DNA of 64,000 nt, taken from NCBI RefSeq assembly GCF_017352195.1, contig NZ_CP071445.1, forward strand, positions 186,001-250,000, read 5' to 3'. Shown here in pieces: positions 1-64,000 of this stretch. A model generated the notes under the pieces. It saw nothing but the letters and a program-made list of their open reading frames with translations. It searched no databases and was not told the origin of the DNA. The DNA is from Sedimentibacter sp. zth1 (GTDB lineage: Bacteria > Bacillota > Clostridia > Tissierellales > Sedimentibacteraceae). Each line of letters begins with the position of its first letter. Position 1 is the first letter of the stretch. The translations under genes were made by a program, and so were the position numbers.

Positions 1-750
1 GTTATGTGTTTCACTCTTTTAACTTGTTTTGGTGGTGGGTATGTGATTGGTCGTTTATTTGGGCTAAACTGGAAATTATCAAATTTGATTTCTGCGGGCA
101 CAGGTATTTGTGGTGGTTCTGCAATTGCTGCTATTGCACCTGTTATTGAAGCAGAGGATAAGGATATAGCTTATGCCATGTCAGCCACTTTTTTGTTTGA
201 TATGGTAATGATAGTTCTATTTCCTATTATGGGTAAATGGTTAGGACTTTCTGATATGGCCTATGGTCTTTGGGCTGGAACAGCCGTTAACGATACATCT
301 AGTGTTGTAGCTGCTGGTTATGCGTTTAGCGAAGCGGCAGGAGATTTTGCAACTATGGTAAAGTTAACTCGTACACTAGCAATTATTCCTGTAGTTTTAA
401 TTTTTTCAATTATCAATGCTCGATTGAAGAAAAAAGAAGCACTTGCTTCAGGTAGTAATAAAAATACTGATGTAAAAGTAAATTTTGTATCTGTGTTTCC
501 ATGGTTTATTTTAGGATTTATAGTATTGGCAATTGTCAATAGTTTTGGGGTTATTCCTACTGTGATTTCAAGTACGGCAAAAGAACTTAGTAAGTTTCTA
601 ATGATTGCAGCGCTTGCAGCTATTGGTTTAAATACAAGTTTTAAAGAAATGCGAAAATCAGGAGTAGCACCAATGTTTCATGGATTTATTATATCCGCTT
701 TAGTTGTAATTGTTGCGATTACTGTAGAGTATTTTATGGGTATTGTATAA
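1..750 (+). CDS. YeiH-family (UPF0324) putative sulfate exporter, 5' truncated
   Basis: Membrane protein of the YeiH family (PF03601), often annotated as putative sulfate exporters although the substrate is poorly established. The reading frame is open to base 1, so the N-terminus lies outside the window; the 249 visible residues are the C-terminal part. Visible family marks are a glycine-rich GICGGSAIAAIAPVIEA segment, the WAGTAVNDTSSVVAAG segment and several long hydrophobic helices ending in a C-terminal membrane segment. The family usually has about 330-350 residues, so roughly 90 are missing. A hairpin follows the stop. Family assignment is firm; transported substrate is not visible. Confidence 0.85.
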   Translation, partial: VMCFTLLTCFGGGYVIGRLFGLNWKLSNLISAGTGICGGSAIAAIAPVIEAEDKDIAYAMSATFLFDMVMIVLFPIMGKWLGLSDMAYGLWAGTAVNDTSSVVAAGYAFSEAAGDFATMVKLTRTLAIIPVVLIFSIINARLKKKEALASGSNKNTDVKVNFVSVFPWFILGFIVLAIVNSFGVIPTVISSTAKELSKFLMIAALAAIGLNTSFKEMRKSGVAPMFHGFIISALVVIVAITVEYFMGIV

Positions 751-771
751 CTTTAAACAGATAAATTGTAT

Positions 772-810
772 CATCAAAAAAATCGCCTTGCTAGTTGTTT
801 AGCAAGGCGT
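772..810. terminator. Terminator hairpin between convergent genes
   Basis: Perfect 9-bp stem CGCCTTGCT (784-792) / AGCAAGGCG (801-809). The A-run on its left reads as a T-run on the minus strand, so it is a good terminator for ychF; it lies 34 bases after the permease stop and may also serve the plus strand. Confidence 0.75.
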
Positions 811-849
811 AAATTACATATATTAGTTTAAATACTGTATAGCTAGTTG

Positions 850-1941
850 TTACACATTAAATCTGAAAAGGACTACATCGCCATCTTGCATAACATAATC
901 TTTGCCTTCAAGTTTTGTCAAACCTTTTTCTTTAACTATAACTTGTGATTTATATTCTTGTAAAGCTTCAAATGAAGTTACCTCAGCTCTAATAAAACCT
1001 CTTTCAATATCACTGTGTATTTTACCAGCAGCTTGTGGAGCTTTTGTTCCTTTTTTTATTGTCCAAGCTCTTGTTTCATCAGGTCCTGTAGTTAAAAAGC
1101 TTATAAGTCCTAATAAATGATAGCTAGCTCTTATTAGTTTATCAAGTCCTGATTCTTTAAGTCCTAATTCTTTTAAAAATTCAAGTTTTTCTTCTCTTTC
1201 AAGTTCACTAACTTCGGCTTCTATTTGACCACATACTACAATTACATCAGAATTACAACTTGCAGCATAATCTTCAACTACCTTAACATAAGGACATTCT
1301 TCAGGGTTAGTTATAAAATCTTCAGAAACATTTGCTGCATAGAGTACTGGCTTTGCAGTAATTAAGTTAAATGTTCTTAGAAGTTTAACTTCATCATCTG
1401 TGTATTCTAATGATCTTGCAGGTTGTTCTTTTTCTAATGATTCTAATACTCTTTGTGCTAGATTAAGTTCTCTAACTAAAGACTTATCATTTTTAGCTAC
1501 TTTTGTTAATCTTTCAACTCTCTTTGATAATACTTCTAAATCTGCTAATATAAGTTCAAGTTCAATAATTTGTATATCTCTTAGTGGGTCAACAGTTCCC
1601 TCAACGTGAACGACATTTTCATCATCGAAACATCTAACAACGTGAACAACTGCCTCAACCTCTCTTATATGTGATAAAAATTTATTTCCTAAGCCTTCGC
1701 CTTTACTTGCACCTTTTACTAAGCCTGCAATATCAAAAAATTCAATAGCGGTAGGCGTATTCTTTTTCGACTTACTCATTTCTGCTAAAAAGTCTAATCT
1801 TTTATCTGGTACACTTACTACACCGATGTTTGGCTCTATTGTACAAAATGGATAGTTTGCAGATTCTGCTCCAGCAGATGTTATTGCATTAAACAATGTG
1901 CTTTTGCCAACGTTTGGCAATCCTACTATACCTAATTTCAT
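850..1941 (-). CDS. ychF: Redox/ribosome-associated GTPase YchF (OLA1 family)
   Basis: Obg-related P-loop ATPase/GTPase of the YchF/OLA1 family, a cytoplasmic ribosome-binding protein linked to translation and oxidative-stress responses. The 363 residues match the usual length. The P-loop GLPNVGKST sits at residues 7-15, the G3 motif FFDIAGLVKGASKGEGLGN follows, and NVSE replaces the usual NKxD, which is why family members prefer ATP. The C-terminal ~80 residues form the TGS domain. GAGAGGAAAA lies just before the ATG. Single gene with its own terminator. Confidence 0.95.
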   Translation of the reverse strand: MKLGIVGLPNVGKSTLFNAITSAGAESANYPFCTIEPNIGVVSVPDKRLDFLAEMSKSKKNTPTAIEFFDIAGLVKGASKGEGLGNKFLSHIREVEAVVHVVRCFDDENVVHVEGTVDPLRDIQIIELELILADLEVLSKRVERLTKVAKNDKSLVRELNLAQRVLESLEKEQPARSLEYTDDEVKLLRTFNLITAKPVLYAANVSEDFITNPEECPYVKVVEDYAASCNSDVIVVCGQIEAEVSELEREEKLEFLKELGLKESGLDKLIRASYHLLGLISFLTTGPDETRAWTIKKGTKAPQAAGKIHSDIERGFIRAEVTSFEALQEYKSQVIVKEKGLTKLEGKDYVMQDGDVVLFRFNV

Positions 1942-2003
1942 CTATATTTTCCTCTCAATTTAGTTCATTAATTACCTAAAATATTATATATCATTAACAT
2001 AAA

Positions 2004-2033
2004 AAAATCAAGTTATGCAAAAGACTTGATTTT
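2004..2033 (-). terminator. Terminator of the DtxR/MntR-like gene
   Basis: Perfect 10-bp stem AAAATCAAGT (2004-2013) / ACTTGATTTT (2024-2033), followed on the minus strand by a T-run; it lies 10 bases after the regulator stop and upstream of ychF. Confidence 0.75.
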
Positions 2034-2042
2034 CTATTAAAA

Positions 2043-2411
2043 CTATTTGTTATTGTTATAATAATTTTTTATACATTTAAAGCTTTCTTCGCTTATATCA
2101 TGTTCAATTTTACATGCATCTTCTTTTGCAATTTGTTCATTAACACCAAGTAAAACTAAAAATTTAGTTATATAGGTATGCTTATCATAAATATTGCTTG
2201 CTATTTCCATTCCTTTACTTGTTAGTTTTATAAATCCATCACTATCAACAGTTATGCACTCGTTTTCTCTTAATTTTTTCATAGCAATACTGACGCTTGG
2301 TTTAGAGTATCCAGATTCATTAACTATATCAATCGAGCGAACTTGCCCAAGCTTTTTACTTAATACAAGAATTGTTTCTAGATAATCTTCTGAAGATTCG
2401 TATATATTCAT
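2043..2411 (-). CDS. DtxR/MntR-family metal-dependent regulator
   Basis: Short DtxR/MntR-family repressor of 122 residues. The winged helix-turn-helix occupies about residues 5-65 (NESGYSKPSVSIAMKKLRE is the recognition region), and a short metal-binding/dimerisation part follows with candidate ligands in ACKIEHDISEESF. There is no SH3-like C-terminal domain, as in MntR and many clostridial homologues. AAAGGAGGT precedes the ATG. It is divergent from the amidohydrolase gene across 179 bases, but no metal transporter is adjacent, so its target cannot be read from context. Manganese or iron is a family-based guess. Confidence 0.85.
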   Translation of the reverse strand: MNIYESSEDYLETILVLSKKLGQVRSIDIVNESGYSKPSVSIAMKKLRENECITVDSDGFIKLTSKGMEIASNIYDKHTYITKFLVLLGVNEQIAKEDACKIEHDISEESFKCIKNYYNNNK

Positions 2412-2530
2412 AATTACCTCCTTTGGTATTAATACTTTATTTTATCTACTGAATATTATTAAAAAGTTTAGTCTATTGATATTAGTATAGCATAAAATAC
2501 AAATAATTCAATTATTAAAAGAGCATTTAA

Positions 2531-2559
2531 TTGACATTTTTTTATAATATAGTTATAAT
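2531..2559 (+). promoter_or_regulatory. Sigma-A promoter of the amidohydrolase gene
   Basis: TTGACA (2531-2536), 17-base spacer, TATAAT (2554-2559): both boxes are consensus. AGGAGGT lies just before the ATG at 2591. Confidence 0.8.
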
Positions 2560-2590
2560 TTTATATAAACAGACTTAGGAGGTAATTAAT

Positions 2591-3766
2591 ATGTTAATTA
2601 TTAAAAATGCTGACTTGATAAATATGTCTGATATTTGTCACGAAAATAAAGACATTTTAATTGAAGACAGCAAAATTAAGGAAATAGGAAACATTGATGT
2701 AAGTAAGTATGAAAATGCTAAAGTTATTGATGCAAAAGGGAAATTAGTAACACCGGGTTTGGTTGATCCTCATTGTCACGTAGGACTATTTCAAGATATA
2801 GTAGGTGATGCAGGAAGTGATGGAAATGAAATGACAAGCCCGATAGTTCCAGAGGTTAGAGGTATTGATTCTGTTAAACCTCATGATCCGTCATTTGAAC
2901 ATGCTCTAAATAGTGGTGTAACTACAGTTGTTACAGGCCCTGGAAGTGGAGAAATTATTGGTGGAACATTCTGTGCATTGAAAACGTATGGTAAAACAAT
3001 ATTTGATATGGTTTTAAAAGAAGAAGTAGCAATGAAAATGGCTCTAGGAGAAAATCCTAAAAGAGTATTTGGTAGTCAGAATAAAGCTCCTTCAACACGT
3101 ATGGGCAATGCAGCTTCTATGAGAGAAGCATTATTTAAAGCTAAAGAATACTATGAAAAGAAAAAAGAATATGAAAAACAGGTTGCATCAGGAAAAGAAG
3201 ATGCTAAAAAACCGGAATTTAGCATGAAGTGGGAGTCATTATCAAGAGTATTTGATGGTATGATAGTAAAAATACATGCTCATCAAGAGGATGACATTAC
3301 TACTGCTTTGAGAATTATTGAAGAATTTAAACTAAATGCGACTATAGACCATTGTACATCTGGTTGGAAAATTCCAGAGGTATTGAAAGAAAGAAATCAA
3401 AAAGTAATAATTGGACCTACATTTGGTACAAAAACTAAAATAGAATTAAAAGATAAGTCATTTGAAGCTGGCAGAGTAATGTATGAAAACGGAATTATGT
3501 TTGGCATTATGACAGACCATCCTGTTGTTCCACTTGAAAACACAACAACTCAAGCTGGTTTGTTTGTAAAAAATGGTTTACCATGGATAGAAGCATTGAA
3601 AGCATTAACAATCAATGCTGCAAAAGTAACAGGCATTGATGACAGAGTAGGAAGTATAGAGGTAGGCAAGGATGCTGATATAGTAATATGGTCAGGCGAT
3701 CCATTCCACTATATGTCAAAAGCTGAAACAGTAGTATTAAATGGAAAAGTAGTAGTAGAAAATTAA
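2591..3766 (+). CDS. Amidohydrolase (imidazolonepropionase-like)
   Basis: Metal-dependent hydrolase of the amidohydrolase superfamily (PF01979), 391 residues, cytoplasmic. The N-terminal small beta domain ends in GKLVTPGLVDPHCHVG, giving the HxH metal pair; a distal histidine cluster (IHAHQEDD, IDHCTSG) and the late aspartate in MTDHPVVP complete the expected site. The C-terminal VGSIEVGKDADIVIWSGDP is the typical end of the family. A lysine/glutamate-rich stretch near residues 190-215 looks like an exposed insertion. Strong promoter and RBS upstream, terminator downstream, so it is a single-gene unit. Substrate is unknown. Confidence 0.88.
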   Translation: MLIIKNADLINMSDICHENKDILIEDSKIKEIGNIDVSKYENAKVIDAKGKLVTPGLVDPHCHVGLFQDIVGDAGSDGNEMTSPIVPEVRGIDSVKPHDPSFEHALNSGVTTVVTGPGSGEIIGGTFCALKTYGKTIFDMVLKEEVAMKMALGENPKRVFGSQNKAPSTRMGNAASMREALFKAKEYYEKKKEYEKQVASGKEDAKKPEFSMKWESLSRVFDGMIVKIHAHQEDDITTALRIIEEFKLNATIDHCTSGWKIPEVLKERNQKVIIGPTFGTKTKIELKDKSFEAGRVMYENGIMFGIMTDHPVVPLENTTTQAGLFVKNGLPWIEALKALTINAAKVTGIDDRVGSIEVGKDADIVIWSGDPFHYMSKAETVVLNGKVVVEN

Positions 3767-3774
3767 ATATACAT

Positions 3775-3809
3775 AAAAAAGCAACAATTTAAAAATGTTG
3801 CTTTTTTTT
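3775..3809 (+). terminator. Terminator of the amidohydrolase gene
   Basis: A-run, GCAACA (3781-3786) / TGTTGC (3796-3801) stem and eight T residues. Confidence 0.85.
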
Positions 3810-3810
3810 A

Positions 3811-4288
3811 TATAGCTAGTCTTGTGTGGTTGAATTAATAGTGTTATAGCTAGTTTTTGTAGTTATTGTTACAGCTAGTCAGTGAGGTCTTGCTATAGTC
3901 CGCCTTTGTGAGCATTTATTTGCAAGTTATACTACGATGCCCTTAATAAATGAAGAATAATTTTCTTTTCTCAGCTATGTTACGCATAGAGAATTGTAAC
4001 TGCAGTTTCGTTCGCAAAAGTCAAATGCGTAGGATAAGTTTTTACAGCTAGGCTAAATTGACTTAGAACGCTTACTCCACTTTGTACAATTCTTTCTATG
4101 CTCCACAATGCTTCGACAGTGAAATTATTCTTTTTAGCTATAAAGCTAGTCTTGCGTTTGTCAATTTAATAATGTTGTAGCTAGTCTTTGAGGGTATTTT
4201 ACAGCTAGTCTGTGAGGTCTTGCTACAGTCAGCCTTTGAAAGTATTTGTTTGCAAGCTATCCTATGATGTCATAAAAAAGGAAGACGT
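3811..4288 (+). repeat. Repeat region 1a: degenerate ~24-bp units around palindromic element A
   Basis: No gene. On both sides of element A (3952-4134) are imperfect units of about 24-25 bases with the rough pattern GTTACAGCTAGTCTNTGAGG, starting near 3842, 3867 and 3891 and again near 4186, 4211 and 4236. The block ends in ...CTATGATGTC, the same sequence that precedes elements A and C, and is then cut by the IS30 element. Confidence 0.75.
3952..4134 (+). repeat. ~180-bp imperfect-palindrome element, copy A
   Basis: First of eight copies in the window. It starts GAATAATTTTC and ends GAAATTATTCTT, which are inverted with respect to each other. Inner blocks GCATAGAGAATTGTA / TACAATTCTTTCTATGC and AGTCAA / TTGACT also pair, so the whole unit can fold into one long interrupted hairpin. 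Clusters A-C share AGTCAA/TTGACT, whereas copies D-H have AGCCAA/TTGGCT: compensatory changes on both arms. Confidence 0.85.
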
Positions 4289-4514
4289 TGAATGAAAAAG
4301 TAAATTCCGCCTTTGCAGGAATGTGTATTTTGCACAACTAAATTCCGCTTTTTCACTTCACAAATGATAAAGACAAGCGTATAATCATAGATAACACATG
4401 GTAACAATATACTTTTTTGCATAGCAAACAAGCACCTGGATAATTTAGTGCACGACTAAATTCCACCTGCTGTAATGTTTTTTATGCATGGTTATTTAGC
4501 CTGTGCTATGTATT

Positions 4515-5813
4515 TTATTTTAGTAATGTAGGCTTTAAGACTACATTATCAGGAGCAATTTCCTGAAGTGATAATTTTTTATGTAAGGAATTATCAAGTA
4601 GCATTTGGGACAGTTGAAATGGAGTGCTTCCATTTAGACTGTCCCTTGCTGTACTATTGATATTATTAATCATTAGAGTAATATCATTCTTATTATACAT
4701 GTCAAATGATCTACCTTTTGGTACAATAAAACGAATATACTCATGATTTTTTTCTATCATTCCTTTTTGCCATGAACAGTTGGAATCACAATAAAATACA
4801 TTAGTTAGTTTATCTTTATTCTGTCCGTATTCTATAGATTTTGGATCTTGAAACTCACTTCCGTTATCAGTTAATATCACAGGAAAAAGCCTTTTGAAGA
4901 CCTTGACTCCAAGTCTTTGAACTAACATACTAAACACATTATTAACGCACTGCTGCGTTTTATTATCCATTAAAAAGGCAAGCATAAATGTTGATTTCCT
5001 AAAGAGTAAGGTAAGAAGTACCTTGCCACCTTTTTGACCTTCTACAGTATCCATTTCAACAACAGAAATCTCAGGACTATTTTCTAAAAATTTATTGAAA
5101 TCATCATACGTTCTACCAATTCTGTAGTTTCTGCTAATATTTCTTGAATTTGTACCTGATTTTCGTGGTTTGTATTTAACTTTCCTTGGAAGATCAATAT
5201 TTTTAGCAGAAAATAGCTGCCTATCAATATATTTATATAATGTTCTTCTTGAACAGCATATATCTGTTTTATGATTAGCGTAAATATGCGAAAGAGACTG
5301 TCCCTTCTTAATTAAAGGAGATATTAAGGTATCAAGCTTTTGTATATCTTCAGGCATTTGATTAATACCTTCCCTTGAAGAACTAAGCAACTCATGATAG
5401 CAGTCATCAGAATATTTAGCTACATAAATCCATCTTTCATATGTGCAGCTACCTAAGCTTTTGCAGTTGTTGCAGACATAAGGAGCTTTATTAAGCTTTC
5501 CACATGTCTTTGGTTTGTAATCTTTACAAATCATCCTACAATTAATATATTTACTACAGTTTTTACATAAATCATTACAATTAGCTTTGCTACATAAATG
5601 TTTAATGTTACACTCCTTAGAATTATCACACTTTATGATTCTTGAAGTGTCTTTTCTTAACTTAATTGTTCTATGTTTTCTTACTTATTTTGAGATAGTT
5701 GTTGGGTCTTTATGTAGCTGATTTGCAATAGATTTAAAGGATTTACCTTCATTTAATGATTGTTCAATAATTATACGTTCACTTAAAGTTAGATGTTTTT
5801 GATTGTTTTTCAT
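4515..5813 (-). pseudogene. IS30-family transposase with an in-frame nonsense codon
   Basis: DDE transposase, 432 codons plus stop. The N-terminal helix-turn-helix begins at the ATG at 5813 (SERIIIEQSLNEGKSFKSIA, then NQLHKDPTTISK). Codon 43 (5685-5687) is TAA where IS30 proteins normally have glutamate (SKEVRKHR), so a single GAA to TAA change explains it. Beyond it the frame is intact: a cysteine-rich segment, then the catalytic core with VEMDTVEG, VILTDNGSEF and the EKNHEYIR glutamate helix. An internal ATG at 5534 could start a 339-residue protein without the DNA-binding domain. Confidence 0.88.
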
Positions 5814-5875
5814 GATTAACCTCTTTATTTGCACAGGTAAACAACCAATTACATTATACTTCTATTTTTCTTTGT

Positions 5876-5921
5876 GCACTACTAAATTCCACTTATATTT
5901 TTGGGTGGAATTTAGTAGTGC
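5876..5921. repeat. Perfect 17-bp-arm hairpin in the IS30 right end
   Basis: GCACTACTAAATTCCAC (5876-5892) and GTGGAATTTAGTAGTGC (5905-5921) pair perfectly across a 12-base loop. Left-arm-like sequence recurs at 4334-4349 and 4452-4467 inside the element and near the serpin 2 terminator (29015-29031). In many IS elements such hairpins shield the transposase from read-through transcription. Confidence 0.7.
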
Positions 5922-5959
5922 ATTGTGGAATTTACTATTTCATTTTACTTAAAGAAGAA

Positions 5960-6138
5960 AGAATAATTTTCTTTGCTCAGCTATGTTCCGCATAGAGAAA
6001 TGTAACTGCAGTTTCGTTCGCAAAAGTCAAATGCGTGGGACAAGTTTTAAAGCTAGTCTAGATTGACTTAAAACGCTCACTCTGCTTTGTACAATTCTTT
6101 CTATGCTCCACAATGCTTCGACAGTGAAATTATTCTTT
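5960..6138 (+). repeat. ~180-bp imperfect-palindrome element, copy B
   Basis: Same organisation and orientation as copy A, beginning only 13 bases after the IS30 right end, so the IS sits in the leader of this copy. Confidence 0.85.
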
Positions 6139-6339
6139 TTTGATATTTAGCTAGTCTTGCGTTGGTCGATTTAATAGGGTTATTGCTAGTCTTTGAAGTT
6201 TTTGTTAAATCCAGTCTCTGAGGGTTTGTTACAGTCAACCTCTGAGGTCTTCTTACAGTCAGTTTTTGTAGTTCTTGTTACAGCCAGCCTTTGGGTGCAT
6301 TTATTTGCAAGTTATACTATGATGTCCTTAAAGAAGAAA
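6139..6339 (+). repeat. Array of degenerate ~24-bp units between copies B and C
   Basis: At least five consecutive units of 24-25 bases start near 6179, 6204, 6228, 6253 and 6277, each beginning roughly GTTA and containing an AGTCTCTGAGG-like core; the last runs into TTTGCAAGTTATACTATGATG before copy C. Units differ at many positions, so this is an old, decayed tandem array. No reading frame. Confidence 0.75.
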
Positions 6340-6519
6340 GAATAATTTTCTTTACTCAGCTATGTTGCGCATAGAGAATTGTAACTGCAGTTTTGTTCGC
6401 AAAAGTCAAATGCGTGGGACAAGTTTTTAAAGCTAGTCTAAATTGACTTAGAACGCTCACTCCACTTTGTACAATTCTTTCTATGCTTCACAATGCTTCG
6501 ACAGTGAAATTATTCTTTT
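6340..6519 (+). repeat. ~180-bp imperfect-palindrome element, copy C
   Basis: Nearly identical to copy B through the core (CATAGAGAATTGTAACTGCAG, TACAATTCTTTCTATGC). It is followed by TAGCTAGTCTTGCGTTGGTC, which also follows copy B, and two more degenerate units up to about 6640. Confidence 0.85.
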
Positions 6520-6639
6520 TTGATATTTAGCTAGTCTTGCGTTGGTCGATTTAATAGTGTTGCTGCCGGTCTATGAGGTCTTGTTACAACTAGCCTCTGT
6601 CGTCTTGTTATAGCTAGAATGTTATAGTTGAAATAATAG

Positions 6640-6926
6640 TTTTTACAGTTATTCTTTGAAATATAGAAGTATAGGTGACCGTTTATAATGTGAAAATAAT
6701 AAAACAAAATTACAAAAGTATGTATTCAAATACGTGTAAACTTTATGTTTGCAAACAAACTCATAATATGTTAAAATATGTAAAAAAAGCATGGAAATGT
6801 AATTCTTGGTACTTACCTATCAATTTTGCTTTTATATTCAATATAATAAAATAATTCAAATTAAAATCTAAAATTAATTCAAATATTTAAATTCAATTTA
6901 ATAGTAAAAATAAGAGGGGTGCAAAA
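6640..6926 (+). other. AT-rich leader of the SLH gene
   Basis: No gene. Very AT-rich, with the small palindrome GTTTGCAAAC at 6748-6757 and AT-rich -10-like sequences, none convincing enough to call. A GAGGGGT ribosome site precedes the ATG at 6927. Confidence 0.4.
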
Positions 6927-8192
6927 ATGAAAAAGATATTAGTATTTATATTTGCTATAGCACTTGTTTTAGCAAATATGTGTATAGCTTATGGTGATGA
7001 AGAAGTAAATGAAGAAATAAAAGATTTGCAGTTTAGCGATGTAAAGGAAACAGATTGGTTTTACTCAAATGTAAAAGAAATGGTAGAAAAAGGAATAGTA
7101 AACGGGTATGGGGACGGCACTTTTCAATCTAGAAAAGCTGTAAAAGCCGATGAATTTATAAAAATGGTACTAGTAGCTTTTAACTATGATGTACCTGAAA
7201 CAGATAGTACATATTGGGCTGATGGATTTATTCAAAAAGCTGAAGAACTAAAGATAGCTGATAAGACCTTTATAAATGACTACAGATATAATCTGACAAG
7301 AGAACAAGCTGCGAGAATAATAGTTAATACACTATATCTTAAAGAAAGTCATCCATCTAATAGTTATAATGAATATATTAAAAATGCTATATATGACTAT
7401 CATTTAATAGCTGATAAATATAAGCAAGATATGATAGATTGCTATGCACTAGGTATAATGCAAGGTAACGATAAAGGCAAAATGAAACCCCAAGATACAA
7501 TAACTAGAGCAGAAGCAACAACAGTAATACTTAGAATGATGAATAAGGATAGGAGATTGTCCGTTGATTTTGGCGAAACTAAGTCAATAGTAGTTAGAGA
7601 TGGTTGGGGTGGTAATTATACCGTAGTAGCTCCTATGTATAATGGTAAACCTGTAAATGAGATTATAGAAATTGCAGAAGTTTTTAAAACAAATTCTTCT
7701 AAAGGTGCTGAAGATATAGGAGCGGGTGATGTTTCGATTTGTGTAGAAGGATATGAAACTATTGAGAGAATGGATTATGTTAGAGAAAGTAATGACAGCG
7801 GAGATCCTACTTGGGAAGATATTATAATGGGTACAAATTGGCTTGATTGGACTTTTACTACAGATTTAGTACAATTATCAGGAAAGTTCTACCCATATGA
7901 CTTTACTACTTGGAATAAGACAGCTTTTATTGAAGATGAAACATATTTATTTAACAATGATAAGTGGGGAGAATATTTCTTGACTTACTACAAAGAACCA
8001 TTTGAAAAAACTTTTAAAATTTTGTTTGAAGATGATTTTGATGAAGCTTGGAAGTATTTTGTTACTGCTTTAAATTATACAGGAAAAGAGTCAAAGGTTG
8101 TAGAGAAAGAAATAAATAGTAGATGGTTCTTTATAGCCTATGGAAATGATGGTATGCAAATGAGAATTTCATTAAAAGATGCTTGGAAATAA
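6927..8192 (+). CDS. Secreted protein with three N-terminal SLH domains
   Basis: Exported cell-wall-bound protein of 421 residues. Residues 1-24 form a signal peptide (basic MKK start, hydrophobic core, cleavage after the AYG region). Three S-layer homology domains follow: about 34-85 (FSDVKETDWFYSNVKEM, VNGYGDGTF), 95-140 (YWADGFIQKAEEL) and 165-210 (CYALGIMQGNDKGKMKPQD). SLH triplets bind pyruvylated secondary cell-wall polymer. The remaining ~200 residues have no domain I recognise. The next gene starts 13 bases after the stop, so the giant secreted protein is probably co-transcribed and may be a surface partner. Confidence 0.88.
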   Translation: MKKILVFIFAIALVLANMCIAYGDEEVNEEIKDLQFSDVKETDWFYSNVKEMVEKGIVNGYGDGTFQSRKAVKADEFIKMVLVAFNYDVPETDSTYWADGFIQKAEELKIADKTFINDYRYNLTREQAARIIVNTLYLKESHPSNSYNEYIKNAIYDYHLIADKYKQDMIDCYALGIMQGNDKGKMKPQDTITRAEATTVILRMMNKDRRLSVDFGETKSIVVRDGWGGNYTVVAPMYNGKPVNEIIEIAEVFKTNSSKGAEDIGAGDVSICVEGYETIERMDYVRESNDSGDPTWEDIIMGTNWLDWTFTTDLVQLSGKFYPYDFTTWNKTAFIEDETYLFNNDKWGEYFLTYYKEPFEKTFKILFEDDFDEAWKYFVTALNYTGKESKVVEKEINSRWFFIAYGNDGMQMRISLKDAWK

Positions 8193-8205
8193 AGAGGTGT
8201 TATAG

Positions 8206-11200
8206 TTGAAAATACAGATTAATAAAACTGTATCAATAGCATTGATACTAACAATGCTATTGTCAAGTTTGATTTATGCTTTTGGAGTAGAATATGCAAA
8301 TAAAGACACAGTGCCTTTTGGGTATCCTGTAGTAAATAAGGATAAGCTTAGATTTAATTTAACGTTATATAATGAAAAAGGTATAATATGCTATGGAACA
8401 TATTCTAATGTACCAGGTAATCAATTTAAAAAGGGTACAGTAAAAGATACAAATTTGATCAATGGAACAGTTACAAAGAACGAGGGATATTATGAACAAG
8501 GTGGTTTAAAAGGTGAATACCGCTATCATGGATATGATGTTAATGGAAACCTATATACGAATATAAATTTCCCTGTTGATGAGGCAATGACAATGTCTCC
8601 AACAAGATATAACTGGGTGTACAGGATTTGGGAGCCTGGGAATCCATACTATAATGCTAATAGATTACGTAAATCAGGAGAATGGTTTAAAAGGGCGACT
8701 GATACATATAAACCAGCTTATACTACGAAAGTAAGAGAGCAAATAAAGTCAATCGCACCATTTGGTATGGATGATAGCAGAAGTACCTCTACTAACAAAG
8801 ACATGTATAATTATGCCCATGTATTATCTTTATCAAATGAAAATACAGTTGGAGAGATAAGAATGGACCATGTTGCTAGTAACGGAAAGCTATGGTATGC
8901 CAATTTTTCAACTCCTAGAAAAGTTGTTCCAAAGAAAACCGATGAAGAATTAGTAAGCGTTATAGCTGAATTTGATGAAAGTACATTAAATATAGCTAAT
9001 TTCGATAGTTTAAAAGATGGTGATGATGTTACTCTTAATGTAAGAATGGATGCAGCATTAATAGATAATAAGTTGTACGATAAAGTAGACGAAGATGTGC
9101 TGTTTGATGATGATGCATTAAGACAAATAGTAAATAATAGAAAAGATATAAAAGGTTGGGTTTATACAATACATAATGATATAACAGGAAAAAGCGAATC
9201 CTTTGATGTGACAGATAAAAACCCTAAAACAGCATATATGTTTAACATAACTATACCTTATTCTAAACTTAAAAACAGGATAGATTTTGAAACCAAAGAG
9301 GTTACAATAAAACTTACAGGAACTGCTAAAGTAATTTTTGATACTGATGTACCGTTACAAGACGATGATGTAATAGATGAAAAACTACGTTTTACTGGTA
9401 AGGATGAAGTAGAGAAAATTATACCTGAAGAAATACCTGAAGTTGAAATTCCGTTATATATTGATATAGATGCTCCATATTATATGCTAGATACTGAAAA
9501 ATTTAAATTATATGATAATACGGATTTGGTGAATGGCGAGGAAAGAACTACTAAACTAAATGGAAGGCTATTGACGGGATATGAAGAACAACAGTTTTTA
9601 AATGGAGAGTGGTTGTTCCCACTAACAGGAAGAGATGAAATATATAACTATGAAATAACCTATATAAGTCCAAATGGGGTAACAAGTATATATAGTTCAT
9701 TTGTAAAAGTTTATACAACAAAGCCTAAAACTCAAGTATTTGTTACAGGTAAACAAAAGGAGAATAGACTACTAACTGCAATAAATGATACTAGGTCTGT
9801 AAATACAAGCTACCTATTAGCACGCTCTACAATTACTCCAATTAATTTTGATGTAATGGGAGAGGCTATATATATAGGAAGTAAAGATGATAATTCAATT
9901 GAATTTATTTCAAAATCATATGAAACAGACATTAATGTGAATTTACAGGTATTATGTACTGTTAATCCTAGATATATTGAGAGGGATGATATTCCTAATA
10001 GTTACCATATAAGTAATGATTACACATATTGGTTACAAGTAGTACCAGATTATGAGCCTGCTGTGCTATGTAACATATGGAACTTTGTATTAACAAGAAA
10101 CGAACAGCTTAGTATGACTTATGAGGCAGTATCTACAGATGGCGATAAAATAACAGTTGATACATATAAGTTGTATTACGATGAGGATAATGATGATATA
10201 GCAGAGAAATTAATTAAAAGTGGTAGTAGTAGTGAATTAGCCTCGTATACACCAACAAAATTAGGTACATATAAAATAGTATTTTATGTTGAAGAGACAT
10301 TTGGTGATGGAGAACAAACACTTGAACAATTTATAACTGAGGCAGATAAAAAAACTAAAACATTAGAAAGAAATTTCTATGTAGATAATCTTGCTCCAAG
10401 TACTGAAATATATGTTGATGTTCCATTTGATTATCCGGAGGTAGATTTAATTGTTTTAAATGACGAGAATATTGCTAGAGAATTAAATAATGATATTGTT
10501 TCAACCAGAGTTAATTTTATGAATAACCTAATAAGAAAAAGCTTAAATCCAAGTGTTCAGATTTGGGATTTACATACATATATCTATGAACAAGGAGCAA
10601 GTTCAAGTAAACACACAGGTGGAAGTTATCCGCCAAGTAATATCTCTTACTCTAGCAATGGTTATAGTGGAACTTTAAGTAGGTATCGTGTAGTTAATAA
10701 TGACTATCAAAAAGATATGGGTGAATATGTAACTAAAACAGAAACAAGAACAGAAACAGCTAGTCGTTCGCAATCTGGTAAAGTAATGTTGCCAAAAACA
10801 ACCGATGGTAATAGGACCCCAACGTCTATTAGTTATAATAGTGGTGGATTTGTAGGAACGCTTAGTAGAAGTGGAGGTATAGCAAATTATAGTTCTACAG
10901 CTATAATGGACAATGGAACGTATCTAGGATATTCATATTCTTTTACTCAATATTATAGTGGAACAGTGAGAAAAACTACTCAAGTATGGGTGTCAGATTG
11001 GCAATGGTTTGATGATTACACAGGTTATTATAGTGGTACTATATATAAACCAGTTAAACAACAATTTAAACCGACCTATAGAGATACAAGTAATAAATAT
11101 TTAATTTATTTTGCTAATGACAGAGTTAATAATTTAACTGATTATCAGACAATAATGAATTTAGCAGATAGTAAAGTAATAGTAATAGGAAATAGTACAG

Positions 11201-13365
11201 TTCGAAATGATACTAGAATAAAAAAAGATTTATTTATTGATAGTACAAAAGATTTACAGACAATACAACAAGAAATAATTGAATATATAAGTAATGACAA
11301 TCCACAAGAAAGAGGTATCGTTGTATTAAAAGATGAAGTATTTAATGTCAGTTTTGCTGATGTAGACCTAGAAGGAGATGCGATTGTCCTTGATGGCTTT
11401 CAAGTAGTACATAACCAAAACTACTTTGATAATCCAATGGGACAAGAGGTTAATACGAGAATAGTATTTGATGAAAATGCATTTAATTTAAGTACATTGC
11501 CAAATAAGTTAACAAAGTCAGGTGAATACACATTTTACAGACGAGTTAAAGATAATCCAGCTGAAAAGCCGAGTGAAAGTGAGATATCAAATATAGCAGA
11601 AATTAAAATATATGTTCACAGAAAACCTATAGCAAAAGCAAAGCTTGATTGGACTTTCAATAATACAAATGGTACTTATAAAACTACATGGGTAGATAAA
11701 TCATATGATCCTGATATGCAATATAAAGATCCAGAGGGTACAAAAGGTATAAGGGAAAGAAAAATCAAATATCATGAAGTAGGAGCAACAGAATGGATTT
11801 ACGAAATACCAGACAATTTAAAACCTGCAAAATATGAGCTTGAATATATAGTTAAGGATAATTTTGGAGTATGGAGTGATCCGTTCATAATGAATTTTGA
11901 ATTACCGACAATACCTCCTGCACAATTAGAAGCTAAACTAAAAACAGAACTTTCACAGTTTAGTTTAAACGGAGTGCCGGCAAGTGAAAATCTAATAGCA
12001 TATGACATGCATACACGTTATCCATTTGATTTAAAACTTGAATTAACCTTGATGAAAGGCAGTAAAGAAATTGCACCAACAAAATCAGTAATTTATTCAA
12101 CAAGTACAGCTACAAAAACAAACCAAGACATAAATTGGAATGATATAAAATACAACATTCCTGCAACACTCAAAAGTGATGATTATTCAATGAGAATAAG
12201 AGCTGTTGATACTGCAGTACCAACAAGATACAAAGATATATTTTTCAATGTCAAAGTTAAAACACCAATAAATTTGCAACCAATGTTACAAGGTAAAACA
12301 AAAGATATAAAAATTACAGCAGATAAAAATTACTCAATAACAGCAACAACAACCAAGTATGTAAATAAATCATATACAAATTCAAACGTAAAAGTAACTA
12401 TGTTTAATGGAACACCATATGCAAAAACATATACTCTAAATGGTGTATATAATAATTGGAACTTGATTACTTCTACATCATCAGCAGCACCAGACGGAAA
12501 TTACACAGCAAAATATGTAGCTACACTTCCAAGTGGGGAACAGCAAACAAAATATATAACTTATCAATATATTCACAATACTCCACCAGTAATTGATGAT
12601 AGTGAAATAAAAGCAAATATCAATGATTCATACATATATGAAAATGATGATGTTTCGTTTTTACTTAAATTCCATGATGAAGACCTTACAAAATTAAATA
12701 TAAAGGTTGAATTGTATAAACAGTCTGACTTAGTGCATCCATTCAAAATTATCTTAAAAGATGTTAATCCCAACGGTACAAGCTATGATGATTACAATAT
12801 AAACTTAATAGATGACATACCTTTAGGAGACTATAGACTTGTTACAACAATAACTGATGATTATGGAGAAACTGCAGTTGCTACAAAAGATTTTACAGCA
12901 CATGATTTATGGATAGAAGGACATGTAAAACATGCACCAAAATGGGACGAAAACAGAAGCATATACAATGAAAAATATCCAGATAAATTTAGGGATGACA
13001 ATACATATTGGAATGGTGAAGCACTAATGACAAGTGCAGAGACAACAACAATCAATGAAAAAAGTTCAGTAGTATGTGAGCGTGTATCAGTAGAAATTAT
13101 AAATGATGATAGACCGATAGATAAAAAATACAAGCAATGGCTTGGTGCAGATAATATAACTAACGAAGAGTGGAACTTAAGCTATTGGGATGAAGAATGG
13201 GTAAATGATAACGGTTATGTAATAATAAAATGGGGAAGTGATAAAAAACAAGAATTAACATTAAGATTTACAGCATACTTCAATAATGACTGGGTTGAAG
13301 CAAGCGATGTAAAGATATATATTGACAATCGTGATGATTTTTGGCAACTTCATAGATCGTGGTAG
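8206..13365 (+). CDS. Giant secreted surface protein (1719 aa)
   Basis: Starts at TTG with AAAGAGGTG seven bases upstream. Residues 1-27 are a signal peptide with a strong hydrophobic core. No SLH, LPXTG or C-terminal membrane segment is visible, so retention at the surface may depend on the SLH protein encoded just upstream. The middle (about residues 800-970) holds two related segments with the pattern SISYNSGGFVGTLSR and YYSGTIYKPVKQQ, rich in Gly/Ser/Tyr/Thr. The C-terminal half looks like successive beta-sandwich or PKD/Ig-like modules (FNNTNGTYKTTWVDKSYDPD). Large secreted clostridial proteins share such features, but I cannot name a function. The following hairpin ends the unit. Confidence 0.8.
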   Translation: MKIQINKTVSIALILTMLLSSLIYAFGVEYANKDTVPFGYPVVNKDKLRFNLTLYNEKGIICYGTYSNVPGNQFKKGTVKDTNLINGTVTKNEGYYEQGGLKGEYRYHGYDVNGNLYTNINFPVDEAMTMSPTRYNWVYRIWEPGNPYYNANRLRKSGEWFKRATDTYKPAYTTKVREQIKSIAPFGMDDSRSTSTNKDMYNYAHVLSLSNENTVGEIRMDHVASNGKLWYANFSTPRKVVPKKTDEELVSVIAEFDESTLNIANFDSLKDGDDVTLNVRMDAALIDNKLYDKVDEDVLFDDDALRQIVNNRKDIKGWVYTIHNDITGKSESFDVTDKNPKTAYMFNITIPYSKLKNRIDFETKEVTIKLTGTAKVIFDTDVPLQDDDVIDEKLRFTGKDEVEKIIPEEIPEVEIPLYIDIDAPYYMLDTEKFKLYDNTDLVNGEERTTKLNGRLLTGYEEQQFLNGEWLFPLTGRDEIYNYEITYISPNGVTSIYSSFVKVYTTKPKTQVFVTGKQKENRLLTAINDTRSVNTSYLLARSTITPINFDVMGEAIYIGSKDDNSIEFISKSYETDINVNLQVLCTVNPRYIERDDIPNSYHISNDYTYWLQVVPDYEPAVLCNIWNFVLTRNEQLSMTYEAVSTDGDKITVDTYKLYYDEDNDDIAEKLIKSGSSSELASYTPTKLGTYKIVFYVEETFGDGEQTLEQFITEADKKTKTLERNFYVDNLAPSTEIYVDVPFDYPEVDLIVLNDENIARELNNDIVSTRVNFMNNLIRKSLNPSVQIWDLHTYIYEQGASSSKHTGGSYPPSNISYSSNGYSGTLSRYRVVNNDYQKDMGEYVTKTETRTETASRSQSGKVMLPKTTDGNRTPTSISYNSGGFVGTLSRSGGIANYSSTAIMDNGTYLGYSYSFTQYYSGTVRKTTQVWVSDWQWFDDYTGYYSGTIYKPVKQQFKPTYRDTSNKYLIYFANDRVNNLTDYQTIMNLADSKVIVIGNSTVRNDTRIKKDLFIDSTKDLQTIQQEIIEYISNDNPQERGIVVLKDEVFNVSFADVDLEGDAIVLDGFQVVHNQNYFDNPMGQEVNTRIVFDENAFNLSTLPNKLTKSGEYTFYRRVKDNPAEKPSESEISNIAEIKIYVHRKPIAKAKLDWTFNNTNGTYKTTWVDKSYDPDMQYKDPEGTKGIRERKIKYHEVGATEWIYEIPDNLKPAKYELEYIVKDNFGVWSDPFIMNFELPTIPPAQLEAKLKTELSQFSLNGVPASENLIAYDMHTRYPFDLKLELTLMKGSKEIAPTKSVIYSTSTATKTNQDINWNDIKYNIPATLKSDDYSMRIRAVDTAVPTRYKDIFFNVKVKTPINLQPMLQGKTKDIKITADKNYSITATTTKYVNKSYTNSNVKVTMFNGTPYAKTYTLNGVYNNWNLITSTSSAAPDGNYTAKYVATLPSGEQQTKYITYQYIHNTPPVIDDSEIKANINDSYIYENDDVSFLLKFHDEDLTKLNIKVELYKQSDLVHPFKIILKDVNPNGTSYDDYNINLIDDIPLGDYRLVTTITDDYGETAVATKDFTAHDLWIEGHVKHAPKWDENRSIYNEKYPDKFRDDNTYWNGEALMTSAETTTINEKSSVVCERVSVEIINDDRPIDKKYKQWLGADNITNEEWNLSYWDEEWVNDNGYVIIKWGSDKKQELTLRFTAYFNNDWVEASDVKIYIDNRDDFWQLHRSW

Positions 13366-13374
13366 AAAACATAT

Positions 13375-13402
13375 ACCTATTTAGAAAAAAATCTAAATAG
13401 GT
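13375..13402. promoter_or_regulatory. Upstream hairpin/operator-like repeat of the sdpR promoter
   Basis: ACCTATTTAGA (13375-13385) / TCTAAATAGGT (13392-13402) pair perfectly. The hairpin could end the giant-gene transcript, but its half-sites CTATTTAGA repeat those at 13433-13456, so it is equally well a second ArsR operator directly upstream of the -35 box. Confidence 0.65.
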
Positions 13403-13403
13403 A

Positions 13404-13432
13404 TTGACATATTTAATAAAAAGTTGCATAAT
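13404..13432 (+). promoter_or_regulatory. Promoter of the sdpR-like operon
   Basis: TTGACA (13404-13409), 17 bases, CATAAT (13427-13432). The promoter is bracketed by two palindromes with the same half-site. Confidence 0.78.
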
Positions 13433-13456
13433 CTATTTAGAAAGAATTCTAAATAG
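13433..13456. promoter_or_regulatory. ArsR-type operator over the transcription start
   Basis: CTATTTAGAA (13433-13442) / TTCTAAATAG (13447-13456), perfect 10-bp arms with a 4-base centre, starting at the last bases of the -10 box. This is the position expected for autorepression by the ArsR protein encoded next. Confidence 0.78.
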
Positions 13457-13473
13457 AAATACGAGGTGATTTG

Positions 13474-13755
13474 GTGGGATTTCCAGAAACATTTAAGGCG
13501 TTATCAGTTCCGATTAGAAGAGAAATCCTGGTAATGCTTAAGAAAGGTAAGATGTCTGCTGGAGAAATTGGTCAGAAGTTTGATATGACAGGTGCAACAA
13601 TTTCATATCATTTATCTCAATTAAAAAAAGCAGGACTTATTTTTGAAACAAAGTATAAAAATTATATATATTATGAAATTAATGTTTCAGTATTTGAAGA
13701 AATTATGCTGTGGTTTTCACAATTTGGAGGTAATAATGATGAAGAAAAAGATTGA
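13474..13755 (+). CDS. ArsR-family autorepressor (SdpR-like)
   Basis: Small winged-helix repressor of the ArsR/SmtB family, about 93 residues. ALSVPIRREILVMLKKGKMS leads into the helix-turn-helix (AGEIGQKFDMTGATISYHLSQL) and an aromatic beta wing (YKNYIYYEI). No cysteine/histidine metal site is visible, which fits the SdpR branch. I prefer the GTG at 13474, seven bases after GAGG; the in-frame TTG at 13471 is too close to it. It overlaps the sdpI-like gene by 20 bases, the usual sdpR-sdpI arrangement. Confidence 0.88.
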   Translation: MGFPETFKALSVPIRREILVMLKKGKMSAGEIGQKFDMTGATISYHLSQLKKAGLIFETKYKNYIYYEINVSVFEEIMLWFSQFGGNNDEEKD

Positions 13756-14377
13756 TTTTACACTTATTATATCAACAATACTTTGCTTGTCGCCAATAAT
13801 TTTAGGGATAACCTTATATGATAGGTTACCAGATAGTGTAGCAATACATTTTAATGTAAACAATGAGCCAGATAATTATGTTTCAAAAAGCTTTGCAGTA
13901 TTTGCTTTACCAGCACTTATGGCTGCTTTAAACATTATTGTTAATATTTTTTTAGACAATGACCCTAAAAAAGCTCACTTTTCAACTAGAATGAGAAATT
14001 TATTTAAATGGTTCATTCCAGTTTTAACAATACTTTTAGAGTCCATGACATTGTTTATTGCTATTGGTGTGAAAATTGAGTTAAGTTTGTATGTACCATT
14101 ATTTGTTAGCATCATATTTATAGTTATAGGTAATTATCTACCAAAGATAAAACAAAATTATACTATGGGTATAAAATTGCCTTGGACATTGCATAGTGAA
14201 GAAAATTGGAATAAAACACATCACTTAGCTGGATATTTGTGGATGATTGGTGGGGTTCTTATGGTTATCAGTTGCTTCATTGGTAATATTAGTTTTCCAA
14301 TTTCAATTATAGTAATATTAATGTTAGTTATAATACCTATAATTTACTCATATGTGCTTTATAAAAAAGGAATTTAG
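13736..14377 (+). CDS. SdpI-family immunity/membrane protein
   Basis: Membrane protein of the SdpI family, 213 residues. The N-terminal DUF1648 part has the diagnostic RLPDSVAIHFNVNNEPDNYV followed by SKSF; the C-terminal SdpI domain has GNYLPKIKQNYTMGIKLPWT and NWNKTHHLAGYLWMIGG. Six or so membrane segments are expected. In Bacillus subtilis SdpI gives immunity to the SDP toxin and sequesters SdpR; here no sdpABC toxin gene is present, so a signalling or general resistance role is inferred. GGAGG lies 5 or 8 bases before the two tandem ATGs. Confidence 0.9.
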   Translation: MMKKKIDFTLIISTILCLSPIILGITLYDRLPDSVAIHFNVNNEPDNYVSKSFAVFALPALMAALNIIVNIFLDNDPKKAHFSTRMRNLFKWFIPVLTILLESMTLFIAIGVKIELSLYVPLFVSIIFIVIGNYLPKIKQNYTMGIKLPWTLHSEENWNKTHHLAGYLWMIGGVLMVISCFIGNISFPISIIVILMLVIIPIIYSYVLYKKGI

Positions 14378-14408
14378 AAGAAATATATATATAACAAGGA
14401 GGAGTAAA

Positions 14409-15122
14409 ATGTTAAAAATTAATAATTTCACGAAAATGTATTCTAAGAATGTTAAAGTAGTTAATAACTTGACATTACACATTGAAAAAGGAGATATCTT
14501 TGGTTTTATTGGTCATAATGGTGCTGGTAAAACAACGACTATTAAATCAGTAGTTGGAATACTTGACTTTGAAGAGGGAGAAATATTAATCAATGGTAAG
14601 TCGATAAAAAAACATCCTATTGAATGTAAAAAAGAAATTGCATTTATACCAGACAATCCTGATATTTATCCATTTATGACAGGTATAAAATACCTAAATT
14701 TTATAGCAGATATATTTGATATTGATTCTGAATTAAGAGAGCAAAGAATAAAAAAATATGCTGATGCTTTTGAAATTACAAGTGATTTAGGAAGCCCTAT
14801 TGCATCTTATTCACATGGTATGAAACAAAAACTTGCAATTATTTCTGCATTAATTCATGAACCTAAGCTTTTGATTTTAGATGAACCATTTGTTGGATTA
14901 GACCCTAAAGCTTCACATACCTTAAAAGAGTACATGAAGGAAATGTGTTCAAAGGGTTCTGCAATATTTTTCTCAACTCATGTATTAGAGGTAGCTGAAA
15001 AGCTTTGTAATAAAGTTGCTATAATTAAAAAAGGATCTTTAATGGCTACAGGAAGTATGGAAAAGGTTAAAGGTGATAGCTCACTTGAAGAAATATTTTT
15101 GGAGTTGATTGAAAATGAGTAA
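14409..15122 (+). CDS. ABC transporter ATP-binding protein
   Basis: Cytoplasmic ATPase of an ABC-2-type exporter, 237 residues. Walker A GHNGAGKTTT near residue 36, signature YSHGMKQKL (SHGMK in place of SGGQ, common in this subfamily), Walker B LLILDEPFVGLDP and the H-loop STHVLE are all present. Start chosen at 14409 because AAGGAGGAG lies just upstream. It overlaps the permease by 8 bases. With the sdpR-sdpI genes 31 bases upstream it probably forms one operon, consistent with export of a toxic peptide or membrane-stress defence. Confidence 0.9.
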   Translation: MLKINNFTKMYSKNVKVVNNLTLHIEKGDIFGFIGHNGAGKTTTIKSVVGILDFEEGEILINGKSIKKHPIECKKEIAFIPDNPDIYPFMTGIKYLNFIADIFDIDSELREQRIKKYADAFEITSDLGSPIASYSHGMKQKLAIISALIHEPKLLILDEPFVGLDPKASHTLKEYMKEMCSKGSAIFFSTHVLEVAEKLCNKVAIIKKGSLMATGSMEKVKGDSSLEEIFLELIENE

Positions 15123-16719
15123 ATTTTTATTATTATTAAAGGTTAATTTGACATCAATATTGAATCCATCTAAAATAGTTAAAAATGAGTATTCTAAGGA
15201 TAAAAAAAGTGGATTATCCTCAAAACTATTAGTAGTAATTTTAGCTGGATGTTTGTTGTTTTCATGTGCGACAAATATTATTTTAGTAGCTAAAACATTG
15301 GCTGAAATGAATATGATTGATTTAATTTTACCAATTGGTTTGATTGCAACATCATTTGTTATATTATTTGCTACTATTTATCAAGCTCAAAGCTATTTGT
15401 TTAATGTAAAAGATAAAGATTTTTTATTGTCAATACCAGTTTCTAAATATACACTAATGATAAGTAAAATTTCTACATTGTATATTGAGAGCTTATTGTT
15501 TTCATTGTTGATAGTTTTACCTTTGGGTTGTGTGTATACATACTATACTAGTTTTTCAGTAGAGTTTTGGATAATGTATATAGTTGAATGGTTGTTTATT
15601 CCAATGATTCCTTTGATTATATCAGTGATTATTGGGTATTTGCTTGGTTTAATAAGTAATAAATTTAAACATAAAAATTTAGTAACTATAGTTATTAGCA
15701 TTGGGTTGATATTACTGATTATGTATTCATCTTTCAATATGGAAGGCTTTATGAATTATATAACTGAGAATGTAAAATCAATACAGGAAATGTTTTTTAA
15801 ATTGTACTTTCCATCACAATTTTTCTATAATTCATTAGTTAATTTTGAGATTTTAGATTTATTAAAATTTGTTTTAATATCTTTATTGCCTGCAATATTA
15901 TTTACATACGTATTGTCATTACGCTATTTTAAAATATTGTCTAAATTTTCTGAATCATCAGCTAAGTCGAATTATACAATGAAGAAGTTAAAAAAATCTA
16001 ATATTATTACAGCTTTGTATAAAAAAGAGATAAAAAGGTATTTGTCATCATATATATATGTGCTGAATACAAGTATTGGAATGATTATGTTACTTGCAAT
16101 ATCATTTATTTTGCTTTTTAGCGGTGGAGAAGTCTTAGAAAAAATGATTGAGATACCAGGTATAAGTGAAATTCTACCTATGTTTTCAATAGCTGCAATG
16201 TGTTTAATGGTATCAATGTCATCAACAACTTGTAGCAGTATTTCAACTGAAGGAAATAATTTGTGGATAGCTAAATCGTTGCCAATGGATATTAGTAATA
16301 TATTTATATCAAAAATACTTGTAAATTTAACCATGATATTGCCAGCCTTATACTTAAGTATATTATTCTTTGTATTTAGTGTTGAATATACTGTAATTCA
16401 ACTTGTTATAGCATTTGTTTTACCTACTATACTTGCTATACTTGTTTCAGTATTTGGATTGATGGTTAATTTAAAATATCCGCGTACGGATGCTTCGGAT
16501 GTGGTTATTGTAAAGCAAAGTGCTAGTGTGTTTATAAGTATGATTGGTAGTATGTTATTAATGGTGGGATTTATTGCTTTGTATTTAGTCAAAGTTTCAG
16601 ATTTAATTTCTTTTGAGTTTTACGCACTAATTCTTGGTTTAGTCTTGTGTTTGGCTACAGTTGCGTGTATAATCATTATAAATACTAAAGGGAAAGAAAA
16701 ATTTCTTGAATTGCAATGA
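15115..16719 (+). CDS. ABC-2-type permease
   Basis: Polytopic membrane protein of 534 residues with about 12 hydrophobic segments in two halves, separated by a cytoplasmic loop near residues 275-300 (ESSAKSNYTMKKLKKSN). This pattern is that of the large clostridial exporter permeases paired with a single ATPase. ATG at 15115 is favoured over the in-frame TTG at 15109 because GGAG is ten bases before it; translation is coupled to the ATPase stop. Cargo unknown. The DAHP synthase gene follows after only 27 bases with no clear terminator between them. Confidence 0.85.
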   Translation: MSKFLLLLKVNLTSILNPSKIVKNEYSKDKKSGLSSKLLVVILAGCLLFSCATNIILVAKTLAEMNMIDLILPIGLIATSFVILFATIYQAQSYLFNVKDKDFLLSIPVSKYTLMISKISTLYIESLLFSLLIVLPLGCVYTYYTSFSVEFWIMYIVEWLFIPMIPLIISVIIGYLLGLISNKFKHKNLVTIVISIGLILLIMYSSFNMEGFMNYITENVKSIQEMFFKLYFPSQFFYNSLVNFEILDLLKFVLISLLPAILFTYVLSLRYFKILSKFSESSAKSNYTMKKLKKSNIITALYKKEIKRYLSSYIYVLNTSIGMIMLLAISFILLFSGGEVLEKMIEIPGISEILPMFSIAAMCLMVSMSSTTCSSISTEGNNLWIAKSLPMDISNIFISKILVNLTMILPALYLSILFFVFSVEYTVIQLVIAFVLPTILAILVSVFGLMVNLKYPRTDASDVVIVKQSASVFISMIGSMLLMVGFIALYLVKVSDLISFEFYALILGLVLCLATVACIIIINTKGKEKFLELQ

Positions 16720-16746
16720 TTAAGTTAACGTTACTGGAGGACTATA

Positions 16747-17760
16747 ATGATAGTCGTATTAAAAAACAATGCTACAGATGTAGACGTAAATGAAATAAAA
16801 GATAAAATAACAAAATTAGGTTGTGATGTACATGAATCAAGGGGAAGTGATTATCACTTCCTAGTTTTGGTTGGAGATACAAATAGTATTGATGCAAGTT
16901 CGCTTACAATTTATGAATGTGTTGAAAAAATAATATTTGATAAAGAACCATATAAAAAATCTAATAGATTATATCACCCAGATGATACAATAGTAAAAAT
17001 TGGTGATAAAAAAATTGGTGATAAAAAGCTTGCTATAATTGCAGGACCTTGTTCTGTTGAAAGTAAAGAACAGCTACTGTCCGTTGCGGAGAGCGTAAAA
17101 ATGTCTGGGGCTGGATTTTTGAGAGGTGGAGCGTTTAAACCTAGAACATCACCATATAGCTTTCAAGGACTTGAGCTAGAAGGGCTTGATTTGCTTAAAA
17201 TTGCTCGTGAAAAAACAGGTCTTCCAATTGTAACAGAGATAACATCAACTAATTATATTGATAGGTTTGTCGAAGAGGTTGATGTAATTCAGGTTGGGGC
17301 AAGAAATATGCAAAACTATGATTTGTTAAAGCAGCTTGGAAAAACTAATAAACCAATCCTTTTGAAAAGGGGATTTTCAGCAACTATAGAGGAACTTTTG
17401 ATGTCAGCTGAGTATATTATGGCTGGAGGAAATGAAAATGTAATTCTTTGTGAAAGAGGAATTAGAACTTTTGAAAATTATACAAGGAATACACTTGATT
17501 TGAGTGCTATCCCTGTTATTAAGAAATTAAGTCATTTACCAGTTATAGTAGACCCAAGTCACTCAACAGGACTTTGGTGGCTAGTAGAGCCACTTGCAAA
17601 AGCAGCAATTGCTGTCGGAGCAGACGGACTTATTATTGAAGTTCATAATGATCCTGAGAATGCACTTTGTGATGGTGGTCAATCGATTAAGCCTAAAAGG
17701 TTTGATGAGCTTATGAAGACACTTTCTAAGCTTGCTGAAATAGAAAACAGAACAATTTAA
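16747..17760 (+). CDS. aroF: 3-deoxy-7-phosphoheptulonate synthase, type I-beta
   Basis: Condenses phosphoenolpyruvate and erythrose 4-phosphate in the first step of the shikimate pathway. 337 residues: an N-terminal ferredoxin-like regulatory domain (1-70, typical of the Thermotoga-type enzyme and a site of Tyr/Phe inhibition) and a TIM barrel with AGPCSVES, GGAFKPRTSPYSFQG, VGARNMQNY, LLKRGF, DPSHSTG and EVHNDPENALCDGGQS. Metal ligands (Cys, His, Glu, Asp) are present. A small tandem duplication (KIGDKKIGDKK) sits in the linker near residues 83-93. It lies 13 kb from the other aro genes and has its own terminator. Confidence 0.95.
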   Translation: MIVVLKNNATDVDVNEIKDKITKLGCDVHESRGSDYHFLVLVGDTNSIDASSLTIYECVEKIIFDKEPYKKSNRLYHPDDTIVKIGDKKIGDKKLAIIAGPCSVESKEQLLSVAESVKMSGAGFLRGGAFKPRTSPYSFQGLELEGLDLLKIAREKTGLPIVTEITSTNYIDRFVEEVDVIQVGARNMQNYDLLKQLGKTNKPILLKRGFSATIEELLMSAEYIMAGGNENVILCERGIRTFENYTRNTLDLSAIPVIKKLSHLPVIVDPSHSTGLWWLVEPLAKAAIAVGADGLIIEVHNDPENALCDGGQSIKPKRFDELMKTLSKLAEIENRTI

Positions 17761-17777
17761 AGCAACTATGTTTATGT

Positions 17778-17822
17778 AAGCCTCTGAGGTCATGGTAAAG
17801 CCAGACTGAAGAGGCTTTTTAA
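17778..17822 (+). terminator. Terminator of the DAHP synthase gene
   Basis: AAGCCTCT (17778-17785) / AGAGGCTT (17810-17817) then a T-run. The stem is made of the same GCCTCTGAGGTCATGG sequence as the downstream repeat units, so the array begins inside the terminator. Confidence 0.7.
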
Positions 17823-17974
17823 TTAACAGCTAGTTCCTGAGGTTATGTTACAGTTAGTCTTTGAAGTTCTTGTTATAGCTAGTCTACGATGTCATGTTCA
17901 GTCAGTTACTATAGCTCATGTTATAGCCAGCCTCCGAAGTCATTTCTTATAGTCATTCTCCGAAGTTCTCAAAA

Positions 17975-18157
17975 GGAAGGAATAATTTTCTTTCTTTCGC
18001 TGTGTTGCGCATTGAGAATTATAACTGCAGTTCTGCTCGCAAAAGCCAAATGCGTGGATAAGTTTTTGAGGCAAGACTAAATTGGCTTAGAACGCTCGCT
18101 CCACTTTGTACAATTCTTTTAATGCTCCACAAGGCTTTGACAGTGAAATTATTCTTC
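17975..18157 (+). repeat. ~180-bp imperfect-palindrome element, copy D
   Basis: GGAAGGAATAATTTTC ... GTGAAATTATTCTTC ends; inner pairs GCATTGAGAATT(A)TA / TACAATTCTTTTAATGC and AGCCAA / TTGGCT. Confidence 0.87.
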
Positions 18158-18277
18158 TTGCTATTTAGCTAGTCTTGCGGTTGTCAATTTATTAGTGTTA
18201 TTGCTAGGCTCTGTAGTTCGTGTTATAGCCATCCTCTGAGGTCATTCCTTATAGGTCACTCTCCGATGTCCTCAATA

Positions 18278-18460
18278 GGAAGGAATAATTTTCTTTCTTT
18301 CGCTGTGTTGCGCATTGAGAATTGTAACTGCAGTTCTGCTCACAAAAGCCAAATACGCGGGATAAGTTTTTGAAGCAAGACTAATTGGCTTAGAACGCTC
18401 GCTCCACTTTGTACAATTCTTTCAATGCTCCACAAGGTTTTGACAGTAAAATTATTCTTC
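18278..18460 (+). repeat. ~180-bp imperfect-palindrome element, copy E
   Basis: Close copy of D with a few substitutions (CTCACAAAAGCC, TACGCGGGATAAG) and a one-base deletion in the loop. Confidence 0.87.
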
Positions 18461-18581
18461 ATGCTATTTAGCTAGTCTCGCGGTTGTCAATTTTATTAGT
18501 GTTATTGCTAGGCTCTGTAGTTCGTGTTATAGCCATCCTCTGAGGTCATTCCTTATAGGTCACTCTCCGATGTCCTCAATA

Positions 18582-18764
18582 GGAAGGAATAATTTTCTTT
18601 CTTTCGCTGTGTTGCGCATTGAGAATTGTAACTGCAGTTTTGCTCGCAAAAGCCAAATGCGTGGATAAGTTTTTGAGGCAAGACTAAATTGGCTTAGAAC
18701 GCTCGCTCCACTTTGTACAATTCTTTCAATGCTCCACAAGGCTTTGACAGTGAAATTATTCTTC
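18582..18764 (+). repeat. ~180-bp imperfect-palindrome element, copy F
   Basis: Close copy of D and E. A 68-codon minus-strand frame across it is produced by the repeat and lacks a ribosome site. Confidence 0.87.
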
Positions 18765-18889
18765 ATGCTATTTAGCTAGTCTTGCGTTTGTCAATTTTAT
18801 TAGTGTTATTGCTAGGCTCTGTAGTCTTTGTTACAGCCAGTCTTTGAAGTCATTTTTTATATGTCATCCTCTGAGGTCTTCAAAAGGAT

Positions 18890-19127
18890 TGAAACGTGGA
18901 TAAATAATTATTCACACAAAATATTAGGGTATTATTTTGCAAATATAATTTATGAAAATAGGGTTGCTTAATTAAATTTAAATATGTGTGTATTACATAT
19001 TGCAATTTTCATTTATATATAATTATGTTAAATATTTGAAATTGAATTTTATTTTCTGTATAATAAAATAAGTATGTAATGACATAAAATGAGAAGTTAT
19101 TGATGAAAAATATTATAGGAGGTAGGA
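18890..19127 (+). other. AT-rich leader of the HD-like gene
   Basis: No gene. AT-rich, containing TTGAAATTGAATTTT...TATAATAAAATAAG (about 19036-19069), a possible weak promoter. ATAGGAGGTAGG precedes the ATG at 19128. Confidence 0.4.
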
Positions 19128-19664
19128 ATGATAAACACAGAAAATCTTTTAACCTTTGTTGTACCGTATTATCAAAATAAAGACATAATGCATAATTTAT
19201 CTCATATAGAAAGGGTACTTAAATATGTTAATAAATTATTAGAAGTGGGCAATTATAAAGTAGATAGAGATATTTTAACATATTCTGCATATTTCCATGG
19301 ATTTATTTATAATAGTGAAGAATGTATAGTTGATTGGTTGAAAACACAGCAAATATCCAACGATATGATAGAAAGGATTATCAATATCGCATGGGAATCA
19401 CAGAAAGATAAAATGGCAATAACACTTGAAGGCAAAATTCTTCATGACGCACATATGATTGAAGGAGGCAAAACCTATCTAATTGTAAAGTCTTTGATAA
19501 CTGGTTCTGTTAGAGGACAAACATTAGAACAAACAATTAAGTATATAGAAGATAATGTATTAAGTAAGGGAATTTGTTATTTACCAGAAGCACAGAATGT
19601 TTATATTCAACAACAAGAATTTGCAAAAAGTTTTATCTGTGATCTAAAGGGAGGTTTAGATTAA
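19128..19664 (+). CDS. Degenerate HD-domain protein
   Basis: 178-residue cytoplasmic protein with the layout of an HD phosphohydrolase: HNLSHIERVLKYV (H22, H26) for the first ligand helix, SAYFHGF at the HD position, and EGKILHDAHMIEGG (E101, D107) for the distal aspartate. The central HD doublet is H57-G58, so the shared metal-binding aspartate is missing, and the later conserved histidine is not obvious. I infer a non-hydrolytic or altered family member. It stands alone with a good RBS and its own terminator. Confidence 0.65.
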   Translation: MINTENLLTFVVPYYQNKDIMHNLSHIERVLKYVNKLLEVGNYKVDRDILTYSAYFHGFIYNSEECIVDWLKTQQISNDMIERIINIAWESQKDKMAITLEGKILHDAHMIEGGKTYLIVKSLITGSVRGQTLEQTIKYIEDNVLSKGICYLPEAQNVYIQQQEFAKSFICDLKGGLD

Positions 19665-19940
19665 GTAATCCTTGAGTATTTTTATAAAAATTTTTTTCTA
19701 TAGTATTAAAATTGTTTATTAGTAAACATACTTTTATATATTTTAAATTATCATACAATAAATATTAATAAATGTAATATAACAAAATTAAAATTAGTAA
19801 AAACACTTATTTAAGAAGTGTTTTTTTAATGATTAAAATAAAATGAGATGTTGACTAACGGGATTTTTATTGCAAAAAATCAGAAAAAGTTGAATTAGAA
19901 ATATTATAAAAAATAAATTTATATGAAAATTACAATTATT
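19665..19940 (+). other. Intergenic, AT-rich
   Basis: Apart from the terminator at 19799-19828 there is nothing recognisable. Confidence 0.4.
19799..19828 (+). terminator. Terminator of the HD-like gene
   Basis: AAACACTT (19801-19808) / AAGTGTTT (19816-19823) plus a T-run. Confidence 0.8.
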
Positions 19941-19958
19941 ATGCACTAATTAGTGCAT
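19941..19958. promoter_or_regulatory. 18-bp perfect palindrome upstream of the toxin-antitoxin promoter
   Basis: ATGCACTAATTAGTGCAT is self-complementary and ends five bases before the -35 box. Its position fits an operator for the HTH-containing antitoxin (autoregulation). Confidence 0.7.
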
Positions 19959-19963
19959 GATAA

Positions 19964-19992
19964 TTGACAATAAGCATATAATAATGTATCAT
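19964..19992 (+). promoter_or_regulatory. Promoter of the toxin-antitoxin operon
   Basis: TTGACA (19964-19969), 17 bases, TATCAT (19987-19992), then AAAGGAGTGG before the ATG at 20015. Confidence 0.72.
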
Positions 19993-20014
19993 TGTATCGT
20001 AAAGGAGTGGTGCA

Positions 20015-20425
20015 ATGAATCCTTATTATAACCATGAACATACTAAAGAAGAAGTTACTGCAATTTTGGGAAAAATTCAGGATTGTGTTAGAGAAGGACG
20101 ATATATAATATCACAGAACGAAAATAGAAAGGAAAACATTGACTTAATTAATGAATATAACATCTCAACTAAAAAACAAAGTTCAATTTTGCTTGAGATT
20201 AAGCCAGAGGATTTTTGCTATTCGTTGCAAAATACCAATCTTGGATATGAACACGAAGTACTCTATGTTTTCGTTCCACAGGTAAAACTGTTCAATATCA
20301 ACGATGAAGAAGAGATGGTTGACGTTTATACAAAATTCAATGTTATAGATAGAGTAAATGGCAATCGTGTTATTGTAATTTCTTTTCATAAACGAAACAA
20401 GCCAATTGATTATCTTTTTAGATAA
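20015..20425 (+). CDS. MqsR-like (RelE-fold) putative toxin
   Basis: 136-residue protein. Residues 5-45 form a helical N-terminus (EVTAILGKIQDCVREGRYII); residues 60-136 have a beta-rich pattern resembling MqsR: LLEIKPEDFCYSLQN, then YEHEVLYVFVPQVKLFN, then VDVYTKFNV and VIVISFHKRNKP. MqsR is a ribonuclease of the RelE fold. It is followed after 29 bases by a gene with an MqsA-like zinc ribbon, which strongly supports a toxin-antitoxin pair with toxin first, as in mqsRA. Direct similarity is moderate, so the ribonuclease activity is inferred. Confidence 0.65.
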   Translation: MNPYYNHEHTKEEVTAILGKIQDCVREGRYIISQNENRKENIDLINEYNISTKKQSSILLEIKPEDFCYSLQNTNLGYEHEVLYVFVPQVKLFNINDEEEMVDVYTKFNVIDRVNGNRVIVISFHKRNKPIDYLFR

Positions 20426-20454
20426 GAAATTGGAATTTAAAAGGAGGGTTCACT

Positions 20455-21450
20455 ATGAAAGATAATATGGTTTTCTGCGAAATATGTAGAGATGATGTAT
20501 ACTATAATGTCGAAGAACGAAAAATGGAAGGCACACTTAAGGGTGGTGTTTATGAATATACTGGTCGAGTAGCATATTGCGCTAAATGTGATGCAAATGT
20601 GTATATTCCGGAATTTCATGACAGTAATTTAAAAGCACTTTATGATGCCTATCGTGTTAAAAACGAAATCATTTCACTTGAGAAGATATTAGAGATACCT
20701 GAGAAATATGCAATCGGAAAAAGACCGCTGTCCTTACTGCTTGGTTGGGGTGAACATACCTTTTCACGTTACTGTGATGGAGATATGCCTACAAAGCAAT
20801 ATTCTGAAACATTACAGCGTATTTATGATGATCCACAATATTATGCAACGTTGTTGGAAGAAAACAAATCAAATCTAAAGACCGTATCTGCTTATGAGAA
20901 AAGCAAAAGAGCGACAGATGCTTTACTGAGAGTGTCTATTGATGCTGAATCTAAGATTGATTTGGTGATAGGATATTTATTAAATCAATGCGAGGACATT
21001 ACACCTCTTGCGTTACAAAAAGCTTTGTACTACATTCAGGGCTTCTATTATGCATTCTACAATACGTTTTTCTTTAGTGAAGATTGTGAGGCATGGATGC
21101 ACGGCCCGGTCTACAGAGAAATCTATAATCGATACTGTGGTTACCGTTTTAACCCGATTAAAAGCGCAGATAAATTTGATACATTGGTATTCTCTGCGTC
21201 TGAGAAAGCAGTGCTTGATAGTGTTGTGAGAAATCTTTGCTGTTACAGCGGAAAAGTTTTGGAAAGGTTCACGCATTCGGAGAATCCTTGGTTACAAACT
21301 CGTGGAAATCTACCCGTGGACACAGGTTTTAATAGAACGATTGATAAAGATTTAATTGGAAGTTACTTTGTTGCAGTAAAAGATAAATATGATATGCTTT
21401 CTCCTACTGACATCAAAGAATATGCGCAGACGATGTTTGAACAAATTTAA
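20455..21450 (+). CDS. Antitoxin: zinc ribbon + HTH + Panacea/SocA (DUF4065) domain
   Basis: 331 residues in three parts. Residues 1-50 carry two CxxC pairs (FCEICRDD, YCAKCDAN) like the MqsA zinc ribbon. Residues about 65-130 form a helix-turn-helix of the MqsA/Xre type (LSLLLGWGEHTFSRYCDGDM). Residues about 165-300 match the SocA/GepA 'Panacea' domain: LQKALYYIQGFYYAFYNTF, DCEAWMHGPVYREIYNRY. Panacea domains are known neutralising modules paired with many unrelated toxins. The gene uses more G/C-rich codons than its neighbours, suggesting recent transfer. RBS AAAGGAGGG. Confidence 0.85.
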   Translation: MKDNMVFCEICRDDVYYNVEERKMEGTLKGGVYEYTGRVAYCAKCDANVYIPEFHDSNLKALYDAYRVKNEIISLEKILEIPEKYAIGKRPLSLLLGWGEHTFSRYCDGDMPTKQYSETLQRIYDDPQYYATLLEENKSNLKTVSAYEKSKRATDALLRVSIDAESKIDLVIGYLLNQCEDITPLALQKALYYIQGFYYAFYNTFFFSEDCEAWMHGPVYREIYNRYCGYRFNPIKSADKFDTLVFSASEKAVLDSVVRNLCCYSGKVLERFTHSENPWLQTRGNLPVDTGFNRTIDKDLIGSYFVAVKDKYDMLSPTDIKEYAQTMFEQI

Positions 21451-21463
21451 TTGAAACTGACCT

Positions 21464-21510
21464 TTGGCTTTCCTGCTTATTTTGAAATTGTTAGTAAGTG
21501 GGAAAGTCAA
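21464..21510 (+). terminator. Hairpin after the antitoxin gene
   Basis: TTGGCTTTCCTGCTTA (21464-21479) pairs with TAAGTGGGAAAGTCAA (21495-21510) with two G-U pairs. There is no strong T-run, so termination is likely but not certain. Confidence 0.5.
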
Positions 21511-21522
21511 GTAACACATATA

Positions 21523-21705
21523 GGAAGGAATAATTTTCTTTCTTCAGCTGTGTTACGCATTGAGAATTGTAACTGCAGTTTTGCTCGCAAAAGCCAAATG
21601 CGTAAGATAAGTTTCTAAAGCAAGACTAATTGGCTTAGAACGCTTGCTCCACTTTGTACAATTCTTTCAATGCTACACAAGGCTTTGAAAGTAAAATTAT
21701 TCTTC
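21523..21705 (+). repeat. ~180-bp imperfect-palindrome element, copy G
   Basis: Same ends and arms as D-F. The right arm reads GCTACACAAGGCTTTGAAAG, as in copy H. Confidence 0.87.
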
Positions 21706-21878
21706 TTTGCTATTTAGCTAGTCTTTCGGTTGTCAATTTTATTAGTGTTATAGCTAGTATCTGCAGTTTTTGTTATAGCTAGTCTTTACAGTCTTTGTTA
21801 TTGCCAGTCTCTGTAGTTAATGTTACAGCTAGCTTCTGAAGTCATTCCTTATATTGTCACTCTTTGATGTCCTCAAAA

Positions 21879-22061
21879 GGAAGGAATAATTTTCTTTCTT
21901 TCGCTGTGTTGCGCATTGAGAATTGTAACTGCAGTTCTGCTCGCAAAAGCCAAAGGCGTGGATAAGTTTTTTAAGCAAGACTAAATTGGCTTAGAACGCT
22001 TGCTCCACTTTGTACAATTCTTGCAATGCTACACAAGGCTTTGAAAGTAAAATTATTCTTC
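21879..22061 (+). repeat. ~180-bp imperfect-palindrome element, copy H
   Basis: Last copy in the window; matches G in the right arm (GCTACACAAGG) and D in the left arm. Confidence 0.87.
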
Positions 22062-22248
22062 TTTGCTATTTAGCTAGTCTTGCGTGTGTCGATTTATTAG
22101 TGGTATAATTATTTTACATTTTACAAATGCAAGAGATTCATAGTTGTGTATTGGAAATATGAGTTATATAATAACAATATTGTTAAATTAAAATTGTTAG
22201 AATTTGCAGATAGAAGATAATTATATTTAGATTTGCGAGGTAGTAGCT

Positions 22249-22443
22249 ATGAAAATTTATATTCCTAAAACAGATAAATTAATATTACATCTTCTTTCAG
22301 TAGATGATGCGGAAGCAGTTTATGTTTGGGTGAGTGATGAGAGAGTAATTAAATATATGACTTATCTTAGTAATTTTGCATTTTTAGGTATAGAAAAATT
22401 TTACATAATAAGTGTTCTTTTATGTAACCAATTGTGCATATAA
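22249..22443 (+). pseudogene. N-terminal fragment of a GNAT acetyltransferase
   Basis: 64 codons with a proper RBS (GCGAGGTAG). The first ~40 residues match the start of RimJ/RimL-type N-acetyltransferases (LILHLLSVDDAEAVYVWVSD then ERVIKYMTY), but the acetyl-CoA-binding core is absent and the end (FYIISVLLCNQLCI) is unrelated. Full proteins have about 150-180 residues, so this is a remnant. Confidence 0.65.
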
Positions 22444-22471
22444 TTTAAAGTTAAATAACTTTGGAGGGTTT

Positions 22472-23170
22472 ATGAAGAAAAAGTATTTTATATTAATTTT
22501 TATATTAATTTTTGTATTATTTTTTATATTATTTACATTTAGAAACAAAGATAGTACTCAATTGAAATTTTCTTATGAAAACTATAAATATGAAGAACTT
22601 CCCTTATTTATCTATAATAATGATTCAAACAAAGCTAAGACTATATCGTCAGATGATATTAAACAAGTTTTTTATACAAAAAATGAACCTTCAGAATATT
22701 ATAGTTATTTAATTGTTGATAATATAAAATATGATATAGGGTATGTAGGTTTTATCAATTTAGAAAAATCGGATTATGTACTTACAAAAACACAAATAAT
22801 TAAAGATAATAATTCAATATATATATATTACATAAATGAAGGTGTAAATTATATTAAATCAATATACTTTCAAGTAATTAATAATAGACCAATTATACTA
22901 ACAGAAATTGACAATGGGTTTGAATTTGAAAATGACGGAGAAGTTATGACATATAATTCAAATGGAGTTATATCTACTTCTTTTATTTACAAATGGGAAG
23001 ATGATGGAATTGCTGTATGTGATTTAAACATTTTATTTGGAGCTGAGCACGTTCAATTTGAGCCTGAATCCAAAATAATAAGTGTTATAAAAAAAGTTGA
23101 TTTTCAAAACCCTCAAAATAATAGAACTATAAAATATAGGCTTAAAGGGACTTCAATTTCTAATTATTAG
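22472..23170 (+). CDS. Membrane-anchored hypothetical protein
   Basis: 232 residues, not recognised. Residues 1-25 are a short basic start and a very hydrophobic segment (YFILIFILIFVLFFILFTF), either a signal anchor or uncleaved signal peptide, followed by a hydrophilic extracytoplasmic part rich in Asn, Tyr and Ile with no obvious catalytic motif. The ATG at 22472 follows TTGGAGGG. It lies upstream of the first serpin but is separated by 135 bases. Confidence 0.6.
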   Translation: MKKKYFILIFILIFVLFFILFTFRNKDSTQLKFSYENYKYEELPLFIYNNDSNKAKTISSDDIKQVFYTKNEPSEYYSYLIVDNIKYDIGYVGFINLEKSDYVLTKTQIIKDNNSIYIYYINEGVNYIKSIYFQVINNRPIILTEIDNGFEFENDGEVMTYNSNGVISTSFIYKWEDDGIAVCDLNILFGAEHVQFEPESKIISVIKKVDFQNPQNNRTIKYRLKGTSISNY

Positions 23171-23305
23171 AGAAATTAATTAAAAATTATTTTTTAGCTA
23201 CTCCATAATTATTATTCGTAATTTTTCCAAAATTGGGGAACAATAAATTAAAACATACGTCTAAAATAGTAATAGATGTAAAATATTATTGAAAGGAAAA
23301 GTGAT

Positions 23306-24541
23306 ATGAAAAAAATAGTATGTATTATTATATTGATATTGTTAGGTGTAAATACTGTTGGTTGTGAGGATAGCAATGCTAAGACACTTGTCAAATATCC
23401 AGATAATACTAATATTGATTATGAAAGCGATGATGAATTTATTAAGTCAGCTAATGAATTTGCATGTAAAACTGCTTATGAGATACTTACTGATAATGTA
23501 AAAAATGAAAATATAAATTATTCTCCTATAAGTGTTTACTTTGCGTTGTCGCTTGCAGCTACGGGTGCCAACGACAGTTCAAAGGAGGAATTATTCGATT
23601 TATTGTGTATAAATGGTAAGGATAAAGATTATTTATCTGAGGAATGCTATAAATTGTTTAATAGTTTATATTTTGATAAAGGAAAGAGTAAATTAAAAAT
23701 TGCAAATTCATTGTGGTTAAAAAATGGAATTGAGTTTAAGGATGAATTTATTATTAATGCAGTTGAAAAATTTTATGCTTCTTTATTCAATATAGATTTT
23801 AGCAGTAAAAAAGAACTAAAGAAGATGACTGAATGGGTTAGTGATAACACAAATAACCTTTTGAATCCGACATTTGAGCCTGATAAAGACAAAATATTAA
23901 GTATTATAAATACTATATATTTTTACGATACTTGGTTAGAGGAATTTAAAAAACAAGATAACACTAATGAAATATTTTATTTACCTAGTGGAGAAGAAAA
24001 AAATTGTGTATTTATGAATAAAAGTTTTTCTGATCATAAATATTATATAGGTGAAAACTATATCAGTTCATCTTTAGATTTTGAAAATTGCGGAAGCATT
24101 AAGTTTATTTTACCTAATGAAAATGTAGAAATAGCTGATTTGTTAGAATCAAATGATATTCTTAACAATATAATGAATCGTGAATTTATCGATAAAGCAA
24201 CTGTGAATTTTAAATTACCTAAATTTCAGATAGAGAGTAAATTTGATATTAAAAAAACATTGCAGGATATGGGAGTAGAGAAGATATTTAATGAAGCTGA
24301 TTTTTCTGATATGACAGATAAAGATATATTTATATCTGATATCAATCAGGGAACATACATATCTCTTGATGAAAAAGGTGTAGAGGCAGCTGCATATACA
24401 GAGATAGGAATGAAATTAACATCCGTTGATGATATAAAAATTATACAAATGACTCTTAACAGACCGTTTATTTATGTTCTAACAGCAAAAAATGGTACAA
24501 TTCTATTTGTGGGTGTTTGCAGTGATCCTACTTTTCAATAA
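23306..24541 (+). CDS. Serpin 1 (lipoprotein protease inhibitor)
   Basis: Serpin-family protein of 411 residues. The signal peptide ends in a lipobox-like LGVNTVGC, so it is probably a surface lipoprotein. Serpin core marks include NYSPISVYFALSLAATGAN, LKIANSLWLKNG, NTIYFYDTW and the C-terminal NRPFIYVLTAKNGTILFVG. The reactive-loop hinge DEKGVEAAAYTE (residues 355-366) has Gly at P15 and small residues at P12-P10, compatible with loop insertion and inhibition. Target protease unknown. First of three serpin genes within 7 kb; it has its own RBS and terminator. Confidence 0.93.
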   Translation: MKKIVCIIILILLGVNTVGCEDSNAKTLVKYPDNTNIDYESDDEFIKSANEFACKTAYEILTDNVKNENINYSPISVYFALSLAATGANDSSKEELFDLLCINGKDKDYLSEECYKLFNSLYFDKGKSKLKIANSLWLKNGIEFKDEFIINAVEKFYASLFNIDFSSKKELKKMTEWVSDNTNNLLNPTFEPDKDKILSIINTIYFYDTWLEEFKKQDNTNEIFYLPSGEEKNCVFMNKSFSDHKYYIGENYISSSLDFENCGSIKFILPNENVEIADLLESNDILNNIMNREFIDKATVNFKLPKFQIESKFDIKKTLQDMGVEKIFNEADFSDMTDKDIFISDINQGTYISLDEKGVEAAAYTEIGMKLTSVDDIKIIQMTLNRPFIYVLTAKNGTILFVGVCSDPTFQ

Positions 24542-24548
24542 CTAGATA

Positions 24549-24587
24549 AAAGTCCAAAGTAAAAATAAACTTTGGACTTTTGTTTTT
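24549..24587 (+). terminator. Terminator of serpin 1
   Basis: Perfect 12-bp stem AAAGTCCAAAGT (24549-24560) / ACTTTGGACTTT (24569-24580), then a T-rich run. Confidence 0.88.
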
Positions 24588-24847
24588 ACTCTCTTTTATC
24601 TGATGCAATATTTGATAACTTGCTCACTATCAATATCTTCATAACACTTGTGAGTTTAAAAAGATTTTAATTTTTTTAAATATTAGGATTCGAAATGTAC
24701 ATTACTTGAATCTCTTGGATTATAATTATAATAATGCATTAAAGCAGCCACAAATTTTACATAAGAATTTATATTGTAAAAATTTTGAAGCTACTATATA
24801 ATTATCTTGAACATTAACAATACATAGCAAAAATTTAAGGAGATAGA
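24588..24847 (+). other. Intergenic before the phosphoribosyltransferase gene
   Basis: No gene or structured element recognised; AT-rich. AAGGAGATAG directly precedes the next start. Confidence 0.35.
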
Positions 24848-25393
24848 ATGAATTCTTATAAAATCAGTGTAGCGGGCGTAACACGTGAACTTCCAATTAT
24901 ACAGGTATCATCTGAACTGTCAATAGCGAGCTTTGTCATTTTAGGAGATTGTGAACTTGTTACAGCTGCAGCAATAGAACTTGAAAAGAAAATTCCCGAG
25001 GTTGACTACATATTAACTGCAGAAGCAAAAGGAATTCCAATAGCAAATGAAATATGCAGATTACGAAATATGCCTTATTACATAGTAGCAAGGAAAAGTA
25101 TAAAACCATATATGGACAGTCCGATAGTAGAAGAAGTAATTTCAATAACGTCTCAGAAAAAGCAAATATTAGGTCTTGATGGTAAAGATGCAGATATAAT
25201 TAGAGGTAAAAAAATAGTGATTCTAGATGATGTAATATCAACTGGAGAGTCATTATTGGCGATAGAACGTTTAGCAGAAAAAGCAGGTGCTAACATTGTT
25301 TGCCGTGCTGCAATTTTAGCAGAGGGTGATGCAAAAAATCGTGAAGATATTGTCTTCCTTGAAGCTTTACCCCTATTCCCAAACAACAAGTAA
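24848..25393 (+). CDS. Adenine phosphoribosyltransferase-like protein
   Basis: Type I phosphoribosyltransferase of 181 residues, a purine-salvage or regulatory fold. The PRPP loop is VILDDVISTGESLLAIERL (near residues 122-140). YILTAEAKGIPIANEI and PYYIVARKSIKPYM match the adenine phosphoribosyltransferase branch. Length is close to Apt (about 170-185). No pathway neighbour is present; it converges on the Tet-family gene. Confidence 0.82.
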   Translation: MNSYKISVAGVTRELPIIQVSSELSIASFVILGDCELVTAAAIELEKKIPEVDYILTAEAKGIPIANEICRLRNMPYYIVARKSIKPYMDSPIVEEVISITSQKKQILGLDGKDADIIRGKKIVILDDVISTGESLLAIERLAEKAGANIVCRAAILAEGDAKNREDIVFLEALPLFPNNK

Positions 25394-25440
25394 TTTAAAA
25401 GTAAAAAGGATACATTTTTTATTTGTGTACCCTAAATTAC

Positions 25441-25529
25441 TTACTTTATTATTCGGACATTAAAATAGCCCTTTGCCTTGTCAGGACAAGAACTTATTCA
25501 ATTCTCACCTTAACTATTGACAAAGAGCC
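25441..25529 (-). repeat. ISL3-end-like element, copy 1 (full)
   Basis: Read on the minus strand it starts GGCTCTTTGTCAATAGTTAA and has CAAGGCAAAGGGCTATTTT about 55 bases further on; GGCTCTTTG and CAAAGGGC-type ends can pair. It begins 18 bases after the stop of the Tet-family gene, in the sense orientation. The first 36 bases match 46015-46050 at all but one position; the last ~40 resemble 50872-50914. Confidence 0.7.
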
Positions 25530-25547
25530 AATATTATTAATTCTAAT

Positions 25548-27506
25548 CTATTCAACAGAAAAAGATTTACCGTTAGCACAGTATATTGAGTGAGATGTAA
25601 ATTCTTTATCAGCTTTACTGTCATAGCCTATTTTTTCTATAATCTCTTTTGAGTTATGGCAAATGCCGTATCCTGAAAAACTAGAATTTAAAATAGCATT
25701 GCCTTTTGTAAGAGATAATAATTTGCTTGGATAATCTATAAATTCTGATACTGGAACATTGCCTACTATTGTAGTTTTATCTTTATTACAAGTTGGAGCT
25801 TCAAATGAACCACACATAGTAGTTATATCTGTCATAATTTTTCCGCTTAATTCATTTTGTACAGTTATACTAAAGCTATAGTAAGGTTCAAGAAGTATAC
25901 TTTCTGTTTGCTCTATGGCTTTTCTGACTGCTCTGAATGTAGCTTCTTTAAAATCTCCGCTTGATGTATGTTTTATACTGTGTTTACCGTCAGTTAATTC
26001 TATTTCAATATCTGTCAGTTCTGAACCTGTTAAAACTCCTTTTTTACAAGCATATGGTATGACTCTTTCAACCATCTTTTGCCACCTAAGAGGTAATATA
26101 TCTACATGGCACGAAGAACTAAAGCTGATGCCTGAATTTATTTTTGATGGTGTGATTTTTAAGGTAACCTCAGCAAAGTGTTTATAAGGTTCAAAATGCC
26201 CTATTGCTGAAGTTTCATCAAGTATAGTTTCCATATAAATAACCTCAGGCTTTTCGAAGTTTACTTCGACCTTAAATCTTTCGGCTATAACATCTTTCAG
26301 TATTTCAAGTTGAATAGTTCCCATAATATTAACATGAATTTCATTTAATTCCTTAATCCATGCAACATTTAATAGAGGGTCTTCATCAGTTAGAATTCTA
26401 AATATTTTATATATTTCATTATAATTATATTTTTCATCAAATACCACCTTTGATTTAAGAGTAGGGGTAAGAGAGTTTTCTGATACCATGCAGTCCCCAA
26501 AGCATTCACCGACATATGAGCTGTTAAGTCCTGGAATAGCACCGTATTCTCCTGCATACAGTTCATTTACCTGTTTAAAGTTGTTACCGTTATATATTCT
26601 TATTTGGTTTATTTTATCAATAGGCGTTTCATTAATACTTTTATGTTCTAGTGTATCCTTAACTTTGATTTTGCCGCTTATTACCTTTATATATGTTAGC
26701 TTTTGATAATTTTCATCATATCTTATTTTATATACAAACCCACTAAATTTTTTATTAGCTTCATATTTTGTACTTATGTACTCATCAATAAAGTCAAGTA
26801 TTTCGTTAACTCCTATATTTCTCAATCCTACTCCGCAAAATACAGGGAAACTACTGCAGTTGTTTACTAATTTTTTTATACTATCATTTAATTCATCAGC
26901 TTTAATAGGTATTTCATTTAAAAATTTATCGAGTATATTATCATCAACATTAGCAAGTTGTTCTAATAATTCATCTTTATTGTCATTTTGACATAATACA
27001 CATGAAATAGTATCAAAATTTATATCTTTATATTTAGGTTTTGTTATAGGAATTAAATTATCAGTTAAATTGTTTTTGATATCTTCAAAAACTTTTACAT
27101 AATCTGTTCCAATTATATCAAGCTTGTTTATAAAAAAAAGTGTTGGTATGTTGTGTTTCTGAAGTAATCTCCATATTGTTTTTGTATGAGATGTTACTCC
27201 GCTTGCAGCTGATATTACTATAATACAACAGTCAAGCACCTGAATTGAACGTTCAAGTTCAGAAGAAAAATCAATGTGACCTGGTGTATCAATAATATGT
27301 AGTGTTGAATTTTTGTATTTTACATGTGCTTCTTCAGAAAATACAGTTATACCACGTTTTTTTTCAATATCATGATAATCTAAAAATGAACTTTTCTTGT
27401 CGACTCTTCCAGCTTCTTTTATAGTATTTGTATTATACAAAATTTGTTCAATCAATGTTGTTTTACCGGCATCAACGTGCGCAGCAACACCTATAGTTTT
27501 GTTCAT
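25548..27506 (-). CDS. Ribosomal-protection / EF-G-like GTPase of the Tet(M) family
   Basis: 652-residue translational GTPase. G1 AAHVDAGKTTLIEQ, G3 DTPGHIDFSSELERS and G4 NKLD are intact at residues 8-130; the EF-G-type domains II-V follow. Length matches the Tet(M)/Tet(B(P)) proteins that remove tetracycline from the ribosome. The sequence diverges from the well-known tet classes as far as I can judge by eye, so it could be an intrinsic homologue without strong resistance. Transcribed alone, against neighbouring genes, with no visible attenuator leader. Confidence 0.82.
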   Translation of the reverse strand: MNKTIGVAAHVDAGKTTLIEQILYNTNTIKEAGRVDKKSSFLDYHDIEKKRGITVFSEEAHVKYKNSTLHIIDTPGHIDFSSELERSIQVLDCCIIVISAASGVTSHTKTIWRLLQKHNIPTLFFINKLDIIGTDYVKVFEDIKNNLTDNLIPITKPKYKDINFDTISCVLCQNDNKDELLEQLANVDDNILDKFLNEIPIKADELNDSIKKLVNNCSSFPVFCGVGLRNIGVNEILDFIDEYISTKYEANKKFSGFVYKIRYDENYQKLTYIKVISGKIKVKDTLEHKSINETPIDKINQIRIYNGNNFKQVNELYAGEYGAIPGLNSSYVGECFGDCMVSENSLTPTLKSKVVFDEKYNYNEIYKIFRILTDEDPLLNVAWIKELNEIHVNIMGTIQLEILKDVIAERFKVEVNFEKPEVIYMETILDETSAIGHFEPYKHFAEVTLKITPSKINSGISFSSSCHVDILPLRWQKMVERVIPYACKKGVLTGSELTDIEIELTDGKHSIKHTSSGDFKEATFRAVRKAIEQTESILLEPYYSFSITVQNELSGKIMTDITTMCGSFEAPTCNKDKTTIVGNVPVSEFIDYPSKLLSLTKGNAILNSSFSGYGICHNSKEIIEKIGYDSKADKEFTSHSIYCANGKSFSVE

Positions 27507-27710
27507 GGCTTACTCCTGTAAATATTCTTTGGTTATAATTCTATCATACATTTGAATTAGCATAAAGATAAATAATCCAATATAATTAATAAATACTAAA
27601 TCTAGCATTAAATTTTAAAATACTATTTATAACAATTGAAATGGTGTATAATGGAACAATAGTAAATAAAGTACGTCTATATAAGTAAAAGATAAAATAA
27701 AAAGGAGATG

Positions 27711-27721
27711 GGGCTTTGCCC
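27711..27721 (+). promoter_or_regulatory. Short hairpin between RBS and start of serpin 2
   Basis: AAAGGAGATG (27701-27710) is followed by GGGCTTTGCCC, a 4-bp stem with a 3-base loop, then 11 bases to the ATG at 27733. The ribosome site is therefore about 27 bases from the start in linear sequence, and folding would shorten this. An out-of-frame ATG at 27708 is fused to the RBS. Confidence 0.4.
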
Positions 27722-27732
27722 TAAAAATAATT

Positions 27733-28989
27733 ATGAAAAAAATAATGTGTTCAATTTTATTATTTGCGCTACTATTCAATTTTACTGCTTGTTCTAGTCA
27801 GTTAAGTAATAATGATGTAAGTAAGGTGAATTATCCATCACAAGGCGAATTAGAAAGATATAAAAACAAAGAATTCATAGATTGTATAAATAGCTTTTCA
27901 AGTAAAACTGCATATGAAATTTTTAATGATGAAGAATTTAAGTCAAAAAATATAAATTATTCTCCAATAAGTGTATATTTTGCAATGTCTTTATTGTGTA
28001 CAGGTGCAAACAACCAAACTGAAAAAGAACTTTTAGATTTATTATGTTTAGAAGGAAAAGATAAAAATTACTTATCAGAAGAGTGTGCAAAGTTGTATAA
28101 AGGATTATATAGAGATAATGAAGAAGGTAAACTATTATTAGCAAATTCGTTATGGATGCAAAATAATATTGAATTTAAAAAAGAATATATAGAAAATTCA
28201 GAAAAATATTTTTACACTTCACTATATAACATTGATTTTGCTAATCAAAATGATGTAAATTTGATTAGCGAATGGATAAGTAATAATACCAATAATTTGT
28301 TAAAGCCTAAGTTTGAGTCTAACCCTGAAACTATTTTAGCTATTATTAATACAATATACTTTAATACGAGATGGAAATCTGAATTTAATAAAAAGAACAA
28401 TTATAATGATGTTTTCAATATAACAGATGATGAAACAACAGATTGTGAATTTATGCATCAAAATTTTAATACTCATAGCTATTTAAAGGGAGAAGGTTAT
28501 GTCAGTACTTGTTTATATCTTAATGAAGGAACTATGCATTTTATACTTCCAGATAAGAATGTTAAAGTTGATGATTTAATTAAGTCTGAAGATAAACTAA
28601 ATTCTATGATGACAGATATTTTGAATAAGGACGAAAGAATATTTGCACAAGTTAATTTTGACATACCAAAATTTAAAATTAAAAGTGACATATATCTAAA
28701 TGAAATTATAAAAAATTTAGGATGCGAATCTGTTTTTGTAAATTCAGATTTTTCTGATATGACAAATGGAATGGCATATGTATCTCTAATCAAACAGGGT
28801 AATTATTTAAGTGTAGATGAAGAAGGTGTAGAGGCAGCGGCTTATACAGCAGTGTGTGAAAATGGTTGTGCAATGCCTGCTGAAAATATATTTGATTTTA
28901 AGTTAGACAGACCATTTATTTATATTGTAACATCTGATAACGGAACAATATTATTTATGGGAATATGTAATAATCCATCTGTTGAATAA
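27733..28989 (+). CDS. Serpin 2 (lipoprotein protease inhibitor)
   Basis: 418-residue serpin with a lipobox (LFNFTACSS) after the signal peptide. Core marks are NYSPISVYFAMSLLCTGANN, LLLANSLWMQNN, NTIYFNTRWKSEF and DRPFIYIVTSDNGTILFMG. The hinge DEEGVEAAAYTAV (from residue 362) is inhibitor-like. Unusually the reactive loop holds two cysteines (AVCENGCAMP), which could form a disulfide or metal site. Closest relative in the window is serpin 1 (same motifs in register), indicating gene duplication. Own promoter region and terminator. Confidence 0.93.
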   Translation: MKKIMCSILLFALLFNFTACSSQLSNNDVSKVNYPSQGELERYKNKEFIDCINSFSSKTAYEIFNDEEFKSKNINYSPISVYFAMSLLCTGANNQTEKELLDLLCLEGKDKNYLSEECAKLYKGLYRDNEEGKLLLANSLWMQNNIEFKKEYIENSEKYFYTSLYNIDFANQNDVNLISEWISNNTNNLLKPKFESNPETILAIINTIYFNTRWKSEFNKKNNYNDVFNITDDETTDCEFMHQNFNTHSYLKGEGYVSTCLYLNEGTMHFILPDKNVKVDDLIKSEDKLNSMMTDILNKDERIFAQVNFDIPKFKIKSDIYLNEIIKNLGCESVFVNSDFSDMTNGMAYVSLIKQGNYLSVDEEGVEAAAYTAVCENGCAMPAENIFDFKLDRPFIYIVTSDNGTILFMGICNNPSVE

Positions 28990-29021
28990 ATTAATTAGAT
29001 TAAAACGTTAAATACACTAGT

Positions 29022-29054
29022 AAATTCCACTTCTGTTTTGAGTGGAATTTTTTC
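29022..29054 (+). terminator. Terminator of serpin 2 (IS30-hairpin-like)
   Basis: AAATTCCACT (29022-29031) / AGTGGAATTT (29041-29050) and T-run. The preceding bases make CACTAGTAAATTCCACTT, almost the same as CACTACTAAATTCCACTT in the IS30 right-end hairpin (5877-5894). Confidence 0.82.
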
Positions 29055-29120
29055 TTGCAAAGCAAATTTAGTTTTGTATTTTAATTACTTAAAAATTATA
29101 TATACCAAATATGCAAAATA

Positions 29121-29129
29121 TGGTATAAT
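29121..29129 (+). promoter_or_regulatory. Extended -10 promoter of serpin 3
   Basis: TGGTATAAT is an extended -10 box. TATACCA (29101-29107) and TGGTATA (29121-29127) form an inverted repeat around it, a possible operator. Confidence 0.6.
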
Positions 29130-29156
29130 GTGTATATAGAAGCTAGGAGGGGTAAA

Positions 29157-30437
29157 ATGTTTAGAAAAATAGTAACAATATTATTAGTTTTAACCATGAT
29201 TTTTTCTTTTTCTGGTTGTAAAAAGAATACTGGTACGTGCTTAATAAAAAAGGTTGAATATCCGCAATCAGTTGCATATGATGATAAAGATTTGAAAAAT
29301 CAGATATTAGAAGAAAATAAGATAGATGAAGATTTTAAAAAATCATTAAATAGTTTCACAGCATTAACATCATCAATACTACTTAGCAGTAATTCTAAAA
29401 ATGTAAGTTATTCACCTGTAAGTTTGTTTATGTCACTTTCACTTTTAAGTCAAGGAGCAAGTGTTGAGGTAAGAGATGAAATTTTAAATTCTATATTTTT
29501 AAGTCAAGAGAATAATGATTATATTTCTTCACAATGTTCTAAGCTCTACAGAACTTTATATACGGACAATAAAGTAGGAAAATTTCATATAGCTAATTCA
29601 TTATGGCTCAATAAGTCTTATACTTATGATTATTATTTCATAAAAAATGCATTTGAAAACTATTATACTTCATCATATAATATTAATTTTGATGATATTG
29701 ACCATCTTATAATTATGAGAGACTGGATAAAAGAAGCTTCTCATAATCTGCTAAGTAATACGGTCGCTAAAAAAAAGAGTCATATATTAACACAAATCAG
29801 TTCAATTTATGTTAAAGATGAATTTTTATATCAGTTTGATAAATCTAATACTGAAAAACATATATTTTATATGAATGATGGAGAAGAAATAGAACAAAAA
29901 TTCATGAGTATATCTTTGCCATCTAGCAGTTATACAATAGGTGAAAGCTATGTAAGTACAGAGTTGCCGTTAAAAAATTTAGGAAGTATGTTAATTGTTT
30001 TACCTAATGAGGGTATTAGCACAAAAACTTTAATGACTGGTGCAGAAAATGTTAAAAATATTTTCTATTCTTCACAGGAAAATGTTGGACAAGTTAATTT
30101 GAAAATGCCACATTTTTCAATACCAAGTAAACTTCAGTTAGAAGAACTGTTGAGTTATATTGGAATTGAAAAAATGTTCAATACAACAGGTGGACTTGAT
30201 GGTGTAAGTAATAGAGAAGCAAAAATGTCACTTGTAAGTCAGCATTCATGTGTTGAGGTAAATGAAAAGGGCATTAATACAAATTCAAAAACCAAATCTG
30301 ATAAGGAACCTGTAAATAATGATAATACTAATGAAAATACAATAAATATTAATGTAAACAGACCTTTTATATATGCTATAAAAGCGAGTGATGGAACAAT
30401 AATAAATATTGGTATTTGTAATTATCCTGGAGAGTAA
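29157..30437 (+). CDS. Serpin 3 (divergent serpin lipoprotein)
   Basis: 426 residues from the ATG after CTAGGAGGGG. Lipoprotein signal MFRKIVTILLVL...FSGC. The serpin fold is recognisable (VSYSPVSLFMSLSLLSQGAS, HIANSLWLNKSY, NRPFIYAIKASDGTIINIG), but the hinge reads NEKGINTNSKTKSDKEPVN (from residue 369): the alanine run needed for loop insertion is absent and the loop is long, polar and asparagine-rich. It is probably non-inhibitory or uses another mechanism. Terminator follows. Confidence 0.88.
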   Translation: MFRKIVTILLVLTMIFSFSGCKKNTGTCLIKKVEYPQSVAYDDKDLKNQILEENKIDEDFKKSLNSFTALTSSILLSSNSKNVSYSPVSLFMSLSLLSQGASVEVRDEILNSIFLSQENNDYISSQCSKLYRTLYTDNKVGKFHIANSLWLNKSYTYDYYFIKNAFENYYTSSYNINFDDIDHLIIMRDWIKEASHNLLSNTVAKKKSHILTQISSIYVKDEFLYQFDKSNTEKHIFYMNDGEEIEQKFMSISLPSSSYTIGESYVSTELPLKNLGSMLIVLPNEGISTKTLMTGAENVKNIFYSSQENVGQVNLKMPHFSIPSKLQLEELLSYIGIEKMFNTTGGLDGVSNREAKMSLVSQHSCVEVNEKGINTNSKTKSDKEPVNNDNTNENTININVNRPFIYAIKASDGTIINIGICNYPGE

Positions 30438-30448
30438 ACTTATCAAAT

Positions 30449-30510
30449 GGGGACATATCTTTTTAGCAAACAATTAAGTCAGTTTGCAAAAGGGTATGTC
30501 CTTAAATTTT
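30449..30510 (+). terminator. Large imperfect hairpin after serpin 3
   Basis: GACATATCTTTTTAGCAAAC (30452-30471) pairs imperfectly with GTTTGCAAAAGGGTATGTC (30482-30500), followed by CTTAAATTTT. Confidence 0.65.
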
Positions 30511-30619
30511 ATTTGACTATTGAAATCTAAAATAATGTTATAAATTAATAAAAAATATGATAAAATAATATAAATTACTATTTATTAGTAATACATAAAG
30601 TTAAACAAAAGGAAAAACT

Positions 30620-31678
30620 ATGAGGAATATAAAAATAAATTTAGATAAAAATTCATATGACATCATAATAAAAAAAAATTTGTTTGATGAAGTACCACTT
30701 TTTATCAAACAGGTTTATTCAGGTAAAAAAGTAATAGTTGTAACAGATAAAAATGTACAAAATATTTATGGAAAAATGCTCTATGAAAATTTATCTCAAA
30801 ATGGGTTTGAGGTATATAATATAGTTCTTGAGCCAGGCGAAAAAAGCAAATCGTTTGATACACTTCAGTATATTTATACAAAATTGATAGAGTATAAAGT
30901 TACAAGAACGGATTTAATCATTGCTTTTGGAGGTGGAGTAGTAGGAGATATTGCTGGATTTAGTGCAAGCACCTATCTTAGAGGTATACCATTTGTTCAA
31001 ATTCCAACAACACTCTTAGCACAGGTTGACAGTAGCATTGGCGGAAAGGTAGCAGTAGATTTACCACAGGGTAAAAATCTTGTAGGTAGTTTTTATAATC
31101 CTAAAATAGTCTTGATAGATACAAAACTGTTAAAAACTTTGCCACAAAGATTTATCAAAGACGGAATGGCAGAGGTTATTAAATATGCATGCATTTGTGA
31201 TAATGGTTTTTTTCAATATCTTAATTCATTACATTTAAACAATTTACAAAATCATTTTGAAGAAATAGTATATACATGCTGTGATATAAAAAAAATATTT
31301 GTCGAACATGATGAGCGAGATAAAGGAAAAAGAATGATACTTAACTTTGGTCACACGATAGGTCATGCTATTGAGAGTTATTTTAATTATGAAACTTTCA
31401 CACATGGCGAAGCTGTTGCAAAGGGAATGTATCAAATGACATTAGCAAGTGAAAGAATTGGTATAACAAAGCATGATACAGCACAAAATATAAAAAAAAT
31501 ATTAGAAATATTCGGACTGAATTGTGATTTTCCAACTATGGATAAACAAAAGGTTATTGATAAAATAAAATCAGACAAGAAAAATCTGTCTGGTATAATC
31601 AATATTATTCAACTAAAAGAGATAGGCAGTGCATTTATCAATAGTATAGGCTTTAATTCAATAGAAAAGTATTTATAG
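30620..31678 (+). CDS. aroB: 3-dehydroquinate synthase
   Basis: Second shikimate-pathway enzyme: NAD- and metal-dependent cyclisation of DAHP to 3-dehydroquinate. 352 residues, the usual length. Motifs: LEPGEKSKSF, the glycine-rich FGGGVVGDIAGFSASTYLRG, PTTLLAQVDSSIGGKVAVD, GMAEVIKYA, and the metal-binding NFGHTIGHAIES and THGEAVAKGM. First gene of the aro cluster; AAAAGGAAAAACT precedes the ATG. The next gene starts eight bases after the stop. Confidence 0.96.
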   Translation: MRNIKINLDKNSYDIIIKKNLFDEVPLFIKQVYSGKKVIVVTDKNVQNIYGKMLYENLSQNGFEVYNIVLEPGEKSKSFDTLQYIYTKLIEYKVTRTDLIIAFGGGVVGDIAGFSASTYLRGIPFVQIPTTLLAQVDSSIGGKVAVDLPQGKNLVGSFYNPKIVLIDTKLLKTLPQRFIKDGMAEVIKYACICDNGFFQYLNSLHLNNLQNHFEEIVYTCCDIKKIFVEHDERDKGKRMILNFGHTIGHAIESYFNYETFTHGEAVAKGMYQMTLASERIGITKHDTAQNIKKILEIFGLNCDFPTMDKQKVIDKIKSDKKNLSGIINIIQLKEIGSAFINSIGFNSIEKYL

Positions 31679-31686
31679 GAGTAATA

Positions 31687-32952
31687 ATGGGAAAAATTTT
31701 AATCACACCTTCAAAATTATCTGGTGAAATATTAATTCCACCGTCAAAAAGTATAAGCCATAGAGCGATAATATGTGCTTCTCTTTGTAAAAAAAATAGA
31801 ATAAGTATTGTAGATAATATTATTTTATCAGATGATATTAATTCTACAATCACTGGTATTGAAAATTTGGGTGTAAAAATTGAGAAATTAAAACAAGTTG
31901 ATGATAGATATAAATTAATTATACAAAGAGAGAAAGATTTTATAGAGTTAGCTGATATTAATTGTTTAGAGTCAGGCTCTACACTTAGGTTTTTGATACC
32001 TATATCAACATTGTTTTCAAATAAAACTATTTTTGAGGGAAAGGGAAGACTGGCAGATAGATCACTTGATACTTATTATAAAATATTTGATAGGCAAGGT
32101 ATAAGCTACTCTAATGTAGACGGTAGACTTCCATTGACTATAAAGGGTAGTTTGAAAAGTGGTGATTATTGTGTTGACAGTAATGTTAGTTCGCAATTTT
32201 TAACTGGTCTTTTGTTCACATTACCACTTTTAACAGGAGATTCAAAAATATATGTTTCAGGTAATCTTGAATCAAGAGGATACATTGACTTAACGATAGA
32301 TACGTTAGATAAATTCGGTATAAAAGTTCAAAATGATAATTACAGTATTTTTAGTATTAATGGTAATCAAAAGTATCATAATTCAAATTTTATAGTTGAA
32401 AGTGATTATTCACAAGCAGCATTTTTCTTGATTGCAAATGAACTCGGAAGTAACATAGATGTGAAGGGACTTTTAGATACGTCAAAACAGGGTGACAAAA
32501 AAATAATCGAAATAATTAATGATATAAATAATTTGAAAACTGATTTATATGAGGTAGATGCATCTCAAATACCGGATTTAGTTCCTATTTTAGCAGTATA
32601 TTTTTCTCTTCAAAATGGGCTTAAAACACATATAAAAAATGCAAAAAGATTAAGATTTAAAGAATCTGATAGACTTAATGCAATTGCAACACAGTTAAAC
32701 TTACTTGGAGCGGATTTGACAGAGCTAGAGGATGGACTTATAATCAATGGTAAAGAAGCTTTAAAAGGTGGTTGCAGCGTAAGTAGCATAAATGACCATA
32801 GGATTGCTATGGCTTTAGCTATCGCAGCAACAAGATGTAATCAAGATATTGAATTAGATAGTTTCGAGGCAATAAATAAATCTTATCCAAACTTTTTTAA
32901 TGATTACAGAGATATAGGAGGAATTTTTTATGAGCTCGATATGGGGAAATAA
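31687..32952 (+). CDS. aroA: 5-enolpyruvylshikimate-3-phosphate synthase
   Basis: Transfers enolpyruvate from PEP to shikimate 3-phosphate. 421 residues in two inside-out domains. Motifs: IPPSKSISHRAIICASL, ESGSTLRFL, SSQFLTGLLFTLPLL, the catalytic region IPDLVPILAVY and RLRFKESDRLNAIATQLNLL, and INDHRIAMALAIAA. The second signature Ser-Ser-Gln is intact. The position equivalent to the glyphosate-sensitive glycine lies in LNCLESGSTLRF and differs from class I, as in many Firmicutes. Overlaps aroC by 23 bases. Confidence 0.95.
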   Translation: MGKILITPSKLSGEILIPPSKSISHRAIICASLCKKNRISIVDNIILSDDINSTITGIENLGVKIEKLKQVDDRYKLIIQREKDFIELADINCLESGSTLRFLIPISTLFSNKTIFEGKGRLADRSLDTYYKIFDRQGISYSNVDGRLPLTIKGSLKSGDYCVDSNVSSQFLTGLLFTLPLLTGDSKIYVSGNLESRGYIDLTIDTLDKFGIKVQNDNYSIFSINGNQKYHNSNFIVESDYSQAAFFLIANELGSNIDVKGLLDTSKQGDKKIIEIINDINNLKTDLYEVDASQIPDLVPILAVYFSLQNGLKTHIKNAKRLRFKESDRLNAIATQLNLLGADLTELEDGLIINGKEALKGGCSVSSINDHRIAMALAIAATRCNQDIELDSFEAINKSYPNFFNDYRDIGGIFYELDMGK

Positions 32953-34012
32953 ATTAAAGATTAGTATATTTGGTGAATCACATGGTACAGCTATAGGTGT
33001 GACAATTGATGGTTTTAAATCAGGTTTCGAGGTTGATTTTGAATATATCAATGAGCAAATGAAAAGACGTGCTCCAGGAAGAAATATTTTACAAACGTCA
33101 AGAAAAGAAGATGACGAGTATGAAATTTTGAGTGGAGTTTTCAATGGAATTACTACAGGGTCACCAATTTGTGCCATAATCCATAATAAAGACAGAAAAT
33201 CAAAAGATTATGAAAAGATTAAGAACTTTCCCAGACCTAGCCATAGCGACTATCCAGCCTATGTAAAATATGATGGTTTCAATGATTACAGAGGTGGTGG
33301 ACATTTTTCTGGAAGGCTTACAGCTCCTCTTGTATTTGCTGGGGCACTTTGTAAATCGTATCTTGAAAAAAAATATAATATTTTAATAGGAAGTCATATA
33401 AAAAAAGTGTACCATATTGAAGATGAAAAATTAACATTACAAAATATAAATGTAAATATGTTCAATAAGCTTAAATGTTTAGATTTTCCTACAATTAATG
33501 ATGTAGCTTCTGAAAAAATGAAAAATGAGATACTTAAAGCTAAAGAAGAAAACAATAGTGTAGGTGGCGATGTTGAAGTATTTGTTTTAAATATGCCTGT
33601 AGGTATTGGTGAGCCAATGTTTGATTCTATTGAAAGCAGAATATCTCATATGATGTTTTCAATACCTGCAATTAAGGGAATAGAATTTGGAGATGGCTTC
33701 GATATTTCTAATTCAAAAGGATTTGATGCAAATGATAATTATTGTATGGAAAAGGATAAGATAATGACAAAATCTAATCACAATGGTGGTGTTTTAGGTG
33801 GATTATCAACATCTATGCCAATAATATTTAACACTGCTATAAAACCAACACCTTCAATTGCACAAGAACAAGATACAGTTGATTTATTGGCTAATAAAGA
33901 TACAAGGCTATTGATTGAAGGTAGGCATGATCCATGTATTGTACAACGTGCTGTGCCTGTGATTGAATGTGCAACAGCAATTGTTTTACTAGATCTTCTA
34001 TTGAACAAATAG
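32930..34012 (+). CDS. aroC: Chorismate synthase
   Basis: Last step to chorismate, FMN-dependent 1,4-elimination. 360 residues. Signature blocks GESHGTAIGVTIDGF, RRAPGRN, SRKEDDEYEILSGVFNG, FRPSHSDY-like FPRPSHSDYPAYVKY, RGGGHFSGRLTAP and HDPCIVQRAVPV are present. The start ATG lies within aroA, preceded by GGAGGAATTTTT, so translation is coupled. Confidence 0.96.
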   Translation: MSSIWGNKLKISIFGESHGTAIGVTIDGFKSGFEVDFEYINEQMKRRAPGRNILQTSRKEDDEYEILSGVFNGITTGSPICAIIHNKDRKSKDYEKIKNFPRPSHSDYPAYVKYDGFNDYRGGGHFSGRLTAPLVFAGALCKSYLEKKYNILIGSHIKKVYHIEDEKLTLQNINVNMFNKLKCLDFPTINDVASEKMKNEILKAKEENNSVGGDVEVFVLNMPVGIGEPMFDSIESRISHMMFSIPAIKGIEFGDGFDISNSKGFDANDNYCMEKDKIMTKSNHNGGVLGGLSTSMPIIFNTAIKPTPSIAQEQDTVDLLANKDTRLLIEGRHDPCIVQRAVPVIECATAIVLLDLLLNK

Positions 34013-34065
34013 CAATTAATTATAAATAAATATTTAAGAAAGGGATATGGTAGCAATACAGGAAT

Positions 34066-34887
34066 ATGAGCATTAAATTTGGTTTAATAGGTGAGAAGCT
34101 TGGACATACATATTCACCGTTAATACATAGTAAAATATTTGAATATTTGAATTTGAGCGCAACTTATGATACTTTAGAATATCAGAAATCGGAAGTTTCA
34201 AGCGTTATCACTAAACTTAATAACTTAAATTATAGAGGTGTTAATGTAACAATTCCATATAAAACTGAAATCATCCAATACCTTGATGATATAAGCAACG
34301 AAGCATCTAAAATAGGTGCGATAAACACAATTTCATTTAGAAATAATATTGCAATAGGTTATAATACAGATTATTTTGGATTTGAAATGCTATTAAAGTA
34401 TAATCAAATTGATATTTCAAATAAAAAAGCATTAATTTTAGGAACTGGTGGTGTTTCGAGAGCAGTTCTACAATGTTTGCTTGATAATAATATTAAGGAT
34501 ATAGCTTTTGCATCTACTGATATCAAAAGTGCTAAAACAAAATATAATGATTATAAAATTTTATCATATAAACAGATTAAAGATATACACGACTTTGATA
34601 TTTTGATAAATTGTACTCCTGTTGGAATGTACAAATTTAGTGATAGCATGGCAATTGACAAATGTTATATAAATAAATTCAAAATAGTTATTGACTTAAT
34701 TTATAATCCTATAAGAACAACACTATTAAAAACAGCTGATGAATTCGAGATAAAAACTGCGAATGGTATGTATATGTTGATAGCTCAAGCAGTTAAAGCT
34801 GAGGAAATTTGGAACGATATAAAAATTGATAATAATATCATTGATAACATTAATGCTTTAATAACTAAGGAGATAAAAGGTGAATAA
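34066..34887 (+). CDS. aroE: Shikimate dehydrogenase
   Basis: NADPH-dependent reduction of 3-dehydroshikimate, 273 residues. Substrate domain: HTYSPLIHSKIFEYL, NVTIPYKTEI with the catalytic lysine and GAINTIS; the NADPH-binding LGTGGVSRAVLQCLL; GYNTDYFGF with the catalytic aspartate. The RBS is weak (CAGGAAT) and the 53-base gap from aroC is the largest in the cluster. Overlaps aroK by eight bases. Confidence 0.95.
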   Translation: MSIKFGLIGEKLGHTYSPLIHSKIFEYLNLSATYDTLEYQKSEVSSVITKLNNLNYRGVNVTIPYKTEIIQYLDDISNEASKIGAINTISFRNNIAIGYNTDYFGFEMLLKYNQIDISNKKALILGTGGVSRAVLQCLLDNNIKDIAFASTDIKSAKTKYNDYKILSYKQIKDIHDFDILINCTPVGMYKFSDSMAIDKCYINKFKIVIDLIYNPIRTTLLKTADEFEIKTANGMYMLIAQAVKAEEIWNDIKIDNNIIDNINALITKEIKGE

Positions 34888-35386
34888 AAATATAGTTTTG
34901 ATTGGCATGCCGGGTAGTGGTAAAAGTACGATTGGATATAGATTGTCAAAAATATTAGATGTTAATTTTGTTGATGTTGACAATTATATTGAAAAGAAAG
35001 AAAAAAATACAATAAGTGGTTTGTTTGAAAATGGTGAGAAATATTTCAGAAATATTGAAAGTAAGTGTATTGAGGAAATTAGTATATTGAATAATACTAT
35101 TATTGCAACTGGGGGTGGAGCTGTAACAAATAAGGCTAACATGGTTTTACTAAAACAAAATTCTATCATAATATATATCAATAGAGATATTAAAACTATT
35201 ATGTGTAGCATTGACGATAGTACAAGACCACTTTTAAAAAATAAAAAAGAAAAGCTATATGCTTTATATATTGAAAGAGAGCCACTTTATAAAAAGTATG
35301 GTGATTTTGAAGTAAAAAATGATAAAGATATTCAAAGTACAATAAATCAAATTTTAGAGATAATTAAAGAAGAGGAAATTATATGA
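34880..35386 (+). CDS. aroK: Shikimate kinase
   Basis: Phosphorylates shikimate at O3. 168 residues starting at GTG, with AAGGAGAT just upstream inside aroE. Walker A GMPGSGKSTIG, shikimate-binding DVDNYIEKK and ATGGGAV, arginine of YFRNIES, and lid arginine DDSTRPLL are present. Its TGA overlaps the aroQ ATG (ATGA). Confidence 0.94.
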   Translation: MNKNIVLIGMPGSGKSTIGYRLSKILDVNFVDVDNYIEKKEKNTISGLFENGEKYFRNIESKCIEEISILNNTIIATGGGAVTNKANMVLLKQNSIIIYINRDIKTIMCSIDDSTRPLLKNKKEKLYALYIEREPLYKKYGDFEVKNDKDIQSTINQILEIIKEEEII

Positions 35387-35811
35387 GAGTATATGTTATA
35401 AATGGACCAAATCTTAATTTCTTAGGTATTAGAGAAAAAGATGTTTATGGTGAAAATTCATATGAAGCGTTATGCAATTACATAGAAAAAGAAGCAAAAA
35501 AACTTAACATAGAGGTTGAATGTTTTCAAAGTAATATAGAGGGTGAAATAATAAATTGTGTACAAGATGCATACCAAAATGCAGATGCAATAATAATCAA
35601 TCCAGGCGCCTATACTCATTATAGTTATGCAATCATGGATGCAATTAAATCAGTTAATTTAAAAACAATTGAAGTACATTTGTCCAATATCTACAAAAGA
35701 GAAGAATTTAGACATAAATCAGTTACTGCAACAGTTTGTGTAGGACAAATTAGTGGCTTTGGATTTCTTGGATATAAACTAGCTTTAGAAGCTGTAGCAA
35801 TGATAAATTAA
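35383..35811 (+). CDS. aroQ: 3-dehydroquinate dehydratase, type II
   Basis: Dehydrates 3-dehydroquinate; 142-residue dodecameric type II enzyme. NGPNLNFLGIREKDVYG holds the catalytic tyrosine and the mobile-loop arginine; QSNIEGEIINCVQDA, INPGAYTHYSYAIMDAI and VEVHLSN-like IEVHLSNIYKREEFRHKS complete the site. With aroF elsewhere in the window all seven steps to chorismate are encoded. No pheA, tyrA or trp gene follows. Confidence 0.95.
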   Translation: MRVYVINGPNLNFLGIREKDVYGENSYEALCNYIEKEAKKLNIEVECFQSNIEGEIINCVQDAYQNADAIIINPGAYTHYSYAIMDAIKSVNLKTIEVHLSNIYKREEFRHKSVTATVCVGQISGFGFLGYKLALEAVAMIN

Positions 35812-35843
35812 TAACAGATTTTCTTATCGAATAATTAGGTTGG

Positions 35844-35987
35844 ATGAGAAAACATCCACAAGCAAAATATTTAAAACTTGAAATGCCATTCTTAGATTTT
35901 GTAGATAGAGGTTTTATAGTTGGACAAGGTAAGGAAGAAAGAATCTATTTCTTTACTGATAGAGGAAATGAATTTGTATTTAATTAA
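35844..35987 (+). pseudogene. 47-codon remnant of an unknown gene
   Basis: MRKHPQAKYLKLEMPFLDF then VDRGFIVGQGKEERIYFFTD; ends in GNEFVFN. No ribosome site, and the sequence reads like the C-terminal end of a larger protein. Not identified; likely a relic. Confidence 0.3.
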
Positions 35988-36319
35988 AGAATTTAATTTT
36001 AAAATTATTTGATTTTTTCCATGTTGTATTTTTCTATAAAATATTTGGAAATGTTTTCTTCTAAACTATAGTTTAAAGAATATATATTATTAAAATTATC
36101 ATTAAATGTATCTAATTCTATTTGATTCAAATTTATAAATTCATTAGTTACTCTTTTTCTATTAAATGTACATTTTTACCGATAGCAATTAAACCTACTC
36201 TTTTACAAGGAAAAGAGTATTTTAAATTTTTATTAAAGATATTAAAAATTCATGATTTTTTCTTCTTTTATTATTAAATATCTCTATCCACAAAAGCACC
36301 ATTTTTTTCAATCAATTAC

Positions 36320-36348
36320 ATTATAAACATTAGTAACGAGTATGTCAA
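36320..36348 (-). promoter_or_regulatory. Orphan minus-strand promoter
   Basis: On the minus strand TTGACA (36343-36348), 17 bases, TATAAT (36320-36325): perfect consensus but facing only a coding relic. Confidence 0.65.
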
Positions 36349-36361
36349 AAGTTACAAACTA

Positions 36362-36373
36362 GACCGAGCGGTC
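36362..36373. promoter_or_regulatory. TetR-type operator-like palindrome
   Basis: GACCGAGCGGTC resembles half-sites bound by TetR-family repressors and lies 14 bases upstream of the orphan promoter. It is unrelated to the operator at 40558-40600, so it probably belonged to the lost gene. Confidence 0.5.
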
Positions 36374-36403
36374 AATAATTGTTTTAAAAAACACATGAAA
36401 GAT

Positions 36404-38104
36404 TTAATTTATTTTTTGACTCTTTAAAAATCTAACTGCTTCTTCTAATGAAATATTTTCAACTAAAGATCCATTCTGTACCATGTTAATATGGTCTGCG
36501 ATTTTTATTGTGGAAATACGATGAGTTACCACAATAGCTATTTTACCATTATCTGCAATTTTTCTTATGTTTTCAAGAAAGCGTTGCTCTGAAACACTAT
36601 CAAGCGAAGCTGTCGGTTCATCCATAAGAATAACATCTGCATCCCTAAGTATAGCCCTTGCAATTGATACACGCTGACGTTGCCCACCAGACAACTTATT
36701 TCCGCGTTCTCCTACTTCACAATCCAAAATATTTTCTTGTGACAAAAACTCCGTTAGAGAAGCATCTTGCATTGCTCTTATAATCTGTTCTTCTTTTGCA
36801 TCAGAATTGCCGAGTGAAATATTATATGTTAACGTTCCATCTATCAATTCATTATTTTCGGGCACATAAGCTACCATGTTTCGTAGCTTGTCCAATTCAT
36901 AATCCTCAATATTTCGTCCTCTCAGTTTAATGTCCCCATGATATTCTACAATCTTAAGAATCGTTTTTAAGATACTGGATTTTCCACAACCACTTGCGCC
37001 TACTAAAGCAATAATCTCTCCTGGATGTACACACATATTTGCTTGACTTATAATTTGTTTATTATCGTAATTGATACTTAGGTTATTCAGCTCAAGCGTC
37101 CAATTTTCATTATCAATGAAGTCATTATGAGTACCGCTGTTTTCTAATGGAAGATCCATAAGTTCTTTTACTCTATTTAAGCCAATCATGTGATTTCCAA
37201 TTGATGTAACAGCTACACCAAAAGAACTCGTAAAGCCAATTAGCGTTCCGCTCAGTTGTGCAATAAAAATCACATTTGGTAGATTTATCATATTTAAAGA
37301 TGCCAATACACACGCAAATGGTAGAATCATAGTTGAACATATCATTGCAAAAACATTGCTTGTGAAAGCCTTTATCAATGTCAAGTGAATAAAGTGACTT
37401 TCATTTTCCTTTAATTTCATGGATGATTGATCTAAAAAACTGTTCATTTGTTCCTGTATTGACATCATTCTTATTGTCATCTTGCCTTGTAGGACTGAGT
37501 TGTTTGATTTGATAAAATCATCTCGTAACAACAGTTTTTCTTTCTCAATTCGTCTGAATCTTTTGACAAACAAAATATTAAGCCACGTTACGATAATAAC
37601 AAGAAACGTTACAATAATACCAATTAGAAAATTTGTTACCATAATTGCAATACAATATCCTATTCCCATTACCAATGGAAACATGAAATTATACATATCT
37701 TTACTGATAATGGAAACTGCAGTTTCTACATCACGATTATAACGATTTGTGATTTCACCTGAATTAAATTTAAGGATATCTCCAATGTGGCTACCAGTTA
37801 TTTTATCAAATAAATCATGCATTACGTTATTGTTTGTTAATATTGAAAATCGATTATAAATACATTTTGTAAAATAACACATTACCTCAGCACTAATCAT
37901 TCCTAAAAACAATGCTCCTAAAATTACAAAAATATCTATTATTGTGGTATTTTCAATTAGTAATTTTGCAACAACCAATTTATTTGCCCATGCATATAGC
38001 AATCGGCAGATAAGTGTAAATATAGGAGGAAACAGTAGACCAATAACCCAGATAAAAGGGTGTTTCTTTACATAAGAAAAAATAAATCTTAACTTTTCTT
38101 TCAA
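36404..38104 (-). CDS. Heterodimeric ABC exporter subunit with canonical ATPase site
   Basis: 566-residue half-transporter: six membrane segments in about 1-310, then a nucleotide-binding domain. Walker A GASGCGKSSILK, signature LSGGQRQRVSIARAIL, Walker B VILMDEPTASLDS and H-loop VVTHRIS are canonical. Its ATG overlaps the stop of the partner gene by four bases, so the two are made together, as in the BmrCD/LmrCD and TM287/288-type exporters. Cargo (drug, lipid or peptide) is unknown; TetR control suggests drug or toxin efflux. Confidence 0.9.
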   Translation of the reverse strand: MKEKLRFIFSYVKKHPFIWVIGLLFPPIFTLICRLLYAWANKLVVAKLLIENTTIIDIFVILGALFLGMISAEVMCYFTKCIYNRFSILTNNNVMHDLFDKITGSHIGDILKFNSGEITNRYNRDVETAVSIISKDMYNFMFPLVMGIGYCIAIMVTNFLIGIIVTFLVIIVTWLNILFVKRFRRIEKEKLLLRDDFIKSNNSVLQGKMTIRMMSIQEQMNSFLDQSSMKLKENESHFIHLTLIKAFTSNVFAMICSTMILPFACVLASLNMINLPNVIFIAQLSGTLIGFTSSFGVAVTSIGNHMIGLNRVKELMDLPLENSGTHNDFIDNENWTLELNNLSINYDNKQIISQANMCVHPGEIIALVGASGCGKSSILKTILKIVEYHGDIKLRGRNIEDYELDKLRNMVAYVPENNELIDGTLTYNISLGNSDAKEEQIIRAMQDASLTEFLSQENILDCEVGERGNKLSGGQRQRVSIARAILRDADVILMDEPTASLDSVSEQRFLENIRKIADNGKIAIVVTHRISTIKIADHINMVQNGSLVENISLEEAVRFLKSQKIN

Positions 38105-39831
38105 GCTTGCTCACTCCCTTCTTTATATAATAGTTGTTCTAACAATTTCCTATAAACACAATTATTTTTCATTAAAGCATTATGATTATCAAAACCTATC
38201 ACAATACCGTTTTCCATAACTAAAATCTTATCAAATAATTCTGGATTTGATAATCGGTGTATAATCATAATAATTGTTTTAGAAGTAGAATTATTCAAAA
38301 GGAGGTCCATAACATGATTTTGTAATGTAATATCAAGAGCAGAGGTTGGCTCATCAAGTAACATAACAGGCGAATTTTTTAGGAAAGCCCTTGCTAGATT
38401 AAGCCTTTGTATTTGACCTCTTGAAAATGATTTATTAATATTTTTGAAATTAGTGTCATATCCGTCTGGAAGGGACATTATAATGTCATGTATTTGCATT
38501 TTTTTGCAAATATGAATTACCTGTTCTTTTGAAATATTTAAGCATCCTACTGTAATATTGTTGTATATGGTATCTTCAAATAAAAATAGCTCTTGAGGAA
38601 CTACAGATATTTTTTTAGCTAAAGTTGCAAGTGTTAACTTTTTCATGTCCTCTCCACAAAATGATAATTCACCATTTGAGGTTTTATATAATCCGCACAG
38701 CAATTTTAACATTGTCGTTTTTCCGCAACCGCTCATTCCAACAATAGCTATTTTCTCTCCCTCATGAATAGAAAAAGAAATATCTTTTAAGACATTCTCA
38801 TTTTGATTGTAGGAGAATGATACCTGATTAAATTGATAAATGATGTTAGAAATAGATAGGTTATCAATTTTTTTCGTTTTTACAGACACTTGATTATTTT
38901 CTTCAATTACTGGAATTAATCGATCTTTTGCGGCACAACCATTACGATAACTGGTTGGTATGGTTTGAATAATATTAAGACCCTCACCAATCATATTTGC
39001 TAGAAGAGTCAACATAACCATATTGCCGAGTGATAGTTCTCCTTGTAAAACAAAAAATGAACCTGCCAGAAAAATCAACATAAAAGACAAATGACCAAGT
39101 GAACATCCAAAACAATGTACAAAATTGGTGCGATTTGCAGTTTTTTGCTTGATATTTGCATTTTGACTCAATAATTCATCATTTTGGTGAGCAAAATTTT
39201 TTTTAAGACAAAATGCCCTAACCACAATTGCAAAGTGAATTGCATTACTTAGTAACGTATTAATTTGTCCTCGTTTATCTTTTGATTGTTTATTTAGTCC
39301 ATAAAGTTTTTTAGAAATTAACGTAGTAATTATTGCTATAATGGGTGCTATAGGAAACATTATCAGCATAAGTTTCCAATTGATTTTAAAACTTATCGCC
39401 AATGCAAGACCTACTTTAAGTGGAATATATCCAACTTGATAAACTGTATTTAGCCAATCCCTAATATCATCCATATCATTTGTTACAATGGATAAAACAT
39501 CACCGTCTTTGAACATTTCAACTTTGCTATACTCCATATTACATATTGATTTGCTAACGTTATTTCGTAAACTGGTTAAAATGCAGTTTGTATATTTAAG
39601 CCTTAAATTTTCTGCAATAGCTTCAAAAAGTATGTAGGCAAGTAAAGATATAATAATAATCATAAAATAATGTGATATAGCACTAAATCCATATTTATAT
39701 TCATTTATCATATTTGCGGTTAATGTAGTCAACACCAATTGACCCAAAGAAGCAATTGCACAGAAAAAGCCTACTATAAAAATTGATCCAACATATTTTT
39801 TACCATATATTTTTCGCAAAAATTTATTCAT
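38101..39831 (-). CDS. Heterodimeric ABC exporter subunit with degenerate signature
   Basis: 576-residue half-transporter with an N-terminal membrane domain and C-terminal ATPase. Walker A GMSGCGKTTMLKLL and Walker B VMLLDEPTSALD are intact, but the signature reads FSRGQIQRLNLARAF in place of LSGGQ. In heterodimeric exporters one composite ATP site is often degenerate; here the altered signature would face the Walker A of the partner. Follows the TetR gene by 27 bases with AAAAGGAGAAAA as RBS. Confidence 0.9.
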   Translation of the reverse strand: MNKFLRKIYGKKYVGSIFIVGFFCAIASLGQLVLTTLTANMINEYKYGFSAISHYFMIIIISLLAYILFEAIAENLRLKYTNCILTSLRNNVSKSICNMEYSKVEMFKDGDVLSIVTNDMDDIRDWLNTVYQVGYIPLKVGLALAISFKINWKLMLIMFPIAPIIAIITTLISKKLYGLNKQSKDKRGQINTLLSNAIHFAIVVRAFCLKKNFAHQNDELLSQNANIKQKTANRTNFVHCFGCSLGHLSFMLIFLAGSFFVLQGELSLGNMVMLTLLANMIGEGLNIIQTIPTSYRNGCAAKDRLIPVIEENNQVSVKTKKIDNLSISNIIYQFNQVSFSYNQNENVLKDISFSIHEGEKIAIVGMSGCGKTTMLKLLCGLYKTSNGELSFCGEDMKKLTLATLAKKISVVPQELFLFEDTIYNNITVGCLNISKEQVIHICKKMQIHDIIMSLPDGYDTNFKNINKSFSRGQIQRLNLARAFLKNSPVMLLDEPTSALDITLQNHVMDLLLNNSTSKTIIMIIHRLSNPELFDKILVMENGIVIGFDNHNALMKNNCVYRKLLEQLLYKEGSEQA

Positions 39832-39858
39832 TAATATTTTCTCCTTTTAGATAACGAG

Positions 39859-40539
39859 TTAATCTATTAAATTAACATTTTTTACATAAGCGTGCATAAT
39901 AGTGTCTAATGCAATATCTTTTGCGTTTTCTCGATCAATTGTAAAATCAGGAGCGGTTTGATAACGAATATTCATTGCCCACCATGATAAAATGCTTGAA
40001 ACAAGGCTCATATGTTGTTTTAGCTGTTTTACTTGTCTTAAATAACCTCTTTGTGTATATAGAACAAAATAGTCATATAGTGTTTGAAATAAATCATGCA
40101 TCACATGAGATACGACTTCAATAATATCTAGTGAAATATTGCATGATCCGCTAATATATACACCAGTTCCTACAGAAGAAATCTTATCAAAAATGCATGA
40201 AAGCATTTCTTTAAATGTCCAACATTCTTGATCTGGAACTGTAAGATTTTTGCGAAGTTCTTTAATAAAATTGTTCAACCGCAGTGAAATTAATCCGCAA
40301 ATCTCTTCCTCATCCTGCTCATCAATCGGATAGGTTGGATTATCAAATCTATCTTGATAGCCAAAACCACATAAAATACCAAAATGATACATTGCTTTTT
40401 TACCTGTAAAAGTTTTATATACTGATCCAACGGAAATACCTAGTTTTTGTGCAACATCCTTTACTTGAGTTTCCTTATAACCCTTGCGGGCAAAAAGATC
40501 ACTAATTGCAGTATAATACGATTCTAATATTTTTTGCAT
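39859..40539 (-). CDS. TetR-family repressor
   Basis: 226 residues. N-terminal helix-turn-helix (KDVAQKLGISVGSVYKTFTG) and a divergent ligand-binding C-terminus. First gene of the exporter operon, and the promoter carries a 43-bp perfect palindrome just upstream, so autoregulated drug-responsive control of the ABC pair is expected. RBS AGGAGAAATAAG. Confidence 0.92.
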   Translation of the reverse strand: MQKILESYYTAISDLFARKGYKETQVKDVAQKLGISVGSVYKTFTGKKAMYHFGILCGFGYQDRFDNPTYPIDEQDEEEICGLISLRLNNFIKELRKNLTVPDQECWTFKEMLSCIFDKISSVGTGVYISGSCNISLDIIEVVSHVMHDLFQTLYDYFVLYTQRGYLRQVKQLKQHMSLVSSILSWWAMNIRYQTAPDFTIDRENAKDIALDTIMHAYVKNVNLID

Positions 40540-40557
40540 ACTTATTTCTCCTAAACA

Positions 40558-40600
40558 AATATTAATTAATGAATGAACGGTTCATTCATTAATTAATATT
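40558..40600. promoter_or_regulatory. 43-bp perfect palindrome, TetR operator
   Basis: Two exact 21-base arms around a single central base. The core is GAATGAAC G GTTCATTC and the outer parts are ATTAATTAAT. Its right end overlaps the -10 box of the minus-strand promoter, so binding would block initiation. Confidence 0.85.
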
Positions 40601-40625
40601 ATAACATATAATATTTTAGTGTCAA
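40598..40625 (-). promoter_or_regulatory. Promoter of the TetR-ABC exporter operon
   Basis: Minus strand TTGACA (40620-40625), 16 bases, TATAAT (40598-40603). Confidence 0.8.
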
Positions 40626-40697
40626 CATTATTGAGAATATATTACTAAACTTATAGGTTAAATGACAAGCCTTCTTTTAAGGGGGTATAAATAATTT

Positions 40698-41999
40698 TTA
40701 TATTATAAGGTTTAACAGTAAACCTATAGAATTATAATTCATCATTCCAAATTGTCCATTGCTATTATAAATACCCATAAGTTTCAACTTATTGAAAAAG
40801 CTATCATTAGATGCAAGATCATAAGGGTCTGTAGCTTTATTAGAAAATAAGGTGCTATTGATTAAATTTATTGATGGTTCTTTCAATGATTTAGATACAT
40901 TTGTGTTAACAGTATTTGAAATACCAGAGGTGCTTCCAAAAATACTTTTAATTTCCTCAATATTTTTAGACACTGAAGTTTTTAACTTATTATTATCAAT
41001 AATAATGCAACCCATATTGTCCATTGATAATCCAATGCTTTTAAGTTCTTTACAAAAATGTTCGGATATTTTTATATTATTAAGCTGTTTTTTTATACCA
41101 GTTCCTTTATCAATATTTTTGCTTAGAAATTTAATAGTATTGTTATAAGAATTTACAAATTCGTTTATTGAATTGATTACTTTTTTATCATCTACACCAG
41201 TAATTATTTTTGTTTTACCTTCATTATTTAGTGTAGCAGTAACGTTATAGCTGTCTATATCAACATTATTTGTGCTAGAATGGTGTAGAGTAGCTGATTT
41301 GTTATCACTGTTTTTTATAACACTAAACTCTGCATTTTGAGATGCTTGACTTTTTTTTGATAAATTAGTTGTTTCCATAAACTGTTGTGAGCCAGTTATT
41401 TCAAATTTTTCATTTTCACCTGTTTTATCTGATGCTATTTTTAAACATATTTTATTATAAATGTTTACTATTGATGAAAATACTCCTATGTTAGATTTGT
41501 TGATTTTTGAATCTATTTCTTTGAATATTTGCTTATTCGTTTTATTACTTACATCAATTTTGAATGTTGTAGATTTATCCTTAAAAGAAATTGTTAGTTC
41601 AATATTGTCTTCAAAAGTAGTTTCATTACTATTTAAAAGATTTGAAGTGTTAATTTGTTGTTTTGCAATTTTATTTACACTTATATTGTATATGGATTTT
41701 TCATTTTGTTTAAAAAAGCTTTCACTTTTTACTATTTGTTCATTTAATGAAAAAGTACTATAATCATTCCATAAATTATTTAATGACTCACTATTAAGCT
41801 TGTTAGAAAACCCTTTTAGTTTATTTAATGTACTTGAATATGAGTTAATAAAACTTGCATTGCTTTTATTATAAAGGGTATAGGTATCATTAATATTGTA
41901 GTAATTTTTTGTTAAATTAAAGTAGTTTGTTTTATAACTATTTGTAGAATAGATTTTATTATAATTATTATTATTACTTTTATTAATACGTTCTACCAT
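40698..41999 (-). CDS. FliD-like protein (orphan)
   Basis: 433 residues with Asn/Ser/Lys-rich composition. The C-terminal two thirds follow the pattern of flagellar cap protein FliD: SFKDKSTTFKIDVSNKTNKQ, the KICLKIASDKTGENEKFEIT block, a SQNAEFSV repeat, KVINSINEFVNSYNNTIKFL, and a final KSIGLSMDNMGCIIIDNNKL then IKSIFGS. No secretion signal, and no flagellar gene is nearby. Start set at 41999 because GAGGAG lies eight bases before it; the GTG at 42008 overlaps that site. FliD family is moderately sure; function in a flagellum is not shown. Confidence 0.6.
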   Translation of the reverse strand: MVERINKSNNNNYNKIYSTNSYKTNYFNLTKNYYNINDTYTLYNKSNASFINSYSSTLNKLKGFSNKLNSESLNNLWNDYSTFSLNEQIVKSESFFKQNEKSIYNISVNKIAKQQINTSNLLNSNETTFEDNIELTISFKDKSTTFKIDVSNKTNKQIFKEIDSKINKSNIGVFSSIVNIYNKICLKIASDKTGENEKFEITGSQQFMETTNLSKKSQASQNAEFSVIKNSDNKSATLHHSSTNNVDIDSYNVTATLNNEGKTKIITGVDDKKVINSINEFVNSYNNTIKFLSKNIDKGTGIKKQLNNIKISEHFCKELKSIGLSMDNMGCIIIDNNKLKTSVSKNIEEIKSIFGSTSGISNTVNTNVSKSLKEPSINLINSTLFSNKATDPYDLASNDSFFNKLKLMGIYNSNGQFGMMNYNSIGLLLNLII

Positions 42000-42135
42000 T
42001 TTATTCACTCCTCAAAAATTATATCGGTATTTATACTATATAATTAAATAATTTGGAAAAAAATTATCATAATTTTTGAGATAATAGAATAATATACTAT
42101 ATACAATATACAAGTTATAGGGGGAAGAAATAAAA

Positions 42136-42804
42136 ATGAACGATAAGCAAGTACAAGCAAATTACATTAGAGTTGTGGGAATAATTAATAGTGAAATGGA
42201 ATTTAGTCATGAAGTGTTTGGAGAAAAGTTTTATGAATTTTATCTTGACGTACCAAGACTAAGTGAAACTACGGATTTGTTACCAGTTATTATATCAGAA
42301 AGATTGCTTAATGGTATCAGCATGGAAATTGGCAAGTACATATTGGTTGAAGGACAGTTTAGATCATATAATAGATATGAAGACAGTGCAAACAAACTAT
42401 TGCTTAGAATATTTGTTAGAGATATTCAAGTACCAGATGATGAAAAAGTAGAAGAATTAAGAAAACGTCCAAACGAAGTTTTTCTAAATGGATTTTTATG
42501 CAAGGAAGCCAATTACCGAACTACTCCTTTCGGACGAGAAATTACAGATATGTTAATTGCAGTAAACCGCTCTTATAACAAATCAGACTATATTCCATGT
42601 ATAGCTTGGGGACGTAATGCTAGGTATTGCGAAAATTTGGAGGTTGGCGATCATGTAAAGGTATGGGGAAGAATTCAAAGTCGTAAATATCAGAAAAAGC
42701 ATTCTAATGATGAGTGCTTAACAAAAACAGCATATGAGATTTCCATAACAAAGTTAGAACATATCAAGACAGAAAACAATAGAAAAAAAGTTACCAATGA
42801 GTGA
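42136..42804 (+). CDS. SSB-like protein with two OB folds
   Basis: 222 residues with two consecutive OB-fold segments: residues about 8-95 (NYIRVVGIINSEMEF ... YILVEGQFRSYN) and 110-205 (EVFLNGFLCKEANYRTTPFG then YIPCIAWGRNARYC and VKVWGRIQSRKY). The second has the typical SSB/PriB pattern GRxxRYC and WGRIQSR. Both lack the acidic C-terminal tail of canonical Ssb. Probably binds single-stranded DNA. RBS AGGGGGAAG; terminator downstream. Confidence 0.8.
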   Translation: MNDKQVQANYIRVVGIINSEMEFSHEVFGEKFYEFYLDVPRLSETTDLLPVIISERLLNGISMEIGKYILVEGQFRSYNRYEDSANKLLLRIFVRDIQVPDDEKVEELRKRPNEVFLNGFLCKEANYRTTPFGREITDMLIAVNRSYNKSDYIPCIAWGRNARYCENLEVGDHVKVWGRIQSRKYQKKHSNDECLTKTAYEISITKLEHIKTENNRKKVTNE

Positions 42805-42815
42805 ATAAATTAATT

Positions 42816-42866
42816 AAAAAGACCACACAAAATATTTTTCGAAAGATATTATGTTTGGTCTTTTTT
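42816..42866 (+). terminator. Terminator of the SSB-like gene
   Basis: AAAAAGACCA (42816-42825) / TGGTCTTTTT (42856-42865) with a bulged interior and T-run. Confidence 0.8.
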
Positions 42867-42982
42867 AATTTTTTTGACTAAATAATGTTTATTTGATTTG
42901 AAATCAAGTTAATTACAAGTGTATACTAAAATATAAAAAAGTAGTATAATAATTAAAATTAATTATATGGGGGAATAAATCT

Positions 42983-43057
42983 ATGATAAATAAAGTTGTT
43001 GGAAAATTGGAATTAAGTAAATTTATAGTAATGTTAGAAAAAGAAATGGTGTTTTAA
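42983..43057 (+). CDS. 24-codon leader ORF upstream of alkD-like gene
   Basis: MINKVVGKLELSKFIVMLEK then EMVF and TAA. It has a strong GGGGGA ribosome site eight bases upstream of its ATG, and its stop lies three bases before the next start, which has no ribosome site of its own. It probably drives the downstream gene by translational coupling, or is a remnant of a longer protein. Confidence 0.45.
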   Translation: MINKVVGKLELSKFIVMLEKEMVF

Positions 43058-43060
43058 AAA

Positions 43061-43777
43061 ATGAGTGATAATACAAGTGATGTAGTTTTATGTGTAAGAA
43101 AAGAGTTAGAGGAATTAGCTGAAATTGATTATAAAAACTTTTCTTCATCTTTAATTCCAAACGTTGATAATTTGATGGGTGTTAGAATTCCAAATATTAG
43201 ACTAGTAGCTAAAAAACTAAAAAAAAGTAGCAAGGACGTAGAAGAATATCTAAATTATTTTGATAATAAAGAAGAAAAATATTTTGAAGAAATAATGTTA
43301 CAAGGTATACTTATTGGCATGTTAGATGAAGACATTAATGTTGTTATAAAAAGAATTCGTAAATTTGTGCCTAAAATAAACAATTGGTCTGTTTGTGATA
43401 CGTTTTGCTGCGGTTTAAAAATAGTAAAAAAACACAGGACTTTTGTTTGGGAGTTTATAAAGCCTTATTTGCAATCAAAACATGCATATGATATTAGATT
43501 TGCAGTCGTTATAATGATTAATCACTATATGGTAGATAAATACATAGATAATATTCTGATAATTCTTGATAGCGTTAATCATGATGATTATTATGTCAAA
43601 ATGTCAGTTGCTTGGGCAATTTCTATATGTTTTGTTAATGATTCAAGTAAAACAATGAAATTATTACACAGAAATCATCTAGATGATTTTACATACAATA
43701 AAGCATTACAAAAAATTAGAGAATCTCTAAGAGTAGATAAAGAAATAAAAGAAATAATAAAATCAATGAAAAGATAA
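43061..43777 (+). CDS. AlkD-like DNA alkylation repair protein
   Basis: 238-residue HEAT-like repeat protein of the AlkD/DNA alkylation repair family (PF08713). Typical segments: NLMGVRIPNIRLVAKKLKK, the glycosylase-cleft stretch INNWSVCDTFCCGLKIVKKH, and AYDIRFAVVIMINHYMVD. AlkD removes bulky N3/N7 alkyl bases without base flipping; the Trp/Asp of the WSVCD motif match its active site. The start at 43061 lacks an RBS and depends on the 24-codon leader. Confidence 0.87.
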   Translation: MSDNTSDVVLCVRKELEELAEIDYKNFSSSLIPNVDNLMGVRIPNIRLVAKKLKKSSKDVEEYLNYFDNKEEKYFEEIMLQGILIGMLDEDINVVIKRIRKFVPKINNWSVCDTFCCGLKIVKKHRTFVWEFIKPYLQSKHAYDIRFAVVIMINHYMVDKYIDNILIILDSVNHDDYYVKMSVAWAISICFVNDSSKTMKLLHRNHLDDFTYNKALQKIRESLRVDKEIKEIIKSMKR

Positions 43778-44537
43778 ACTTCATAAAAGTATCTTCCAAA
43801 ATTATATATAATTGTTATTTATTAACATATTATAATAATAAAATATAAATTTTTACAGAAAAATTCAAAAATGATATAACTACTTAAATTTCAATGTAAA
43901 ATGCATGTTTGCTATCATATGAAAAATATTTTAAAAGCCTTCAAGATAAGTCATCTCAATGCTTTGAAAGATTTCATGAAATTAAATAAAATTTTCCAAA
44001 AACGTCATGGTCTTTTGCGTGAAAATATTATATATTTATAACAACATAATACAAAATAAGACAAAGTAAATTATTAAATTCTAATTTGTCAAAATACATT
44101 TGCACTAGTTATATGGCAAAGACTTATTTGTTTCATAAAAATCTATTCTCAAAATGGGTTCGGTTTTTTTGTATATAATATTGTGGGGATATTACTTAGC
44201 ACCTATCTTTAGGATTATTATGCTAAGGTATTTAATTTCATTTCTAAATGACAGCCTTGAATGCTTATAATAAGTGTAAATTTAACTTTATTTATGTAAA
44301 TCAAAAAACGCAGTATGAAAAAATTAATACTGTGTTTTTTCTTGTATTATAATTTAAATTATTTAATGGTCTAATGATTATTTTGTGAATAATTGTTGAT
44401 TTGGAACAACTGTTCTAATATAATATAATTATATTACTATTTGCTTCATTATTGGTTTACGCAAGATATCAGATAACATCTAGTCAAGCAATCAGTATAT
44501 ATAATTAAAATGACAAAAAAGAAAGAGAGTGATAGTC
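43778..44537 (+). other. Long intergenic region
   Basis: About 760 bases without a convincing gene. A 40-codon frame at 43919-44041 (MKNILKAFKISHLNALKDF...) has no RBS and may be a relic. The only clear structure is the terminator-like hairpin at 44303-44340. Confidence 0.45.
44303..44340 (+). terminator. Terminator-like hairpin
   Basis: AAAAAACGCAGTAT (44303-44316) / ATACTGTGTTTTTT (44327-44340), 14-bp stem with one G-U pair. It is 525 bases from the nearest upstream gene, so it may end an unannotated transcript. Confidence 0.7.
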
Positions 44538-44987
44538 ATGGAACAGGCAGTATTTACAAATATGTGTATGATTTATGATGATAAAGGAAATATATTAGTA
44601 CAAGATAGATTAGATAAGAATTGGCCAGGAATAACTTTCCCAGGAGGGCATGTTGAGAATGGTGAATCGTTTGTTGAATCTACAATTCGGGAGGTAAGAG
44701 AGGAGACAGGTTTATCAATAAGCAATTTGCAACTATGTGGAATGAAACAATGGCAAACAGGAGAAGATGCTCGTTATGTGGTACTGTTTTTTAAAACAAA
44801 TTGTTTTGAAGGAGAATTACAATCTTCTGAGGAAGGCAAAGTATTTTGGATAAAAGCTAATGAAATAAATAATTATAATCTTGCTAATGATTTTGATAAA
44901 ATGTTTGAGATTTTTATAAATGAAAAAATAAGTGAGTTTTACTATTATAAAAATAATGAAAATACATATGACATAAAATTATTATAA
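44538..44987 (+). CDS. Nudix hydrolase (MutT-like)
   Basis: 149-residue nucleotide-pyrophosphatase of the Nudix family. The Nudix box GHVENGESFVESTIREVREE then TGL is intact (G-x5-E-x7-REVREETGL). KVFWIKANEI and YVVLFFKTN fit the 8-oxo-dGTP-type or ADP-ribose branch. The ATG at 44538 follows AGAGAGTGA; the in-frame GTG at 44529 is inside that ribosome site. Substrate not determinable. Confidence 0.9.
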   Translation: MEQAVFTNMCMIYDDKGNILVQDRLDKNWPGITFPGGHVENGESFVESTIREVREETGLSISNLQLCGMKQWQTGEDARYVVLFFKTNCFEGELQSSEEGKVFWIKANEINNYNLANDFDKMFEIFINEKISEFYYYKNNENTYDIKLL

Positions 44988-45100
44988 TTATTTACAAAAG
45001 AAAAAAAGGATTAATTAAATTAAAAGCTAATATTTTCATAAGAACATTTATATCAGTTACCAGCATATATTATATTAAATGAAATATAAGGGGTGAAAAA

Positions 45101-45490
45101 ATGTCTGATGAAAATATGCAAATAAAAGAAATTTCCGTTTCAAGTCAAATCGACAGGCAAAACTTTATAGGAACTATTTTTGAAAATCCTAAAAAAGGAA
45201 CTATGACTGTAACAAGAATATCAAAAGACGCAATTTATTTTATTAGTGGAAAATCTACGTTATCCTTATCATTGAATATTATTGACGAAACTTACAAAGC
45301 ATTCAAAAGAAATTTATGTAGTTGCAATGATTTAAAGAGATATAAGCCTGATATTTATAGTTCAAAAGAAGGTGGAAATGATGAAAATTGTTTATTTTTC
45401 TTTCATGTGTTGAATGCATTAAACTTAATAAATGGTGATATAGGAGGAAAAGGCAAAAGAAAAAGTCCGTATTTTGCACATATCAAATAA
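45101..45490 (+). CDS. Hypothetical protein
   Basis: 129 residues, not recognised. No signal peptide or membrane segment; a beta-rich middle (GTMTVTRISKDAIYFIS) and a cysteine pair (NLCSCNDL). AGGGGTGAAAA precedes the ATG. It sits between two Nudix genes, with separations of 113 and 50 bases; co-transcription with the second is possible. Confidence 0.6.
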   Translation: MSDENMQIKEISVSSQIDRQNFIGTIFENPKKGTMTVTRISKDAIYFISGKSTLSLSLNIIDETYKAFKRNLCSCNDLKRYKPDIYSSKEGGNDENCLFFFHVLNALNLINGDIGGKGKRKSPYFAHIK

Positions 45491-45540
45491 ACCAAAAATC
45501 ATAATTTTAAAAAATAATATTAAATTTGACAGGAGAAAAA

Positions 45541-45954
45541 ATGCAAGGATATAATTGTATTATAATTTACAGCAAAGATAAATCTAAGCTGTTATTTTGC
45601 AAAAGATTGAAGGATCCATACAAAGGTCTATATAATCTAGTTGGAGGCAAAATAGAGAAAAATGAAGATGGATTTATAGCAGCATATAGAGAACTTGAAG
45701 AAGAAACAGGAATAGCAAAAGAAGATGTAAACATAACTCACATGATGGACTTTGTTTATTACAATCAAGATTGTTATGTTGAAGTATATGTAGGGATTTT
45801 AAACAAAGAAATTATTTTAAAGCAAGAATTACACCCACTAATATGGCTTACTGAAAATGAAGATTTTTTTGACATGAATAAATTTGCAGGAGAAGGTAAT
45901 ATCGGGCATATGCTTGAGCAAGTTAAGCAATTTGGAATTGGTAAAATTATTTAA
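45541..45954 (+). CDS. Nudix hydrolase
   Basis: 137 residues. Nudix box GGKIEKNEDGFIAAYRELEE then ETGI is intact. YNCIIIYSKDKSKLLFCKRL and YNLVG are typical of 8-oxo-dGTP diphosphatase-like members. AGGAG lies five bases before the ATG at 45541; the in-frame TTG at 45526 precedes that site. Ends at a terminator that abuts an ISL3-end-like sequence. Confidence 0.88.
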   Translation: MQGYNCIIIYSKDKSKLLFCKRLKDPYKGLYNLVGGKIEKNEDGFIAAYRELEEETGIAKEDVNITHMMDFVYYNQDCYVEVYVGILNKEIILKQELHPLIWLTENEDFFDMNKFAGEGNIGHMLEQVKQFGIGKII

Positions 45955-45977
45955 TAAAAATTTTTTGGTATGATAAA

Positions 45978-46013
45978 AAATAAAGCGTGTTATAATTGCA
46001 CACTTTATTTTTT
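45978..46013 (+). terminator. Terminator of the second Nudix gene
   Basis: AAATAAAGCGTG (45978-45989) / CACACTTTATTT (45999-46010), then TTT. Confidence 0.78.
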
Positions 46014-46014
46014 C

Positions 46015-46050
46015 GGCTCTTTGTCAATAGTTTAGGTGAGAATTGAATAA
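46015..46050 (+). repeat. ISL3-end-like element, copy 2 (left part only)
   Basis: GGCTCTTTGTCAATAGTTTA and the following 16 bases match copy 1 at 35 of 36 positions; the right half is absent. It starts one base after a terminator T-run. Confidence 0.72.
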
Positions 46051-46110
46051 ATAATTATTAGTAATTTAACTAAATTTTACAACATTTAGACTTGTAAATA
46101 AACTAAATGA

Positions 46111-46119
46111 TGGTATAAT
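46111..46119 (+). promoter_or_regulatory. Extended -10 promoter of the O-antigen-ligase-like gene
   Basis: TGGTATAAT preceded by TTGTAA about 16 bases upstream. The leader to the ATG is about 70 bases and ends in TTGGAGGAAAG. Confidence 0.55.
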
Positions 46120-46197
46120 TGTAAAAGTGTATATGATATTTGTACTGGCTTTAGCAACAAGTAATAATGCTAAAGCAATTGGAGGAAAGTAGCTTTT

Positions 46198-47586
46198 ATG
46201 ATATTAAATGAAAAAAAAGATAAATGGTCAAATGTATTTGAAAAAATTACATCTATATATATTGTTCTAATGTTAACAATTTATTTACTCTATGTTGGTC
46301 ATGAGGGGTACCAAAATATAACTAAAGTAAAATTTAATATGTTTTGTATTATCTCTTGCATATATTTATTATTAATTATATTACTATATGTTGAACTTTT
46401 ATTTATTGGTCAAAAGAAGCTCTCTTCTTTATGGAGTAGTTTGAAAACTACGTCATGGACTCAAAAGCTGGTTTTAGTATTTTTTTTGTTTTCACTATTA
46501 TCTGCAATTTTTTCTGATAATCATAGCGTTGCTTTCAAAGGTGGATCTCGTTTTGAAGGCTTATTAACTATTGCAATATATTGTATATGTTTTTTTGCTA
46601 CATCAATATATGGTAAACCTGCTAAGTGGCAGATTTATATATTAGGTTTATCTATGACAATATTTTGTTGTATATCAATTATACAATTAATGGGCTATAA
46701 TCCATTTTCATTATATCCTAAAGGATATAATTATTTTGATGGCAATGTTAAATATGCTGGTTTTTACATAAGTACAGTAGGTAATATTGATTTAGCATCT
46801 GCATTATTGTGTTTGACTACACCAATATTTTTAATTGGTGTTATTAGAATGTCTGAAAAAAGAAAATTTTTTTTGTTAGTTCCTTTAATATTGTGCATAA
46901 TTGTCACTTTTGCTATAAAGGTTCAAGCAGGAATTTTGGGCGAAGTTGTTGGTTTAATACTAGTTATGCCCGTTGTATTACCAGTCAAAACTAAAATTAA
47001 AAAACTTTTATGTGTAGTTATACTTTTATTTATTATTTTAGGCATTTTTTTACTATGGAATTATGATTTTGAAGGAAATGAAACGCTGTTTGAGGCACAT
47101 GAGCTGTTACATGGAAATTGGGAAGATGAATATGGTACAGGAAGAATATATATTTGGAAAAATGTTATTAATCTTATACCAGAAAAATTATTTTTGGGTG
47201 GTGGACCTGATACTTTATTAGATAGAATGGCCACACACTTTCAAAGATATGATGAAAAGCTAGACCTTACGATTTATGCGTTAGTTGACGTAGCACATAA
47301 TGAGTATTTAAATATAATTGTTAACCAGGGTTTGTTTGCTCTAATATTTTACTTGTTAGCATTAGCTAGTTCAGCAATAAGATGGGTAAAAAACAGTACA
47401 AATATAGATGCTGCAATATGTGGTAGTGCAGTATTGTGTTATTGTATTCAAGCTTTTTTTGGAATTAGTATGTGCATAACCTCAATATTTTTCTGGTTAA
47501 CGTTGGGCCTACTAGAAAAATCTATAAATGTAACTAGAAAGGAATATAAAAATGAAAAAAGAAGTAAAAAAGCTAGTATCTATTAA
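46198..47586 (+). CDS. O-antigen ligase-like (Wzy_C) membrane protein
   Basis: 462-residue polytopic membrane protein with about 11-12 hydrophobic segments. The large extracytoplasmic loop near residues 285-370 holds FEAHELLHGNWEDEYGTGR, GGGPDTLLDRM and the diagnostic AHNEYLNIIVNQG, placing it with WaaL/Wzy/PglL-type enzymes (PF04932). These transfer or polymerise lipid-linked glycans. It overlaps the next gene, an SLH surface protein, by 35 bases; I infer that it may glycosylate that protein or build its wall anchor. Polymerase and protein-glycosyltransferase roles cannot be told apart here. Confidence 0.85.
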   Translation: MILNEKKDKWSNVFEKITSIYIVLMLTIYLLYVGHEGYQNITKVKFNMFCIISCIYLLLIILLYVELLFIGQKKLSSLWSSLKTTSWTQKLVLVFFLFSLLSAIFSDNHSVAFKGGSRFEGLLTIAIYCICFFATSIYGKPAKWQIYILGLSMTIFCCISIIQLMGYNPFSLYPKGYNYFDGNVKYAGFYISTVGNIDLASALLCLTTPIFLIGVIRMSEKRKFFLLVPLILCIIVTFAIKVQAGILGEVVGLILVMPVVLPVKTKIKKLLCVVILLFIILGIFLLWNYDFEGNETLFEAHELLHGNWEDEYGTGRIYIWKNVINLIPEKLFLGGGPDTLLDRMATHFQRYDEKLDLTIYALVDVAHNEYLNIIVNQGLFALIFYLLALASSAIRWVKNSTNIDAAICGSAVLCYCIQAFFGISMCITSIFFWLTLGLLEKSINVTRKEYKNEKRSKKASIY

Positions 47587-50500
47587 TTTAGTACTATGCA
47601 TGATGTTAGGAGCTGTATTTGCGCCTTTATTTACAATTAGTGTAGAAGCTACAGAGAATATTAACACTAGTGTATCTACATATAAAGATGTACTTATTGT
47701 AGATGGAAAGGAGTATGATGCTACAAAAAATCAAAGTGGTGATGGATGGGAGTATAATTATGATAATGATAGTTATGGATATTTAAGTTTAACTAATTAT
47801 AATGGTGGTGCAATATATTGTCCTTACAGCCTTAGTATTGATGTGAATGGCAATGTTGAAATAACGTCATCAAATTCAGCTGGAATTGAAAGTTCGAAGG
47901 ATGTTAGAATTTATAATGATAGTATAACCAAAAATCTTTATAGCGGTACATTTAAAATAAATGTAACTGGTGGTTTTCCTGCAATTAAAGCTGAAAATAT
48001 ACGTATATCAGGTCCTTTTGCAGCTACTTCAAAAGATTCAGCAGCTCTTATAGCTAATGATATCCAACTGAATAGATTTAGGCTATTCAAAATATTTGTT
48101 GGAAATACGGCTAGCGACTCTGTAGAGGGTGAATATACAAATCAATCATATATTTGTTGTGAACCAATAGAATTCAAATTGAATTTTATTGGAAATGGTG
48201 GAACAACATCTAATGGCGAAACTACAGTACCATATATTTTTAATGATTCTTATTCAGCATTAGTAGAATTAAATAACCATAGAAATTTATTTTCTAATAA
48301 TGATAAAATTCAGGTAGGTTGGTCTAAAGATCAAAATAATTATGATCAAATAATTTTATTAACAAATAATTATCAATTTGAAGATAAAGATTACGAAGAT
48401 GATTTGTATGCTGTATGGACTAACGATGACTTAAAAGCGGTTACATTATCAGGTTATATTGATAAATATCAAGGTGAGATAGATAAAGTTATTCCATATA
48501 GTACAAATGAAATTTGTTATCTACCAAATTCGCATAAGGCGGGATACAGATTCGAAGGTTGGCAGACAGAAGACGGAAAAAATATATATTTAGCTGATGA
48601 TACTATAGAAGTTTTAGACAATATTAAATTAAAAGCGATATATACGCCATTAATAGCAGTTATTGATGGTAAGGAATATGATGCTAGTAAAAATTATGAT
48701 AATAGAACATTAGGATGGAGTTATTATACTTCTAATGACGAAATTCATTTACATTTATATGACAACTATTCTGGTGGATTAATTTACATACCAGATAATG
48801 CAGAAATAAATTTTTTTGGAGTTACTAGTATTAGTGGTGTATCAAGTGAATCTGCAATATCGGCACAGGGATATATAAGTATTGATTCGTATAATAGCGT
48901 GGGGTGTACTATTACAGGAGGTACTAGTGCTTCAGCAATAAAAGCAGATGGTAAAATTACTATATCTGGTAGTTCAAAGACTGATCCAATTGTTATAATA
49001 GGTGGCGAAGGTAAGTCAGCATTAGAAAGTAAAAATAGTAATATATCTATTGACACTGATGTGTTTTGGGCAGGAAATGATAAAAACTCTGCTAGTTTAT
49101 TAGGTGAATATACTAATGAGCATTATGTGAAAATTGCTGAACCAAATTACTCAATATATTTAAACGGAAATGCTAAAATTCCATATTTATCACCTACATC
49201 AAGAGGCGGGGAATCATATTTTGTAGGATGGAGAGCTGGCTCAGTATATGGCGAAACAAGATGGTTTTTACCAGGCGAGTCAGTTGATTTTTCTGAAAGC
49301 ACAAAGCTAGATGCTCAATACTTTTCAAAAAATTTTGCTAAGACATTACGTTTAAATGGTAACGGTGGAATAACCGATAATGATTCTAAATGTTCAATAT
49401 TCTTGGCACTAGCATCAGCACCAGATTTAAATGTATATCTAGGTGATACAGGTTATACTAAATCTGGGTATACTCTTACTGGATGGAATACAGCTAAAGA
49501 TGAAAGTGGAATTTCATATACTGTAAATAGTTTTTTTAGATATTCGAATTTTATGCAAGACGAATACTTAGTGGATTTATTTGCACAATGGAAGAAAAAT
49601 GAAACTCCAAGTATAGATGACGGTAACGAAACACCTAGTGTAGAAAATGGTGGTTCTATTAGTTCACCACAAACAAAATCAGAAGTGAAATTGGAAATAA
49701 AAACAAATGCAGATGGAAATAAAATTTTAGAAATAATTGCAACAGTAGATATGGATAATGATGGAAAATCAAATGTAATTATTGATAAAAGCGTAGCTGA
49801 TAAAATAATAAAAGAAATTGAAAACAATAAAGTGGACCAAATCCTTTTAGTTCCAGAAATAAATAACAATGAACTTAATATAACTTTTACAATACCATCT
49901 GATGCAGCTAAAGTTATTGCAGAAAAAACAGGTGCTGACATTATCATAAAAACTGGTTTACTAGATGCTAAAATACCAAACACAGTATTGAATGATTCAA
50001 AGGAAGATATGTCAATATCAGTAATGAAAAATGATGACGGTAGTTATGTAATAGATAAGAGTTTTGATGATACATTAGATATTACTATATTTGATAAAGA
50101 AATAAATTCTAGTACAGTAGCAGTAATTTTAGGCTCCAATAGTACAGAGGAAATTATTAAAAAGTCTGTGACAAAAGATGGAAAAATTATCTTTATACTT
50201 TCGGATGATGCAAAAGTAGTTTTAAGAAATAATGAAAAAAAATATTCTGATGTTAATGAATCTAATCTTTATAAAACATCAATAGATTTTGTAGTTTCAA
50301 GAGAATTGTTTGGTGGAACAGGATTCGATAAATTTAGTCCTGATATATCGATGAATAGAGCTATGCTAGTAACTGTGCTACATAGATTAGAAAATATGCC
50401 TAAAGGCGGGGATTTGAAATTTGACGATGTGCCATTAAATGAATATTACAGTAATGCAGTAGCTTGGTCTACAAAAGAAGGTATAGTTAAAGGAAAAGGT

Positions 50501-50782
50501 AATGGTTTTGCTCCAAATGACGATGTAACAAGAGAGGAATTAGCAGTAATCTTATTTAATTATGCAAAAAGATATAAAATTGATACAATTCTAAATGTAG
50601 ATTTAAACGAATTTAAAGATAGTAACAATATCTCAACATGGGCAAATGAAGCAATGCAATGGTCTATACAGACTGGTTTAATAGGTGGAAAAGGAAATAA
50701 TATTTTAGATCCAAAAGGAAATGCTACAAGATTACAAGTTGCAATAATATTGCAAAGACTAATTGAAAAAGTAGTTCAATAG
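47552..50782 (+). CDS. SLH-anchored surface protein with duplicated CBM-like and InlB B-repeat domains
   Basis: 1076 residues. Signal peptide 1-34 (ending SVEA). Two related beta-helix-like domains (about 45-205 and 370-525) each begin with VDGKEYDATKN / IDGKEYDASKN and are rich in Gly/Ser/Ile. Between and after them are Listeria-Bacteroides/InlB B-type repeats (GYRFEGWQTEDGKNIYLADD; GYTLTGWNTAKDESGISYTV). A Lys/Asp/Ile-rich region follows. Three C-terminal SLH domains (from about 910: KFDDVPLNEYYSNAVAWSTK, VKGKGNGFAPNDDVTREEL, MQWSIQTGLIGGKGNN) anchor it to the wall. RBS GAAAGGAATA. Confidence 0.9.
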   Translation: MKKEVKKLVSINLVLCMMLGAVFAPLFTISVEATENINTSVSTYKDVLIVDGKEYDATKNQSGDGWEYNYDNDSYGYLSLTNYNGGAIYCPYSLSIDVNGNVEITSSNSAGIESSKDVRIYNDSITKNLYSGTFKINVTGGFPAIKAENIRISGPFAATSKDSAALIANDIQLNRFRLFKIFVGNTASDSVEGEYTNQSYICCEPIEFKLNFIGNGGTTSNGETTVPYIFNDSYSALVELNNHRNLFSNNDKIQVGWSKDQNNYDQIILLTNNYQFEDKDYEDDLYAVWTNDDLKAVTLSGYIDKYQGEIDKVIPYSTNEICYLPNSHKAGYRFEGWQTEDGKNIYLADDTIEVLDNIKLKAIYTPLIAVIDGKEYDASKNYDNRTLGWSYYTSNDEIHLHLYDNYSGGLIYIPDNAEINFFGVTSISGVSSESAISAQGYISIDSYNSVGCTITGGTSASAIKADGKITISGSSKTDPIVIIGGEGKSALESKNSNISIDTDVFWAGNDKNSASLLGEYTNEHYVKIAEPNYSIYLNGNAKIPYLSPTSRGGESYFVGWRAGSVYGETRWFLPGESVDFSESTKLDAQYFSKNFAKTLRLNGNGGITDNDSKCSIFLALASAPDLNVYLGDTGYTKSGYTLTGWNTAKDESGISYTVNSFFRYSNFMQDEYLVDLFAQWKKNETPSIDDGNETPSVENGGSISSPQTKSEVKLEIKTNADGNKILEIIATVDMDNDGKSNVIIDKSVADKIIKEIENNKVDQILLVPEINNNELNITFTIPSDAAKVIAEKTGADIIIKTGLLDAKIPNTVLNDSKEDMSISVMKNDDGSYVIDKSFDDTLDITIFDKEINSSTVAVILGSNSTEEIIKKSVTKDGKIIFILSDDAKVVLRNNEKKYSDVNESNLYKTSIDFVVSRELFGGTGFDKFSPDISMNRAMLVTVLHRLENMPKGGDLKFDDVPLNEYYSNAVAWSTKEGIVKGKGNGFAPNDDVTREELAVILFNYAKRYKIDTILNVDLNEFKDSNNISTWANEAMQWSIQTGLIGGKGNNILDPKGNATRLQVAIILQRLIEKVVQ

Positions 50783-50790
50783 AAGTATTT

Positions 50791-50827
50791 AAGCTCCTTA
50801 CTTTTAGTTAAGTAAGGAGCTTTTTTT
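50791..50827 (+). terminator. Terminator of the SLH surface-protein gene
   Basis: Perfect 13-bp stem AAGCTCCTTACTT (50791-50803) / AAGTAAGGAGCTT (50810-50822) and T-run. Confidence 0.9.
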
Positions 50828-50914
50828 GGCTCTTTGTAAATAGCTGGGGAGAGGATTTTAAAAATCCTTGATTTTACAAGGCAAAGAGCTATTTTGATGT
50901 TCAAATAATAAAGT
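50828..50914 (+). repeat. ISL3-end-like element, copy 3 (full, divergent)
   Basis: Starts GGCTCTTTGTAAATAGC directly after a terminator T-run and contains CAAGGCAAAGAGCTATTTTG (50878-50897). An inner hairpin GGATTTTAAAAATCC is present. The last ~40 bases follow the minus-strand copy at 25441-25480 closely. Confidence 0.7.
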
Positions 50915-51024
50915 GAAAATAGGGAAATTCAACAAATACAAATATTGACAATGATGGCATTTGAAATTATAATACTAAATATTGATAACTAATTAAAATA
51001 ATATATAATAAGGAGAATGTAGCA

Positions 51025-51762
51025 ATGGAAAATAATTCAATTAAGGTATCGAAAGCAGCGCTAATTCTATACATAATATTAGGTGCAATTGTGCTAGTTA
51101 CGGTTTCAAGTTTTTTAACAGGTTATATAATAAATAAAAATAATGAAAAGTTAATTGCAGATATAGCTGTATCTACGATGAAAGATTTTAATGTTATACC
51201 GGGAGAAAAAGGAGAAACAGGACAACAAGGAATTAAAGGAGAAAAGGGAGATATCGGAGATCAGGGTCCAAAAGGAGAATCTGGTTCACAAGGTCTACAA
51301 GGAGAAACAGGAGAAACAGGGCAACAAGGAATTAAAGGAGAAAAGGGAGATGTTGGAGAGCAGGGTCCAAAAGGAGAGACTGGTTCACAAGGTCCACAAG
51401 GAGAAAAAGGAGAGACGGGACAACAAGGAATTAAGGGAGAAAAGGGAGATGTTGGAGAGCAGGGTCCAAAAGGAGAGATTGGTTTACAAGGTTTACAAGG
51501 TCCACAAGGTGCACAAGGTGAAGGATATACAGTATTTGAAGCAAGTAAAGCTAGTAGCTATGAAATAGGCTCGATTGTTTTTTTTGATAACATGGTATAT
51601 ATTGTAAAAAGCAAACCGTTGGATGGTTCAATGGAACCAGATAAAGATACTTATCATTATGTTAGTATATATGGTATGATAATGGATGTAAAAAAATTAG
51701 CATTTGAAGCAAAAGAAGAAGCATCTCGTGCTAACGATCGTATAGACAACATATGTGAATAA
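51025..51762 (+). CDS. Collagen-like repeat membrane protein
   Basis: 245 residues. A single N-terminal membrane segment (about 13-35: [19 protein letters not shown]) is followed by 36 uninterrupted Gly-X-Y triplets (about residues 59-166), then a C-terminal ~75-residue head ([20 protein letters not shown]) and a short coiled-coil tail ([18 protein letters not shown]). The triplets consist of three near-identical 33-residue repeats (99 bp each) beginning [17 protein letters not shown] or similar, plus three triplets. It should form a surface triple helix. RBS AAGGAG. Confidence 0.93.
51206..51504 (+). repeat. Three ~99-bp tandem coding repeats
   Basis: The collagen region repeats GGACAACAAGGAATTAA and flanking sequence at 99-base intervals, with few differences among the last two copies. 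Copy-number variation would change the triple-helix length. Confidence 0.82.
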
Positions 51763-51932
51763 ATCAGTTTAAAACTTATAACAGTTCGGATATGGAGTTT
51801 TGATTAAGAGGATAATGAAAAGAAATTCTCAATAGAAAAATTTGAAAATTTATGTTTATATTTGTAAAAAGTGTGTATATATAAGGATAGAAATAAAATT
51901 TATATTGCAAAAAATAAAGGGAAGGTGAAATT

Positions 51933-52571
51933 ATGTTAGTAAAGGCAATAATGATTCCATTTAATCAACTAAGATGTCTTTCTGTTGATAACACATTGGA
52001 AGAAGCACTAATTATAATTGAAGAAAACAGACTTTTGTCTTTGCCTGTTGTTGATGGAAAACAATTTATTGGTGTTTTATCAAAAGAGAATTTATATGAA
52101 GAATACTTTAAGAACTATTGTGGACAATCTAAAATTGAATTTTTAAACAATAAAGTTAAGAATATGGTAAAAACAAAAATAATGACAATTAATCAAGAGC
52201 TACCAATACAGGACGCTGCTGCAATTTTCATTACTTCGAAATATCGATTTATTCCAATTATAGATAATACAAATAATTTATTAGGTATAGTAACTCATCA
52301 GTCTATATTTAAAGAATATCAAAAAATATTTGGAGATAGAGTAAATGAACTTACTATATACAATTGCAATTTTAAAGGAACTATTGCTAAAATGACTGAT
52401 ACAATTGCAAAAGCTGGTGGTAATATAAAAAATATTGTATTAATGGATTCAAATGTTATGAATTTGGAAGAAATTCACTTAAGCATTGATTGTAAAGATT
52501 TTGAAAAGGTTGTAAAAGCATTGAAGAAAAATAGTTTTAATGTTAGAACACCAAGAATAGATGATAAATAA
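51933..52571 (+). CDS. CBS-pair protein with ACT-like C-terminus
   Basis: 212 residues. Two CBS motifs (about 5-60: LRCLSVDNTLEEALIIIEE, LLSLPVVDGKQFIGVLSKE; and 80-135: FIPIIDNTNNLLGIVTHQS) form an adenosine-nucleotide-binding pair. The last ~70 residues (GTIAKMTDTIAKAGGNIKNI) look like an ACT-type fold. No catalytic domain, so it is likely a small sensor/regulator. AGGGAAGGTG precedes the ATG; terminator downstream. Confidence 0.85.
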   Translation: MLVKAIMIPFNQLRCLSVDNTLEEALIIIEENRLLSLPVVDGKQFIGVLSKENLYEEYFKNYCGQSKIEFLNNKVKNMVKTKIMTINQELPIQDAAAIFITSKYRFIPIIDNTNNLLGIVTHQSIFKEYQKIFGDRVNELTIYNCNFKGTIAKMTDTIAKAGGNIKNIVLMDSNVMNLEEIHLSIDCKDFEKVVKALKKNSFNVRTPRIDDK

Positions 52572-52589
52572 TTAGAATATAAAAGTAGT

Positions 52590-52624
52590 AAAAGCAGATA
52601 CTTCATTTAAAGTATCTGCTTTTT
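52590..52624 (+). terminator. Terminator of the CBS gene
   Basis: AAAAGCAGATACT (52590-52602) / AGTATCTGCTTTT (52611-52623), perfect stem. Confidence 0.88.
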
Positions 52625-52748
52625 AAATATTCGGTTTATTTTTTTTGATTTTTTGCATATATTATTTTTGTTATATAATATTATCTTGACAAATATGTTA
52701 TATAGAATTAATATGTATAATTGTAAAATAAAGTTATAGGGGGACAAC

Positions 52749-53510
52749 ATGAAAAAAATAAAACAATTTCTAAAATTTTTTACATTATATGAAAAAATGT
52801 GGTTTTTAAGCATTGTTTTTTTATCAATTTTGTTTGCATTTATATTTCCTGAGGAAGAAACAAGAGGTATTAATGGTAAAATAATAATGGTGTTATATTT
52901 AGTTGATATATTTAGTAATGTAGCATGTGAGTTGTTGATTGCAAAGCAAAGTAAATGGAACTTTATAGTATCATTGCTTGTTGAGGTTACTGAAATTGCT
53001 ATATGTATTATTTTAGCTTATAGGTTTGCAACTTTGGCAGTAACTTTGTTTTTCTGGATACCTATTGATATTATTAGTTTTATTACTTGGAACAGACATA
53101 AAGATACAGTTAATGAAGAATTAACTGTAGTAAGAAAGCTAAGCACTAAGCAAAGTATATTAGTTGTTTGCGGAATAGTGATATGGACTGTAGTAGTTGG
53201 ATATTTACTAACAAAAATTGAAGTCGAGGGTATAATTTCTGATTATCCGCTTATAGAGCAAATTTGTTGCTACCTTGATGCATGTGCAAGTGCAGTAGGA
53301 ATAGCAAATGGAGTGTTTATATTGCTAAGATACAGAGAACAATGGATAGCTTGGTATATATGTTCAGCTCTTGAAACAGCAATTAATATTATGGCTGGTC
53401 AATGGATATTATTAGTACTTAAAGCAGGATATTTTACCAATACAACATATGGATATATAAAATGGACTAAGTACATAGCAAAAAAAACAGTTGTGAAAAA
53501 ATTGAATTAG
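52749..53510 (+). CDS. pnuC: PnuC-family nicotinamide riboside transporter
   Basis: 253-residue membrane protein with about seven hydrophobic segments. Family marks: FFWIPIDIISFITWNRHK, and the C-terminal REQWIAWYICSALETAINI followed by NTTYGYIKWTKY. PnuC proteins take up nicotinamide riboside or related vitamins by facilitated diffusion. Expressed alone (RBS AGGGGGAC, terminator after). No NadR or kinase neighbour is in view, and no riboswitch was recognised upstream. Confidence 0.85.
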   Translation: MKKIKQFLKFFTLYEKMWFLSIVFLSILFAFIFPEEETRGINGKIIMVLYLVDIFSNVACELLIAKQSKWNFIVSLLVEVTEIAICIILAYRFATLAVTLFFWIPIDIISFITWNRHKDTVNEELTVVRKLSTKQSILVVCGIVIWTVVVGYLLTKIEVEGIISDYPLIEQICCYLDACASAVGIANGVFILLRYREQWIAWYICSALETAINIMAGQWILLVLKAGYFTNTTYGYIKWTKYIAKKTVVKKLN

Positions 53511-53554
53511 TATTAAGTGTAAAGTGAATTTCAGCAAATGTTAAAAAATATAAT

Positions 53555-53589
53555 AAAAATGTGCATCTGTTTAAATGATGCACATTTTT
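53555..53589 (+). terminator. Terminator of pnuC
   Basis: AAAAATGTGCATC (53555-53567) / GATGCACATTTTT (53577-53589), perfect 13-bp stem. Confidence 0.9.
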
Positions 53590-53623
53590 GTATTTACATA
53601 ATAAGTAAGGGAGATATTATTTG

Positions 53624-53800
53624 ATATTTTCATTGCTTCCTTTGCAAATTTGTTTACAAATACTTTGTCATAAGGTGCGCCTTCTTCTAATTCTGCTGTC
53701 ATCATATCAAATTGTATATCAGCCAAGAATATTTTTGCCTTTCATGTCTTCAATTTCAAAGTCATCATTTTTTTCTCTGCCAACTATAAAAGAACCGTCT
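53624..53800 (-). pseudogene. Relic of an NMT1-like binding-protein gene with internal deletions
   Basis: Three consecutive segments match separate parts of the gene at 57397-58401: 53624-53695 its 3' end (CTTTGCAAATTTGTNTACAA), 53696-53725 a middle piece (CATCATATCAAATTGTATAT) and 53726-53800 a more upstream piece (TTTGCCTTTCATGTC..., AAAAGAACCGTCT). Order and strand are kept, so two internal deletions removed the rest. It is a decayed paralogue. Confidence 0.82.
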
Positions 53801-53851
53801 GTGACTAATAAATTAATTAAAAATTATTTACTAATTTTAGTAAAAATGTGA

Positions 53852-53880
53852 TATAATTTAATTAGTTAGTCATAACTAAC
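53852..53880 (+). promoter_or_regulatory. -10 box and operator-like inverted repeat of the methyltransferase gene
   Basis: TATAAT (53852-53857), then GTTAGT CATA ACTAAC (53865-53880) just downstream, a position suited to repression. The controlling protein is not evident. Confidence 0.55.
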
Positions 53881-53904
53881 GTCAAAATTTAGGAGGTGAT
53901 TCCA

Positions 53905-54513
53905 TTGAATGATAATAAAAAGTGTTGGGATAGAAATGCTAAACATTATGATTTTGTAATTAAAAAAGATCAAAAATCCTATAAAAAAATATATGAATTG
54001 ATTAGAAATAATGTTAATGATTTAGATGTTTTGGAAGTAGGAACAGGTACTGGAAATATTGCTGTAAATATAGCTGATAAAGCAAACAAAGTTATTGCAA
54101 CTGATTTCTCAGAAGAAATGATAAAAACAGCACAGTTAAAAAGAAAGCCGGAAAATGTTAGTTTTGAAATTGCAGATGCAACTAAACTTCCTTACCAAAA
54201 TAATAGCTTTGATGCGGTTATTATATCAAATTGTTTGCATATTATGCCTTATCCAGAAAAAGCACTTTTAGAAATTAAACGTGTTCTAAAAGAAGAAGGA
54301 ACTTTATTTGCTCCGAATTTTTGTCACAAAGGAAGTTTGAAAGCAAAATTATTTTCCATAATGGGAATATTTACAGGTTTTAAAGCGTTTAAAGTATGGT
54401 CACCTGATGAATATAGAATGTTTTTGAATTCCAATGGATTTAATGTGATAAAACATGAAACGTTAAAATCTAGTTTTCCGATAGAAATGGTTATTTGTAA
54501 ACAGTTGATTTAA
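53905..54513 (+). CDS. SAM-dependent methyltransferase, class I
   Basis: 202 residues from the TTG seven bases after AGGAGGT. The Methyltransf_11/UbiE-type fold is clear: motif I VLEVGTGTGNIAVNIA, acidic ATDFSEEMI, IADATKLPYQNNSFDAVIIS and ALLEIKRVLKEEG. C-terminal part FKAFKVWSPDEYRMFLNSNG forms the usual cap. Substrate unknown (small molecule or quinone-type). Confidence 0.88.
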   Translation: MNDNKKCWDRNAKHYDFVIKKDQKSYKKIYELIRNNVNDLDVLEVGTGTGNIAVNIADKANKVIATDFSEEMIKTAQLKRKPENVSFEIADATKLPYQNNSFDAVIISNCLHIMPYPEKALLEIKRVLKEEGTLFAPNFCHKGSLKAKLFSIMGIFTGFKAFKVWSPDEYRMFLNSNGFNVIKHETLKSSFPIEMVICKQLI

Positions 54514-54575
54514 ATGTAAATATTTGGTATAATAGCTATTGAATATTTATTACTAATTAAGGAGGGTAAGAATTA

Positions 54576-54695
54576 ATAGGAGTATTTGATAAAATGAAAG
54601 AATCTATGTTTTTGAAAGAAATAAGCAGTTCAGAAGAACAATTGGAGAAATTAAAACAAGTAGAACTAAAATTAATTGATAGACAAATTAGCTAG
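54576..54695 (+). pseudogene. N-terminal relic, NERD-protein-like
   Basis: The frame IGVFDKMKESMFLKEISSSE then EQLEKLKQVELKLIDRQIS is preceded by GGAGGG at the right distance, but the start codon is ATA in place of ATG/TTG. GVFDKMKESMFLKE resembles the first residues of clostridial nuclease-related-domain proteins (MGIFDKIKE...FLKE). Only 39 codons remain. An internal ATG at 54594 could give a 33-residue peptide. Confidence 0.42.
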
Positions 54696-54735
54696 TATTT
54701 ACAAAATATAATTAATAAATATTATGGGAGTAATT

Positions 54736-55524
54736 ATGAATTTAGTAGAAGATTTTTATGATAATAAATATGATGAATGGTCAAGGCTTGACAGACACAG
54801 AATAGAATTTGAAATAACTAAGAAATACTTAGATAAATTTATTGTTGGAGATAATTTAGATATATTTGATATAGGTGGGGGACCTGGAAGGTATTCATTT
54901 TATTTATCAGATAAAGGTCACAATGTAACACTACTTGATTTATCGCAGCATAATATTGATATTGCTAAAGAAAAATCAAAAGAGTTAAATACAAATCTGG
55001 CTGGATATATAAAGGGAGATGCTTTAGAACTTGATGAACATAATAAAAAATATGATGTGGTTTTACTTATGGGACCTTTGTATCATTTAGTTAATAAAGC
55101 TGACAGACGAAAAGCTTTGAAGGGAGCTGTTAATTTATTAAAAGATGGAGGAATAATTGTAGCTTCATTTATATCTAACTATGCTCCAATTCAAGATAAT
55201 TTTGCATACTTGAAGTTTGATAATGGTGAGGATGATGTTAGGGAACTATTAGGATATATTGAAAGCGGAGTAAATAATGTAGAAAGTGGTTTTACTACAG
55301 CATATTTTTCAAGTTCTGAAGAAGCTTTGAAGCTAATGGAGGAATATAACTTAAAACAGTTAGCATTTGCAGGAGTTGAAAATATTTTGGGTTGTAGGGA
55401 AAGAGATATCTTATTATTACCTGAAGAAGATATACAGAAATGGATAAGGGTTGGATTTGCACTAGGAGAGGATAAAAAGCTTCTCGGAGCTAGTCAGCAT
55501 TATTTATATATAGGTAGAAAATAA
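54736..55524 (+). CDS. SAM-dependent methyltransferase, class I
   Basis: 262 residues. Start at the ATG after GGGAGTAATT; the in-frame ATG at 54724 precedes that site. Motif I IFDIGGGPGRYSFYLS, NVTLLDLSQHNI, DVVLLMGPLYHLVN and the C-terminal GASQHYLYIGRK are typical of class I methyltransferases. Not closely related to the upstream one. RNA, small molecule or antibiotic targets are all possible. Confidence 0.85.
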   Translation: MNLVEDFYDNKYDEWSRLDRHRIEFEITKKYLDKFIVGDNLDIFDIGGGPGRYSFYLSDKGHNVTLLDLSQHNIDIAKEKSKELNTNLAGYIKGDALELDEHNKKYDVVLLMGPLYHLVNKADRRKALKGAVNLLKDGGIIVASFISNYAPIQDNFAYLKFDNGEDDVRELLGYIESGVNNVESGFTTAYFSSSEEALKLMEEYNLKQLAFAGVENILGCRERDILLLPEEDIQKWIRVGFALGEDKKLLGASQHYLYIGRK

Positions 55525-55576
55525 TGAATTAAGACAGTATACTTGATAATACTAGTATATGATTGGAGTTGATAAT

Positions 55577-57196
55577 ATGAAAAAACTACTACTCTTAATA
55601 TTAATATTAGCCATAGCTGTGTTTGGAGGGTGTAATAAAGAAGATTTACCATACACTACTGAAAAAATTGAAGCACCAGAAGAATCTGAATCAAAATATG
55701 TCATGTATGACCCAATTGATAAGAGTGAAGACACAAGAGGAACTGATATGACTTTTGAATCATTTAAAACTTATAATATAACATACTGGTTTGACAGCAC
55801 AGTTGAAATGGATAAAAGAGTAAAATATGTATCTGACACATATATGGTTATAAATTATTTAAGAGAAAAATATAATTTAACTGATATACCTGAGTACTAC
55901 ATAAGCCCTGATTTCTATAACCATATTGAAAAAGATGCTGTATACCTTAAATTAGATGAAGAAAGCAGTTGCATAGAAGAATTTATAATTCAGACCATGT
56001 TTAAATTAACAGATAAAAAATGTAACTATGGATTAATATATGGAATTTCAAAACAGCTAGAAAAGGAATTAAAAATTATTGATGATAAATCACAGGTTTT
56101 AGATAATTCTGAAATATTGACGTTTATAGAAAAGAACACAGAGGTTATGGATTTAACTTTGCCAGTATTTTTGACAGAATACTATAAAGAAGATGAAATA
56201 GAGAAATCAAGATACATAGCAAAAGAATTTGTAAACTATATAATTGAAAAGTATGGAGAGGACAAGCTTAAAGAGCTTCTATTAAGCTCATCAGAGTTAA
56301 CACTTGACTTTGATAAGGAATATAAAAAATATTGTGATGAATGGTTAAAAAGTATAGGTTGCAATATAGCATTACAGGATGAAACATTGCCTGTAAGATA
56401 TGAGATATATGGTGATGAGCATTATCCAATTGCAATAACAACAGAGTGGATGAAGTACTGTTTCCACCGTGGTTTTGAAGATGACAATACAGAAATCACA
56501 GGCTATGATGGAGCTTATATAGATGTAAAAGAATGTATACATACATTTGAAAAAGAAATGAAGGATGTAAGAGATTATTTACCTGTTGAATACACGAAAA
56601 AATATGTGGAAGGTTTAGTGTGTTATTTCGATAATAATTATGGAATTAGGTCAGAATACAATGCTTTTGAAGGTGTATTTTTGAAGCATATAGATAGTTT
56701 TGTACATGAGTATGCACATGTAGTATCGTTAGAACCAGTAGGTTATAGAGTGCCGAGCCTTTTTATGCGTGAAGGAATTGCACAATACTGTAAGTATAAG
56801 TTTGATATTTATTTTAAAAATACAGATATAAAATATCTTGAAAAATGTAAGAATTCAGATAATACAGATGCAAATAGGGTTTATGAAGTTTATAGTAAGT
56901 ATCAAATAGATAATAATATTGGATATAATACATTTGATTCATATGAATTATTTTTTATAAGAGGCTATGAATATATTGGTCCAAAATTATTAGATGATGC
57001 TGATACTTATAATTATCTATTTTCACCGTTATTTGTAAATTACTTAATAAATCAGTCTGGAATAGATAAATTTATGACAGTATTTAATGATTATTCTAAT
57101 ACTTATTTCTATACCAATTATAAAAAATCATTTTCGAATATGAAGATTGAGTTTATAAATTATTTAAGAGAAAAATATAAAAATTATATGGAGTAA
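55577..57196 (+). CDS. Lipoprotein with HEXXH zinc-peptidase motif
   Basis: 539-residue surface lipoprotein: MKKLLLLILILAIAVFGGC is a signal with lipobox. The C-terminal half contains HEYAH (H377, E378, H381) and a downstream glutamate in MREGIAQY (E399), the gluzincin arrangement of peptidase-MA-like proteins. The N-terminal ~350 residues are not recognised. I infer an extracellular zinc metallopeptidase attached to the membrane. GGAG lies just before the ATG at 55577; an upstream in-frame ATG at 55559 is unlikely. Terminator hairpin follows. Confidence 0.75.
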   Translation: MKKLLLLILILAIAVFGGCNKEDLPYTTEKIEAPEESESKYVMYDPIDKSEDTRGTDMTFESFKTYNITYWFDSTVEMDKRVKYVSDTYMVINYLREKYNLTDIPEYYISPDFYNHIEKDAVYLKLDEESSCIEEFIIQTMFKLTDKKCNYGLIYGISKQLEKELKIIDDKSQVLDNSEILTFIEKNTEVMDLTLPVFLTEYYKEDEIEKSRYIAKEFVNYIIEKYGEDKLKELLLSSSELTLDFDKEYKKYCDEWLKSIGCNIALQDETLPVRYEIYGDEHYPIAITTEWMKYCFHRGFEDDNTEITGYDGAYIDVKECIHTFEKEMKDVRDYLPVEYTKKYVEGLVCYFDNNYGIRSEYNAFEGVFLKHIDSFVHEYAHVVSLEPVGYRVPSLFMREGIAQYCKYKFDIYFKNTDIKYLEKCKNSDNTDANRVYEVYSKYQIDNNIGYNTFDSYELFFIRGYEYIGPKLLDDADTYNYLFSPLFVNYLINQSGIDKFMTVFNDYSNTYFYTNYKKSFSNMKIEFINYLREKYKNYME

Positions 57197-57300
57197 ATTT
57201 ATAGAAATTTCGCTGAATATGCACTTGAGAGTAAGCATTAACAATGAAAACATTGTAAGAATATAAATAACAACAATATAAACATCAGAATGTACAAAGT

Positions 57301-57354
57301 AAAAGCGCTTTAAATGATAAGTCATATATTAATTATACATTTAAAGTGCTTTTT
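57301..57354. terminator. Bidirectional terminator between convergent genes
   Basis: AAAAGCGCTTTAAATG (57301-57316) / CATTTAAAGTGCTTTT (57339-57354) with one G-U pair and T/A runs on both sides. Confidence 0.82.
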
Positions 57355-57396
57355 AATTTTATTAAATTTTAAGTTATATATAAAACTAATATCTAT

Positions 57397-58401
57397 CTAT
57401 TTAGTATTTTTCATAGCTTCCTTTGCAAATTTGTCTACAAATACTTTGTCATAAGGTGCTCCTTCTTCTAATTCTCCTGCAGTTATTATAATATCTATCA
57501 TTCTGTCATATCCGTCTTTACCTAAAATTAAATCAGGCTTCCAGGTGTCCTGATCTTTGTATCTTTGTACAACCTGAGTAAGGAGTTCTATATTGGAATC
57601 AGGAAATTGTGGAAGAATAGCTTCTGCAACTTCTTCCGCGGAATTGTTTTGTACCCAGATCATGCCTTTATATATTGCATTGGTAAAATTTTGAATTAGT
57701 TCTTCTTTTCCTTCAATGCTGCTAAGAAGTGTGCAGTAACATGTGTATGGAATATATCCTGCTTCTGCACCCAAAGAACCTACAATGTATCCTTTTTGTT
57801 CTGCCTCAAAATTTGAAGCCAATGGCTCGAAAAGAGTGGTATAGTCAGCCTCACCCGAAGCAAATGCTCCTGCCATCATATCAAATTGTATATCAGTTCT
57901 AACTGTTAAATCTACATTTGGTGTCAATCCATGCTGTTTAAGTACATATTCTAAAGTCATTAACGGCATTCCACCTTTTCTTCCGCCAAGAATAGTTTTG
58001 CCTTTCATGTCCTCAATTTTAAAGTCATCATTTTTTTCTCTACCAACTATAAAAGAACCGTCTCTTTGCGTGAGCTGTGCAAAGTTTACAACATAGTCTT
58101 CTTTGTCTTGCTTATAAACATATACACTAGCCTCTGGACCCATAAATGCAACATCTGCCTGATCACTTAGAAGGGCTGTCATACATTTATCTGCGCCACC
58201 ACCGTTGATTAACTCTATTTCTATTTCATTATCTGTAAAAAAACCTTTTTCAATTGCTACATACTGAGGTGCATAAAAAACAGAATGAGTAACTTCTACT
58301 AATCTTACATTTTGTGTCATTCTGTTGTTTTGTTTATCACATCCACATGCAAGTATTAATACCATTATAACTGTTAAAAAAATAGCTAAAAACTTTTTCA
58401 T
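57397..58401 (-). CDS. NMT1/SsuA-like ABC substrate-binding lipoprotein
   Basis: 334 residues from the ATG after GGAGGT. Lipoprotein signal MKKFLAIFLTVIMVLILAC, then a periplasmic-binding fold of the NMT1/THI5/SsuA class: VTHSVFYAPQYVAIEKGFFT, the KTILGGRKGGMPLMTLEYVL segment and GAFASGEADYTTLFEP. Candidate ligands are thiamine precursors, sulfonates or riboflavin-like compounds. Neither permease nor ATPase is next to it. A truncated paralogue lies at 53624-53800. It is divergent from the BusR-like gene. Confidence 0.87.
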   Translation of the reverse strand: MKKFLAIFLTVIMVLILACGCDKQNNRMTQNVRLVEVTHSVFYAPQYVAIEKGFFTDNEIEIELINGGGADKCMTALLSDQADVAFMGPEASVYVYKQDKEDYVVNFAQLTQRDGSFIVGREKNDDFKIEDMKGKTILGGRKGGMPLMTLEYVLKQHGLTPNVDLTVRTDIQFDMMAGAFASGEADYTTLFEPLASNFEAEQKGYIVGSLGAEAGYIPYTCYCTLLSSIEGKEELIQNFTNAIYKGMIWVQNNSAEEVAEAILPQFPDSNIELLTQVVQRYKDQDTWKPDLILGKDGYDRMIDIIITAGELEEGAPYDKVFVDKFAKEAMKNTK

Positions 58402-58567
58402 TTTTACCTCCATATACAATAGTGTTTTTATTATATGCATTTATTAGATAAATTGTTACAAATTATAATTATCATACTTTAAATATATAATATTGTATTA
58501 TTTATATTTATCCTATATACTAATTTCATAGACTATACAAATTTATTTGCAAAGGAAAGAATAATAT

Positions 58568-59218
58568 ATGGAAGATAAAACTAATAATAGAAGTAAAACT
58601 CAAATTCCGCGATATCAACAAATTGCAATTGAAATTGCCTCGCGAATTGCTAGTGAAGAATATCAGATAGGTGAAAAGGTCTACGCACGCTCAGCTATAG
58701 CAAGTCAATATGGTGTTTCATCAGAAACAGCAAGGCGTGCTATTTGTGTATTATGTGATCTGGGTATCGTTATATCAGAAAAAGGTAGTGGTGTCACAAT
58801 TAAATCACATCAAAATGCGGTAACCTTTATTAAGCATTACAGGAAGCGTCAAACGATTGATAGTATAAAGGATAATTTAATGAAAAGTATTACTCGCCAG
58901 CAAAGTGAGATGAAGATACTAAATAATTGCTTATCAGATCTAATTACGGCATCAGAGCATTTTAGATCGATGAATCCATTTATGCCGTTTGAAACACGAA
59001 TAACCTCTGAATGTATTTTTCTTAACAAAACCATTGCTGAAATTCAGTTTTGGGAATATACTGGAGCCACTGTACTTGCTATCCAAAGAGAAGATACTTT
59101 ACTTAAATCTCCAGGTCCTCATGTTACACTATTAGAACATGATATTCTGTATTTTTTACCTCAGGAGGATTCTTCGCAGCGTGTTAAAAATTTTTTATAT
59201 CCATTAAAAGTAAAATAA
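58568..59218 (+). CDS. BusR-like GntR regulator with RCK_C domain
   Basis: 216 residues. N-terminal GntR winged helix (YQQIAIEIASRIASEEYQIG, ASQYGVSSETARRAI), a coiled-coil linker (about 85-125), then a TrkA_C/RCK_C domain (about 135-205: GATVLAIQREDTLLKSPGPH). This architecture is that of BusR, the c-di-AMP-responsive repressor of the glycine betaine importer BusAB in lactic acid bacteria and streptococci. It is followed immediately by an importer of the right type. Direct c-di-AMP binding is inferred from the family. Confidence 0.85.
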   Translation: MEDKTNNRSKTQIPRYQQIAIEIASRIASEEYQIGEKVYARSAIASQYGVSSETARRAICVLCDLGIVISEKGSGVTIKSHQNAVTFIKHYRKRQTIDSIKDNLMKSITRQQSEMKILNNCLSDLITASEHFRSMNPFMPFETRITSECIFLNKTIAEIQFWEYTGATVLAIQREDTLLKSPGPHVTLLEHDILYFLPQEDSSQRVKNFLYPLKVK

Positions 59219-59225
59219 AATTATT

Positions 59226-59262
59226 AAGTTCTCGAAGCCAAAAACGGTTACGAGAACTTTTT
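59226..59262 (+). terminator. Terminator of the BusR-like gene
   Basis: AAGTTCTCG (59226-59234) / CGAGAACTT (59251-59259) and T-run; it separates the regulator from the importer promoter. Confidence 0.85.
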
Positions 59263-59269
59263 TGTTGAT

Positions 59270-59298
59270 TTGACAAAGTAACAACTTTATAATATAAT
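59270..59298 (+). promoter_or_regulatory. Promoter of the importer operon
   Basis: TTGACA (59270-59275), 17 bases, TATAAT (59293-59298): full consensus. Confidence 0.88.
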
Positions 59299-59312
59299 AA
59301 GTTGTTACTTTG
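59274..59312. promoter_or_regulatory. 14+14-bp inverted-repeat operator covering the importer promoter
   Basis: CAAAGTAACAACTT (59274-59287) and AAGTTGTTACTTTG (59299-59312) are exact inverted copies separated by 11 bases. The arms overlap the -35 box and the transcription start, so a bound tetrameric repressor such as BusR would occlude the promoter. Confidence 0.85.
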
Positions 59313-59328
59313 TAAGGAGGTATAGGAA

Positions 59329-60459
59329 ATGATTAGATTTGAAGATGTTTCAAAAAGATACAAAAACAAACATGTCCTAACAGATATTAACTTCACAATT
59401 GAAAAAGGCAAGCTCGTAGCAATTATTGGAGAGAGTGGTTGTGGAAAAACTACATTACTTAAAATGATTAATCGCTTAATTAAGATTACAAGCGGTTCTA
59501 TTTATATAGGGGGAAAAAATATTCAGTCTATTGATGAGGTTATGCTAAGAAGAAATATTGGATATGTTATTCAGCAAACTGGAATTTTTCCACATATGAC
59601 TGTACGTCAAAACATCGAAATTATTCCCAAATTGCAAAATGTTGATCCTAAAAAAATAAATGAGAATACATTGAAACTGATGCAAATGGTAGGGCTTCAC
59701 AGCGAAGAGTTTTTAGATTGTTATCCATCAGAACTAAGCGGAGGTCAACAGCAGCGAGTTGGGGTTGCTCGTGCTTTTGCAACTGATCCAGATATTATTT
59801 TGATGGATGAGCCATTCTCAGCGCTTGATCCTATTACAAGATCTGATTTGCAGGATGAACTGGTACAGTTGCAATCTAAGTTAAAGAAGACAATTGTTTT
59901 TGTTACTCATGATATGGACGAAGCAATTAAAATAGCGGACATGATTTGCATAATGAAGGATGGTGCAATTCTACAATACGATACTCCGGAGAATATACTG
60001 AAAAATCCGATTGATGATTTTGTTTCTGATTTTGTGGGTAAAAATAGAATTTGGTCTTCTCCTGAATATATGAAAATATCTGATATTATGATAGAAAGAC
60101 CTATCACTGCTTTGAAGGATTTATCCATACTAAAGTGTATTGATAAAATGCGACAAAACAAGGTGGACAGCCTTTTAATTATTGATTCTGATGACCGAGC
60201 GCTACTGGGTGTGGTGAAAGCAAGACATATAAGAGCTGTCGAAGATAAGTCGCAAAGCGTAGAAAAGTTTATACGTACAGATTTTCCGGTATTATTACCT
60301 GAACAATGCATTTTAGATGCGTTGAAGATTGTAACAGAAAATCATACATCTACCGTGCCAGTCACAGATTCTGACAACCATCTAGTAGGTTTAGTTACAC
60401 GTAGTAGCTTAGTTACAACTCTTAGTCAGCAATACTTTGATTATGAAGAGGAGGATTAA
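59329..60459 (+). CDS. OpuCA/BusAA-type osmoprotectant ABC ATPase with CBS pair
   Basis: 376-residue ATPase of a quaternary-amine/betaine importer. Walker A GESGCGKTTLLKMI, Q-loop IQQTGIFPHMTVRQNI, signature LSGGQQQRVGVARAFA, Walker B ILMDEPFSALDP, and the OpuCA-type region DDFVSDFVGKNR. Two C-terminal CBS motifs (about 255-370) can sense ionic strength or c-di-AMP. AAGGAGGTA precedes the ATG. Overall length is slightly below B. subtilis OpuCA. Confidence 0.92.
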   Translation: MIRFEDVSKRYKNKHVLTDINFTIEKGKLVAIIGESGCGKTTLLKMINRLIKITSGSIYIGGKNIQSIDEVMLRRNIGYVIQQTGIFPHMTVRQNIEIIPKLQNVDPKKINENTLKLMQMVGLHSEEFLDCYPSELSGGQQQRVGVARAFATDPDIILMDEPFSALDPITRSDLQDELVQLQSKLKKTIVFVTHDMDEAIKIADMICIMKDGAILQYDTPENILKNPIDDFVSDFVGKNRIWSSPEYMKISDIMIERPITALKDLSILKCIDKMRQNKVDSLLIIDSDDRALLGVVKARHIRAVEDKSQSVEKFIRTDFPVLLPEQCILDALKIVTENHTSTVPVTDSDNHLVGLVTRSSLVTTLSQQYFDYEEED

Positions 60460-60461
60460 TA

Positions 60462-62048
60462 TTGAAATTTTTAGAACCTATAATTAAATTATTAGAATAT
60501 TTTGCGGCTAACTATGAGCAGATTTTTATGCTTATTATACAACACATTAAATTGACTGCTATTTCAGTCGGATTAGCAGTTCTAATTGGTGTACCTTTTG
60601 GAATTTTGATTTCCTATTCCAGAAAAGCGAGTAAACCAATTTTATCTGTTGCTAATGTTATTCAGGCGATTCCAAGTATGGCGTTATTGGGATTTATGAT
60701 TCCTATTCTCGGAATTGGTACATTGCCAGCAGTAGTTGCGGTTATTTTGTATTCCTTGCTTCCAATTATTAAAAACACCTATACTGGAATTGAAAATATC
60801 AACGCCCAGACTCTTGAATCTGCTAAGGGAATAGGTTTAACACGTTGGCAAGTTATTTCAAAGGTGCAGATACCATTGGCTCTGCCTGTTATAATGGCGG
60901 GGGTACGTATTGCCTCTGTTACTGCAGTTGGACTTATGACAATGGCCGCTTTTATTGGAGCAGGTGGTCTTGGATATCTTGTATTTTCGGGTATAAGAAC
61001 AGTAAATAACTATCAGATTCTTGCAGGAGCTATACCAGCATGTTTATTGGCTTTGCTCGTTGATTTCTTGATAAGTTTGATTGAAAAGATGGTTACACCT
61101 ATCAGTCTTCAAAAAGGGGACAATAATTTAAAAAAGAAAAAGCGCGCTATGCAAAAGATGATTCTGAGTGTTTCTGCATTAGCAGTTGTTGCTATTTTTA
61201 TTTTTACCTCTATTGGTAATAAAGTGAGTAATTCTAGAACAATTTCAGTTGGGTCGAAAGATTATACTGAACAAGCGATACTCGGAAATATGGTTGCTGA
61301 GTTTATTGAGGCTAATACTGACATTGCAGTTGAAAGAAATATGGATTTAGGTGGAACACAAGTTTGTTTTTCAGCTTTAAGGGCTGGAGAGATAGATCTA
61401 TATGTTGAGTATAGTGGAACGGCATACAGTGATACATTACAGCACCCTTCCAACAGCGATATGCAACAGGTGTACGATACGGTTAAAGATGAGTTTAAAT
61501 CTCTCTACAATATAGAAGTATTAAAGCAAATGAGTTTTAATAATACGTATGTTTTAGCTGTAACACATGAGACAGCTGAAACATATCATCTGGAAAAGAT
61601 AAGTGATTTTGCAAAGGTTGCGTCAAACTTAAAATCTGGAACTGATTTTGAATTTTCCAATCGTGAGGATGGATTACCAGGTTTACAAAAGGCATATGGT
61701 TTTAAAATGAGAGAAACCTTCACACTTGATGGTGCACCAAGATATACAGCGCTTATTAATAAAGAAGTAGATGTAATTGATGCCTTTTCAACTGATGGAT
61801 TATTGAAAAAATTTGATTTGAAGGCGCTTAAAGATGATAAAAAATTCTTCCCTCCATATTATGCAATACCTATTATACGTTCTGAAGTTTTGAATGATTA
61901 TCCTGAAATTGCGGTATTACTTGAAGAATTAGGACAAATATTGACAGATGAAGTTATGATGGAGCTTAATTATAAAGTAGACGAATTGCAACAAAACCCA
62001 AAAAGTGTAGCATTGGAATTTTTAAAATCAAAAGGAATGATTCCATAA
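60462..62048 (+). CDS. Fused permease-substrate-binding protein of the osmoprotectant importer
   Basis: 528 residues starting at TTG after GAGGAGG, two bases downstream of the ATPase. Residues 1-215 are an OpuCB-type permease (ATPase-contact loop ESAKGIGLTRWQVISKVQIP), about 220-255 a further hydrophobic segment, and 260-528 an OpuCC/ProX-type binding domain (VGSKDYTEQAILGNMVAEF, DLYVEYSGTAYSDTL). The fusion resembles BusAB and EgtUBC. Betaine, carnitine or choline uptake is likely; ergothioneine (EgtU) is a real alternative. Confidence 0.92.
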   Translation: MKFLEPIIKLLEYFAANYEQIFMLIIQHIKLTAISVGLAVLIGVPFGILISYSRKASKPILSVANVIQAIPSMALLGFMIPILGIGTLPAVVAVILYSLLPIIKNTYTGIENINAQTLESAKGIGLTRWQVISKVQIPLALPVIMAGVRIASVTAVGLMTMAAFIGAGGLGYLVFSGIRTVNNYQILAGAIPACLLALLVDFLISLIEKMVTPISLQKGDNNLKKKKRAMQKMILSVSALAVVAIFIFTSIGNKVSNSRTISVGSKDYTEQAILGNMVAEFIEANTDIAVERNMDLGGTQVCFSALRAGEIDLYVEYSGTAYSDTLQHPSNSDMQQVYDTVKDEFKSLYNIEVLKQMSFNNTYVLAVTHETAETYHLEKISDFAKVASNLKSGTDFEFSNREDGLPGLQKAYGFKMRETFTLDGAPRYTALINKEVDVIDAFSTDGLLKKFDLKALKDDKKFFPPYYAIPIIRSEVLNDYPEIAVLLEELGQILTDEVMMELNYKVDELQQNPKSVALEFLKSKGMIP

Positions 62049-62054
62049 TATTTT

Positions 62055-62103
62055 AATAAAAAAACAGTAGCCCTGATGATTTTAGTATCATCAGGGCTAC
62101 TGT
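62055..62103. terminator. Strong 16-bp-stem terminator, best in the minus direction
   Basis: ACAGTAGCCCTGATGA (62064-62079) / TCATCAGGGCTACTGT (62088-62103) pair perfectly. The A-run at 62057-62064 becomes a T-run on the minus strand, so it primarily ends the Cys-rich gene; it also lies just after the importer stop. Confidence 0.85.
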
Positions 62104-62157
62104 CATAAATGAATTACAAACTTTTCTATTACATTACTTAATGCTGTCTATTTTTAT

Positions 62158-62433
62158 TTAACAGCACATATCTTTGTCGCAATATTTGTTCATTAATACA
62201 ACTAACAATAGGAAGAAGCATAATAAAGTGTCACAGCTAATACAACAATCAGAATTTTTAAATATGCAAACTAAAATTAAAAAGAAGAATAGAAGTGAAC
62301 TATCAATATTAAAACAATTGTTACAACATAAATCTTCTATTATAGGGTTGCATTCAGGGTTGCATGCAGTTGCTTTTACAGTTTCATCTTGGGTTTCGTT
62401 GGATATGTTTCTATCACAAGGATTATATTTCAT
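62158..62433 (-). CDS. Small Cys-rich hydrophobic protein
   Basis: 91 residues, 14 cysteines. An N-terminal hydrophilic part (PCDRNISNETQDETVKATAC) is followed by two hydrophobic blocks, SSLLFFFLILVCIF and CDTLLCFFLLLVVLM, which look like an internal duplication. The GGAGGT eight bases before the ATG and a strong downstream terminator make this strand real; the overlapping plus-strand frame has neither. It resembles small clostridial proteins with SLLFFFLLLV patterns, some associated with spores; that role is only inferred. Confidence 0.7.
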   Translation of the reverse strand: MKYNPCDRNISNETQDETVKATACNPECNPIIEDLCCNNCFNIDSSLLFFFLILVCIFKNSDCCISCDTLLCFFLLLVVLMNKYCDKDMCC

Positions 62434-62609
62434 ATGAATTTACCTCCTTAACCTTGCTTTTAAATTAGTATATTCAGTTATTTGTATTATGACACGATAA
62501 AAAATTAATCATTAAGTGAGTAAATAGAAAATAATTAATAAAAAATATGAATAATATAGTAAAAATTTGAAATAATAACTTTAGTTAATATGTATAGGAG
62601 GAATATTGA

Positions 62610-62807
62610 ATGGATAAATTTGCACTTGTTCTAGTTATTATAGGAGCAATAAATTGGGGTCTTATTTCACTATTTCAATTTGATTTAGTGGCAGCTATAT
62701 TTGGAGGTTCTGCAATGCTTTTGAGTAGAATTGTATATGGCGTAATTGGATTAGCAGGTTTATATTGTATAACACTTTTGTTTAATGAGTACGAAAAAAC
62801 AAATTAG
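62610..62807 (+). CDS. DUF378 small membrane protein
   Basis: 65 residues, two membrane helices. FALVLVIIGAINWGLISLFQ, FDLVAAIFGG and RIVYGVIGLAGLY are the complete DUF378 pattern (PF04070). Function unknown. ATAGGAGGAATATTG precedes the ATG; a perfect 12-bp terminator follows. Confidence 0.93.
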   Translation: MDKFALVLVIIGAINWGLISLFQFDLVAAIFGGSAMLLSRIVYGVIGLAGLYCITLLFNEYEKTN

Positions 62808-62835
62808 TTATTATCAAATTAAGTTTTCAAATCAA

Positions 62836-62868
62836 ACGAGCACATAAATTATTATGTGCTCGTGGTTT
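62836..62868. terminator. Terminator between convergent DUF378 and tldE genes
   Basis: ACGAGCACATAA (62836-62847) / TTATGTGCTCGT (62852-62863), perfect 12-bp stem with a 4-base loop. Confidence 0.82.
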
Positions 62869-62902
62869 ATACTTTATTAACTATTTATGTTGTTTGTTAC
62901 TA

Positions 62903-64000
62903 TTATTCACCAGCAACAGCTAAACCTTTAAATTTGATAGAAGGACTTCCAATGTATGATTCACCAGGTAAACCAAATTTTAAATCATTAGCTATGTCTT
63001 CAATGCTTTTTATCATCTCAAAGAAATTGCCAGCAACAGTAATTTGTTCTACTGGATGCTTAATTGTACCATTTTCAATCAAATATCCAGATGCAGATAA
63101 AGAAAAATCTCCCGATATTGCATTAAGTCCAGCATGTAATCCATCAAGTCCAGTTATCAGCAAGCCTTCTTTAACACTATTCATTATATTTTCCAATGAA
63201 TTATTACCATTTTCAATATAGAAATTAGAAGGACCTATCCTAGAACTACCAAGAGAGTTACCTGTTGTTTCAACATTATCTTTTTTAGCAGTTTTTAAAT
63301 TATATAGATAGCTTTTTAATATTCCTTTGTCTATTAGTTTTTTATACGTACAAGCTGCACCTTCAGAGTCATATGATCTTGATGCAAGGCCACATTCCAT
63401 AAATGGATCATCAACTATTGTTAACATGGAAGAAGCTATTTTTTTATTTAACTTGTCTTTAAGCAATGATAGATTTTTTTGAACATTTTCAGCTGAGAAA
63501 ATAGATGTAAGTGAACTAAGCAAATCACCCATAGTTTCATTTTTAATGATAATTGGATAATTACCTGATTTAATACTTTTAGCACCAAGCATCGATAAAG
63601 CTTTTTTAACAGCTTCAGTAGCCATTTCTTCTGGGTCTAATTTTGAAAAATCTCTACCGCATGCAAAAGAATAGCTAGATTTTATTTGTTTTCCATCATT
63701 TGCAACAACACCTATGTAAGATAACACATAGTTACTTTTATTTTGTAAATTCAAACCTTTTGTGTTGGCAAGGATAGATTCTTCAGTCCCATCAATATAC
63801 ATACAATCTTGAACTTGAACAATTCTTTTGTCTAATGAGTATGCAATTTCTTCTGCTTTTTTTGCAAAGTTAATCTTGTCTATATCGGATACTTTTTCTG
63901 AATTTTCGTTATATGTATTAACACTTGTATAATTTTTGGAGCCTGCAAATATTTCAACCTCATCGCTTGAACTTATGATTTTTGCATTTTCTATAGCTTC
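62903..64000 (-). CDS. pmbA: TldE/PmbA-family protein, 5' truncated
   Basis: C-terminal 365 residues of a TldD/PmbA-family protein; the frame is open to base 64000, so the start lies beyond the window (family length about 430-450). Features are DPFMECGLASRSYDSEGAAC, the GSSRIGPSNFYIENG block, GLDGLHAGLNAISGDFSLSA and VEQITVAGNFFEMI. No HEXXH-type motif is present, as expected for the non-catalytic TldE partner of the TldD metalloprotease; tldD may lie just outside. TldDE processes small peptides in other bacteria. Confidence 0.92.
   Translation of the reverse strand, partial: EAIENAKIISSSDEVEIFAGSKNYTSVNTYNENSEKVSDIDKINFAKKAEEIAYSLDKRIVQVQDCMYIDGTEESILANTKGLNLQNKSNYVLSYIGVVANDGKQIKSSYSFACGRDFSKLDPEEMATEAVKKALSMLGAKSIKSGNYPIIIKNETMGDLLSSLTSIFSAENVQKNLSLLKDKLNKKIASSMLTIVDDPFMECGLASRSYDSEGAACTYKKLIDKGILKSYLYNLKTAKKDNVETTGNSLGSSRIGPSNFYIENGNNSLENIMNSVKEGLLITGLDGLHAGLNAISGDFSLSASGYLIENGTIKHPVEQITVAGNFFEMIKSIEDIANDLKFGLPGESYIGSPSIKFKGLAVAGE

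Follow-up and report, generated by a model that had tools for sequence, protein, structure and literature searches.

We propose that two overlapping genes of Sedimentibacter sp. zth1 form a two-gene operon that encodes a dedicated protein O-oligosaccharyltransferase and its substrate, a secreted surface protein with S-layer homology (SLH) domains. The glycosylation is what we infer here, and we give this reading a probability of roughly 0.55. The pair lies in a 64,000-nt stretch of contig NZ_CP071445.1 (hereafter the window). Its first product is a Wzy_C protein with a predicted WaaL-like fold, and related pairs recur in other genomes.

The gene pair and its products

The gene of the integral membrane enzyme (46198..47586, + strand; 462 aa, ATG start) has a Shine-Dalgarno-like purine run, GGAGG, just 5' of its start. 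The gene of the SLH protein (47552..50782, + strand; 1076 aa, ATG start) has a similar element, GAAAGGA, that lies within the enzyme gene (47537..47543, + strand), both elements being read from the sequence. An overlap between the two genes had been claimed from the sequence alone, and the open reading frames (ORFs) and Pfam families confirm it: the coding regions share 35 nt (47552..47586, + strand) in different frames. The pair is separated from the upstream NUDIX gene by a terminator-like hairpin whose 3' arm is T-rich (45975..46013, + strand); this hairpin folds at -12.9 kcal/mol (z -4.17; equally stable shuffles, 0 of 200) and is absent from the terminator-scan list. A strong terminator-like hairpin with a 13-pair stem and a T run (50791..50822, + strand; -20.3 kcal/mol, z -4.80) follows 8 nt past the SLH stop, and the unit flanked by these hairpins consists of the enzyme gene and the SLH gene. 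A promoter-like site, TTGTAA-16-TATAAT with TG before the -10 (46092..46119, + strand), has 10 of 12 consensus matches; the region holds 44 promoter-like sites against a shuffle mean of 41.3, so the evidence for a promoter is weak. No RNA family, riboswitches included, is found in the window at gathering scores.

By its domain and predicted fold, the enzyme belongs to the Wzy_C/WaaL-like superfamily. It matches PF04932 (Wzy_C) at 60.6 bits against a cut-off of 31.7, its Pfam matches at E 0.1 include neither PglL_A (PF15864) nor Wzy_C_2 nor PF13425, and it matches no TPR family. The enzyme profile matched no sequence in the PDB, and the fold is therefore a predicted one (pLDDT 78.9, with low confidence in the catalytic region). 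No other fold match of this model comes near that to WaaL (7tpg_B), which has a Foldseek value of 4e-5 and a Z of 23.7; the structural alignment of the predicted, not solved, model covers 375 residues at 4.9 A and 12% identity. The absence of a family from the structural match list was given no weight as evidence.

Two residues of the enzyme, R316 and H367, are invariant in all nine rows of the near-relative alignment A2 and align with the catalytic pairs of E. coli WaaL (R288/H338) and PglL (R298/H349; residue numbers from PMC3643930, in excerpt). The Arg-His spacing is 51 in the enzyme, compared with 50 in WaaL and 51 in PglL. In the column of WaaL R215 the enzyme has Q243, and arginine occurs there in none of the nine near relatives; it is also missing in L105, L121-L123, L131-L136 and L099-L103 and is present in L104, L106-L110, L111 and L112. 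Judged from these alignments, the enzyme's subfamily appears to be a Clostridia group that lacks one WaaL/PglL catalytic arginine.

The downstream protein matches PF00395 at 83 bits against a cut-off of 20.8, and its C-terminal SLH region (residues 893-1067; 50228..50752, + strand) matches the Sap SLH structures 6bt4 and 3pyw (8.7e-14 and 2.2e-13). Inspection and a crude home-made scan indicate a signal-peptide-like N-terminus that contains VSINLVL (about residues 1-34; 47552..47653, + strand). Inspection also gives two DGKEYDA...GW.Y modules with approximate limits, one at about residues 46-180 (47687..48091, + strand) and one at about residues 366-520 (48647..49111, + strand); the partner in locus L097 carries this module as well. 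The best stretch of Listeria-Bacteroides (InlB B-type) repeat (residues 320-362; 48509..48637, + strand) scores 26.2 bits with PF09479, just below the cut-off of 27, so the repeats resemble this type. They had been described as CBM-like, a description that we dropped because Pfam finds no CBM family at E 0.1. Serine and threonine make up 15.9% of the protein; no striking Ser/Thr-rich tract is present, so we propose no glycosylation site. Folding the full-length protein by itself yielded no usable model (pLDDT 37.7).

In the mechanism that we propose, the two genes would be transcribed as an operon, and their overlap and apparent translational coupling would cause enzyme and substrate to be made together at one membrane site. 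The Wzy_C protein would be embedded in the cytoplasmic membrane, would expose its active site to the outside and would there take a lipid-linked glycan made by the products of genes elsewhere in the genome. It would then move this glycan onto hydroxyl side chains of the downstream gene's product, the surface protein, and not onto another acceptor, in an O-linkage formed as the protein leaves the secretion channel. The surface protein would subsequently be anchored to the wall through its SLH domains.

The sequence-only reading held that no other polysaccharide genes are present, and within the window this stands: apart from the enzyme, Pfam finds no glycosyltransferase, flippase or sugar-nucleotide gene in 49 of the 51 ORFs, which were scanned at E 0.1, 0.001 or 0.0001 depending on the ORF, the other two encoding 75-76 aa. 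For the DAHP synthase at 16747, NeuB is a match (29.2 bits) secondary to the main one. Elsewhere, the genome has one initiating sugar-phosphate transferase (PF02397, at 2375801). It belongs to a group of genes at about 2.37-2.40 Mb that were judged by eye to be of glycan type, and Pfam also places a Wzy_C protein in this region.

Recurrence and distribution of the pair

In four other loci (L066, L067, L097 and L098), an enzyme of the same subfamily is followed by a gene for a secreted SLH or InlB-repeat protein. The two genes overlap by 25 nt in L067, 8 nt in L097 and 17 nt in L098 and are separated by a 46-nt gap in L066. L067 stands in a Mailhella bin, probably through mis-binning, and two ORFs (134 and 922 aa), used as separate pieces, make up its split partner. 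In L069 the enzyme adjoins a surface-type protein of other domains (Big_3, fn3 and Cu_amine_oxidN1, with no SLH), which has no clear start codon and is taken to be secreted from its domains and hydrophobic start. A further locus, L072, is a remnant with apparent decayed traces that look LRR- and InlB-like (named by eye). The partners carry SLH, InlB-repeat, LRR, CUB or Big/fn3 domains, and Pfam finds no type IV pilin-like protein among those linked to the enzyme.

Both genes of the window are homologous to those of L097, the partners aligning outside the SLH domains over 842 aa (29% identity, 1.8e-73); the L066 partner shares only SLH with that of the window. SLH anchoring as the reason for the pairing is weakened by two partners without SLH, those of L069 and of L098, the latter having InlB repeats plus CUB. 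The link is therefore not to SLH anchoring itself, and the common feature is a surface-type protein.

Across the six paired loci (the window, L066, L067, L069, L097 and L098), enzymes and partners match each other at E 1e-5. At the same threshold their flanking genes, few of which were covered for L067, show no mutual match except for ABC ATPases shared with L069. A conservation analysis of the neighbourhood, the check suggested at the outset, thus finds the pair side by side in unrelated neighbourhoods. The presence of similar two-gene units in other Clostridia-type bacteria suggests that the enzyme probably glycosylates its neighbour.

We searched the enzyme profile against 391 genomes of the class, 249 of the order and 398 of the phylum, plus 35, 16 and 6 others. 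Among the class genomes, with the two best candidates scored per genome, the non-SLH part of the partner was found only in G000, G266 and G496, the three genomes of that sample with the enzyme at 399 bits or more. This match spans 828 residues in G266 and only a 140-aa repeat in G496, although in G496 the enzyme and partner genes also lie side by side. The order search scored three candidates per genome, and its 249 genomes gave a single partner match without the enzyme, a weak one to a generic repeat in G060. This match is all that the refuting condition set at the outset, homologous SLH proteins that lack the enzyme, brought up in that sample; proteins sharing only the SLH domains commonly occur without the enzyme. 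The enzyme itself is missing at E 1e-20 from 244 of the 249 order genomes, the four other positives scoring 101-127 bits, and the earlier description of the pair as rare is right for the enzyme subfamily in the genomes sampled. A Wzy_C gene adjoins none of 40 other SLH genes, which were the upper rows of the SLH listing and not a random draw; two come from the window's genome, and for two (L141 and L156) the upstream sequence covered is shorter than 1 kb.

A partner lies downstream of six of the nine near enzymes and of none of the 21 others (Fisher p 1.4e-4), in a comparison of related sequences in which the group of nine was defined by profile A2, built from the same nine. Systematic pairing was scored on the downstream side only, and the tree omits L071 as well as the remnant L072. 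Locus L133 ends 163 nt past the enzyme stop, too short to judge, and dropping it gives p 1.8e-4. Two loci counted as unpaired are doubtful: in L070, a near relative, the gene 64 nt downstream encodes a clostripain-family protein of 812 aa that has a single hydrophobic segment, and in the remoter L109 the enzyme gene overlaps by 11 nt the next one, whose 995-aa product has the domains Acyl_transf_3, PGA_cap and GDSL. With L133 dropped, p becomes 0.0011 if L109 is taken as paired and 0.00017 if L109 and L070 both are; a recount without the window and L069 gives 4/7 vs 1/20 (p 0.0089). The three near enzymes counted as unpaired (L065, with only 868 nt covered downstream, L068 and L070) belong to the same supported clade (98/96). 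In the order of G758, the eight relatives, L133 among them, showed no surface-protein partner, and the remoter enzymes that could be judged have none, L109 being doubtful. These unpaired near and remoter relatives indicate that the enzyme can exist without a surface-protein partner. The idea of a dedicated pair is supported by the recurrence and joint distribution of enzyme and partner and qualified by the three near enzymes, and the remoter ones, that lack a clear one.

Four of the six partners (those of the window, L067, L097 and L098) have an asparagine in the signal-peptide core, in the form [SA][LI]N[LI], 5-6 residues past the last basic residue. By eye, one of the 40 control SLH proteins (L176) has a similar asparagine, about ten of the 40 N-termini being doubtful or unreadable. 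This motif raises the possibility that the substrate is recognised during secretion; the four partners are mutually related, and it may reflect only descent. We tentatively suggest, as a less probable extension of our proposal, that the pair represents an undescribed Clostridia class of single-substrate protein O-oligosaccharyltransferase, travelling as a two-gene module with its own surface-protein substrate; this enzyme class would lack the first catalytic arginine of WaaL and PglL, and its recognition of the substrate may take place in the course of secretion.

Alternative roles for the enzyme

The alternative that we take most seriously, though we consider it unlikely, is that the enzyme polymerises or ligates a polysaccharide of the wall or surface, in the manner of Wzy or of WpaA/WpaB, and that the surface protein is not glycosylated. 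The reason for co-expressing the SLH protein would then be either that SLH domains bind a secondary cell wall polymer or that the two proteins build one surface structure. The Wzy_C family contains polymerases as well as ligases, the glycan polymerisers RodA and FtsW are the next fold matches of the model (Z 10-13), and the only NCBIfam match, at a sub-threshold 16.4 bits against a cut-off of 40, is to an oligosaccharide repeat unit polymerase. Some remoter relatives lie in exopolysaccharide-type clusters (L099-L103, named by eye) or adjoin DUF218 genes (L121, L132 and L133). In B. anthracis, WpaA and WpaB are thought to assemble the secondary polymer, an activity that is unproven, and their depletion affects the S-layer; they are, however, PF13425 proteins (PMC6030368, in excerpt), a family that our enzyme does not match. 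The polysaccharide role is also at odds with the two partners that lack SLH, with the lack of glycan-synthesis genes in the scanned ORFs of the window and with the 40 control SLH genes, whose products presumably need the same wall ligand.

It is less probable still that the enzyme serves many acceptors, as a general ligase or a general O-oligosaccharyltransferase, with the surface protein just one among them and the adjacency reflecting a loose habit of surface-gene operons. The near and remoter enzymes without a clear surface-protein partner would fit such a role, as would PglL-type general enzymes, which have no fixed link to a single substrate gene (PMC12645811, in excerpt). The rarity of the enzyme in the order argues against it, as does the partner-specific part, which in the class sample is found with the enzyme and never alone. 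Chance adjacency without functional meaning, with the overlap a product of compact local gene order, we regard as very improbable. SLH genes are numerous in these genomes, and gene overlaps are common in bacteria, which we counted in favour of chance; but both genes are related across unrelated neighbourhoods, and neither the concentration of pairs among the near enzymes nor the control SLH genes is what chance would give.

Relation to known systems

A dedicated O-oligosaccharyltransferase would have parallels in both Gram-positive and Gram-negative bacteria. WsaB of Geobacillus stearothermophilus and WsfB of Paenibacillus alvei are predicted S-layer protein O-oligosaccharyltransferases that share with our case the Gram-positive host, the Wzy_C family and a secreted surface-layer protein as proposed acceptor (PMC2943079, in excerpt). 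As that excerpt describes them, they sit in slg loci with glycan-synthesis genes, which the window pair lacks nearby, and WsfB has a C-terminal TPR, a kind of family that our enzyme does not match. Compared by their descriptions, the partner here differs in being a multidomain repeat protein in a two-gene unit.

In the single-substrate classes (TfpO/PilO, TfpM and PglS), Wzy_C-type enzymes are encoded close to their substrate genes, and TfpO and TfpM, like the window enzyme, are without PglL_A and Wzy_C_2 (PMC12645811, in excerpt). PglL homologues lie beside pilin genes in 21 of 31 cases (PMC3643930, in excerpt). The close linkage of a candidate substrate gene is thus of the TfpO/TfpM type, the substrate role of our SLH protein being putative. 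TfpO, TfpM and PglS are described from Gram-negative bacteria, acting on type IV pilin-like substrates or ComP, whereas the candidate here is a large SLH surface protein, or an InlB-repeat protein in relatives; unlike them, the window enzyme also lacks one catalytic arginine. WaaL resembles the enzyme in fold and in the retained R288/H338 equivalents and differs in its R215, in the low identity of the structural alignment and in its lipopolysaccharide context. WpaA and WpaB fall in the same broad clan, with a different Pfam family, and are connected with the display of the S-layer by way of the wall polymer (PMC6030368, in excerpt).

Among open-licence PMC articles, no paper was found that pairs S-layer homology or the Listeria-Bacteroides repeat with an O-antigen ligase, and the excerpted text of a review of LCP enzymes (PMC7831098) describes no cluster of an O-antigen ligase with an SLH gene. 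Wzy_C-type protein glycosylation enzymes are widespread across Gram-negative species (review PMC12645811, in excerpt). If our proposal is correct, this enzyme-substrate pair from the Clostridia would provide a clean system for studying how such an enzyme selects one protein. Gene order would then predict glycoproteins of uncultured gut and rumen Clostridia, and the enzyme would be a possible Gram-positive means of attaching glycans to chosen proteins.

Gene order at the pair and in its surroundings

The ORF of the enzyme (46198-47586, plus strand, 462 aa) and that of the SLH protein (47552-50782, plus strand, 1076 aa) share 35 nt, in agreement with the 35-base overlap claimed in the sequence-only reading, and a Shine-Dalgarno-like run is found at each start. 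A terminator-like hairpin (45975-46013, z -4.17) separates the pair from the NUDIX gene on its 5' side, a stronger one (50791-50822, z -4.80) stands 3' of the SLH gene, and the next gene, encoding a collagen-like protein, has a perfect promoter-like site (50945-50973). Based on the flanking hairpins, the overlap and the separate promoter-like site of the next gene, the two genes look like one predicted bicistron. The SLH protein begins with a signal-peptide-like sequence and has, at its C-terminus, an SLH region that matches Sap. The same reading had described its repeats as CBM-like, but no CBM was found; the mid-part repeats score 26.2 bits for the Listeria-Bacteroides type, a little under the cut-off of 27, and two modules of pattern DGKEYDA...GW.Y were recognized there by eye.

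The collagen-like protein directly downstream (PF01391; 51025-51762) appears by eye to carry an N-terminal membrane anchor. A dispersed intergenic repeat of ~85 nt (GGCTCTTTGTCAATAG...CAAGGCAAAG.GCTATTTT) flanks the pair, with a partial copy on one side (46014-46052, plus strand) and a full copy on the other (50826-50910, plus strand), each just 3' of a hairpin; a further full copy lies at 25447-25531 (minus strand). Weak partial matches occur in L112, another region of the same genome, and the 16-nt core is present in 7 of 177 loci, every one from this genome.

Elsewhere in the window, three serpin genes (PF00079, 186-250 bits) lie close together at 23306-24541, 27733-28989 and 29130-30437, and by eye their starts resemble those of lipoproteins; Gram-positive anaerobes seldom have serpins. 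Another SLH protein gene (6927-8192) is followed after 13 nt by one for a secreted-looking protein of 1719 aa (8206-13365) with no Pfam match at 0.001. The minus-strand ORF at 40698-42008 encodes an Asn/Ser/Lys-rich, FliD_C-like protein (31 bits, cut-off 25.4), and Pfam scans covering 49 of the 51 window ORFs showed no further flagellar family. The minus-strand ORF at 4515-5534, with a weak integrase-core (rve) match (20.5 bits, cut-off 32.6), looks like an insertion-sequence transposase; an intergenic stretch of ~230 nt after it is repeated ~380 nt on (by eye, near 5948 and near 6331).

Family, fold and conserved residues of the enzyme

Wzy_C is the sole Pfam match above cut-off (60.6 bits), and the sole NCBIfam match, which is sub-threshold, is to oligosaccharide repeat unit polymerase. 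For an AlphaFold model built from seven sequences (pLDDT 78.9, pTM 0.83), the closest fold by far is the WaaL ligase 7tpg_B, with a Foldseek value of 4e-5 and a Z of 23.7 (375 residues aligned, 4.9 Å); RodA and FtsW rank next, at Z 10-13. Confidence is low for much of the stretch 312-366, which surrounds the catalytic residues. Across a nine-row alignment of near relatives that includes the window's enzyme, R316 and H367 do not vary, and they lie 51 residues apart; by the residue numbers given in PMC3643930, R288 and H338 of E. coli WaaL are 50 apart and R298 and H349 of PglL 51 apart. The position of WaaL R215 aligns with Q243. Arginine occupies this column in none of the nine near relatives and none of 15 further, remoter rows, and is kept in L104, L106-L110 and both other Wzy_C proteins of the window's genome. 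Eight of the nine near enzymes have a Lys or Arg, variable in place, 2 or 4 residues upstream of the column; the L069 enzyme has neither there. The enzyme is a Wzy_C/WaaL-like protein. By published domains it is not PglL or PglS, and we claim no membership in the TfpO, TfpM or WsfB groups.

Relatives of the enzyme and their neighbours

A pattern scan of GTDB genomes gave eight loci, L065-L072. The enzyme as query matched 31 of 100 related genomes (best besides its own, 93 bits), many matches covering the C-terminal third of ~600-aa frames. A whole-genome search of 391 class genomes with a seven-row profile added two strongly scoring members, one in G266 (544 bits) and one in G496 (399 bits), and sixteen further rows of 76-223 bits in twelve further genomes, G449/G486/G285 repeats included; the weaker loci inspected, L099-L106, have neighbours of other kinds. 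The distribution is patchy: the orders of G266 and G496 have the enzyme in 1 of 6 and 1 of 16 genomes, respectively, so that it is missing from the near kin of both. Of the 249 genomes searched in the window's order, four others have matches of 101-127 bits, and the window's own enzyme is the sole strong one. Three more loci came from 398 phylum genomes, and the order of G758 has the enzyme in 8 of 35 genomes, two of them already among the phylum finds. No large secreted partner was seen adjoining the enzyme in these nine phylum and G758-order loci, of which L133 is cut off too early for a call. In three genomes a gene for a membrane protein of the DUF218 family (PF02698) lies directly 5' of the remoter enzyme, as a second recurrent neighbour (L121, 9760-10467; L132, 9506-10291; L133, 6357-7199).

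Among loci with enzymes closer to the window's, the gene directly 3' codes for an SLH protein in L066 and L067, for a Big_3/fn3/Cu_amine_oxidN1 protein in L069, for a 1702-aa LRR and SLH protein, overlapped by 8 nt, in L097 (in G266), and for a 1200-aa InlB-repeat protein with CUB and no SLH, overlapped by 17 nt, in L098 (in G496). We counted as unpaired L070 (a clostripain-family protein 64 nt 3'), L068 (an X-Pro peptidase type neighbour) and L065 (NUDIX after a hairpin). The sequence of remote locus L071 ends soon after the enzyme. In L072 of Butyricicoccus only a remnant of the enzyme is left; behind it come LRR-like and InlB-like remnants whose frames are broken, and we interpreted the whole, by eye, as a decayed pair.

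A multidomain surface-type protein is next 3' in 6 of 9 near enzymes and 0 of 21 others (Fisher p 1.4e-4), or in 5 of 8 near enzymes without the window (p 4.7e-4); less favourable countings raise p to 0.0089. The window's enzyme and seven others form a supported clade (98/96) in which five of the eight are paired. At E 1e-5, enzymes and partners of the six paired loci match one another, unlike the flanking genes, which share only the ABC ATPases common to the window and L069; the L069 partner has no match to other partners among the matches listed, and the L066 match to the window's partner is limited to an SLH-sized 177 aa. With SLH left out, the window's partner aligns with that of L097 over 842 aa (29% identity, 1.8e-73), with L098 over 140 aa (2.4e-10) and weakly with L067 (9e-5). 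This non-SLH part was found in 3 of 391 class genomes (E 1e-8), exactly those with a strong enzyme, G496 matching by its 140-aa repeat only. A search for the case named earlier as refuting the pairing, homologous SLH proteins that regularly lack the enzyme, gave one weak hit among the 249 order genomes: besides the window's own genome, only G060 matches, through a 122-aa repeat (3.7e-7), and there no enzyme match passes 1e-20.

Proposed function of the pair

The main rival reading makes the enzyme a polymerase or ligase of a wall polymer. It becomes less likely because some partners lack SLH and many SLH proteins occur without the enzyme; no Wzy_C gene stands in the stretches examined around 40 other SLH genes (38 from other genomes, 2 from the window's).

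Enzymes of the WaaL/PglL family act outside the membrane, transferring glycans off a polyprenyl carrier. The enzyme would likewise take its glycan from such a carrier on the outer side of the membrane, and the partner would cross the same extracytoplasmic space during export. The donor would have to come from genes elsewhere in the genome. The genome's one initiating transferase of PF02397 lies at 2375801 with glycan-type genes around it, and there are two Wzy_C genes besides the window's (L111, L112). Among single-substrate O-oligosaccharyltransferases, TfpO, TfpM and PglS usually have their gene linked to that of the substrate (PMC12645811), and S-layer proteins are proposed substrates of WsaB and WsfB (PMC2943079). 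Because of this linkage, these substrates and the passage through a shared space, we propose as the best reading, at a probability of about 0.55, that the enzyme is a dedicated O-oligosaccharyltransferase, one that probably works like TfpO, TfpM and WsfB.
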